Shown piece by piece: positions 1-32,555 of a DNA stretch of 32,555 nt. The notes under the pieces were generated by a model. The model was given only the letters and a program-made list of their open reading frames with translations. It was not told where the DNA came from and searched no databases. Position 1 is the first letter of the stretch. Each line of letters opens with the position of its first letter. Origin of the DNA: a virus; the IMG/VR virus record IMGVR_UViG_3300025131_005267, positions 1 through 32,555 of that record; one strand, given 5' to 3'. The position numbers were made by a program, and so were the translations under genes.

Positions 1-1
1 T

Positions 2-553
2 CTATGCAGACAAGTTCTTACTGATTCTAAAATTACAGTTATGTCTACTGATAAAGATTTTCTTCAGTTAGCGAATGGTAGAATTAAGATATGGAGTCCG
101 ACTAAAAAGAAAATGTATGATGAAGATTCTGTATTAGATGAATTTGGTATTTCATCTCATAACCTTATTTGGTATAGAGTATTAGATGGTGATAAATCAG
201 ATAACATACCTGGTGTAAGAGGTTTAGGGTTGAAAACAATCCAAAAAAAATTACCATTTTTGAGTGAGAACCGTATAGTTAATATAGATGAGGTTATTGC
301 AGAATTACCAGAATCAAAAGATGTTATAGAATTGAATTATAAGTTAATGCAATTATCAGAAGTAGATATTTCAGGTTCTACAAAAACGAAAATAGTAGAA
401 AGAGTTAATGAACCTATTAATAGGTTAATAAAATATAAGTTTCAAAAGATGTTTTTAGAAGATAAGTTATATACAGCACTTCCAAATCTTAACAGTTGGT
501 TACTTACTAATTTTAACCAATTAAATCATTATGCAGAGAAAACGCATGAGTGA
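2..553 (+). CDS. rnh: T4 RNase H-like 5'-3' exonuclease (FEN family), 3' part
   Basis: This is the C-terminal part of a FEN/RNase H-type 5' nuclease, which removes RNA primers and flaps from the lagging strand. The frame is open to base 2 without a convincing start, and residues before the first ATG (base 41) continue the expected core strand leading into the motif STDKDFLQL, which carries metal-binding acidic residues. The true gene therefore begins upstream of the window. The segment GDKSDNIPGVRGLGLKT is the helix-3-turn-helix signature of the family. The rest resembles the helical C-terminal domain of T4 RNase H. The stop overlaps the start of the helicase gene by 8 bases, which fits co-transcription and translational coupling. 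I am sure of the family; orthology to T4 rnh is inferred from the T4-like neighbours. Confidence 0.82.
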   Translation, partial: LCRQVLTDSKITVMSTDKDFLQLANGRIKIWSPTKKKMYDEDSVLDEFGISSHNLIWYRVLDGDKSDNIPGVRGLGLKTIQKKLPFLSENRIVNIDEVIAELPESKDVIELNYKLMQLSEVDISGSTKTKIVERVNEPINRLIKYKFQKMFLEDKLYTALPNLNSWLLTNFNQLNHYAEKTHE

Positions 554-1913
554 AACACTAATACAATTCGGAACATCATTTCAATCTAAGATTATAGCGT
601 CTTTACTACGAGATGTAAAGTTCATTCAAACTATTAGTGATATATTAAATTCATCCATGTTTGATTCAGACTCAAATAAATGGTTAGTTAAAACAATAAA
701 AGATTATTACTACGAATATAAAAAACAACCAACACTTGAAGTTATAAAGTATAAAATAGATGAAATAGATAATGATGTACTTAAATCTGGTGTTGTAGAT
801 AAACTTAGGGATGTTTGGAAAAATATTGAAGCTACAGATTTAGAATTTGTACAAACTCAGACATTAGACTTTTGTAAAAATCAAACATTGAAAAGTGCTA
901 TTTTAGAATCTGTAGATTTATTAGAAAATCAGAATTACGATGGTATAAAGTCTATTATTGATGAAGCTATGAAAGCGGGAACAACACGAGATTTAGGTCA
1001 CGATTATATTACTTCTTTAGAGTCAAGACTTGAAGAATCAGCTAGAACAACAACTCCAACTCCGTGGGATGTAATAAATGAAATTATGGACGGTGGGTTA
1101 GGAACTGGTGAACTTGGTGTTATTGTTGCTCCAGCTGGTATAGGTAAATCTTGGACATTACAAGCTTTAGGTGCAGGAGCGTTAAAACAAAGTAAAACAG
1201 TTGTACATTATACTTTAGAGTTAAATGAAAATTATGTCGGTTTAAGATATGATTCTATTTTTACTGGTGTAACAACATCTAATATAAAATACTATAAAGA
1301 TGATGTTAAATCTAAAATATCAAAATTACCAGGTAAGTTATTAATTAAATACTTTCCAACAAAAGCTGCTGGTGTACAAACAATAGGATCACATTTAAAA
1401 CAAATTGAGTTGAGTGGTGTGAAACCTGATGTTGTTTTAGTTGATTACGCAGATATATTGATGCCTACAGGAAACTTTAGAGAAAAGAGACATGCTATTG
1501 GTAATATCTATGAAGATTTGAGAGGATTAGCCGGTGAACTAGAGATTCCCATATGGACTGCTTCTCAAGCTAATCGTTCAGCGTTAGAAGAAGATGTGAT
1601 TGGTGCTGATAAAGTAGCTGAAGATTATAGTAAAGTTATGACTTCAGATTTCGTAATGAGTATGAGTAGAAAAGTAGAAGATAAGATTGCTAATACAGGT
1701 AGGTTTCATATTATAAAAAATAGATTTGGTATAGATGGTGTTACATACCCATCAACTATAAATACTAACATAGGTGTAATTAAGATACACGAAGGTAGTA
1801 GTAAGTTCGGTAAGGAGACTCAAAGTAAGATGGATAATAGTCAAGAGTTTCTAAGAAAAGAGTTGGCAAATAAATATAAGGATATGGAAAAAAAGGTTGA
1901 AGGATTCGAGTAA
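546..1913 (+). CDS. 41: Replicative DNA helicase, T4 gp41 / DnaB family
   Basis: Hexameric 5'-3' replicative helicase that unwinds the fork and works with a primase. The N-terminal helical domain spans about residues 1-150. A RecA-like motor domain follows, with a Walker A motif APAGIGKS near residues 195-202 and a Walker B region VVLVDYADIL near residue 298. At 455 residues it is close to T4 gp41 (about 475). I chose the ATG at 546 because an AGAG stretch lies about 8 bases upstream and it gives a short ATGAGTGA overlap with the nuclease stop. The in-frame ATG at 531 has no ribosome site and would add five residues. Helicase activity is inferred from the RecA core and the replication-gene context. 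Confidence 0.9.
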   Translation: MSETLIQFGTSFQSKIIASLLRDVKFIQTISDILNSSMFDSDSNKWLVKTIKDYYYEYKKQPTLEVIKYKIDEIDNDVLKSGVVDKLRDVWKNIEATDLEFVQTQTLDFCKNQTLKSAILESVDLLENQNYDGIKSIIDEAMKAGTTRDLGHDYITSLESRLEESARTTTPTPWDVINEIMDGGLGTGELGVIVAPAGIGKSWTLQALGAGALKQSKTVVHYTLELNENYVGLRYDSIFTGVTTSNIKYYKDDVKSKISKLPGKLLIKYFPTKAAGVQTIGSHLKQIELSGVKPDVVLVDYADILMPTGNFREKRHAIGNIYEDLRGLAGELEIPIWTASQANRSALEEDVIGADKVAEDYSKVMTSDFVMSMSRKVEDKIANTGRFHIIKNRFGIDGVTYPSTINTNIGVIKIHEGSSKFGKETQSKMDNSQEFLRKELANKYKDMEKKVEGFE

Positions 1914-1979
1914 ATGATGTATATATATTATATTTATGTTTGTTGTAGGTTAAGTAATATCAAGACGGAGTGTTATTAA
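1914..1979 (+). promoter_or_regulatory. AT-rich leader before the ribonucleotide reductase
   Basis: This 66-base gap starts with a run of alternating A and T (about 1920-1937) that could serve as a -10 region. A Shine-Dalgarno GGAG lies at 1967-1970, 9 bases before the ATG. I see no clear -35 box and no hairpin with a T-run, so a promoter here is only a possibility. Confidence 0.25.
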
Positions 1980-3971
1980 ATGGAAAAATTTCAGTTATCA
2001 GAAAATTTTATAAGTAAATATAAAAGAAAAAGACCACCATTCGGTTTTAATGGGTTAGGTGAATTGGTTTATATGAGAACATATTCTCGAATCAAAGAAA
2101 ACGGAAAAAATGAGAGATGGTGGGAAACCGTCCAAAGAGTTGTAGAGGGAACTTATACCATGCAGATGAAGTGGATTAATCAATATCAACTTGGATGGAA
2201 CCCTTGGCAAGCTCAACGTTCAGCTCAAGAGATGTATGATAGAATGTTTAATATGAAGTTCTTACCACCTGGTCGTGGATTATGGGCAATGGGTACTCCA
2301 ATAACTGAAGAAAAGAAGTTATATGCTGCACTTAACAATTGTGCATTCGTATCTACTTCCACACTTAAAGAAGATTACTCAAAACCATTCTGTTTCTTAA
2401 TGGATGCCAGTATGTTAGGTGTAGGAGTTGGTTTTGATACAAAAGGTGCAGGTGAAATAGTAGTTAAGGGTGTAGATGAAAGTAGAGATGACCAAACTTT
2501 TGAAATACCAGACACTCGTGAGGGTTGGGTAGAATCACTTAAACTATTATTAGAGAGTTATTTTCATGGACAGGCACCAATTGAGTTTGACTATACAAAG
2601 ATTAGACCAGCAGGAGTTCCAATTAAGGGATTTGGTGGAGTGAGTTCAGGTCCTGAACCATTAGAAGAAGTACACGAAGAAATTAGAAAAGTATTAGAGA
2701 AAAATAGTGGAGAACCAATAACTGTAACAACGATTGTTGATATTATGAATCTTATAGGAAAATGTGTAGTAGCAGGTAACGTAAGACGAACAGCAGAAAT
2801 TGTATTTGGTGACCCCAATTCAGAAGAATATTTAGATTTAAAAAATTATAAAGTAAATAAACATAGAGAACAATATGGTTGGACATCAAATAATTCAATC
2901 TTTGCAGAATTAGGTATGGATTATACTGATGTGTGTAAAAGAATTGTAGACAACGGTGAACCTGGATTTGCGTGGTTAGAAAATATGAGATACTACTCTC
3001 GTATGAAAAACGGTGGTGATGATAAAGATCATAGAGCAGCTGGTGGAAATCCTTGTCTTGAACAAACACTTGAATCATATGAGTTGTGTTGTTTAGTAGA
3101 GACATTTCCAAACAATCACGATTCATTTGAGGATTATGCTCGTACATTAAAATATGCTTACTTGTACGCCAAAACAGTAACATTAGGTAAAACACATTGG
3201 CCTGATACTAATAGAGTAATGTTAAGAAATAGAAGAATTGGGTGTAGTGTTAGTGGAGTTGCACAGTTCATTACTAATCACGGTTTAGGAGAATTAAAAG
3301 ATTGGTTAGAAAACGGATATGATGTTATTCAAGATTGGGATAAACAATATTCAGATTGGTTCGCTATACCTAAATCAATTAAAACTACTTCAGTTAAACC
3401 GAGTGGAACAGTTTCATTATTAGTAGGGGCAACTCCAGGAATGCATTATCCTGAGTCAAGATTTTATATACGTAGAATGAGATTATCCAAACATTCAGAA
3501 TTAATAGGACCGTTAAAGAAAGCAGGTTATAAATTAGAACCAGCCTTCGGTTCAGAAGATTCTACAATGGTTGTAGAAGTACCGGTAGATGTAGGTGAGG
3601 GTATAAGAACTGCGGCTGAACTTTCGATTTGGGAACAATTCAGTTTAGCCGCGTTCTTACAACGACATTGGGCAGATAACCAAGTAAGTTGTACAGCTAC
3701 ATTTAATCCAGAAACAGAAGCAGATGAATTATCACACGTTTTAAATTATTTTCAATATAAATTAAAGGGTATATCATTATTACCGAGACATGACTATGGT
3801 GCTTACAAACAAATGCCTTATGAAGCTATTACAGAAAAAGAATATAATAAACAAGTTAAAAAACTTGGACATTTAAGTTTCGTAGGAGTTGAAGGTGAAG
3901 AGGCTGAAGTAGATAAGTTCTGCAACAACGAAAGTTGTGAAATTCCTGGAGAATTAATAAAAAGTGCTTGA
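1980..3971 (+). CDS. nrdJ: Adenosylcobalamin-dependent (class II, monomeric) ribonucleotide reductase
   Basis: Reduces ribonucleotides to deoxyribonucleotides using a thiyl radical generated from adenosylcobalamin, supplying precursors for phage replication without oxygen or a NrdB partner. Seen in the sequence: the N-terminal motif FLPPGRGLWAMGT and the nearby NNCAFVST with a conserved cysteine, the finger-loop motif NPCLEQTLESYELCC, and TTSVKPSGTVSLLVGATPG. A C-terminal CNNESCEI cysteine pair resembles the swinging thiols of the Lactobacillus RTPR type. At 663 residues it is somewhat shorter than RTPR (about 740), as expected of the compact monomeric group. It lacks the ATP-cone seen in class I NrdA. 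It stands between helicase and polymerase, with GGAG 9 bases before the start. I am confident of class II from the overall motif pattern; substrate level (tri- versus diphosphate) is inferred from the monomeric type. Confidence 0.9.
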   Translation: MEKFQLSENFISKYKRKRPPFGFNGLGELVYMRTYSRIKENGKNERWWETVQRVVEGTYTMQMKWINQYQLGWNPWQAQRSAQEMYDRMFNMKFLPPGRGLWAMGTPITEEKKLYAALNNCAFVSTSTLKEDYSKPFCFLMDASMLGVGVGFDTKGAGEIVVKGVDESRDDQTFEIPDTREGWVESLKLLLESYFHGQAPIEFDYTKIRPAGVPIKGFGGVSSGPEPLEEVHEEIRKVLEKNSGEPITVTTIVDIMNLIGKCVVAGNVRRTAEIVFGDPNSEEYLDLKNYKVNKHREQYGWTSNNSIFAELGMDYTDVCKRIVDNGEPGFAWLENMRYYSRMKNGGDDKDHRAAGGNPCLEQTLESYELCCLVETFPNNHDSFEDYARTLKYAYLYAKTVTLGKTHWPDTNRVMLRNRRIGCSVSGVAQFITNHGLGELKDWLENGYDVIQDWDKQYSDWFAIPKSIKTTSVKPSGTVSLLVGATPGMHYPESRFYIRRMRLSKHSELIGPLKKAGYKLEPAFGSEDSTMVVEVPVDVGEGIRTAAELSIWEQFSLAAFLQRHWADNQVSCTATFNPETEADELSHVLNYFQYKLKGISLLPRHDYGAYKQMPYEAITEKEYNKQVKKLGHLSFVGVEGEEAEVDKFCNNESCEIPGELIKSA

Positions 3972-3997
3972 CTTGTATTGCTTTTTATTCGTATATT
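3968..3997 (+). promoter_or_regulatory. Candidate sigma70-like promoter before the DNA polymerase gene
   Basis: A TTGACT hexamer at 3968-3973 overlaps the stop codon of the reductase gene. It is followed after 18 bases by TATATT at 3992-3997, about 33 bases before the polymerase ATG. A TTGCTTT element at 3978-3984 also resembles a T4 MotA box, but its distance to either AT-rich -10 candidate is not ideal. This is based on hexamer match only. Confidence 0.4.
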
Positions 3998-4029
3998 CAT
4001 ATATGACAGATAGGGATTTCCTAATCTAA

Positions 4030-6525
4030 ATGTATCAAAACATCTATTACGATAGAAGAATAAATAAAATGCATATTTGGGATGATAAGTTTGGTCATCA
4101 AACTTTTCGTTACAAAAAGTATGCCTATGTAAAAAATAGAGTTGGTAATTATGTTTCTTTGTACGGTGATAAATTAAAAAGAGTCTCTGATTGGGATAAA
4201 GATCAACCAGATTTATTTGAATCTGATGTTAATCCTGAGATAAGAGTATTAGTAGATAATTATACAGGTTCAGATGAAGCTTCTATCGGACATAAAGTGA
4301 TGATATTTGATATTGAGGTAGAAGTTACAGATGGATTTCCGAATATTGAAAAAGCTGAAAATAAAATAACTTCAATAGCTTTTAATGATCCTATATTAGA
4401 AAAATATTTTTGTTATACATTAGACCCATCTAATAAATTGGAACCTAGTAATAGTGGTGATATTATAGAATCATTTAAAGATGAATACGATTTATTAAAT
4501 GCATTTTTTAAAAAGTATATGGAAATTCAACCTACTATTTTAACTGGTTGGAATGTAGAATTTTTTGATGTTCCTTATTTGTATAATAGAGCTTGTCAAA
4601 TTGTAGGACAGAATGTTGCTAATTTATTATCACCTATTAATATTGTTCAATGGAGTGATTTTCAGAATAGATATAAAATAGCAGGTGTAAGTATTTTAGA
4701 TTATTTAGCTTTATATAAAAAGTATACATTTAGTCAACGACCTTCTTATAGATTGGATGCTATTGGTGAATATGAAGTAGGTGAAAAGAAAGTTGCTTAT
4801 GAAGGTACACTTAATGATTTATATGAAAATGATTTAAATAAGTTTGTAGAATATAACTTACAAGACGTAAAATTAGTTAAAAAGATAGATGATAAATTAG
4901 ATTTTATTGAAATAGCGAGAGGTTTGGCTCATTTAGGTCATGTTCCATATGAAGATGTATTTATGAGTTCTCGTTATTTGGAAGGTTCTATTTTAGTTTA
5001 TTTAAGAAAAAATAATATTATAGCTCCTAATAAACCCAAGAGAGATAAGAGTATTAAAATAGAAAAGTTTGCAGGTGCATATGTACAAGAACCACAATCA
5101 GGTAAACACGATTGGGTGTATGATTTAGATATTACATCAATGTATCCGTCTTGTATTATGTCGTTAAACATTTCACCTGAAACTAAACTTGGTAAGATAG
5201 AAGGTTGGAATCCTGAAGAGTTTTTGAAAAAAGATAACAAAAAAACATATTCACTTACTCAAGATGGAAATGTATTGAATAGATATACAGAAACAGAATT
5301 AAAACGTATGATGGATAATGAACAAATAGGAATTGCTACAAATGGTGTAATGTACCGTTCAGATAAAGACGGACTATTACCAGCGTTATTAAGAAAATGG
5401 TTTGATGAAAGAGTTGAATACAGAAAGTTATCAAGAAAGTTTCACGAAGAAGGTGATAAAGAAAAATCTGAATATTTTGATAGAAGACAATACCTTCAAA
5501 AAGTTGTTTTAAATAGTTTATATGGTGTACTTGGACTTCCAGCATTTAGATTTTATGATTTAGATAATGCAGAAGCTGTAACGTCTACTGGTCAATCTTT
5601 AATTAAGTTTACAAGAAAGATAGGTAATGTATTTTACAATAAAGAGTTAGAAGACACAAAAGACCATTGTATTTACATTGATACTGATTCAGTTTTTTAT
5701 TCAGCGTTACCATTAGTTAAAAAAAGATTTCCTGATTTAGATGTTAAGAGTGAAGATAAAATGTCAAAAGCTATTTTAGAGATAGCAAGTGAAGTACAAG
5801 TATATTTAAATAAAGGTTATGATTATTTTGCTAAGAAGTTTTGTAATTTAGATAAACATAGATTTGATATTAAACAAGAAGTTATAGCTAAGAGTGGATT
5901 GTTTGTTACGAAGAAACGATATGGACTTAAAATTATTAATGACAACGGTAAAAAAGTCAATAAAATGATGATTAAAGGTTTAGATACAGTTCGTTCAAGT
6001 TTTCCTGTAGCCATGAGAGAAATGTTAAGTAAAGTATTAGAAGATATATTAATGGATGTTCCTAAAGAAAAGTTAGATGAGTTTATTATTAATTTTAAAG
6101 ATAGTATGAAACTTATGGATTTTAATAAAATAGCTATTCCAATTAGTGTAAAAGGGTTAAAAAAATATAAAAATGTTGATGGGGACATATTTAAATCACA
6201 TAAATTAGGAACACCAGTACACGTAAAGAGTGCTCTATACTATAATGATTTTTTAAAGTATAATAAAATATCAAGACAATATTCTGGAATATCTAATGGT
6301 GATAAGATTAAATGGATATATTTAAAACAAAACCCTTTAGGATTAAATACTATAGCGTATAAAGGTTATGAAGACCCTATAGAAGTATTAGATTTTATTA
6401 GACAATATATAAATCCTGAGAAATTATATAAACAAGCTTTACATAAAAAGATAATGATGTTATATGAAGCTCTTGGTTGGGATGAACCAACAGACGCTTC
6501 TAAAACAATAGAAAGATTTTTTTGA
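4030..6525 (+). CDS. 43: Family B DNA polymerase, T4 gp43-like
   Basis: Replicative DNA polymerase with 3'-5' proofreading. The exonuclease motifs are all present: Exo I DIE at residues 94-96 (MIFDIEVEV), Exo II in TGWNVEFFDVPYL near residue 175, and Exo III YNLQDVKLV near residue 277. The polymerase palm and fingers motifs follow: motif A DLDITSMYPS near residue 365, motif B KVVLNSLYG near residue 490, and motif C YIDTDSVFY near residue 550. A downstream KKRYG matches the family's KxY element. At 831 residues it is a little shorter than T4 gp43 (898). All catalytic aspartates are intact, so it should be active. Unlike T4, where gene 43 follows 45-44-62-regA, here it precedes the clamp gene. 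Confidence 0.96.
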   Translation: MYQNIYYDRRINKMHIWDDKFGHQTFRYKKYAYVKNRVGNYVSLYGDKLKRVSDWDKDQPDLFESDVNPEIRVLVDNYTGSDEASIGHKVMIFDIEVEVTDGFPNIEKAENKITSIAFNDPILEKYFCYTLDPSNKLEPSNSGDIIESFKDEYDLLNAFFKKYMEIQPTILTGWNVEFFDVPYLYNRACQIVGQNVANLLSPINIVQWSDFQNRYKIAGVSILDYLALYKKYTFSQRPSYRLDAIGEYEVGEKKVAYEGTLNDLYENDLNKFVEYNLQDVKLVKKIDDKLDFIEIARGLAHLGHVPYEDVFMSSRYLEGSILVYLRKNNIIAPNKPKRDKSIKIEKFAGAYVQEPQSGKHDWVYDLDITSMYPSCIMSLNISPETKLGKIEGWNPEEFLKKDNKKTYSLTQDGNVLNRYTETELKRMMDNEQIGIATNGVMYRSDKDGLLPALLRKWFDERVEYRKLSRKFHEEGDKEKSEYFDRRQYLQKVVLNSLYGVLGLPAFRFYDLDNAEAVTSTGQSLIKFTRKIGNVFYNKELEDTKDHCIYIDTDSVFYSALPLVKKRFPDLDVKSEDKMSKAILEIASEVQVYLNKGYDYFAKKFCNLDKHRFDIKQEVIAKSGLFVTKKRYGLKIINDNGKKVNKMMIKGLDTVRSSFPVAMREMLSKVLEDILMDVPKEKLDEFIINFKDSMKLMDFNKIAIPISVKGLKKYKNVDGDIFKSHKLGTPVHVKSALYYNDFLKYNKISRQYSGISNGDKIKWIYLKQNPLGLNTIAYKGYEDPIEVLDFIRQYINPEKLYKQALHKKIMMLYEALGWDEPTDASKTIERFF

Positions 6526-6538
6526 TTTTAAGAAAACA

Positions 6539-6563
6539 AACTAATATATATGTATATATAGTT
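6539..6563. repeat. AT-rich imperfect palindrome upstream of the sliding clamp gene
   Basis: The 25 bases have outer arms AACTA and TAGTT around alternating AT, pairing further if one A is bulged. The core ATATATGTATATA recurs at about 12319-12331 before another gene block. It may be an AT-rich promoter -10 region or a weak hairpin. The clamp gene's own AGGAG ribosome site lies downstream at 6573-6577. Confidence 0.35.
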
Positions 6564-6582
6564 ACAATTAATAGGAGAAGTT

Positions 6583-7308
6583 ATGAATAAACAAAGATTA
6601 GTACGCTTTATCAATAAATATTATTTGAATGGTATAGCTGACTCAGTAGTATTAAGAAGTGAGTCAAATGAACAAAAGTTAGGTACAAGATTCGTATCAA
6701 GTGACAAAACATTATTAGGTACAATTATAATGGATAAATGGAATTTTGAAGACGCGAATATAGGTATTTATACTACTGAACAGTTATTAAAGTTACTATC
6801 TGTATTAGATGAAGACATTGATGTTTCAGTAACAAAAGCGGGTGATAAAACGATTTCAATGAAAATATCAGATTCAGCGTCATCAGTTAATTATATGTTA
6901 AGTGATCCTTCAATTATAAATGAACCTCCACAACTACAAACTATTCCTAATTTTGAACTTAGTATAAACATGACACCTTCAGTTATCAATAAGTTTATAT
7001 CTGGTAAGTCTGCGTTACAAGATACATCTACTTTTACTGTTATCACTAATGAATCATCTACAAAGTTAGTTATAGGATATTCTTCAGTAAATACTAATAG
7101 AGTTACGATACCAGTAGTTACTTCAGAGTTTAGTTCAATTGATAATGTTTCTTTTAATGCAGACTACTTTAGTAATATATTAGTTGCTAATAAAGAATGT
7201 GAAAGTGCATACTTACAAGTTAGTAGTGAAGGATTAGCTAAAATTAGTTTTAAAATAGATCATTACACCGCTACATATTGGTTAGTAGCTACAACTGAAG
7301 CAGATTAA
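6583..7308 (+). CDS. 45: DNA polymerase sliding clamp, T4 gp45-like
   Basis: Processivity clamp that encircles DNA and tethers the polymerase; in T4 it also activates late transcription. At 241 residues it is close to T4 gp45 (228) and to half-PCNA-like trimeric clamps. The N-terminal LVRFINKYYLNGIADSV segment and the alternating strand and helix pattern fit the clamp fold, which has no catalytic motif. Position supports the call strongly: it lies between the polymerase and the clamp loader ATPase, joined to the latter by a TAATG overlap. A strong AGGAG at 6573-6577 precedes the ATG by 5 bases. Confidence 0.85.
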   Translation: MNKQRLVRFINKYYLNGIADSVVLRSESNEQKLGTRFVSSDKTLLGTIIMDKWNFEDANIGIYTTEQLLKLLSVLDEDIDVSVTKAGDKTISMKISDSASSVNYMLSDPSIINEPPQLQTIPNFELSINMTPSVINKFISGKSALQDTSTFTVITNESSTKLVIGYSSVNTNRVTIPVVTSEFSSIDNVSFNADYFSNILVANKECESAYLQVSSEGLAKISFKIDHYTATYWLVATTEAD

Positions 7309-8222
7309 TGTCTAATTATTTATGGGTAGAAAAGTATCGACCTTCCAGTCTTGACAATTACATTGGAAATGAACATCTAAAAAGTAAAGTCAAGGTTTAT
7401 TTGGAGAGTGGCGACTTACCACATCTTTTGTTCTTCGGGAAGGCTGGTACAGGTAAGACCACTCTCGCCAAATTACTCGTTAATAATATAGAATGCGATT
7501 ATCTTTATATCAATGCATCTGATGAAAATAGTGTAGACACAGTTCGTAATAAAGTTAGACAATTTGCTTCAACTGTCGGTTTTAAAGACTTAAAGATTAT
7601 TATATTAGATGAGTGTGATTACATTACACCAAATGCTCAAGCTGCACTAAGAAACCTAATGGAAACATTTAGTAAACATTGTAGGTTTATCTTAACTTGT
7701 AATTATGTAGAGAGAATTATTGATCCGATTCAAAGTAGATGCCAATCATTTCAGATTATACCACCATCTAAGAGTGAAGTTGCAAAACATTTACATGATA
7801 TTTTAATAGAAGAAAATGTTATGGATTCTATGGAAGATATAAAAGTTTTAGTAGATAGTAGTTATCCGGATATTCGTAGAGTTATCAATTCAGCTCAAAG
7901 AAACGTTGTTAATGGTAAACTTAAATTAGATACTTCAAGTATTATACAGAATGATTATAAATTAAAATTATTAAAGATTTTAGAAACACAAAATAAGAAA
8001 AACGCATTTAAAGATATAAGACAGTTATTGGTAGACAACAAAATTACAGATTTTGCTGATTTATTTCGGTTGTTATACGATGAAGTAGATAATTATGGTA
8101 AAGGTCATGTTGCAGAATGTATTTTGATTATTGCAAGATATGAATTGTCAGATAGTCAAGTAGTTGATAAAGAAATCAATGCTATGGCTATGATTATAGA
8201 ACTATTAGGGGTTATAAAATAA
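7308..8222 (+). CDS. 44: Clamp loader ATPase large subunit, T4 gp44-like (RFC small-subunit family)
   Basis: AAA+ ATPase that opens and loads the sliding clamp at primer junctions. The N-terminal VEKYRPSSLDNYIGNEHLK is the classic RFC box. The Walker A motif GKAGTGKT lies at residues 44-51, Walker B DECD at 101-104 (a DEAD-box variant), and the SRC arginine-finger motif at 143-145 (IQSRCQSF). The C-terminal third is a helical collar domain. Length 304 is near T4 gp44 (319). It starts on the clamp gene's stop (TAATG), indicating coupled translation. Its usual small-subunit partner gp62 does not follow directly but appears about 1.4 kb downstream, at 9627. Confidence 0.94.
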   Translation: MSNYLWVEKYRPSSLDNYIGNEHLKSKVKVYLESGDLPHLLFFGKAGTGKTTLAKLLVNNIECDYLYINASDENSVDTVRNKVRQFASTVGFKDLKIIILDECDYITPNAQAALRNLMETFSKHCRFILTCNYVERIIDPIQSRCQSFQIIPPSKSEVAKHLHDILIEENVMDSMEDIKVLVDSSYPDIRRVINSAQRNVVNGKLKLDTSSIIQNDYKLKLLKILETQNKKNAFKDIRQLLVDNKITDFADLFRLLYDEVDNYGKGHVAECILIIARYELSDSQVVDKEINAMAMIIELLGVIK

Positions 8223-8231
8223 GGAGTTAAA

Positions 8232-8438
8232 ATGTATTTTGAAGCAACAGTTGTATTCATTGAAGAAATTCAAACTAAAAACGGAGTAAAAGAAAAGAAA
8301 GTTCGTAGAGTCTATTTAGTAGAATGTGATTCAGTAAGTGTCGCGGAAACAAAGGTAAATGAATGGTTAAAAGATTCACCTTTTGTTTTTGAAACTATAA
8401 TCGCAAAACAATCAAAAATAGTAGATGTGGTAGAATAA
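8232..8438 (+). CDS. Small DUF4494-like protein
   Basis: A 68-residue protein beginning MYFEATVVFIEEIQ, with a YLVECDSVSVAETKV centre. This pattern resembles DUF4494, a family of short uncharacterised proteins of Bacteroidetes and some phages that share a W/YFE start, a YLV motif and an AE-containing helix. The match is from memory and weak. It has a strong AAGGAG about 8 bases upstream and overlaps the next gene by a TAATG junction, so it is certainly expressed with the replication block. It occupies the place where T4 has gene 62 but is too short and unlike gp62. Confidence 0.6.
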   Translation: MYFEATVVFIEEIQTKNGVKEKKVRRVYLVECDSVSVAETKVNEWLKDSPFVFETIIAKQSKIVDVVE

Positions 8439-9046
8439 TGATAGAAAAATATTGGGGTGAAAAGAAATCATCAACACCAAAAAGTACGTCACCGAATGGT
8501 GGCAAACCAGAAAAACATATATCAGTTCATGAAAATAAGATTTATTATTATGCTGGTGTAAATAGAGATAGTGTATCTGAACTTAATAAAAAACTAGGAG
8601 AGTTAGAGTCTAGGAGTTTAACATTATCAAATAATTTAGATATAGAACCACCTACACTTAAATTGTTTATAAATTCAGGTGGTGGTTCAGTTGTAAGTGG
8701 TATATCATCTATGGATACAATACTAAGAACAAAAGTTCCAGTTCATACCTATGTAGATGGATTTTGTGCAAGTGCGGCTACTTTTCTTTCAGTAGTAGGT
8801 GAGAAACGATTTATGAGCAGAAATTCTTATATGCTGATTCATCAATTATCCACAAATTTTTGGGGTAAATATTCTGAATTTGAAGATGAGAAACAGAATC
8901 TTGATTTAATGATGACTACAATTAAAAACGTTTATAGAGAATATACTCAAGTTCCAATGAAGAAACTTGATGAGATATTAAAACATGATTTGATGTGGGA
9001 TGCAAATCTATGTTTGAAATATGGATTAATAGATAAAATTATTTAA
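8438..9046 (+). CDS. clpP: ClpP-like serine protease
   Basis: Peptidase of the ClpP/crotonase fold. The catalytic triad is visible: Ser112 in GFCASAATF, His135 in YMLIHQLS and Asp184 in LKHDLMW, whose spacing to the following YGLIDKI agrees with bacterial ClpP. The strand LKLFINSGGGSV matches the family's oxyanion region. It has about 25 extra polar N-terminal residues and is 202 residues long, similar to host ClpP. In the cell ClpP needs an unfoldase such as ClpX or ClpA; none is in this window, so it may use the host's or act alone. It could alternatively be a capsid-maturation-type protease, but that gene normally sits with head genes, not here. Confidence 0.85.
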   Translation: MIEKYWGEKKSSTPKSTSPNGGKPEKHISVHENKIYYYAGVNRDSVSELNKKLGELESRSLTLSNNLDIEPPTLKLFINSGGGSVVSGISSMDTILRTKVPVHTYVDGFCASAATFLSVVGEKRFMSRNSYMLIHQLSTNFWGKYSEFEDEKQNLDLMMTTIKNVYREYTQVPMKKLDEILKHDLMWDANLCLKYGLIDKII

Positions 9047-9072
9047 ACAATACAAACAACAGGAGAAATAAA

Positions 9073-9255
9073 ATGACATTAACTAAAGAACTACACGCAA
9101 AAATCAAAGAACTCTTTGAGGAATTTGATAAGAATCATGAAGTACATGCTGAAAAAGGTAACAAAGCAGCTGGTGGTAGAGCAAGAAAAGCTATCGGTGA
9201 GATTAAAAAATTAGTTACTGAATATCGTAAAGCGTCAGTAGCTGAATCGAAGTAA
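9073..9255 (+). CDS. Histone H1-like (Hc1 family) small DNA-binding protein
   Basis: A 60-residue lysine-rich helical protein. The segment EKGNKAAGGRARKAIGEIKKL matches the core signature of the Hc1 family, known from chlamydial nucleoid protein Hc1 and short bacterial homologues. It probably binds DNA non-specifically and may compact phage or host DNA; this is inferred from the family. A strong AGGAG lies about 8 bases upstream of the ATG. The previous gene ends 26 bases before, and the next starts 12 bases after. Confidence 0.65.
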   Translation: MTLTKELHAKIKELFEEFDKNHEVHAEKGNKAAGGRARKAIGEIKKLVTEYRKASVAESK

Positions 9256-9267
9256 TAAGGAGACAAA

Positions 9268-9534
9268 ATGAGTACAAAACCCATGAAACCATTACCGAAT
9301 CCTCAATCTGCACAAGTACAAGTTGATTTAAGAGAGGCAGAAACAATTAAATGTAGTGATTGTAATAACTATTTATATATAACTTCATTTATTTTAAAAA
9401 AACTGTCAGCTATTGTATCACCTACTGGTCAAGAAACACTTATTCCTGTACAAGTTTATAGTTGTGGGAATTGTGGTAAAGTTGCAGAAGGTATGTTAGA
9501 AGGCAGTGGATTAAATGTCAAAGAAAAAAGCTAG
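9268..9534 (+). CDS. Zinc-ribbon phage protein
   Basis: An 88-residue protein with two CxxC knuckles, CSDC (about residues 29-32) and CGNC (about 66-69), which together can bind one zinc ion. Between them is LKKLSAIVSPTGQE. Similar small proteins are common among T4-like marine phages but, as far as I know, have no assigned function. AAGGAG lies 6 bases before the ATG. The last 20 bases overlap the next gene in another frame. Confidence 0.7.
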   Translation: MSTKPMKPLPNPQSAQVQVDLREAETIKCSDCNNYLYITSFILKKLSAIVSPTGQETLIPVQVYSCGNCGKVAEGMLEGSGLNVKEKS

Positions 9535-9718
9535 TAAAAGTGATAAACCGAAAAAAGAAAAACCTATGTTTCATAAAGAATCTTCAGCCGGTAAAGGTGA
9601 TTTACCGAGAAGAGGTATTAGTATAGATGAATGGGATAAGAAATGGGAAAAAATCTTCGGTAAAAAGAAAAAGTTTATTCGATCACATAAGACAGATAAC
9701 AGCGGTTCAAAGCCCTAG
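9515..9718 (+). CDS. Small basic protein with GKGD...IFGKK motif
   Basis: A 67-residue highly charged protein. Its centre, GKGDLPRRG, followed by a DEWDKKWEKIFGKK segment, is a motif seen in short uncharacterised proteins of many tailed phages. It overlaps the zinc-ribbon gene by 20 bases and is overlapped by the next gene for 92 bases in a different frame. Both reading frames of that overlap look real (see 9627-10145). Function unknown. Confidence 0.65.
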   Translation: MSKKKASKSDKPKKEKPMFHKESSAGKGDLPRRGISIDEWDKKWEKIFGKKKKFIRSHKTDNSGSKP

Positions 9719-10145
9719 TTATTGGGAAGATATATCAGACGAAGATAAGAAGTCTTGGTCTAATTATATGACTCATAGATTTTTGTCTATGAAGATGGAG
9801 TGGGTTGATTTAGTAAACGAATTACAAAAATATAATTTGCAACCAAAAGAATTATATAAATTATATACCAATGTATTACCAAAGGGTAAACAATGGTTAA
9901 AATATGTTAAAGGGAGAAATCAAATGGCTTATCCAAATTGGTTAATTAATATCGTAGCTAATCACGAAGAGGTTAGTAAAAAAGAAGCATATGATATGAT
10001 TGAAATGTATATGCTCACAGAAGGTGGTATGTTAGAACTAAGTGAAACTTGTAGAAAATGGGGAGTTGAAGATAAGAAGATAGAAGAAGCTGGTTTAAAC
10101 GTTCTAGGTACTGTTGGTGGATATACAGCAGGAAATACAGAATGA
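9627..10145 (+). CDS. 62: Probable clamp loader small subunit, T4 gp62-like
   Basis: In T4, gp62 joins four gp44 subunits to complete the clamp loader. This 172-residue protein shows the gp62 pattern: an N-terminal SLFDHIRQI, then DKKSWSNYMTHRFLSM, then LPKGKQWLKYVKG. These align in order with the T4 segments SLFKDDI, KDYSKFMVENALSQF and VPRGKRYGKWAKL. The following YPNWLINIVANHEEVSKKEA matches the helix after them. The start at 9627 is the only ATG before SLFDHI, with AGAGG at 9611-9615. This places the start 92 bases inside the preceding gene. The residue match is made by eye from memory of T4 gp62, so I hold it as probable, not certain. It ends in an ATGA overlap with the next gene. Confidence 0.65.
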   Translation: MNGIRNGKKSSVKRKSLFDHIRQITAVQSPSYWEDISDEDKKSWSNYMTHRFLSMKMEWVDLVNELQKYNLQPKELYKLYTNVLPKGKQWLKYVKGRNQMAYPNWLINIVANHEEVSKKEAYDMIEMYMLTEGGMLELSETCRKWGVEDKKIEEAGLNVLGTVGGYTAGNTE

Positions 10146-10528
10146 AGGTTATAAAAGATACTAAGAATATGTCCAAAGTAGCTAAGGTTGAATCAGTTAT
10201 AGAACAAATGGAACTTGAATGGCCAGAGATGACTAAAGAGTTCAAAAGATTACAAAAAGAACAATATGAGTTGTTTTTACACAAACAACACGATTACGGT
10301 CCAGGTAACATAAGTGTTGGAACACAATTACAAACAGAAGATGAAATACATTTATCACTTACAGGTTTGTGGTTCAGAATGAACGATAAGATACAACGGT
10401 TAAAGAATTTATTGATGAGCGGCCGCGAGAATGCAGTAGAAGGTGAACCAATGGAAGACGCGTTTCTTGATGTATCTAACTATGGTATTATGGCAACTAT
10501 TGTAAAGAACGGTAAATGGGGTAAATAA
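10142..10528 (+). CDS. DUF1599 / Nucleotide modification associated domain 1 (Nmad1) protein
   Basis: A 128-residue helical protein with KQHDYGPGNIS, a GLWFRMNDKIQRLKNL helix and EPMEDAFLDVSNYGIMA. These fit the DUF1599/Nmad1 family, found in phages and linked by genome context to DNA base hypermodification; its reaction is not established. The conserved acidic and aromatic residues (DYG, RMNDK, EDxxxD) are all present. Start at 10142 is supported by the ATGA overlap with gp62 and an AGGAA upstream; a second ATG lies nine codons later. A CG-only NotI octamer at 10419-10426 stands out in this AT-rich DNA but simply encodes part of the protein. Confidence 0.7.
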   Translation: MKVIKDTKNMSKVAKVESVIEQMELEWPEMTKEFKRLQKEQYELFLHKQHDYGPGNISVGTQLQTEDEIHLSLTGLWFRMNDKIQRLKNLLMSGRENAVEGEPMEDAFLDVSNYGIMATIVKNGKWGK

Positions 10529-10620
10529 TGAACCAGAAGTTTGGAGATTTGTTTGCTAAGTTCTTATTTATATTTTTTATATGGACAATTATAGCATTCT
10601 TTTTTGATATAGGTTATTAA
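10528..10620 (+). CDS. 30-residue single-pass membrane peptide
   Basis: A very short frame starting on the stop of the preceding gene (TAATG) and ending 4 bases before the nuclease gene. After MNQKFGDLFAK it is a continuous hydrophobic stretch, with aromatic and isoleucine residues from about 12 to 28, ending in GY. It fills the whole gap between two real genes with the same junction type used elsewhere here, which is the main support. No family recognised; a small inner-membrane protein is the obvious reading. Confidence 0.5.
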   Translation: MNQKFGDLFAKFLFIFFIWTIIAFFFDIGY

Positions 10621-10624
10621 AGAT

Positions 10625-11488
10625 ATGAAACGAATAAGTTATAGTCAATATAATCAATGGGTTACTTGTCCACATAAGTGGAAATTAAATTACATTGATG
10701 ATTTAGGTAAATATACTGATAGTATTCATACTTTGTTTGGTACAAGTATGCACGAAGTATTACAGACATATCTTACAGTAATGTATAATGATACTATTAA
10801 AATGGCAGACGCCCTTCCATTAGATGAAATGTTATTACATAGAATGAAAACAAATTACACTCAAATTATGGAAAGAAATGGTGGTGAAGTTTTTTGTGAA
10901 CAAGAAGATATGGAAGAGTTTTATGTACATGGATTGACTATTTTAGAATGGTTTAAAAAGAAACGAAATATGTATTTCAGTAAAAAGAATTACGAATTAG
11001 TTGGTATTGAAGTTCCTATTGAATATGAATTACCGAATAAGATTAAATTTATTGGTTATATGGATGTAGTATTACATGACACGTTTAGAGATAGATATAA
11101 AATCATAGATATTAAAACTTCTACAATGGGTTGGAATAAATGGGCTAAAGCTGACAAGAATAAAACAGACCAGTTGTTATTATATAAACAATTTTATGGT
11201 AAACAACATGATATACCTTTAGATAAAATAGATGTAGAATATTTTATAGTTAAAAGAAAATTATATGAAAAGGTAGAGTTTCCTCAAAGAAGAGTACAAA
11301 CATTTACACCAGCAAATGGAACTCCAAGTATTAATAAAGTAATGAATAATTTGAACAAGTTTATTAATGAATCATTTATCGATGGAGAATATAATCTTGA
11401 ACATACTTATATTAAACAACCATCTAAAAAGAATTGTAGGTTTTGTGAATTCAATCAAACTGAACATTGTGACGTAGGAGTTAAATAA
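10625..11488 (+). CDS. PD-(D/E)XK nuclease, RecB/Cas4-like with iron-sulfur cysteines
   Basis: A 287-residue stand-alone nuclease of the RecB/Cas4-type PDDEXK_1 family. The N-terminal SYSQYNQWVTCPHKWKL is the typical opening, with Cys15. The active site is seen as EVPIEYEL, FIGYMDVV and YKIIDIKTS (Asp, then D-x-K). The helix DQLLLYKQFY supplies the QhxxY motif. C-terminal Cys271, Cys274 and Cys282, together with Cys15, give the four ligands for a 4Fe-4S cluster, as in Cas4 and AddB. It probably processes DNA ends in recombination or host DNA breakdown. No CRISPR array or Cas1 is nearby, so a Cas4 role in adaptation is not indicated. Confidence 0.85.
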   Translation: MKRISYSQYNQWVTCPHKWKLNYIDDLGKYTDSIHTLFGTSMHEVLQTYLTVMYNDTIKMADALPLDEMLLHRMKTNYTQIMERNGGEVFCEQEDMEEFYVHGLTILEWFKKKRNMYFSKKNYELVGIEVPIEYELPNKIKFIGYMDVVLHDTFRDRYKIIDIKTSTMGWNKWAKADKNKTDQLLLYKQFYGKQHDIPLDKIDVEYFIVKRKLYEKVEFPQRRVQTFTPANGTPSINKVMNNLNKFINESFIDGEYNLEHTYIKQPSKKNCRFCEFNQTEHCDVGVK

Positions 11489-11910
11489 TGATGTCTAGAG
11501 TGAGTTTAAGACTAAAACTATCAGATTTTATTAATAGTGATATAGAGAAAGCTGTTATGGATAAAGTAAATGATATTCATAATGATTTAAATATTACAGT
11601 ATTACTATATCTGTGGTTTGATGAAGATGAGATAAATAGTACAAATTTAAAAAAGTTTTTAATGTCTTGGGAAGATAAGTTATCATTTAGAACAATTGTG
11701 AAACAAGGATGTAAACTATCAGCTGATCAGTTTGTGTGGTTTGATATAATACCTACTAATGTAGCAAGTAATTTACGTAATAGATTTCAATATAGTTATA
11801 GTGAGTCAAATAAAATATTAGATGGGTTAGACGAATTTTATAATATTACAAAATTTACAATATCAGATAAACCTACTAAAAGACAAAAGAGAAATGACTA
11901 CGAAGATTAA
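11488..11910 (+). CDS. Uncharacterised protein
   Basis: A 140-residue protein I do not recognise. It has mixed helix and strand character, with few cysteines, no signal peptide and no membrane segment, and a charged C-terminus (KPTKRQKRNDYED). It starts on the stop of the nuclease gene (TAATG). AGGAG at 11476-11480 precedes the first ATG by 7 bases; a second ATG immediately follows. It overlaps the next gene by 17 bases. The tight coupling to the nuclease suggests it is co-expressed but says nothing firm about function. Confidence 0.6.
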   Translation: MMSRVSLRLKLSDFINSDIEKAVMDKVNDIHNDLNITVLLYLWFDEDEINSTNLKKFLMSWEDKLSFRTIVKQGCKLSADQFVWFDIIPTNVASNLRNRFQYSYSESNKILDGLDEFYNITKFTISDKPTKRQKRNDYED

Positions 11911-12307
11911 AATTGGTATAGTTGGTAGTAGAAATTATACTGATAAAAAGAAAGTAAAAGATTTACTTTTTGAAATAAAAGAAAAGTATGGTAATGAGGT
12001 AGAAATAGTTAGTGGTGGACAAAAAGAAGGAGCGGATGGATACGCGAAGAAGTTTGCATTAGAATTTGATATGAAATATGTAGAATTTCCACCTACACAT
12101 TATAATTGGAATATGCATTGTAAGTTACCAGCTACAAAATATAATAAACCGTATTATGTTACAAATTATTTTAAAAGAAATAAACAAATTGCAGAATATA
12201 GTGATATAATTGTAGCGTTTATACCGAAAGGTGTTAACTCAAGAGGAACTATGAATACAATTCATCATGCTGAAAAATTAAAAAAAATGATTAAAATATT
12301 AGATTAA
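11894..12307 (+). CDS. SLOG-domain protein, YspA/DUF2493-like
   Basis: A 137-residue Rossmann-like protein of the SLOG superfamily, which binds nucleotides or nucleotide-derived ligands. Seen: IKIGIVGSRNYTD at the N-terminus (GSR loop), IVSGGQKEGADGYAKKF (the family's SGGxxGAD motif, about residues 38-55), and later RNKQIAEYSDIIVAFIP and SRGTMNTIHHAEK. DUF2493/YspA proteins are common in phages; proposed roles include sensing or processing nucleotide signals, none proven for this group. An AT-rich gap follows its stop. Confidence 0.8.
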   Translation: MTTKIKIGIVGSRNYTDKKKVKDLLFEIKEKYGNEVEIVSGGQKEGADGYAKKFALEFDMKYVEFPPTHYNWNMHCKLPATKYNKPYYVTNYFKRNKQIAEYSDIIVAFIPKGVNSRGTMNTIHHAEKLKKMIKILD

Positions 12308-12334
12308 TATATATTTATATATATGTATATATTA
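12305..12334. repeat. AT-rich inverted repeat between the accessory and glycosyltransferase blocks
   Basis: Nine-base arms TAATATATA (12305-12313) and TATATATTA (12326-12334) flank a 12-base loop. They could form a weak hairpin, followed four bases later by TTTTTT at 12339-12344. The loop-side sequence contains TATTTATA, also present in the gap motifs at 21222 and 32192. It could be a weak terminator, a promoter -10 region, or both. The AGAGG ribosome site of the next gene overlaps its right end (12334-12338). Confidence 0.4.
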
Positions 12335-12344
12335 GAGGTTTTTT

Positions 12345-12536
12345 ATGGATTATAAATTAACATCAGTTAAGATACTGAAAGAGTTATATAAAAATTTTAA
12401 AATAAAAACATTAGATGACGAATTTACATTACAAAAATTAGTAAATCGCTCAATGGATTTATACGTCTTGGATACTAAATTTAAGAGTAGAATTCAAAAA
12501 TATGATAAGTTAATATCAAGTGGGAGTAGATTATGA
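12345..12536 (+). CDS. Small ribbon-helix-helix-like protein
   Basis: A 63-residue protein. The first part, YKLTSVKILKELYKNFK, suggests a strand then a helix, and TLQKLVNRSMDLYV a second helix. This spacing resembles ribbon-helix-helix DNA-binding proteins, and similar short proteins with TLQKLVNRS occur in T4-like marine phages as far as I recall. If correct it could be a small transcription regulator. AGAGG lies 6 bases before the ATG, and the stop overlaps the next start (ATGA). Confidence 0.6.
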   Translation: MDYKLTSVKILKELYKNFKIKTLDDEFTLQKLVNRSMDLYVLDTKFKSRIQKYDKLISSGSRL

Positions 12537-12679
12537 AGTCTAATGGTATAGGTAGTAGAACACAAAATAAAATATTTGAAGAAATTTATGAAGTTTTAAT
12601 ACAGATTGAAAGAAGAATATCTACTATAGAAGAGAGTATTAAAAAAGAAGATACAAAAAAACAACTATTAAATGATTAA
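12533..12679 (+). CDS. Small 48-residue hypothetical protein
   Basis: Frame from ATG at 12533 to TAA at 12679. It overlaps the previous gene by 4 bases (ATGA) and ends 8 bases before the next gene. The protein is mostly one charged amphipathic helix: from about residue 15 on it has isoleucine and leucine at regular intervals (EEIYEVLIQIERRISTIEE), compatible with a short coiled coil. It has no recognised family. The GGGAG at 12521-12525 is a usable ribosome site. Confidence 0.5.
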   Translation: MKSNGIGSRTQNKIFEEIYEVLIQIERRISTIEESIKKEDTKKQLLND

Positions 12680-12687
12680 GAGGTTAT

Positions 12688-14088
12688 ATGTCTAAAAAGA
12701 AAATTCTATTGATGTCAGATGATTTGAGAATGACTTCTGGTGTCGGTACAATGTCAAAAGAGTTTGTTCTTGGAACATTACATAAATATGATTGGGTACA
12801 AGTCGGTGGTGCAATAACACATCCAGAAGAAGGTAAAGTAGTTAATATGGATGAAGATGTTAGAAAGATGACAGGTGTTGAAGATGCCAAGTTAACAATT
12901 TATCCTATAAGTGGATATGGAAGTCAAGAGTTATTAAGAGAGTTAATTTCACGAGAAAATCCAGATGCTATTATGCATTATACAGACCCAAGATTTTGGA
13001 GATGGTTATATGATATGGAACATGAAATTCGGCAGGAGATGCCGATTTTTTATTATAATATATGGGATGATTGGCCAGCTCCAAAATATAATGAGTTCTT
13101 TTATGAATCTTGTGATTTAATTATGAATATATCTAAACAGACAGTTGCTATTGTAAATGATGTTTGGAAGAAGAATCCACCTGAAGATTGGCAAGTTACT
13201 TATATTCCACATGGTATAAATGAAAAATATTTTTATCCTATTAGTATTTTCGATGAAGAATATAAACAAGTAGAGTCTATGAAAAAACAACTAACAAAGG
13301 ATAGTGAAATAAAATTCGTTGTTTTTTATAATAATAGAAATATTAGACGTAAAAGTCCAGGTGACGTTGTATTAGCGTTTAAAACATTTTGTGATATGTT
13401 ACCGAAAGAAGAAGCGGATAAGTGTTGTTTGTTAATGCATACTCAACCACGTGATGAAAATGGTACAGATTTACCAGCTGTAGCCTCTACTATTTGTCCA
13501 GAATATAATGTATACTTTAGTGATAAAAAATTAGAACCGAATCAATTAAATTACTTATATAGTATAGCTGATGTTACAATTAATATAGCTTCAAATGAAG
13601 GATTTGGATTAGGAACTTGTGAATCATTGATGGCAGGAACACCAATCATTGTAAATGTTACAGGTGGATTACAAGATCAATGTGGTTTTAAATATAAAGA
13701 TAAGTTATTAACATATAAAGATTATGATTGGGTAAAATCTTTACATGATGATAGAAAATGGGCAAATAATCCCGACTTGACTTGGGGTGAATGGGTAAAA
13801 CCAATTTGGCCATCAAATAGGTCTATGGTTGGTTCAATTCCAACACCATATATTTTCGATGATAGATGTAGATTTGATGACGCAGCAGATGCGATGAAGT
13901 ATTGGTATGATATGGATCTAGAAAAAAGACAGAAATGTGGTAATAAAGGACATGAGTTTGTAAAGAGTGATGAAGCTATGATGTCTGCTACAGCTATGTC
14001 TCAAAATTTTATAGATCATATGGATACCGCTTTTGAGAAGTGGAAACCAAGAAAACGTTATAGTATTTTTAAAACACAGGAGTTATAA
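12688..14088 (+). CDS. Glycosyltransferase, GT-B fold (GT4-like)
   Basis: A 466-residue retaining-type glycosyltransferase. The N-terminal domain starts with KKILLMSDDLRMTSGVGTMS, the glycine-rich acceptor-side loop. The C-terminal donor domain has FVVFYNNRNIRRKSPGDVV and then NEGFGLGTCESLMAGTPIIV, the E-x7-E type nucleotide-sugar motif near residue 303. It transfers a sugar from a nucleotide donor; the acceptor is unknown. AGAGG is upstream, and its stop overlaps the next glycosyltransferase (TAATG), so the two are a translational pair. Such pairs occur in marine T4-like phages, where targets could be virion proteins, DNA or host glycans. Confidence 0.85.
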   Translation: MSKKKILLMSDDLRMTSGVGTMSKEFVLGTLHKYDWVQVGGAITHPEEGKVVNMDEDVRKMTGVEDAKLTIYPISGYGSQELLRELISRENPDAIMHYTDPRFWRWLYDMEHEIRQEMPIFYYNIWDDWPAPKYNEFFYESCDLIMNISKQTVAIVNDVWKKNPPEDWQVTYIPHGINEKYFYPISIFDEEYKQVESMKKQLTKDSEIKFVVFYNNRNIRRKSPGDVVLAFKTFCDMLPKEEADKCCLLMHTQPRDENGTDLPAVASTICPEYNVYFSDKKLEPNQLNYLYSIADVTINIASNEGFGLGTCESLMAGTPIIVNVTGGLQDQCGFKYKDKLLTYKDYDWVKSLHDDRKWANNPDLTWGEWVKPIWPSNRSMVGSIPTPYIFDDRCRFDDAADAMKYWYDMDLEKRQKCGNKGHEFVKSDEAMMSATAMSQNFIDHMDTAFEKWKPRKRYSIFKTQEL

Positions 14089-15419
14089 TGAATGATAAAC
14101 CGATTTGTTTAGTTACAGCACCCGTAGCAACACGTAGTGGATATGGAGCTCATAGTAGAGATATTTGTAGGGCTTTAATAAAATTAGATAAATATGAAGT
14201 TAAGATTTTATCTGTTCGTTGGGGTAATTGTCCAATGAATGCTTTACACGAAGATGATCCTAATGATAAGATGATTATAGAAAGATTATTAGATGGACCA
14301 AATTTACCACAACAACCAGAATTACATATTCATATTGTTATACCAAATGAGTTTCAAACATTCGGTAAGTATAATATTGGTATTACTGCTGGTTTAGAAA
14401 TGACAGTTTGTCCAGCACAATGGATTGAAGGTATGAATAGAATGAATATGAACATTGTACCGTCAAATTTTGTGAAAGAAATAATGTCAAGATGTACGTT
14501 TGAAGTACAAGATGAGGCTACAAACGAAGTAAAAGGTGTGTTAAAGAATGAACAACCGATAGAAGTTTTATTTGAAGGTACAGATACAAATATTTATAAA
14601 AAAACAAAAGATTTTTCAAAAGAATTTATAGATGAAATGAAAACTGTTGATGATACTTTCAATTTTTTATATGTTGGACACTGGTTACAAGGAGATATAG
14701 GTCACGATAGAAAAGATACTGGAATGTTATTAAAAGTATTTCTTGAAACATTCAAGAACATGAAAAATAAACCCGGATTGATAATGAAAACGGGTGGAGC
14801 TGGATTTTCAGTATTAGATAGAGAAGAAATATTAAATAAAATAAACGCGATTAAAGAAACAGTTGGAGGTAAATTACCTAATATATACTTTTTACATGGT
14901 GATTTTACTGATGAAGAAATGAATGAATTATATAATCATCCTAAAGTAAAAGCTCATATTAGTTTAACACACGGTGAGGGTTTTGGTAGACCGTTACTTG
15001 AAGCTACAATATCTCAAAAACCAGTAATTGCTCCAAATTGGAGTGGACATTTAGATTTTTTACCTAAAAATTTAGCGGTATTATTAGGTGGTAGCTTACA
15101 AAATGTACAACGAGGTTCAGTTCCAGATAATATGTATATTGAAGGGTCACAATGGTTTACTGTTAATTATCAAGAGACCTCTACAGTTATGAAAGATGTG
15201 TACAAAAACTATAGAAAATATACACTTAATGCAAAAAAACTAGGTATTGGAAATAGATCAAAATTTTCATTAGATAGTATGACAAGAAAGTTAGGTAAAA
15301 TACTTGACAAATATGTACCAGAGTTTCCAAAAGAAGTAAAGTTAGAATTACCTAAACTAAAGAAAGTAAGTTCATCTGAACAACCTAAAATTAAATTACC
15401 TAAACTAAAGAAAGTATAA
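14088..15419 (+). CDS. Glycosyltransferase, GT-B fold (GT4-like), with repetitive basic tail
   Basis: A 443-residue partner of the preceding transferase. The N-terminal CLVTAPVATRSGYGAHSRD loop and C-terminal THGEGFGRPLLEATISQKPVI (E-x7-E, near residue 305) define a GT-B enzyme. A GHWLQGDIGHDRKDTG stretch lies between. The last 30 residues form a lysine- and proline-rich tail with the unit LPKLKKV repeated twice, encoded by a 23-base direct repeat. The tail might bind DNA or another polyanion, or be a disordered linker. AGGAG and the TAATG overlap support the start. Donor and acceptor are unknown. Confidence 0.85.
   Translation: MNDKPICLVTAPVATRSGYGAHSRDICRALIKLDKYEVKILSVRWGNCPMNALHEDDPNDKMIIERLLDGPNLPQQPELHIHIVIPNEFQTFGKYNIGITAGLEMTVCPAQWIEGMNRMNMNIVPSNFVKEIMSRCTFEVQDEATNEVKGVLKNEQPIEVLFEGTDTNIYKKTKDFSKEFIDEMKTVDDTFNFLYVGHWLQGDIGHDRKDTGMLLKVFLETFKNMKNKPGLIMKTGGAGFSVLDREEILNKINAIKETVGGKLPNIYFLHGDFTDEEMNELYNHPKVKAHISLTHGEGFGRPLLEATISQKPVIAPNWSGHLDFLPKNLAVLLGGSLQNVQRGSVPDNMYIEGSQWFTVNYQETSTVMKDVYKNYRKYTLNAKKLGIGNRSKFSLDSMTRKLGKILDKYVPEFPKEVKLELPKLKKVSSSEQPKIKLPKLKKV
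15346..15416. repeat. 23-base direct repeat in the glycosyltransferase 3' end
   Basis: The same 23 bases occur at 15346-15368 and 15394-15416, separated by 25 bases. They lie in frame and encode the repeated LPKLKKV peptide. This suggests a recent tandem duplication or slippage event that lengthened the protein tail. Confidence 0.9.
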
Positions 15420-15420
15420 T

Positions 15421-15861
15421 ATGGAAAGAGTAATAGTTTGTCCGAAATGTTTTGATACAGATCGATGTTTTGAAGAAATACAAGAAACATATAGTTCTTA
15501 CTTATGCTTTAATTGTGGTTATATGAGTGATTCACGTTATAAAGTTAATGATTTGAATCTTATTGAAAAACTAAAAAATTCACCAAAGCTAGTACAAGAT
15601 ACAAAACTTGAAGATAAAGAGAGAGGTATAGTTTGGTTCTTATCAGTAATTAATATGGGAGAATTAGGAATGATATTTCCGGAAGGTATACCAGACGAAT
15701 ATGTTTGGAAATATGCAAAAGTTGTTGAAATACCTGAAGAAGAACGTGCAAATTATAATAATTATGATAGAAGACTTGATGTTGAAAACGCTAAATCATT
15801 TAGTCAGTATAATTTTTTAGGAGCGTGTGAAGAGTTAGGAATAACAAAGGATTTAAAGTAA
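15421..15861 (+). CDS. Zinc-finger-like uncharacterised protein
   Basis: A 146-residue protein whose first 35 residues form a likely zinc ribbon: CPKC (residues 7-10) and CFNC (about 29-32), with another cysteine between. The rest is acidic and helical, with GIVWFLSVINMGELGMIFPEG as the most distinctive stretch. I recall similar proteins in marine T4-like phages without function. It begins one base after the previous stop. Confidence 0.65.
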   Translation: MERVIVCPKCFDTDRCFEEIQETYSSYLCFNCGYMSDSRYKVNDLNLIEKLKNSPKLVQDTKLEDKERGIVWFLSVINMGELGMIFPEGIPDEYVWKYAKVVEIPEEERANYNNYDRRLDVENAKSFSQYNFLGACEELGITKDLK

Positions 15862-15862
15862 A

Positions 15863-16327
15863 ATGCCTAAACAAGTATATACTTGGGGAAAAGTAACTGC
15901 TGGAGATATTATATCATTTAGATATAAAGGAAAAAAAACAACTGGTACATTGACTACTTTACTTGTATTAAATCCAAAAATACCATATGATAGAAAAGAT
16001 GGTACTAAAACATTTCATTTAGTCGGTTTGAAATTAGAAGAACAAGGTACTATACCGTTAGTTAGAAATAAACCACTACTTGTACAGTTGTTATCTTCAA
16101 TCGGTGAGATACAAGTAGTTGATGGTGAAAGTGGTATTTTTAGAGTAGAAATGAAGAGTGTAGGTCCACGTGGAGTTACAAAACGTGTATATAAAACTAT
16201 AAAAAGAAAATTAAAACAATTCGCCATTTACAGAACTTATGATTATAAAGAGGCTAGAAAATCACAAGTATTTTTAGAACCAATAACTTTACCTAAACTT
16301 TTAGTAGAGGCATTAATTGAAAATTAG
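15863..16327 (+). CDS. Uncharacterised basic protein
   Basis: A 154-residue lysine-rich, strand-rich protein beginning MPKQVYTWGKVTAGDIISFRYKGKK. The early VTAGDIISFRYKG segment is reminiscent of a small beta-barrel, and the second half (KRVYKTIKRKLKQFAIY) is strongly basic, so nucleic-acid binding is possible but unproven. No family recognised. It starts one base after the preceding stop and overlaps the following TTG-initiated gene by 11 bases. Confidence 0.55.
   Translation: MPKQVYTWGKVTAGDIISFRYKGKKTTGTLTTLLVLNPKIPYDRKDGTKTFHLVGLKLEEQGTIPLVRNKPLLVQLLSSIGEIQVVDGESGIFRVEMKSVGPRGVTKRVYKTIKRKLKQFAIYRTYDYKEARKSQVFLEPITLPKLLVEALIEN
16306..16310 (+). promoter_or_regulatory. Ribosome binding site deciding a TTG start
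   Basis: AGAGG lies 6 bases before the TTG at 16317, the best-placed initiator for the next gene. There is no ATG that keeps the conserved N-terminal strand KISYAITVCNE, so a TTG start is needed. Confidence 0.6.
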
Positions 16328-16928
16328 TTATGCAATAACAGTATGTAACGAAGAAGTAGAAATACAACGATTAGTTACATTTTTATTAAAACATAAAGAA
16401 TTACAAGATGAAATAGTAATTACTTATGATTCTAAGAATGGTATTAAAGATATAGAAGAATACTTGAAAAGTAACATTGGATTTAGTTGGCATCCATATG
16501 AATTTGATGGTAATTTTTCTGATTTAAAGAATCATACAAAATCAATGTGTAGTGGAGATTATATATTTCATTTAGACGCGGATGAAATACCTCATGAATT
16601 TTTGATGGAACAAGTACATACAGTTATAGAAATGAATGATGTAGATTTAATATGGACACCAAGAGTGAATACAGTTGAAGGACTTACTGATGAATGGGCG
16701 AATAAATGGGGATGGAGAATATCAGAAAAAGGTTGGGTTAATTATCCAGATTATCAAGCTAGAATTTTTAAGAATCATCCAGATATTAAATGGGTTAAAC
16801 CAGTACACGAAGTAATTTCAGGACATAAAAGTTTTGCACATTTACCACCACACGAAGAACTGTCGTTATATCACCCTAAAACTATAGATAAACAAATAAA
16901 ACAAAATCAATTATATTCTACTATATGA
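16317..16928 (+). CDS. Glycosyltransferase, GT-A fold (GT2-like)
   Basis: A 203-residue GT2-type transferase opening the sugar cassette. The N-terminus KISYAITVCNEEVEIQRLV is the nucleotide-binding strand and loop, and DYIFHLDADEIP carries the metal-binding D-x-D at residues 87-89. It continues with a WTPRVNTVEG region and a VKPVHEVISGH acceptor-side histidine motif, typical of small GT2 enzymes. It uses TTG as start, with AGAGG 6 bases upstream. It overlaps its neighbours at both ends. At about 200 residues it is a minimal GT-A domain without membrane helices. Confidence 0.82.
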   Translation: MKISYAITVCNEEVEIQRLVTFLLKHKELQDEIVITYDSKNGIKDIEEYLKSNIGFSWHPYEFDGNFSDLKNHTKSMCSGDYIFHLDADEIPHEFLMEQVHTVIEMNDVDLIWTPRVNTVEGLTDEWANKWGWRISEKGWVNYPDYQARIFKNHPDIKWVKPVHEVISGHKSFAHLPPHEELSLYHPKTIDKQIKQNQLYSTI

Positions 16929-17941
16929 TAAAAGTAAAAATACTTAATCCTATAGAAGATAGAAATGAACCAACTTTTCGTCCTTTGTTTTTTATAAAGG
17001 ATATGTTAAGAGATTATAGTATTGATATAACTGAGTCGGATGATTTTGATTTTATGTTTATAGGTATGAACGAGTTTATAGATAAAGATGTTTCGTTAGA
17101 TGAAAGTGTAGACCGTGGACTTGAAAATTTATCTAAAATAACTGGTGATTATTTTTTATTTGATGGATCTGATTCAACATCTCTTATGGGTGCGTACGAA
17201 GTTTTAAATGAAAGTAAAGCAATTTATTTATTTAAAAATCAACTATTGAATAGAGAAGAATACAAGAAATCAACAACTTTAAATAAGTGGTTTTTTGGAA
17301 CTGGTAGTGATTTAGATTTATCATATAATATTTCAGATGAAAATTGGAATAGAATAAAATTAAGTGGATGGAATTTAGGTTATATGTTACCTCAGTATAG
17401 AAATTTTCAACAGGTTTCAAGTTATAAGAATTTAGACGTTTGTGCAATTTATAAAGCAGAACTTCCATATAATGAAGAACACAAATTGAGAAATGATTTA
17501 TATTATACGAACCATAGAAAAAGTGCGTGGGATGTTTTAGATAGTAAATTTTCTTCAAAAAAAGATAAATTACCTTATCAAGAATATATTAATACATTAT
17601 ATAATTCAAAAATAGCACTTTCACCATATGGGATGGGAGAAATCTGTTTTAGAGATTTTGAATGTATGCAGTTTGGAACAATTATAGTTAAACCAGATGT
17701 GAGTAGATTAGACACAATTCCAAATATTTATGAAGATGATGAAACTTATGTTGCAGTAAATTATGATTGGTCTAATCTTAATGAAAAAGTTGATTATATA
17801 TTATCAGATTTTAATAATTTAAATCAAAAAATAAATACTAATATTAGAAAAGAGTTTTTAGAAAAATATACTTATGAAAACTTGTGTATGCATTGGTATG
17901 AAATTTTTAGTAACTTAGATAAAATTAATAAGTATGAATAA
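16925..17941 (+). CDS. Putative glycosyltransferase, GT-B-like
   Basis: A 338-residue protein whose C-terminal half carries YINTLYNSKIALSPYGMGE followed by an ICFRDFECMQFGTIIVKPD stretch. This pattern of a small-residue loop and an R-x-x-E acidic motif is seen in exostosin- and CgeB-like glycosyltransferases. A TNHRKSAWDVL segment precedes it. The N-terminal half is divergent and I cannot place it. The start overlaps the previous stop by 4 bases (ATGA). Role as a transferase rests on the C-terminal motif and on the neighbours. Confidence 0.6.
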   Translation: MIKVKILNPIEDRNEPTFRPLFFIKDMLRDYSIDITESDDFDFMFIGMNEFIDKDVSLDESVDRGLENLSKITGDYFLFDGSDSTSLMGAYEVLNESKAIYLFKNQLLNREEYKKSTTLNKWFFGTGSDLDLSYNISDENWNRIKLSGWNLGYMLPQYRNFQQVSSYKNLDVCAIYKAELPYNEEHKLRNDLYYTNHRKSAWDVLDSKFSSKKDKLPYQEYINTLYNSKIALSPYGMGEICFRDFECMQFGTIIVKPDVSRLDTIPNIYEDDETYVAVNYDWSNLNEKVDYILSDFNNLNQKINTNIRKEFLEKYTYENLCMHWYEIFSNLDKINKYE

Positions 17942-18443
17942 AAACATATTTTCAGAAGAAGTAAAAGTATTTACACCAGAAGCTTTTGAAGATTACAGAG
18001 GTGAACTTTGGACTACTTGGAAAAAAGATGAGTTTCCAATAGATTTAGAATTTAATCATGATAAGATTTCTACTTCACGTAAAAATGTTATTAGAGGTAT
18101 ACACGGAGATAATAAATCTTGGAAACTAGTTACTTGTTTATATGGCGAGTTATATTTTGTAGTTGTAGATAATAGAAAAGATTCATATACATATTTGAAA
18201 TGGGACCATATTATACTGAGTGATAAAAATAAAAAGATGGTATTAATACCACCTGGATTTGGAAATTCTTTTTGTGTTTTGAGTAACTATTCAATATTTA
18301 TGTATAAATGGAGTTATAGAGGAAAGTATCCTGATGTTAAGGATCAATTTTCATTAAAATGGAATGATAAAAGAATTGGTATTAACTGGCCAATATCTAA
18401 TCCTATACTTTCAGATAGAGATAAAAATTCAAAGGAGTTATAA
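17934..18443 (+). CDS. RmlC-like cupin (nucleotide-sugar 3,5-epimerase family)
   Basis: A 169-residue cupin of the dTDP-4-dehydrorhamnose 3,5-epimerase family, which epimerises 4-keto-6-deoxy sugar nucleotides. NVIRGIHGDNKSWKLVTCLYG holds the catalytic base His57 and Lys64. LIPPGFGNSF corresponds to the canonical PxGFAHGF, but the histidine of that motif is absent here. FMYKWSYRG has the candidate acid Tyr124, and the end KWNDKRIGINWP is diagnostic. No RmlA, RmlB or RmlD is visible here, so the keto-sugar substrate must come from the host or from genes outside the window. The missing second histidine leaves open whether it epimerises one centre or two. Confidence 0.82.
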   Translation: MNKNIFSEEVKVFTPEAFEDYRGELWTTWKKDEFPIDLEFNHDKISTSRKNVIRGIHGDNKSWKLVTCLYGELYFVVVDNRKDSYTYLKWDHIILSDKNKKMVLIPPGFGNSFCVLSNYSIFMYKWSYRGKYPDVKDQFSLKWNDKRIGINWPISNPILSDRDKNSKEL

Positions 18444-19369
18444 TGCCAGCAGACAGTAAAACAAAAACAACAATATTAAAATTAAGACGACATAAAAGAA
18501 CAAAAGAAAAAACTTGTATGGTAACTGCATATGATTACCCACAGGCATTAATTGCAGATAAGGCCGGAGTTGATGTTGTTCTAGTAGGAGATTCTTGTGG
18601 TATGACAACACATGGATACAAGACAACAATTCCTGTAACGATGGATGAAATGGTAAACCATTGTGAAGCGGTATCACGAGGAGCAAATGATGCATTTCTT
18701 GTAGGTGATATGCCATATATGTCTTATCAACCATCAGACCAAATAGCAGTAGAAAATGCTGGAAGATTTATTAAAGCGGGAATGGATTGTGCAAAAGTAG
18801 AAGGTGCTATGATAGATAGAGTTAAAGCTATTGTAGATTCTGGTATTATGGTTATGAGTCATTTAGGACTAACACCACATACTCGTGCAAAACTTGGTGG
18901 ATATAGAGTACAAGGTAAAACAGCAAAGAGTGCAGAAATTGTACTTGACCAAGCATTAAGATTACAAGATGTTGGTTGTTCTTTTCTATTGTTAGAAGCG
19001 ATGCCAACAGAACCAGCTGGTATGATAGCAGAGAAACTTGATATACCAGTTTATGGTATTGGAGCGGGAGATAGAGTTGATGGACAACTTGTGATTCTTC
19101 ACGATTTAGTTGGTTTATTTTGGGAATTTAAATCAAAATTTGTTAAAAGATATTGTGAAGCGGGTCAGATGATACAATCAGCACTTGAAGAGTATAAGTC
19201 TGAAGTAAAAGGTGGTCAGTTTCCAGCACCAGAAAACTTTTATGAGATTAAAGAAGAAGAACTTGAAAAATTACTTGGTGATTCTTCTTGGAAATATGAA
19301 ACAGATAGAGTTGAGAATTTAGCTAAACCAAAACATAGTGTAACACCTAGAACAACAAAGAGGGACTAA
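18443..19369 (+). CDS. panB: Ketopantoate hydroxymethyltransferase (PanB family)
   Basis: PanB adds a hydroxymethyl group from 5,10-methylenetetrahydrofolate to 2-ketoisovalerate, the first step of pantothenate synthesis. All key residues line up with the E. coli enzyme: metal ligands Asp50 (LVGDSCGMTTHG), Asp89 (LVGDMPYMSY) and Glu120 (AKVEGA), and the catalytic Glu185 (LLLEAMP). His140 in SHLGLTP and the GGYRVQGKT and YGIGAG loops are also present. It should therefore be active. It is 308 residues against 264 in E. coli; the extra is a charged C-terminal tail from about residue 262. It sits directly before a ThDP enzyme, sharing a TAATG junction with it. No PanC, PanD or PanE is nearby, so its true substrate may be a different keto acid or a keto-sugar. 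Confidence 0.9.
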   Translation: MPADSKTKTTILKLRRHKRTKEKTCMVTAYDYPQALIADKAGVDVVLVGDSCGMTTHGYKTTIPVTMDEMVNHCEAVSRGANDAFLVGDMPYMSYQPSDQIAVENAGRFIKAGMDCAKVEGAMIDRVKAIVDSGIMVMSHLGLTPHTRAKLGGYRVQGKTAKSAEIVLDQALRLQDVGCSFLLLEAMPTEPAGMIAEKLDIPVYGIGAGDRVDGQLVILHDLVGLFWEFKSKFVKRYCEAGQMIQSALEEYKSEVKGGQFPAPENFYEIKEEELEKLLGDSSWKYETDRVENLAKPKHSVTPRTTKRD

Positions 19370-21222
19370 TGAAGGTAGCAGATTATATAATAAATCATTT
19401 AGCAGATTATGGAATTGAAGATGTATTTCTTGTTTATGGAGCCGCGAATGGAGATTTAGTAGATGCTTTTACACGAAATGATAAAATAAGATATGTCGCT
19501 GTTATGCATGAACAAGGTGGTGGTTTTGCTGCTGAGGGACATGCTAAGATATCAGGTAAAATTGGAGTTGCTATGGCAACGAGTGGACCAGGTGGTATGA
19601 ATTTTGTAACTTCTATTGGTAATTGTTTTTATGATTCAGTACCTTGTTTGTTTATAACAGGTCAAATTAATTCTAAGTTTATGAGACCTGATGAAAGTAT
19701 TAGACAAATTGGATTTCAAGAAACGGATATTATTAGTATTGTAAAACCAATGACTAAGTATGCTAAAACTATCATGAACCCATTAGATGTTAAGTATGAA
19801 TTAGAAAAAGCTATTCATATGGCAACAGAAGGAAGACCGGGTCCAGTTTTATTAGATATACCAATAGATGTACAAAAGAGTGATATAGATGAAAACTCAA
19901 TGATAGGGTATGATGTTGATTTAAAAACTATGTATGATACAGATATGATTACTAAACAAGTTGATAAATATATTGAAGATTTGAAAAATAGTGAAAGACC
20001 CTGTTTAATGATAGGTGCTGGTGTTCGGTTGAGTGGTGCAGTTGATGAGTTATTGGAACTTGGTAAGTTATTAAAGATTCCTATGTTTCCAACGTGGAAT
20101 GCATTAGACATAGTTTGTTCTGATTATGAATATTATGGCGGTAGGATTGGTACGTATGGTGGAGCAGGAAGAAACTTCGGTATACAAAACTCTGATTTAT
20201 TATTGGCAATAGGAAGTAGAATATCTGGAAGAATAACGGGTGGTAATATACATACTTTTGCTAGAGAAGCTAAAAAGTATATGGTAGATGTTGATAAAGC
20301 CGGACTACAGAAAAAATTACAACAAGTACCATTTGATGAATGTGTTTATTCAGATGCAAAGCTGTTTATCAATATATTAAAAGAACGATTAAAACCAGCT
20401 TGGAAGAGAGCTGGTAGTGAACATTTACCAAACTTTGATTCGTGGGTAGATAAGGTAATGGATTGGAAAGTAAAATACGATCCTGTAACTGATGATATGT
20501 TTAAACCAAGAAAATATCCACACCCATATGCTTTTACTAGAATTTTATCAGAAGAAATGAATGATAATGATATATTCGTTGCTGATTGCGGTGGTAATAT
20601 TGTAATATCCAATCATGCTTTTGAAACAAAAGTAGGTCAGAGATACTTTACTAACAATGGTAATTCTCCAATGGGATTTTCTTTTGCTGGTGCTATAGGA
20701 GCTGCTATTGCTGCTGATGAATCACAAAATGTAGTATGTGTCATTGGTGATGGTGGGTTCAATATGAATATTCAAGAGTTACAAACTATAGTTAATTATC
20801 AAATTCCAGTTAAAACTATTATATTGAACAATCACATATATGGTATTACAAAAGCATTCCAAGAAACAAATTTTGAAGGTAGGTCTGAAGCCTGTGGACC
20901 AATCGGTTATAATCCACCAAATTTTGTTGACATAATTGAAGCTTATAAAATTCCTACTATGGTAGTAGATGATGGTTCTGATTATGATGAGATTAGAAAA
21001 CAAATTAGAGCTTTTCTGTCAGTACAGGGTCCTGTTGTTATGGATTTAAATTGTCATGAATATCATACTTACGACCCAAAAATAGTTGGGTGGGAAACAC
21101 CTATTGAGGATATGTATCCATATTTATCTGAAGAAGAGTTTAATGAAAATATGTATATAAAACCAATAGGTCAAAAAAGAGTTTATCCAAAATTAACAAA
21201 GAATGAATTATGGGATAAGTAA
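19369..21222 (+). CDS. Thiamine-diphosphate enzyme, acetolactate-synthase-like
   Basis: A 617-residue ThDP-dependent carboligase or decarboxylase. Catalytic Glu48 is in MHEQGGGFAAEGHAK, followed by ATSGPGGMNF. The ThDP-Mg motif starts at GDGG (residues 460-463, in IGDGGFNMNIQEL) and ends in ILNN near 488. The layout is that of acetolactate synthase large subunits (about 550-600 residues). The C-terminus, with GWETPIEDMYPYLSEEE, differs from house-keeping enzymes and recalls ThDP enzymes of surface-polysaccharide clusters. YerE of yersiniose synthesis, which transfers a two-carbon unit from pyruvate to a 4-keto-3,6-dideoxy sugar, is one such precedent. No small regulatory subunit is present. 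It begins on the PanB stop, suggesting a joint pathway, for instance PanB making the keto acid used here. That pairing is inference. Confidence 0.85.
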   Translation: MKVADYIINHLADYGIEDVFLVYGAANGDLVDAFTRNDKIRYVAVMHEQGGGFAAEGHAKISGKIGVAMATSGPGGMNFVTSIGNCFYDSVPCLFITGQINSKFMRPDESIRQIGFQETDIISIVKPMTKYAKTIMNPLDVKYELEKAIHMATEGRPGPVLLDIPIDVQKSDIDENSMIGYDVDLKTMYDTDMITKQVDKYIEDLKNSERPCLMIGAGVRLSGAVDELLELGKLLKIPMFPTWNALDIVCSDYEYYGGRIGTYGGAGRNFGIQNSDLLLAIGSRISGRITGGNIHTFAREAKKYMVDVDKAGLQKKLQQVPFDECVYSDAKLFINILKERLKPAWKRAGSEHLPNFDSWVDKVMDWKVKYDPVTDDMFKPRKYPHPYAFTRILSEEMNDNDIFVADCGGNIVISNHAFETKVGQRYFTNNGNSPMGFSFAGAIGAAIAADESQNVVCVIGDGGFNMNIQELQTIVNYQIPVKTIILNNHIYGITKAFQETNFEGRSEACGPIGYNPPNFVDIIEAYKIPTMVVDDGSDYDEIRKQIRAFLSVQGPVVMDLNCHEYHTYDPKIVGWETPIEDMYPYLSEEEFNENMYIKPIGQKRVYPKLTKNELWDK

Positions 21223-21236
21223 GATATTTATATACG
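21222..21236 (+). promoter_or_regulatory. Recurring AT-rich boundary motif, copy 1
   Basis: The 15 bases AGATATTTATATACG run from the last base of the ThDP enzyme stop to the ATG of the radical SAM gene. An identical copy is at 32192-32206, after the last oxidoreductase gene. No Shine-Dalgarno site precedes this ATG, so the motif takes that place. It could mark a promoter -10 or another phage-specific signal. Confidence 0.4.
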
Positions 21237-23282
21237 ATGAATAAAATAAAAATAGGAACAGTTCAAGTAAATAATAGTTTTTCTGGACAAAACTATTTGC
21301 CATTATCTCTAGGGTTTTTAGTATCTTACGCCGAATTTCATTGTAAGAATTTTGAAGATTTTGAATTTTTAAACCCAATATATAAAAGAGTTCCAATAAA
21401 AGAAGTAGTTGAATTGTATAAAGATTGTGATGTAGTTGCTTTTAGTGTTTATGTGTGGAATAATAATATATCAATGAGAATAGCAAAGGCATTAAAAGAA
21501 GTTAATCCAAATATATTAACTTTGGCCGGTGGATGTCATATACCAGAAAGAACTGAATACATAGAAAAATATATGAGTGACCATCCTTACTTAGATATAG
21601 CTTCAATTGGAGAAGGTGAAAGAGTATTTACTGATTTCTTAGAAAACTATCCTACCAAGAGTTGGGATAAAGTTGAGTCATTAGTTTATAGAGACGGTGA
21701 TAAATTAATCACCACACCACAGGCAGAACGAATTAAAGATATGAACGAAATACCATCACCTTTTATTGAGGGTTATTTTGACGGTTTAGTAAAAGATAAT
21801 CCAGAAGAAAGATGGATTGGATTATGGGAAACTAATCGAGGTTGTCCGTTCGCTTGTACTTTTTGTGATTGGGGTGTTGGATTTAAAAAGAAAGTATCTA
21901 AGTATGATTTAGAAGGTAGATTATATGAGGAGATTGATTGGTTTAGTGAAAATAAGATAGAGTTTGTATTTGCTTGTGATGCTAACTTTGGTATGTATAA
22001 AGATAGAGATTTACCTATTGTTAAAAAGTTTGCTGAAAATAAGAAAAGATATGGATACCCTGAAGCATTATCAGTACAAAATACTAAAAATTCAAATAAA
22101 GTTTCATATCAAGTTCAAAAATTACTATCAGATACAGGTTTAAGTAAAGGTGCTCTAATAGCATTTCAATCACTTGATCCTAAAACATTGAAAGCGATCA
22201 AGAGAGCAAATATAAAACTTGATGTATTTTATGACTTACAGGCTAAATTCATGGAAGATGGAATAAAAACATTTTCTGATATCATTTTAGGTTTACCAGA
22301 AGAGACTTATGAAAGTTTTACATCTGGAGTTTCTAAATTGATAGGTATGGGACAACACAATAGAATTCAGTTTAATAATTTAAGTATATTACCTAATACA
22401 GAAATGGGTGATCCTGAATACTTGGAGCATTACGAGATGAAAGTAGTTGAAAACGATATTATAAATATACATGGAGCTTTAGGAGAATGGTTAGATGACA
22501 TTTATGAAACACAACAAATGGTAGTGGGAACTAAGTCAATGCCAGGAGAAGATTGGGTTAAAACTCGTGTATTTGGATATGTTGTAGCTTTTTTACATTT
22601 TAATAAGTTATTTCAAATACCTATTATATTAGCAAATACTGTTTATGGTATAAGTTATAAAGAAATATTTGATGCGTTTGTTACAGAAGAAAAAAGTAAG
22701 ACAGGAACGTTTTCTGATTTGATAAGTGATTTTTATAAACACTCACGTAATATGCAAAAAGGTGGACCAGAGTTTGTTAGTTCTAAAAAATGGTTAAATA
22801 TTTGGTGGCCACCTGACGAGTTAGCATTTATACGAGCAGTTACTGAAGGAAAGTTAGATGATTTTTACGAAGACACGAAAGAAATTTTATATAATGTATT
22901 TGATAATCACGGTATTAAAAATTACGATAGAATTATTTCAGAAGCAATATTACTTAATAAAAGTTTAATAAAATTACCGAATCAAACAAAAGATTTAAGT
23001 GTTAGATTAAATTGGAATATTTTAGATGTTTATACTGAGACATTGTTAGGAAAAGAATCTGTATTAAAAGAGGGTAAATTTACTTATTTTATTGATAGAA
23101 CAACTGAAACTTGGGATTCATGGGAAGACTGGTGTGAAAAAGTAGTCTGGTGGTCAAATAAAAAGGGTGCTTATTTATATGATTGTTTAGTTAGTAATGA
23201 CAAAAAGAAAAAAGAGTTTATAATGCCACAAGTTATAAGAATTGAAAGTGAACCGTTTGGGAATGATGCAAGATATCAATAA
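21237..23282 (+). CDS. B12-binding-type radical SAM enzyme
   Basis: A 681-residue class B (cobalamin-type) radical SAM protein. Residues 1-150 form a B12-binding-like Rossmann domain (VVAFSVYVW, LTLAGGCHIPER, IASIGEGE) without the DxHxxG motif, as in many members. The radical SAM core has the CxxxCxxC iron-sulfur motif at Cys203, Cys207 and Cys210 (RGCPFACTFCDWG) and a long C-terminal extension. Such enzymes typically methylate or cyclise unactivated carbons. In this context it could methylate a sugar or its lipid or protein carrier. It lacks a visible Shine-Dalgarno site and ends inside the next gene. Substrate is unknown. Confidence 0.82.
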   Translation: MNKIKIGTVQVNNSFSGQNYLPLSLGFLVSYAEFHCKNFEDFEFLNPIYKRVPIKEVVELYKDCDVVAFSVYVWNNNISMRIAKALKEVNPNILTLAGGCHIPERTEYIEKYMSDHPYLDIASIGEGERVFTDFLENYPTKSWDKVESLVYRDGDKLITTPQAERIKDMNEIPSPFIEGYFDGLVKDNPEERWIGLWETNRGCPFACTFCDWGVGFKKKVSKYDLEGRLYEEIDWFSENKIEFVFACDANFGMYKDRDLPIVKKFAENKKRYGYPEALSVQNTKNSNKVSYQVQKLLSDTGLSKGALIAFQSLDPKTLKAIKRANIKLDVFYDLQAKFMEDGIKTFSDIILGLPEETYESFTSGVSKLIGMGQHNRIQFNNLSILPNTEMGDPEYLEHYEMKVVENDIINIHGALGEWLDDIYETQQMVVGTKSMPGEDWVKTRVFGYVVAFLHFNKLFQIPIILANTVYGISYKEIFDAFVTEEKSKTGTFSDLISDFYKHSRNMQKGGPEFVSSKKWLNIWWPPDELAFIRAVTEGKLDDFYEDTKEILYNVFDNHGIKNYDRIISEAILLNKSLIKLPNQTKDLSVRLNWNILDVYTETLLGKESVLKEGKFTYFIDRTTETWDSWEDWCEKVVWWSNKKGAYLYDCLVSNDKKKKEFIMPQVIRIESEPFGNDARYQ

Positions 23283-24210
23283 AAATGTTTTAGTAACCGG
23301 AGCTAATGGAATGGTTGCGTATCAATTGATTAGATTACTTAGAGATAGAAATTGTAATTTAACTTTGACAGACCTCCATGAAAAATCAAAGTTTTTTAGT
23401 GATGAAAAATATATTTCAGGTGATTTAAGAAGTCGTAGTTTTACACAATCAATATGTAAAAATCAAGATATAGTTTTTAGTTTAGTAGGACTTAAAGCAT
23501 CTCCTGAGGAATGTTTAAAGAAACCTGCAAGTCATAGTGTAACTATGAATCAGTTTAATTCAAATATTATAGAATCTGCTTTCAAAAATGATGTTGAGTG
23601 GTTTTTGTATACAAGTTCAGTTGGTGTATATTATCCTTCAGAAGTTCTTGTTGAAGATGATGTTTGGAAAACAACACCATCTCATAATGATTGGTATGGT
23701 GGTTGGGCTAAAAGAATGGGAGAACTTAACGTTGAAGCTTCTATGATAGAATATAGTAGAAGTAATTGTTCTATAGTAAGACCTGCAAATATTTATGGGA
23801 AGTGGGATGTTTTTAGTGAGAAGGCTACAGTTATTGGTTCTTTAATTAGTAAAGCATATCATAGTAATAATGATATATTGGAAGTGTGGGGTGATGGTAC
23901 ACCTATCAGAGATTTTATCTACTCTGAGGATGTTGCACGTGGTATGATTCATATGGTTGAGAACGAAGTCACGCAACCAGTAAATCTTGGTAGTGGTACT
24001 GGTGTTACTATTAAGGAAGTTGCAGAGACAATTGCAGAATATTTTGAACAAGAGATAGATTATGATATTACAAAACCGATGGGTGATATGAAAAGATTGA
24101 TGAGCACTAAAAGAGCAGAGAGTTATGGATTTAAACCTGAGGTTAATTTAAAAGAGGGTATTATAAGAACAATAAAATGGTACGAGGAGAATATAAATGA
24201 GTTACAATAA
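23263..24210 (+). CDS. Extended SDR, GDP-fucose-synthase-like, with shifted YxxxK
   Basis: NAD(P)-binding nucleotide-sugar enzyme. NKNVLVTGANGMVAYQL is the Rossmann loop, LYTSSVGVYY supplies the active-site Ser/Thr strand, and VWGDGTPIRDFIYSEDVA is the extended-SDR sugar-binding motif. The C-terminus (KPMGDMKRLMSTKRA) resembles GDP-L-fucose synthase. The catalytic Tyr-Lys motif is NDWYGGWAKRMGE, with four residues between Tyr145 and Lys150 instead of three, so the pair may not be functional as usual. Start: ATG 23263 or 23266 (a TTG at 23242 is also open); alignment with the paralogue at 24197 favours 23266. It overlaps the radical SAM gene by 20 bases. Confidence 0.82.
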   Translation: MMQDINKNVLVTGANGMVAYQLIRLLRDRNCNLTLTDLHEKSKFFSDEKYISGDLRSRSFTQSICKNQDIVFSLVGLKASPEECLKKPASHSVTMNQFNSNIIESAFKNDVEWFLYTSSVGVYYPSEVLVEDDVWKTTPSHNDWYGGWAKRMGELNVEASMIEYSRSNCSIVRPANIYGKWDVFSEKATVIGSLISKAYHSNNDILEVWGDGTPIRDFIYSEDVARGMIHMVENEVTQPVNLGSGTGVTIKEVAETIAEYFEQEIDYDITKPMGDMKRLMSTKRAESYGFKPEVNLKEGIIRTIKWYEENINELQ

Positions 24211-25147
24211 TAAAAATGTTTTAGTAACAGGTGCCGCTGGAATATCAGGTCACTCTATGGTAAAAAGATTATTAGATGAGGGTAGTTATGTTAGAGCTAC
24301 AGTATATACTAAAAGAAAATTAAATTTACCAGAACATAAAAATTTAGAAATAATAAAGACAGATTTAAATTCACATAATAAATGTCTTGATATAACAAAA
24401 GATATGGATGTTGTTTTTAATTTTGTTGCATTTATCAGAGGTGCTGCAGGACAAATTGAGAATCAAGTCGATTTAGTTAGAAATAATGTTGTACCAACAA
24501 TTAATATGTTAGATGCGTGTGTGAAATCAAAAGTAGATAAGGTAGGTTTTATTGGTAGTTCTACTATGTACCCTGATGCAGATTATCCTGTAAAAGAAGA
24601 TGAAGGTTTTGTTGGAAATCCATCCTCCGCATATTTTGGTGTTGCGTGGATGAAAAGGTATGCAGAAATTGTTTGTAATCATTTTAATAATATTACTGAT
24701 ACTAAATTTTCTATAATCAGAACTACAGCGATGTATGGACCTCACGATAATTTTAATGATAGAGGACACGTTATTCCACAATTGATTATGAAAGCTGATA
24801 GTGGGATGGATCCATTTGAAATATGGGGAGACGGTACTCAAGTTAGAGATTTTACTTATGTTGATGATGTAATTGATGCACTACTTTTAGTTACAGAAAA
24901 ATCTAATGGTAGAGCATATAATGTAGCGACTGGAACACCGACAACTGTTACAGAGTTAGTAGAAACTATAACAGATATTTATGGTTATATACCAGAGTTT
25001 AAATACGATTTGACTAAACCAACAATGATATCAAAAAGAGTAGTTGATGTTAGTAAGATATATAAAGAATTAAATTGGAAAGCAAAACATACATTGAGAG
25101 AGGGTTTAGAAAAAACAATAGAGTGGTATAAGGGGAGTATTAAATGA
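24197..25147 (+). CDS. Extended SDR, GDP-fucose-synthase-like paralogue
   Basis: Paralogue of the preceding gene, 316 residues. NKNVLVTGAAGISGHSM binds the dinucleotide, FIGSSTMYPDAD has the active-site strand, and IWGDGTQVRDFTYVDDVI the sugar-binding motif. The usual YxxxK is again displaced: SSAYFGVAWMKRYAE has six residues between Tyr146 and Lys153, and the position four before the lysine is valine. The family (GDP-fucose synthase, ColC) epimerises and reduces 4-keto-6-deoxy sugars. Whether this copy is catalytic by the standard mechanism is open. GAGGAG is 6-11 bases upstream. Confidence 0.82.
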   Translation: MSYNNKNVLVTGAAGISGHSMVKRLLDEGSYVRATVYTKRKLNLPEHKNLEIIKTDLNSHNKCLDITKDMDVVFNFVAFIRGAAGQIENQVDLVRNNVVPTINMLDACVKSKVDKVGFIGSSTMYPDADYPVKEDEGFVGNPSSAYFGVAWMKRYAEIVCNHFNNITDTKFSIIRTTAMYGPHDNFNDRGHVIPQLIMKADSGMDPFEIWGDGTQVRDFTYVDDVIDALLLVTEKSNGRAYNVATGTPTTVTELVETITDIYGYIPEFKYDLTKPTMISKRVVDVSKIYKELNWKAKHTLREGLEKTIEWYKGSIK

Positions 25148-26133
25148 AGTTAGCCGTGATGGTTGGTGGTTCTGTAAGTCCAGATTTTAAATCCTTTTAT
25201 ATTAAAGATAAGGAAATATATCTTATTAAAGAAGACACTAAGCATGTAGTTTATAATCCTATTTTTAATTACTGTTACTTTTGGGAAGACGGTTGTTTTT
25301 TAAATTTAGCTGAATGGGAAAATGAATTACCTGATTTAGATTTAGATGTTATAGTTTATGCAAATGAACGTGGAGGTTTAAGTGATTCTCTTTGGGATAA
25401 ATATAGTGTAGAACGTTTAAAAAATAAATATCCAAATGCAAAAGTTATAGGTTTTATAAAAGAGTTAACAGTACCACCACATTATTATAAAAATTGGATT
25501 AGATTTTTGAATGAATGCGATTATATAGTTGCTCCAGCAACCGCTAATATGCAAAAGTTACCAATATATACAGAAATACAATCAGAATTAAATAAAAAAA
25601 TTAACTTTTTTTCTACACCTCATGATATAGAAACTGTTTATGATAAATTTTATTCTAATGTAAAGAATAATACTATTTTTGCATATTTACCAAATCCGAT
25701 ACATAGAAGAGGTAGAACATTAGAATTTGCAGAATACATTGGGAAAAAGTATGACATTTCTGTAATAAAAAAACCTTTTACAAATGGTTCTAATGATGCT
25801 GTACATATGAGTTGGGAAGATTTTACTAATCTTTGGTCACCATGTTTATGGCATTTTAATTTAGACCCATCAAATTTACAACAAGGTCAACACGTGGTTG
25901 CTGTGGCTAATGTTGGATCAATAAATTTTGGTGGTATGAATGAATCTCATAGTGTTTTATTTCCAGAAACTGCTACTTGTGATGAATCTATACTAGAAGA
26001 AAAATTTGTTGAATATTTAGAGAGTCCTGAAAAAAGATTTGAAGTTATTACATATGCTTGGAATAAACTTAATGAACTGTATGGGATTGAAGTAGTTAAA
26101 AAACAATTATTGAATATGTTGGAGAACGAATGA
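25144..26133 (+). CDS. Putative glycosyltransferase-like protein
   Basis: A 329-residue protein without a confident family. The first half (VGGSVSPDFKSF, VIVYANERGGLSDSLWDKY) and the second half (FAYLPNPIHRRGRTLEF, ending in a helical region) give the outline of a two-domain GT-B enzyme. The end EKRFEVITYAWNKLNELYG is like the final helix pair of such transferases. The position, overlapping SDR and PLP genes by 4 bases each (ATGA), supports a role in the same pathway. No catalytic motif can be pinned down. Confidence 0.5.
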   Translation: MKLAVMVGGSVSPDFKSFYIKDKEIYLIKEDTKHVVYNPIFNYCYFWEDGCFLNLAEWENELPDLDLDVIVYANERGGLSDSLWDKYSVERLKNKYPNAKVIGFIKELTVPPHYYKNWIRFLNECDYIVAPATANMQKLPIYTEIQSELNKKINFFSTPHDIETVYDKFYSNVKNNTIFAYLPNPIHRRGRTLEFAEYIGKKYDISVIKKPFTNGSNDAVHMSWEDFTNLWSPCLWHFNLDPSNLQQGQHVVAVANVGSINFGGMNESHSVLFPETATCDESILEEKFVEYLESPEKRFEVITYAWNKLNELYGIEVVKKQLLNMLENE

Positions 26134-27311
26134 AAAAATTAAATTTACCATTGATGTCAGATAATATTGATAGAGAAGATGTAGATTGTCTTATAGATTT
26201 TTTAAAACAAGAACCAATACCTAGATTAACTAATGGTCCAAAAGTAATTGAATTTGAAGAGAAATGGTCTAAGTGGTTAGGTGTAGAACATAGTGTGTTA
26301 GTTAATTCCGGGACTGCAGCAAACGAGCTAACTATGTTAGCATTGAAATATAAGTATCCAGAAGGTGGAGAGATAATAGTACCACCACTTACTTGGATAT
26401 CAGATATTAATTCTGTTTTGTTTGCTGAATTTAATCCAGTATTTGTAGATATAAATTTTAAAAACTTATCTTTTGATTTAGATAAATTAGAAGAAGCGAT
26501 AACGGAAAAAACAAAAGCTATCTTTGTTACGCATGTGTTAGGTTTAAATGCATTATCTGAAAGACTATTGAAAATATGTGAAGATAATGATATATTATTG
26601 ATTGAAGATGTTTGTGAATCACACGGAGTAACTTACAATGATGCTAAAGTAGGTTCTATTGGATTTGCTAGTAATTTTAGTTTCTATTTCGCTCATCATA
26701 TGAGTACAATAGAAGGTGGTATAATTTCAACAAATGACGATAATTTTTATCAGTTATGTAGGTCATTAAGGTCTCATGGAATGGTTAGAGAATTTACTGA
26801 TGAAAAATTAATAGAAAAGTATGAAACTGAAAATGACGATTTAAGTAAAGATTTTATCTTTATAGGACCAGCTCATAACTTTAGAAGCACTGAAATCAAT
26901 GCTGTTTTAGGTTTATGTCAGTTGAAAAAATTAGATTCAAATAATCAAATTCGGATTGACAATTTTAAATATTTTGTAGATAATTTAAAGTCTGATAAGT
27001 TTTATACAGATTTTGAAATGGATGGACAATGTAATTATGCTTTTATTCTTATTATGAAAGATGCTGATTATGAGTTGCGACATCTTATTGAAACCATGAT
27101 GGATTATAATGGTATAGAATTTCGTAGAGGATTATCAGGTGGTGGAAATCAATTAAGACAACCATTTTTTAAATCTAAATTTGAAATATCTTATGATGAG
27201 TTTCCTAACGTTGAACATATTCATAATTTCAGTTGGTATATTGGTAACTATCCAACATTAGAGAGAGAAAAATTAGATAATTTAATAAGGTTATTAAATG
27301 AAACTAAGTGA
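26130..27311 (+). CDS. DegT-family PLP enzyme with His for Lys (ColD/RfbH-like sugar 3-dehydratase)
   Basis: A 393-residue DegT/DnrJ/EryC1 protein. VNSGTAANELTML binds phosphate, and LIEDVCESHG carries the PLP-ring aspartate. Where aminotransferases have the Schiff-base lysine, this one has FSFYFAHHMSTIEGG: the first histidine (residue 189) takes its place. This is the known signature of ColD (GDP-4-keto-6-deoxymannose 3-dehydratase, His188) and of RfbH/E1, which remove the C3 hydroxyl to make 3,6-dideoxy sugars such as colitose and abequose. HHMSTIEGG is closer to ColD, which needs no separate reductase; RfbH needs an iron-sulfur reductase, not seen here. The GDP-fucose-synthase-like SDRs upstream fit the ColC step. 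Substrate is inferred. Confidence 0.87.
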   Translation: MKKLNLPLMSDNIDREDVDCLIDFLKQEPIPRLTNGPKVIEFEEKWSKWLGVEHSVLVNSGTAANELTMLALKYKYPEGGEIIVPPLTWISDINSVLFAEFNPVFVDINFKNLSFDLDKLEEAITEKTKAIFVTHVLGLNALSERLLKICEDNDILLIEDVCESHGVTYNDAKVGSIGFASNFSFYFAHHMSTIEGGIISTNDDNFYQLCRSLRSHGMVREFTDEKLIEKYETENDDLSKDFIFIGPAHNFRSTEINAVLGLCQLKKLDSNNQIRIDNFKYFVDNLKSDKFYTDFEMDGQCNYAFILIMKDADYELRHLIETMMDYNGIEFRRGLSGGGNQLRQPFFKSKFEISYDEFPNVEHIHNFSWYIGNYPTLEREKLDNLIRLLNETK

Positions 27312-27600
27312 GTATTATAAATATTATTTAACATTACATAAACATCCAAAATGTAAGTTATTACATTTTACTGGTCAGTGGATTACAATATTATTTACTA
27401 TATTTGTATTATATAACTGGTATTGGTACTTGATCCCATTAATTCCACTTGTAGTATATCCATTTGCTTGGAGTGGTCATTTTATATTTGAAAAAAATAA
27501 ACCATTAGCGTGGAAAGGTGGTAAGATTACTTTGTTAGCAAAATTATGTGATTGGATTATGTTTAAAGATATTTTATTAGGAAGGTTGAAGATATGGTAA
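27298..27600 (+). CDS. Mpo1/DUF962-like membrane protein
   Basis: A 100-residue membrane protein of the Mpo1 (YGL010w, DUF962) family. The yeast member is an iron-dependent dioxygenase that shortens 2-hydroxy fatty acids. Conserved histidines are visible: His14 and His16 in LTLHKHPKCK, His23 in LLHFTG and His61 in AWSGHFIFEKNKP. Two hydrophobic helices span about residues 28-58, and MFKDILLGRLKIW closes the protein as in the family. It overlaps the PLP gene by 14 bases and the next SDR by 7. Acting on lipid is known for the family; the link to sugar synthesis is unknown. Confidence 0.72.
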   Translation: MKLSEYYKYYLTLHKHPKCKLLHFTGQWITILFTIFVLYNWYWYLIPLIPLVVYPFAWSGHFIFEKNKPLAWKGGKITLLAKLCDWIMFKDILLGRLKIW

Positions 27601-28532
27601 AAGTTTTAATAACCGGTGGTGCAGGTTATTTAGGTTCTACGTTAACAGAAGTTTTATTAGATAAAGGTTATAGAGTAGATGTTTTAGATAATTTAATGTA
27701 TGAACAAACATCATTGTTACATTTATGTTCACATGAAAATTTTAGATTTATGAATGTTGATGTTACAAATTTCAAGTTTTTAAAATCAATTGTATCTGCA
27801 TATGATGTAGTGATTCCGTTAGCGGCAATTGTCGGAGGTCCAGCTTGTGATAAGAATAAAGAATTAGCAACTAAGGTTAATTTTGAACAAATAAAATGTA
27901 TTGTAGATAACTTAGAAGATAATCAAAAACTAATAATGCCTAATACAAATAGTCAATATGGTAGTTCAAAAGAAGTTATTACTGAAGATAGTCCATTCAA
28001 TCCATTATCACATTACGCAGTAACTAAATGTGATGCAGAAAATTATATACTTAAAAATAAAAGTGGTGTGTGTTTAAGATTGGCAACTGTATTTGGTGCA
28101 TCTGCTAGAATGAGAACTGACTTATTAGTGAATGATTTTGTACATAAAACTATAGTAGATGGTTATTTAGTTTTATTTGAATCACACTTTAAAAGAAATT
28201 ATATACACGTTAGAGATATAGCTAATACATTCTTGTTTTGTATAGAAAACTATGATAGAATGAAAGGTGATGTTTTTAATGTAGGTTTATCTGATGCAAA
28301 CTTGAGTAAGTTAGAGTTAGCACAAACTATAAAGAAATATTTTCATAATTTAGTTATCAAAGAAGATGATTATAAAACTGATTTTGATAATAGAGATTAT
28401 ATAGTATCAAATGAAAAACTTGAGAATTTAGGGTGGAAACCTAAGTATACAATAGAAGATGGCATTATGGAATTAAAATATGCCTATGAAATGATTATTA
28501 AACATAACAACAGAAACTTTACGAATTTATAA
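27594..28532 (+). CDS. NAD-dependent epimerase/dehydratase, canonical extended SDR
   Basis: A 312-residue extended SDR. MVKVLITGGAGYLGSTL is the NAD-binding loop, MPNTNSQYGSS the Ser/Thr strand, and HYAVTKCDAEN holds a canonical Tyr141-x3-Lys145. This contrasts with the two SDRs upstream. RNYIHVRDIANTFLF completes the sugar-nucleotide binding site. It may be the 4-epimerase, reductase or dehydratase of the pathway. GGAAGG is upstream, and the start lies inside the preceding frame. Confidence 0.85.
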   Translation: MVKVLITGGAGYLGSTLTEVLLDKGYRVDVLDNLMYEQTSLLHLCSHENFRFMNVDVTNFKFLKSIVSAYDVVIPLAAIVGGPACDKNKELATKVNFEQIKCIVDNLEDNQKLIMPNTNSQYGSSKEVITEDSPFNPLSHYAVTKCDAENYILKNKSGVCLRLATVFGASARMRTDLLVNDFVHKTIVDGYLVLFESHFKRNYIHVRDIANTFLFCIENYDRMKGDVFNVGLSDANLSKLELAQTIKKYFHNLVIKEDDYKTDFDNRDYIVSNEKLENLGWKPKYTIEDGIMELKYAYEMIIKHNNRNFTNL

Positions 28533-28533
28533 T

Positions 28534-28935
28534 ATGAAACAAAGAAAATATTTACCAACAATAAGTGATTTAATAGATAGACTTTCCATTATACAGTTAA
28601 AGGAAGTTTTAATACCAGAACATAAAGATGAATATACTGATGAAATTCAGGATATAGTAGAAGATTTAGAAGAATTAATGAGATGGGAAAAACCAACAGG
28701 TGAAATGATTCGTGCCATTATAGTATTAGCACAAATGAATACTCATATTTGGTATAATGAATCCAATTTTAGAGCCGGTAAAGGTGAAGGTAATCTTGAA
28801 TTGACTCACGGATTGAATGGTATTAGAAATACTGCAAAGAATAAAATACAAGAGAATCTTGTAGAAGGTGGACGAAAAGATTATAAGATAGATTGTTTGG
28901 CTGCTGAATTTAAAGATTGGGAAGTGAGTTGGTAA
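28534..28935 (+). CDS. Uncharacterised helical protein
   Basis: A 133-residue, almost entirely helical protein. TISDLIDRLSIIQLKEVLI, then AQMNTHIWYNESNFRAGKG, then THGLNGIRNTAKNKIQENL are likely conserved blocks. I recall similar helical proteins beside carbohydrate genes, but cannot name a family with confidence. It has no transmembrane segment and no catalytic motif. It begins one base after the preceding stop with no Shine-Dalgarno site, and the next gene begins directly after its stop. Confidence 0.55.
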   Translation: MKQRKYLPTISDLIDRLSIIQLKEVLIPEHKDEYTDEIQDIVEDLEELMRWEKPTGEMIRAIIVLAQMNTHIWYNESNFRAGKGEGNLELTHGLNGIRNTAKNKIQENLVEGGRKDYKIDCLAAEFKDWEVSW

Positions 28936-29142
28936 ATGTTTAAGGAAACTAAAAGTAGGTCAGTAAAAAAATCTATTGGTTGGAGGATGTTGGCAATAAT
29001 TAATAGTTACATTATTTTAGCAATGTATATCACAGATTCACCTTTATATAATGCTATATTGATGAATGTAACGGGAGCAGTTTTGTATTATGTGTATGAA
29101 AGAGCGTGGAATAATACACATGCTGGAAGGTATATAGAATGA
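28936..29142 (+). CDS. DUF2061 small membrane protein
   Basis: A 68-residue membrane protein. SVKKSIGWRMLAIINSYIIL and LMNVTGAVLYYVYERAW match the DUF2061 pattern: a basic start, W-R, two hydrophobic helices, and a Y-x-HER/YERxW end. The family is often found near sulfate-activation or carbohydrate genes, and its function is unknown. It overlaps the kinase gene by 4 bases (ATGA). Confidence 0.75.
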   Translation: MFKETKSRSVKKSIGWRMLAIINSYIILAMYITDSPLYNAILMNVTGAVLYYVYERAWNNTHAGRYIE

Positions 29143-29903
29143 CTATATTAATAGTAGGTGATACTTGTACAGATGTTTTCATTTATGGTGAAATAAAACG
29201 ATTAAGTCCTGAAGCACCAGTACCAGTACTTAATCCAGTAAAAGAAATTTCAAATGATGGGATGGCGAAAAATGTTCTTAATAACGTGGCAGCTTTAAAA
29301 GTAGAAGCATTTTCTGTTACTAATAAAAATAGTATTAGAAAAGTTAGATATGTAGATTATAAATCTAACCAATTAGTTTTAAGAGTAGACGAACATGACT
29401 TTTGTGATAGGATTGAAAGAGATGTATTATTAGATATAAAGGATAATGTAAGTTATATGTCAATGGCAGGTAAACTTACATTTGATGCAATTATTATTTC
29501 AGATTATTGTAAAGGGTTTTTAGAAAAAGAAGATATTCAATATATCTGTGAAAATAATAAGAATGTATTTATTGATACTAAAAAAGAACTTGGTGATTGG
29601 ATAAATTCTGCCACATATATAAAAATTAATTCTTTAGAGTATGCCAAAAATAAAAACTTTTTTGAAAGTAGTAATGTTATTGACAAAACTATCATTACTA
29701 AGGGTAATGAAGGGTGTTTATTTCAAGGTAAAATTTATCCAACTGACGATGTACCTGTAAAAGATATATCAGGTGCAGGTGATACTTTTCTTGCTGGATT
29801 GACAGTAGAATATGTTAAGACGAAAGATATAATGAAGGCGATTAAGTATGCACAAGAATGTACTAAAATTGTAGTACAGAAACACGGAGTTTCTACTATA
29901 TGA
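29139..29903 (+). CDS. PfkB-family sugar kinase, HldE/RfaE N-domain-like
   Basis: A 254-residue ribokinase-family enzyme. The N-terminus ILIVGDTCTDVFIYGEIKR and then LSPEAPVPVL are the signature of the heptose-7-phosphate kinase domain of HldE. SDYCKGFL near residue 121 and the catalytic DISGAGDTFLAGL (GAGD at 212-215) are intact. It is shorter than HldE domain I (about 320 residues), and the usual GGAxNVA motif appears as DGMAKNVLNNVA, so the substrate pocket has changed. No nucleotidyltransferase domain follows. It may phosphorylate a heptose or another sugar phosphate in the same pathway. Confidence 0.85.
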   Translation: MTILIVGDTCTDVFIYGEIKRLSPEAPVPVLNPVKEISNDGMAKNVLNNVAALKVEAFSVTNKNSIRKVRYVDYKSNQLVLRVDEHDFCDRIERDVLLDIKDNVSYMSMAGKLTFDAIIISDYCKGFLEKEDIQYICENNKNVFIDTKKELGDWINSATYIKINSLEYAKNKNFFESSNVIDKTIITKGNEGCLFQGKIYPTDDVPVKDISGAGDTFLAGLTVEYVKTKDIMKAIKYAQECTKIVVQKHGVSTI

Positions 29904-31429
29904 AACTTAATAGTACATTAAAAAAATGGTTGTATAATAAGTATACAGATAATATACCAGATAAACTAAGTTTATTATTAAAAGAACAAGGTGTACCAGA
30001 TGAGTGGATCTTACCTAGTACAATAATAATTCATAGACTTTCAAATATGCCTTGGTATACACAAGATGAGTTATTACGAGATACAAAATTATCTAAAGAA
30101 GATTTAATTGAATTAAATTCTATAATTCGTAAATCTGATATACTACAAGATGTAATATTAAATGTTGGGCTTGGTAAAAAGTATTGGAATACTATAATAC
30201 CTTTATTAAATACAGGTTCTGTTGATAATGTTATAAATTATAAATACAATTTTCCATTAAGATTAGGAATTTATCCAGGGATATCTTGTATGTTTTATTG
30301 TGGGTTCTGTGGTAGAAATCAACAAGCAAGATATAGAAGTGATATTCAAGGTGAAAGTTTAGAAATGTTTAAAAATATTTTTAAGGCTATGCCAACGACT
30401 TCTACTATTTCAATATCTGGTGGACTTGAACCACTAACTCATTCTAAGATAGGAAAAATAATAAGTACAGCTAAAAGTTATGGAATAAGAGTACCATTGA
30501 TTACGAACGCAAATAATTTAACTAATAAATTTGTAGAAAAACATCCAGGTTTATTAGAGTTAGATTCATTACGAGTTTCTTTATATGGTATCGATGAAGA
30601 GTCTACTTATTTAGTTACAAGAAAAAAGGGTGCATATAATTTAGTTAAAAATAATATAATAAACTTTTTGAAACTTAGAAATAAATCAAATCCTGAACTA
30701 AAAGTTGGATTAAATTATATAGTAATACCAGAAAATGTAGACCACGTTCCTAAATTGATTGATTATATTGCAGAAGTAAATAATAATGTTGATGGACTTG
30801 GTATAGATTTTATAACTATTAGAGAAGATTTTGGTAGTGTTACTGATACTATTGGTGATGACATTGAGAGAACACATGAATTAGATGGATTTTTGTCTCC
30901 AGATGATAGAAAAATTTTAATAGATACATTTAAAGAATTTAATAGAAAAAAAGAAATACAATGTCCTACTGTAAACGTTGATTTTGGTTACGCTTTAGTA
31001 CAAATAAATGAAGGTATTTTAGGAGACCAAATAAAAATGGTCAATGGAACTGATATGAGAAAATCAGCATACCCACAAGTATCAGTAGCAGTTGATAGTT
31101 ATGGTGATGTATTTCTTTACAGAGAAGCAGGATTTCTTGATAGACCTGGTAATGATAAGTTTATAATAGGTAGAATAACTAAACAAAAATCACTTGAAGA
31201 TATAATTGTAGATTTTATTAATAATAAAAAAGAGATAAAACGACACGTAAGTGACGCAAGATTTATGGATGCATTTGACCATTTAGCAACAGTTTTAATA
31301 AATCAAGCACAAGACGATAAAGATTTAGGTATACCATTTGAATTAGGTCCAGTATCTGTAAGAAGAGTTATTGATACAGAAAAAACAACACAGAAGAAAA
31401 ATGGGTTGTTTGGAACAATTCATCAATAG
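29900..31429 (+). CDS. DesII-like radical SAM enzyme (amino-deoxysugar ammonia-lyase family)
   Basis: A 509-residue radical SAM protein that resembles DesII of desosamine synthesis along its length. DesII deaminates dTDP-4-amino-4,6-dideoxyglucose to a 3-keto-4,6-dideoxy sugar. The iron-sulfur cysteines are Cys130, Cys134 and Cys137 in PGISCMFYCGFCGR. Further matching stretches are ISGGLEPLTHSKIG, LRVSLYGIDEE, IDFITIRED, VDFGYAL and GDVFLYREAGF, all in the DesII order as I recall it. Length is near DesII (about 485). Its substrate needs a 4-aminotransferase; the only PLP enzyme here lacks the lysine, so that step must be elsewhere or the substrate differs. The next gene could reduce a 3-keto product. 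Confidence 0.85.
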   Translation: MKLNSTLKKWLYNKYTDNIPDKLSLLLKEQGVPDEWILPSTIIIHRLSNMPWYTQDELLRDTKLSKEDLIELNSIIRKSDILQDVILNVGLGKKYWNTIIPLLNTGSVDNVINYKYNFPLRLGIYPGISCMFYCGFCGRNQQARYRSDIQGESLEMFKNIFKAMPTTSTISISGGLEPLTHSKIGKIISTAKSYGIRVPLITNANNLTNKFVEKHPGLLELDSLRVSLYGIDEESTYLVTRKKGAYNLVKNNIINFLKLRNKSNPELKVGLNYIVIPENVDHVPKLIDYIAEVNNNVDGLGIDFITIREDFGSVTDTIGDDIERTHELDGFLSPDDRKILIDTFKEFNRKKEIQCPTVNVDFGYALVQINEGILGDQIKMVNGTDMRKSAYPQVSVAVDSYGDVFLYREAGFLDRPGNDKFIIGRITKQKSLEDIIVDFINNKKEIKRHVSDARFMDAFDHLATVLINQAQDDKDLGIPFELGPVSVRRVIDTEKTTQKKNGLFGTIHQ

Positions 31430-31440
31430 GAGATTATAAT

Positions 31441-32184
31441 ATGGTAAAAGTTGGTTTAATAGGTTATGGAAATTGGGGTAAGTTACTTTATAAAAAAATA
31501 GATGGATTTGCAGATGTAGAATTTGTCTGTAGAAGTAAAGATACTTATCTTGATAAATTAGATAGTGTTAATTGGGTTGTGATTGCAACACCAAACGATA
31601 CTCATTATGAAATAGTTAAGAATTGTTTAAATGTTGGTAAAAATGTATTTTGTGAAAAACCACTTACACCGACACACGAACAATCGTTAGAATTATTTAA
31701 ATTAGCAAAAGAGAAAGATGTTAGATTATATGTAGATGATATTCAAAATCATAGAGAAGTAAAATGGGATTTGATGGAAAATAATTTAGTTGAACGAAAA
31801 AAGAAAGATAACTATAATCATTCTTATTATACTAATAAAGATTTACTTTATAGATTAGCATATCACGATATATACTATTTGTATCCACATATAAAGAACT
31901 CAGAAATTGAAAATATTACTCCAATAGATATTGAAAATAAAATGCATTTTAAAGTTAAGTTTAATGATATTACTATCGAGTTTGTGTATGATACGAATTA
32001 TGGATATGATAGAGTACATCATATTAATGGTACAAGTCTAATGGGTGATGGAAGTGATGACCCTTTAGGTGATATGTTAGAAAAAGTTATACTTTATCAA
32101 ATGGTTGATTTTACATACAATGAAAATATATCATTATTTGCTAATAATTTTATAGATATTGTAAATAAAAATTTATTTTCATAA
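31441..32184 (+). CDS. Short Gfo/Idh/MocA-family oxidoreductase
   Basis: A 247-residue NAD(P)-dependent sugar oxidoreductase. GLIGYGNWG (residues 5-13) binds the cofactor, and CEKPLTP has the conserved EKP (72-74) with the catalytic lysine. AYHDIYYLYPH contributes the His-Asp pair. It is shorter than most members (about 330-380), with a reduced C-terminal sheet domain. Some family members are 3-ketoreductases of deoxysugar pathways (KijD10 type), a role that would use the expected 3-keto product of the DesII-like enzyme just upstream. AGGAG lies 8 bases before the ATG. Confidence 0.82.
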   Translation: MVKVGLIGYGNWGKLLYKKIDGFADVEFVCRSKDTYLDKLDSVNWVVIATPNDTHYEIVKNCLNVGKNVFCEKPLTPTHEQSLELFKLAKEKDVRLYVDDIQNHREVKWDLMENNLVERKKKDNYNHSYYTNKDLLYRLAYHDIYYLYPHIKNSEIENITPIDIENKMHFKVKFNDITIEFVYDTNYGYDRVHHINGTSLMGDGSDDPLGDMLEKVILYQMVDFTYNENISLFANNFIDIVNKNLFS

Positions 32185-32191
32185 TCATTAT

Positions 32192-32206
32192 AGATATTTA
32201 TATACG
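32192..32206 (+). promoter_or_regulatory. Recurring AT-rich boundary motif, copy 2
   Basis: AGATATTTATATACG, identical to 21222-21236. Here it lies in a 45-base gap, 23 bases before the next ATG, a distance that would suit a promoter -10 with a short leader. An ATAAGG at 32215-32220 may serve as ribosome site. Confidence 0.45.
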
Positions 32207-32229
32207 TTAAATGTATAAGGTTACGTCCA

Positions 32230-32555
32230 ATGAATGATAAAAAAAATATAGTTGTTATTCCTATGATAATTCCAAAAGATAAAAATTTGGATAAGTTTGG
32301 AGGCTGGCAGTGGATGCTAAACTCGAAAACTGCTTGGGAATTTTGGTGTAAAAAAAATGGTTATGAGTTAGTAATTTTTGATGAACCGTCTTTAGAAGAT
32401 ACAACTAAATATAAAATTACAGTACAACGATGGTTTGATATTTTTAATTTTCTTGATAGAAAAAATATTAAATATGATCAAGTAGCAATGGTAGATGCGT
32501 CTTCTTTTCCAAAATGGAATTGTCCTGACTTTTTTAAATTAACAGATAATAAATT
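32230..32555 (+). CDS. Putative glycosyltransferase-like protein, cut by window end
   Basis: The frame from ATG at 32230 is open to the last base, giving 108 residues of an incomplete protein. It reads NIVVIPMIIPKDKNLDKFGG, then YELVIFDEPS, VQRWFDIFNFLDR and VAMVDASSFPKWNCPDFF. The strand ending VAMVDAS, preceded by the helix VQRWFDIFNFL, resembles the metal-site region of GT-A transferases of the GT8/GMA12 kind, where a D-x-D-like motif follows a strand. This is tentative. It shows that the sugar cassette continues past the window. Confidence 0.6.
   Translation, partial: MNDKKNIVVIPMIIPKDKNLDKFGGWQWMLNSKTAWEFWCKKNGYELVIFDEPSLEDTTKYKITVQRWFDIFNFLDRKNIKYDQVAMVDASSFPKWNCPDFFKLTDNK

Follow-up and report, generated by a model that had tools for sequence, protein, structure and literature searches.

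A full-length DesII relative beside a putative sugar reductase in a T4-like aquatic phage

DesII, a radical SAM enzyme known from macrolide sugar pathways, removes nitrogen from a sugar in antibiotic biosynthesis; a T4-like aquatic phage encodes one of its relatives beside a sugar reductase of the Gfo/Idh/MocA family. The phage protein has the family signature and fold of DesII, its iron-sulfur and SAM-binding residues and its catalytic acid pair, and its pairing with the reductase is conserved among related phages. In the reading preferred here, to which we give about an even chance of being correct, the radical SAM lyase would deaminate, and the Gfo/Idh enzyme then reduce, a 4-amino sugar nucleotide for a surface glycan. 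This phage and the relatives that share the gene pair probably use it to produce an uncommon deoxy sugar for the surface of the host.

Results

Phage setting and sugar-gene cluster

The stretch of DNA analysed, referred to here as the window, is an IMG/VR virus record of 32,555 bases. A T4-like DNA polymerase, a clamp, a clamp loader and a DnaB-like helicase are encoded at 0.5-10 kb, and the replication gene set of the first 12 kb also includes a ribonucleotide reductase and a Clp-like protease. Based on these replication genes and on its source in a virus record, the contig is viral. The polymerase belongs to phrog_262 (E 1e-186), and its nearest relatives are those of Microcystis phage Mel-JY01 (45%), followed by cyanophages and Pelagibacter phage HTVC008M. 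The replication block is followed, beyond 12.7 kb, by glycosyltransferase and sugar genes:

12688..17941, + strand: glycosyltransferase genes (12688-14088, 14088-15419, 16317-16928 and possibly 16925-17941), with PF00534 and PF00535 matches
17934..18443, + strand: RmlC-family sugar 3,5-epimerase heading the sugar-gene run (PF00908, E 3.4e-43; TIGR01221, 126.7 bits vs cut-off 155.8)
23242..24210, + strand: SDR of the nucleotide-sugar epimerase family (PF01370, E 6.6e-32; phrog_540)
24197..25147, + strand: SDR whose top model is GDP-L-fucose synthase (NF047922, 143 bits, far under the cut-off of 500)
26130..27311, + strand: DegT-fold ColD/RfbH-like PLP dehydrase, predicted (closest PDB entry ColD, E 5.2e-52)
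27594..28532, + strand: SDR of the NAD-dependent epimerase/dehydratase family in the same gene run (PF01370, E 1.6e-31)
29139..29903, + strand: PfkB/HldE-domain-I-like sugar kinase (TIGR02198, 127.5 bits, below cut-off)
29900..31429, + strand: DesII-family radical SAM enzyme, 509 aa (TIGR04426, 346.8 bits; PDB match to DesII; AF2 model)
31441..32184, + strand: Gfo/Idh/MocA oxidoreductase, 247 aa, predicted C3 ketoreductase (PF01408, E 3.7e-17)

The presence of glycosyltransferase genes places the last two genes in a surface-glycan cluster. The sugar kinase gene overlaps the start of the DesII-family gene by 4 bases, and gene maps show a kinase of the same PfkB/HldE-domain-I type near DesII in three related loci (L002, L038 and L039).

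Family, fold and active site of the radical SAM protein

The gene positions, the cysteine motif, the five sequence blocks in their order and the gap of 11 bases between the DesII-family and Gfo/Idh reading frames were all as described in an earlier note on this DNA, which had compared the protein with DesII. In the NCBIfam profile search, TIGR04426 (rSAM_desII) was matched across residues 45-474 with E 1.9e-103, and the second-ranked family (E 5.5e-15) covered the radical SAM core only. A PDB search returned DesII at E 1.4e-72 with the next real match at 2.3e-3; the nearest solved structures are 8hzv and 8hzy, and the identity to DesII is about 35%. Viperin, the W-cofactor maturase, MoaA and the SPASM families were rejected as assignments, scoring at most 55 bits vs 347.

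An AF2 model built with 47 relatives (pLDDT 89.5) aligned with DesII 8HZV over 468 residues (residues 3-489; Z 45.4, rmsd 2.1), the runner-up fold being SuiB with Z 20.6, and Foldseek gave E 8e-38 for the match to DesII. The model keeps the three-domain fold, including the N- and C-terminal domains that are DesII's own. Residues for mapping were taken from the DesII structure paper (PMC11434129). The CX3CX2C ligands of the [4Fe-4S] cluster, C130, C134 and C137, correspond to DesII C141, C145 and C148; the SAM-binding motifs are kept in GGLE (G174-E177), the ribose residues R225, S227 and Y229, and D310 of beta-6; and the catalytic pair E409 and D457 corresponds to DesII E408 and D456, of which D456 is the essential one, D456A alone being inactive in DesII. 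The conservative replacement of DesII Y324 by F311 is the sole change among the mapped cluster, SAM and catalytic residues. In the alignment, D457 is present in all full-length rows and E409 is absent from one only. The blocks SGGLEPLT (173-180), LRVSLYGI (224-231), IDFITIRED (302-310), VDFGYAL (360-366) and GDVFLYREAGF (402-412) each contain residues that are invariant or nearly so among 47 DesII-family proteins.

The protein is thus a full-length DesII relative. A check for a better-matching radical SAM subfamily or for lost catalytic residues, run along the lines proposed in the earlier note, found neither. Profile, fold and active-site residues all support the assignment to the DesII family. 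The score of 346.8 bits is under NCBI's curated equivalog cut-off of 450, with 612 bits for an actinobacterial DesII and 321-369 for the other phage proteins, and the protein is accordingly filed as a DesII-family relative rather than a certified DesII.

Eight positions are fixed in the window lineage and replaced in both other DesII lineages, among them S171, I201, E278 and G312, which lie near the SAM and barrel motifs. These pocket differences, read from alignment columns, point to an altered substrate, and the substrate may therefore differ from that of DesII.

Relatives in phages and bacteria

The gene is no isolated case. A single-sequence scan of IMG/VR found no relatives, and an alignment-based scan found 28 further loci with DesII-family genes, some of them near-duplicates; a further scan using the window lineage added one fragment (L073). 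The tree resolved three well-supported groups, comprising 9 rows of the window lineage (100/100), 14 rows of a second phage lineage (100/98) and 24 actinobacterial rows (100/100), with the fusion protein of phage contig L050 standing apart on a long branch. The DesII family thus occurs in at least two phage lineages of IMG/VR. The window-lineage loci are all metagenomic contigs, mostly fragments. The T4-type major capsid gene gp23 was found on six contigs, including the 168-kb L058 of the window lineage and two contigs of >340 kb.

INPHARED (50,697 phage records) contains no DesII relative from either of the two phage lineages, and the papers searched on DesII or desosamine with phage yielded nothing relevant; within these sources, no phage with the pair was found. 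In PLSDB, DesII matches were in Streptomyces only. A genome scan returned actinobacteria only; its narrow patterns derived solely from DesII and the protein of the window, and bacteria of other phyla may also have relatives.

Pairing with the Gfo/Idh reductase

The downstream protein is a Gfo/Idh family member, as had been claimed, on the evidence of its PF01408 match. It is short yet complete, with a Rossmann domain and a C-terminal alpha/beta domain, and in the alignment the EKP lysine (K73) and the active-site His (H142) are invariant across nine relatives. The folds near its AF2 model (pLDDT 87.4) include the C3-acting sugar dehydrogenases GnnA, KijD10 and WlbA, with UDP-GlcNAc 3-dehydrogenase GnnA at the top (Z 23.2) and the 3-ketoreductase KijD10 at Z 21.4. 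These matches are nearly tied, so the C3 specificity of this proposed ketoreductase is weakly supported.

In the window lineage, all nine loci have Gfo/Idh by DesII, eight of them directly adjacent and one with a single gene between (L058). It follows DesII in the window, L002, L038 and L039 and precedes it in L040-L043. A DAO-like FAD module is fused to Gfo/Idh in L038-L041, L043 and L058, and in L042 the Gfo, DesII and FAD parts are three separate genes in that order; the role of this module, although it is present in most members of the lineage, is left unexplained by the preferred reading. On phage contig L050, Gfo/Idh and DesII are themselves joined in a single protein (Pfam match 8-110, DesII 319-730), and the same kind of fusion was found twice in the actinobacterium Solihabitans fulvus (L012/L021). 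The Gfo parts of the two are homologous (E 7e-15), and that of L050 also matches the Gfo/Idh gene of the window (E 9e-8). Conserved adjacency and gene fusions support the Gfo/Idh protein as the partner of the DesII-family enzyme.

It could be argued, since radical SAM enzymes diversify readily and the curated cut-off was not reached, that the enzyme acts on a peptide, lipid or metabolite other than a nucleotide sugar and that the neighbouring Gfo/Idh gene has nothing to do with it. This is improbable in view of the full-length DesII fold with its own N- and C-terminal domains, the retained catalytic pair, the sugar-gene surroundings and the fusion of Gfo with DesII both on a phage contig and in a bacterium.

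Supply of the amino sugar

No lysine-type DegT or sugar aminotransferase was found on any of the window-lineage contigs searched, including the 168-kb L058. The sole DegT protein of the window contig (26130..27311) has a His where the PLP lysine would be (SFYFAHHMSTIEGG) and was for this reason rejected as DesI, the 4-aminotransferase. It scored 202.2 bits with NCBIfam RfbH, below the cut-off of 423, and is predicted from its sequence to be a ColD-like 3-dehydrase, not an aminotransferase. A ColD-like enzyme should remove the C3 hydroxyl that DesII chemistry needs, and sequential action of the two on one sugar would therefore be unlikely. GDP-mannose 4,6-dehydratase (GMD) exceeded its curated cut-off on five window-lineage contigs; the window itself has no such gene, ending short of the position that it occupies in the relatives. 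On the related contigs, all RmlB model matches were below cut-off.

A lysine-type DegT reading frame lies near desII in 27/30 actinobacterial loci, and in the second phage lineage such genes lie beside or around DesII in the order DegT(Lys)-DesII-DegT(Lys), the downstream DegT (tested in L005) being closest to 3-aminotransferases, e.g., QdtB and DesV. Both arrangements would suit a true desosamine-type DesII, converting dTDP-4-amino-4,6-dideoxyglucose on the way to a 3-amino-3,4,6-trideoxy sugar, with the aminotransferase encoded elsewhere in the phage or by the host. The conserved neighbour in the window lineage is a reductase, however, and with no lysine-type DegT even on the 168-kb contig and RmlB below cut-off, this explanation has little probability. 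The substrate proposed in the earlier note, dTDP-4-amino-4,6-dideoxyglucose, is unproven, because the contig has no lysine-type aminotransferase, the relatives have GMD and not RmlB, and eight positions are changed.

Discussion

Proposed pathway and its alternatives

In the preferred reading, the 5'-deoxyadenosyl radical would take a hydrogen off C3 of a nucleotide-bound 4-amino-4,6-dideoxyhexose, and ammonia would then be lost from C4. The resulting 3-keto-4,6-dideoxy sugar nucleotide would be reduced by the Gfo/Idh protein at C3 with NAD(P)H to a 4,6-dideoxyhexose, which the glycosyltransferases of the cluster could transfer to a host surface glycan. As the contigs of the lineage show no aminotransferase of the lysine type, the 4-amino sugar probably comes from the host, and GDP-perosamine is the natural candidate because GMD is present on related phage contigs. 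The altered glycan could block superinfecting phages; a change of O-antigen against superinfection has been proposed for pelagimyophages (PMC7029224).

In vitro precedents with DesII exist for amino and hydroxyl leaving groups alike (PMC11434129). The same fold and radical step could therefore serve a 4-hydroxyl substrate, a 6-deoxyhexose bound to GDP or dTDP and produced by GMD and a reductase, which would be dehydrated or oxidised to a 3-keto-4,6-dideoxy or 3-keto-6-deoxy sugar before reduction by Gfo/Idh. This is unlikely but deserves serious weight. It would account for the presence of GMD on five contigs that lack a lysine-type aminotransferase, for the Fcl-like SDR in the cluster and for the lineage-specific S171, I201, E278 and G312, and DesII is known to oxidise TDP-quinovose and partly to dehydrate TDP-fucose (PMC11434129). 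On the other hand, the acid pair linked to deamination (DesII E408 and D456) is retained, the computed barrier for dehydration by DesII is high at 23 kcal/mol (PMC11434129), and the amino sugar may simply come from the host.

A bolder proposal, which we consider doubtful, is that the phage-specific clade has switched substrate altogether and become an aminotransferase-free radical SAM dehydratase or oxidase of GDP-6-deoxyhexose, forming a three-part module together with Gfo/Idh and the DAO-like flavoenzyme. If true, such a module would be new to sugar biochemistry.

The occurrence of the DesII family in several T4-like phage lineages, paired or fused with a reductase, shows that late-stage radical deoxysugar chemistry is encoded by phages. 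The DesII/Gfo pair provides testable candidates for the rewriting of the host surface by phages, and comparison of the lineages provides naturally occurring variants of a radical enzyme whose mechanism is well studied. A specific question arises from the pairing with a reductase and the absence of an aminotransferase: does the phage remove nitrogen from a sugar of the host, or has its enzyme come to expel a different leaving group?

Comparison with known systems

T4-like pelagimyophages and cyanophages have a hypervariable region with glycosyltransferases, rfaE and radical SAM genes (PMC7029224). Their LPS cassettes occupy a similar aquatic setting, with no DesII member named there, and a ColD-like dehydrase is known in Synechococcus phages. 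The second phage lineage forms a separate clade with SDR-DegT-DesII-DegT cassettes (L003, L005, L045, L047 and others) and gp23 on several contigs; its DesII lies beside lysine-type aminotransferases, whereas that of the window lineage lies beside the reductase. The Gfo/Idh sugar C3 reductases and dehydrogenases KijD10 and GnnA/WlbA share with the phage protein the fold (Z 21-23), the EKP lysine and the active-site His, but the identity is about 15-16%; at 247 aa the phage protein is the shorter one, and in related phages it is fused to a DAO-like FAD module.

DesII of Streptomyces venezuelae (8HZV, 8HZY; TIGR04426), a radical SAM dTDP-4-amino-4,6-dideoxyglucose ammonia-lyase, has in common with the phage protein the fold, CX3CX2C, GGLE, the ribose and beta-6 motifs and the acid pair. 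The phage protein differs in its score below the cut-off, in the Y324F replacement, in eight fixed changes and in having no 4-aminotransferase neighbour; DesII itself belongs to an actinobacterial antibiotic cluster, and its relative described here to a phage. On plasmid pSGRIFU1 of Streptomyces griseofuscus, an aminotransferase, desII and Gfo/Idh lie inside 7 kb of a macrolide cluster that probably makes lankamycin, the aminotransferase directly upstream of desII and Gfo/Idh 2.4 kb downstream. D-chalcose, which occurs in lankamycin and chalcomycin, is made by clusters of this aminotransferase/desII/Gfo type. Chalcose is a 4,6-dideoxy sugar (PMC3869251). Unlike the phage pair, pSGRIFU1 has aminotransferase and polyketide synthase genes, and its Gfo/Idh does not adjoin desII; its arrangement nevertheless gives the combination of DesII with Gfo/Idh a bacterial precedent in a macrolide cluster.

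Gene arrangements around DesII

In most of the window's phage lineage, a DAO-like FAD oxidoreductase module is fused to, or adjoins, the gene of the Gfo/Idh partner, i.e., the oxidoreductase encoded beside the DesII-family gene. Gfo/Idh-DesII fusions were also found, and one contig (L007) carries two DesII-family copies.

L038:11535-13271 and L042:11514-12548, DAO-like FAD oxidoreductase module with the motif NQYRxHxGYHYPRS (phage contigs of the window's lineage)
L050:9014-11278, Gfo/Idh-DesII fusion, one protein of 754 aa (IMG/VR contig of 39 kb)
L012:2670-5621 and L021:2165-4657, two Gfo/Idh-DesII fusion genes of the actinobacterium Solihabitans fulvus
L007:1407-2816 and 4549-5784, two divergent DesII-family genes, one on each side of a gene for a lysine-type DegT protein

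The first copy in L007 has lost the catalytic Glu (YHGTAY) and retains the Asp. The clusters with the S. fulvus fusion genes also hold a DegT-glycosyltransferase protein.

Other enzymes of the window

1980-3971, adenosylcobalamin-dependent ribonucleotide reductase (358.9 bits, above the cut-off of 340)
18443-19369, PanB, ketopantoate hydroxymethyltransferase (272 bits, above the curated cut-off of 208)
from 19369, acetolactate-synthase-like TPP enzyme, directly after PanB
21237-23282, radical SAM enzyme (the second in the window) that has a B12-binding domain
27298-27600, Mpo1-like membrane protein (PF06127, E 5.5e-21), Mpo1 being a 2-hydroxy fatty acid dioxygenase

Since the ribonucleotide reductase scored above its cut-off, the phage encodes two types of B12-linked enzyme. 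The second radical SAM enzyme was nearest to the KedN5-type methylcobalamin C-methyltransferases, at 251 bits against a cut-off of 700, which was not reached; L002, of the same lineage, has a further B12 radical SAM gene. The Mpo1-like gene lies within the sugar gene run, and the protein is common to the window, L038 and L039 (both phage contigs of this lineage). The phage-encoded PanB and the TPP enzyme likewise form a pair upstream of DesII in L002, and PanB is among the annotated genes of the Microcystis phage MaAM05.
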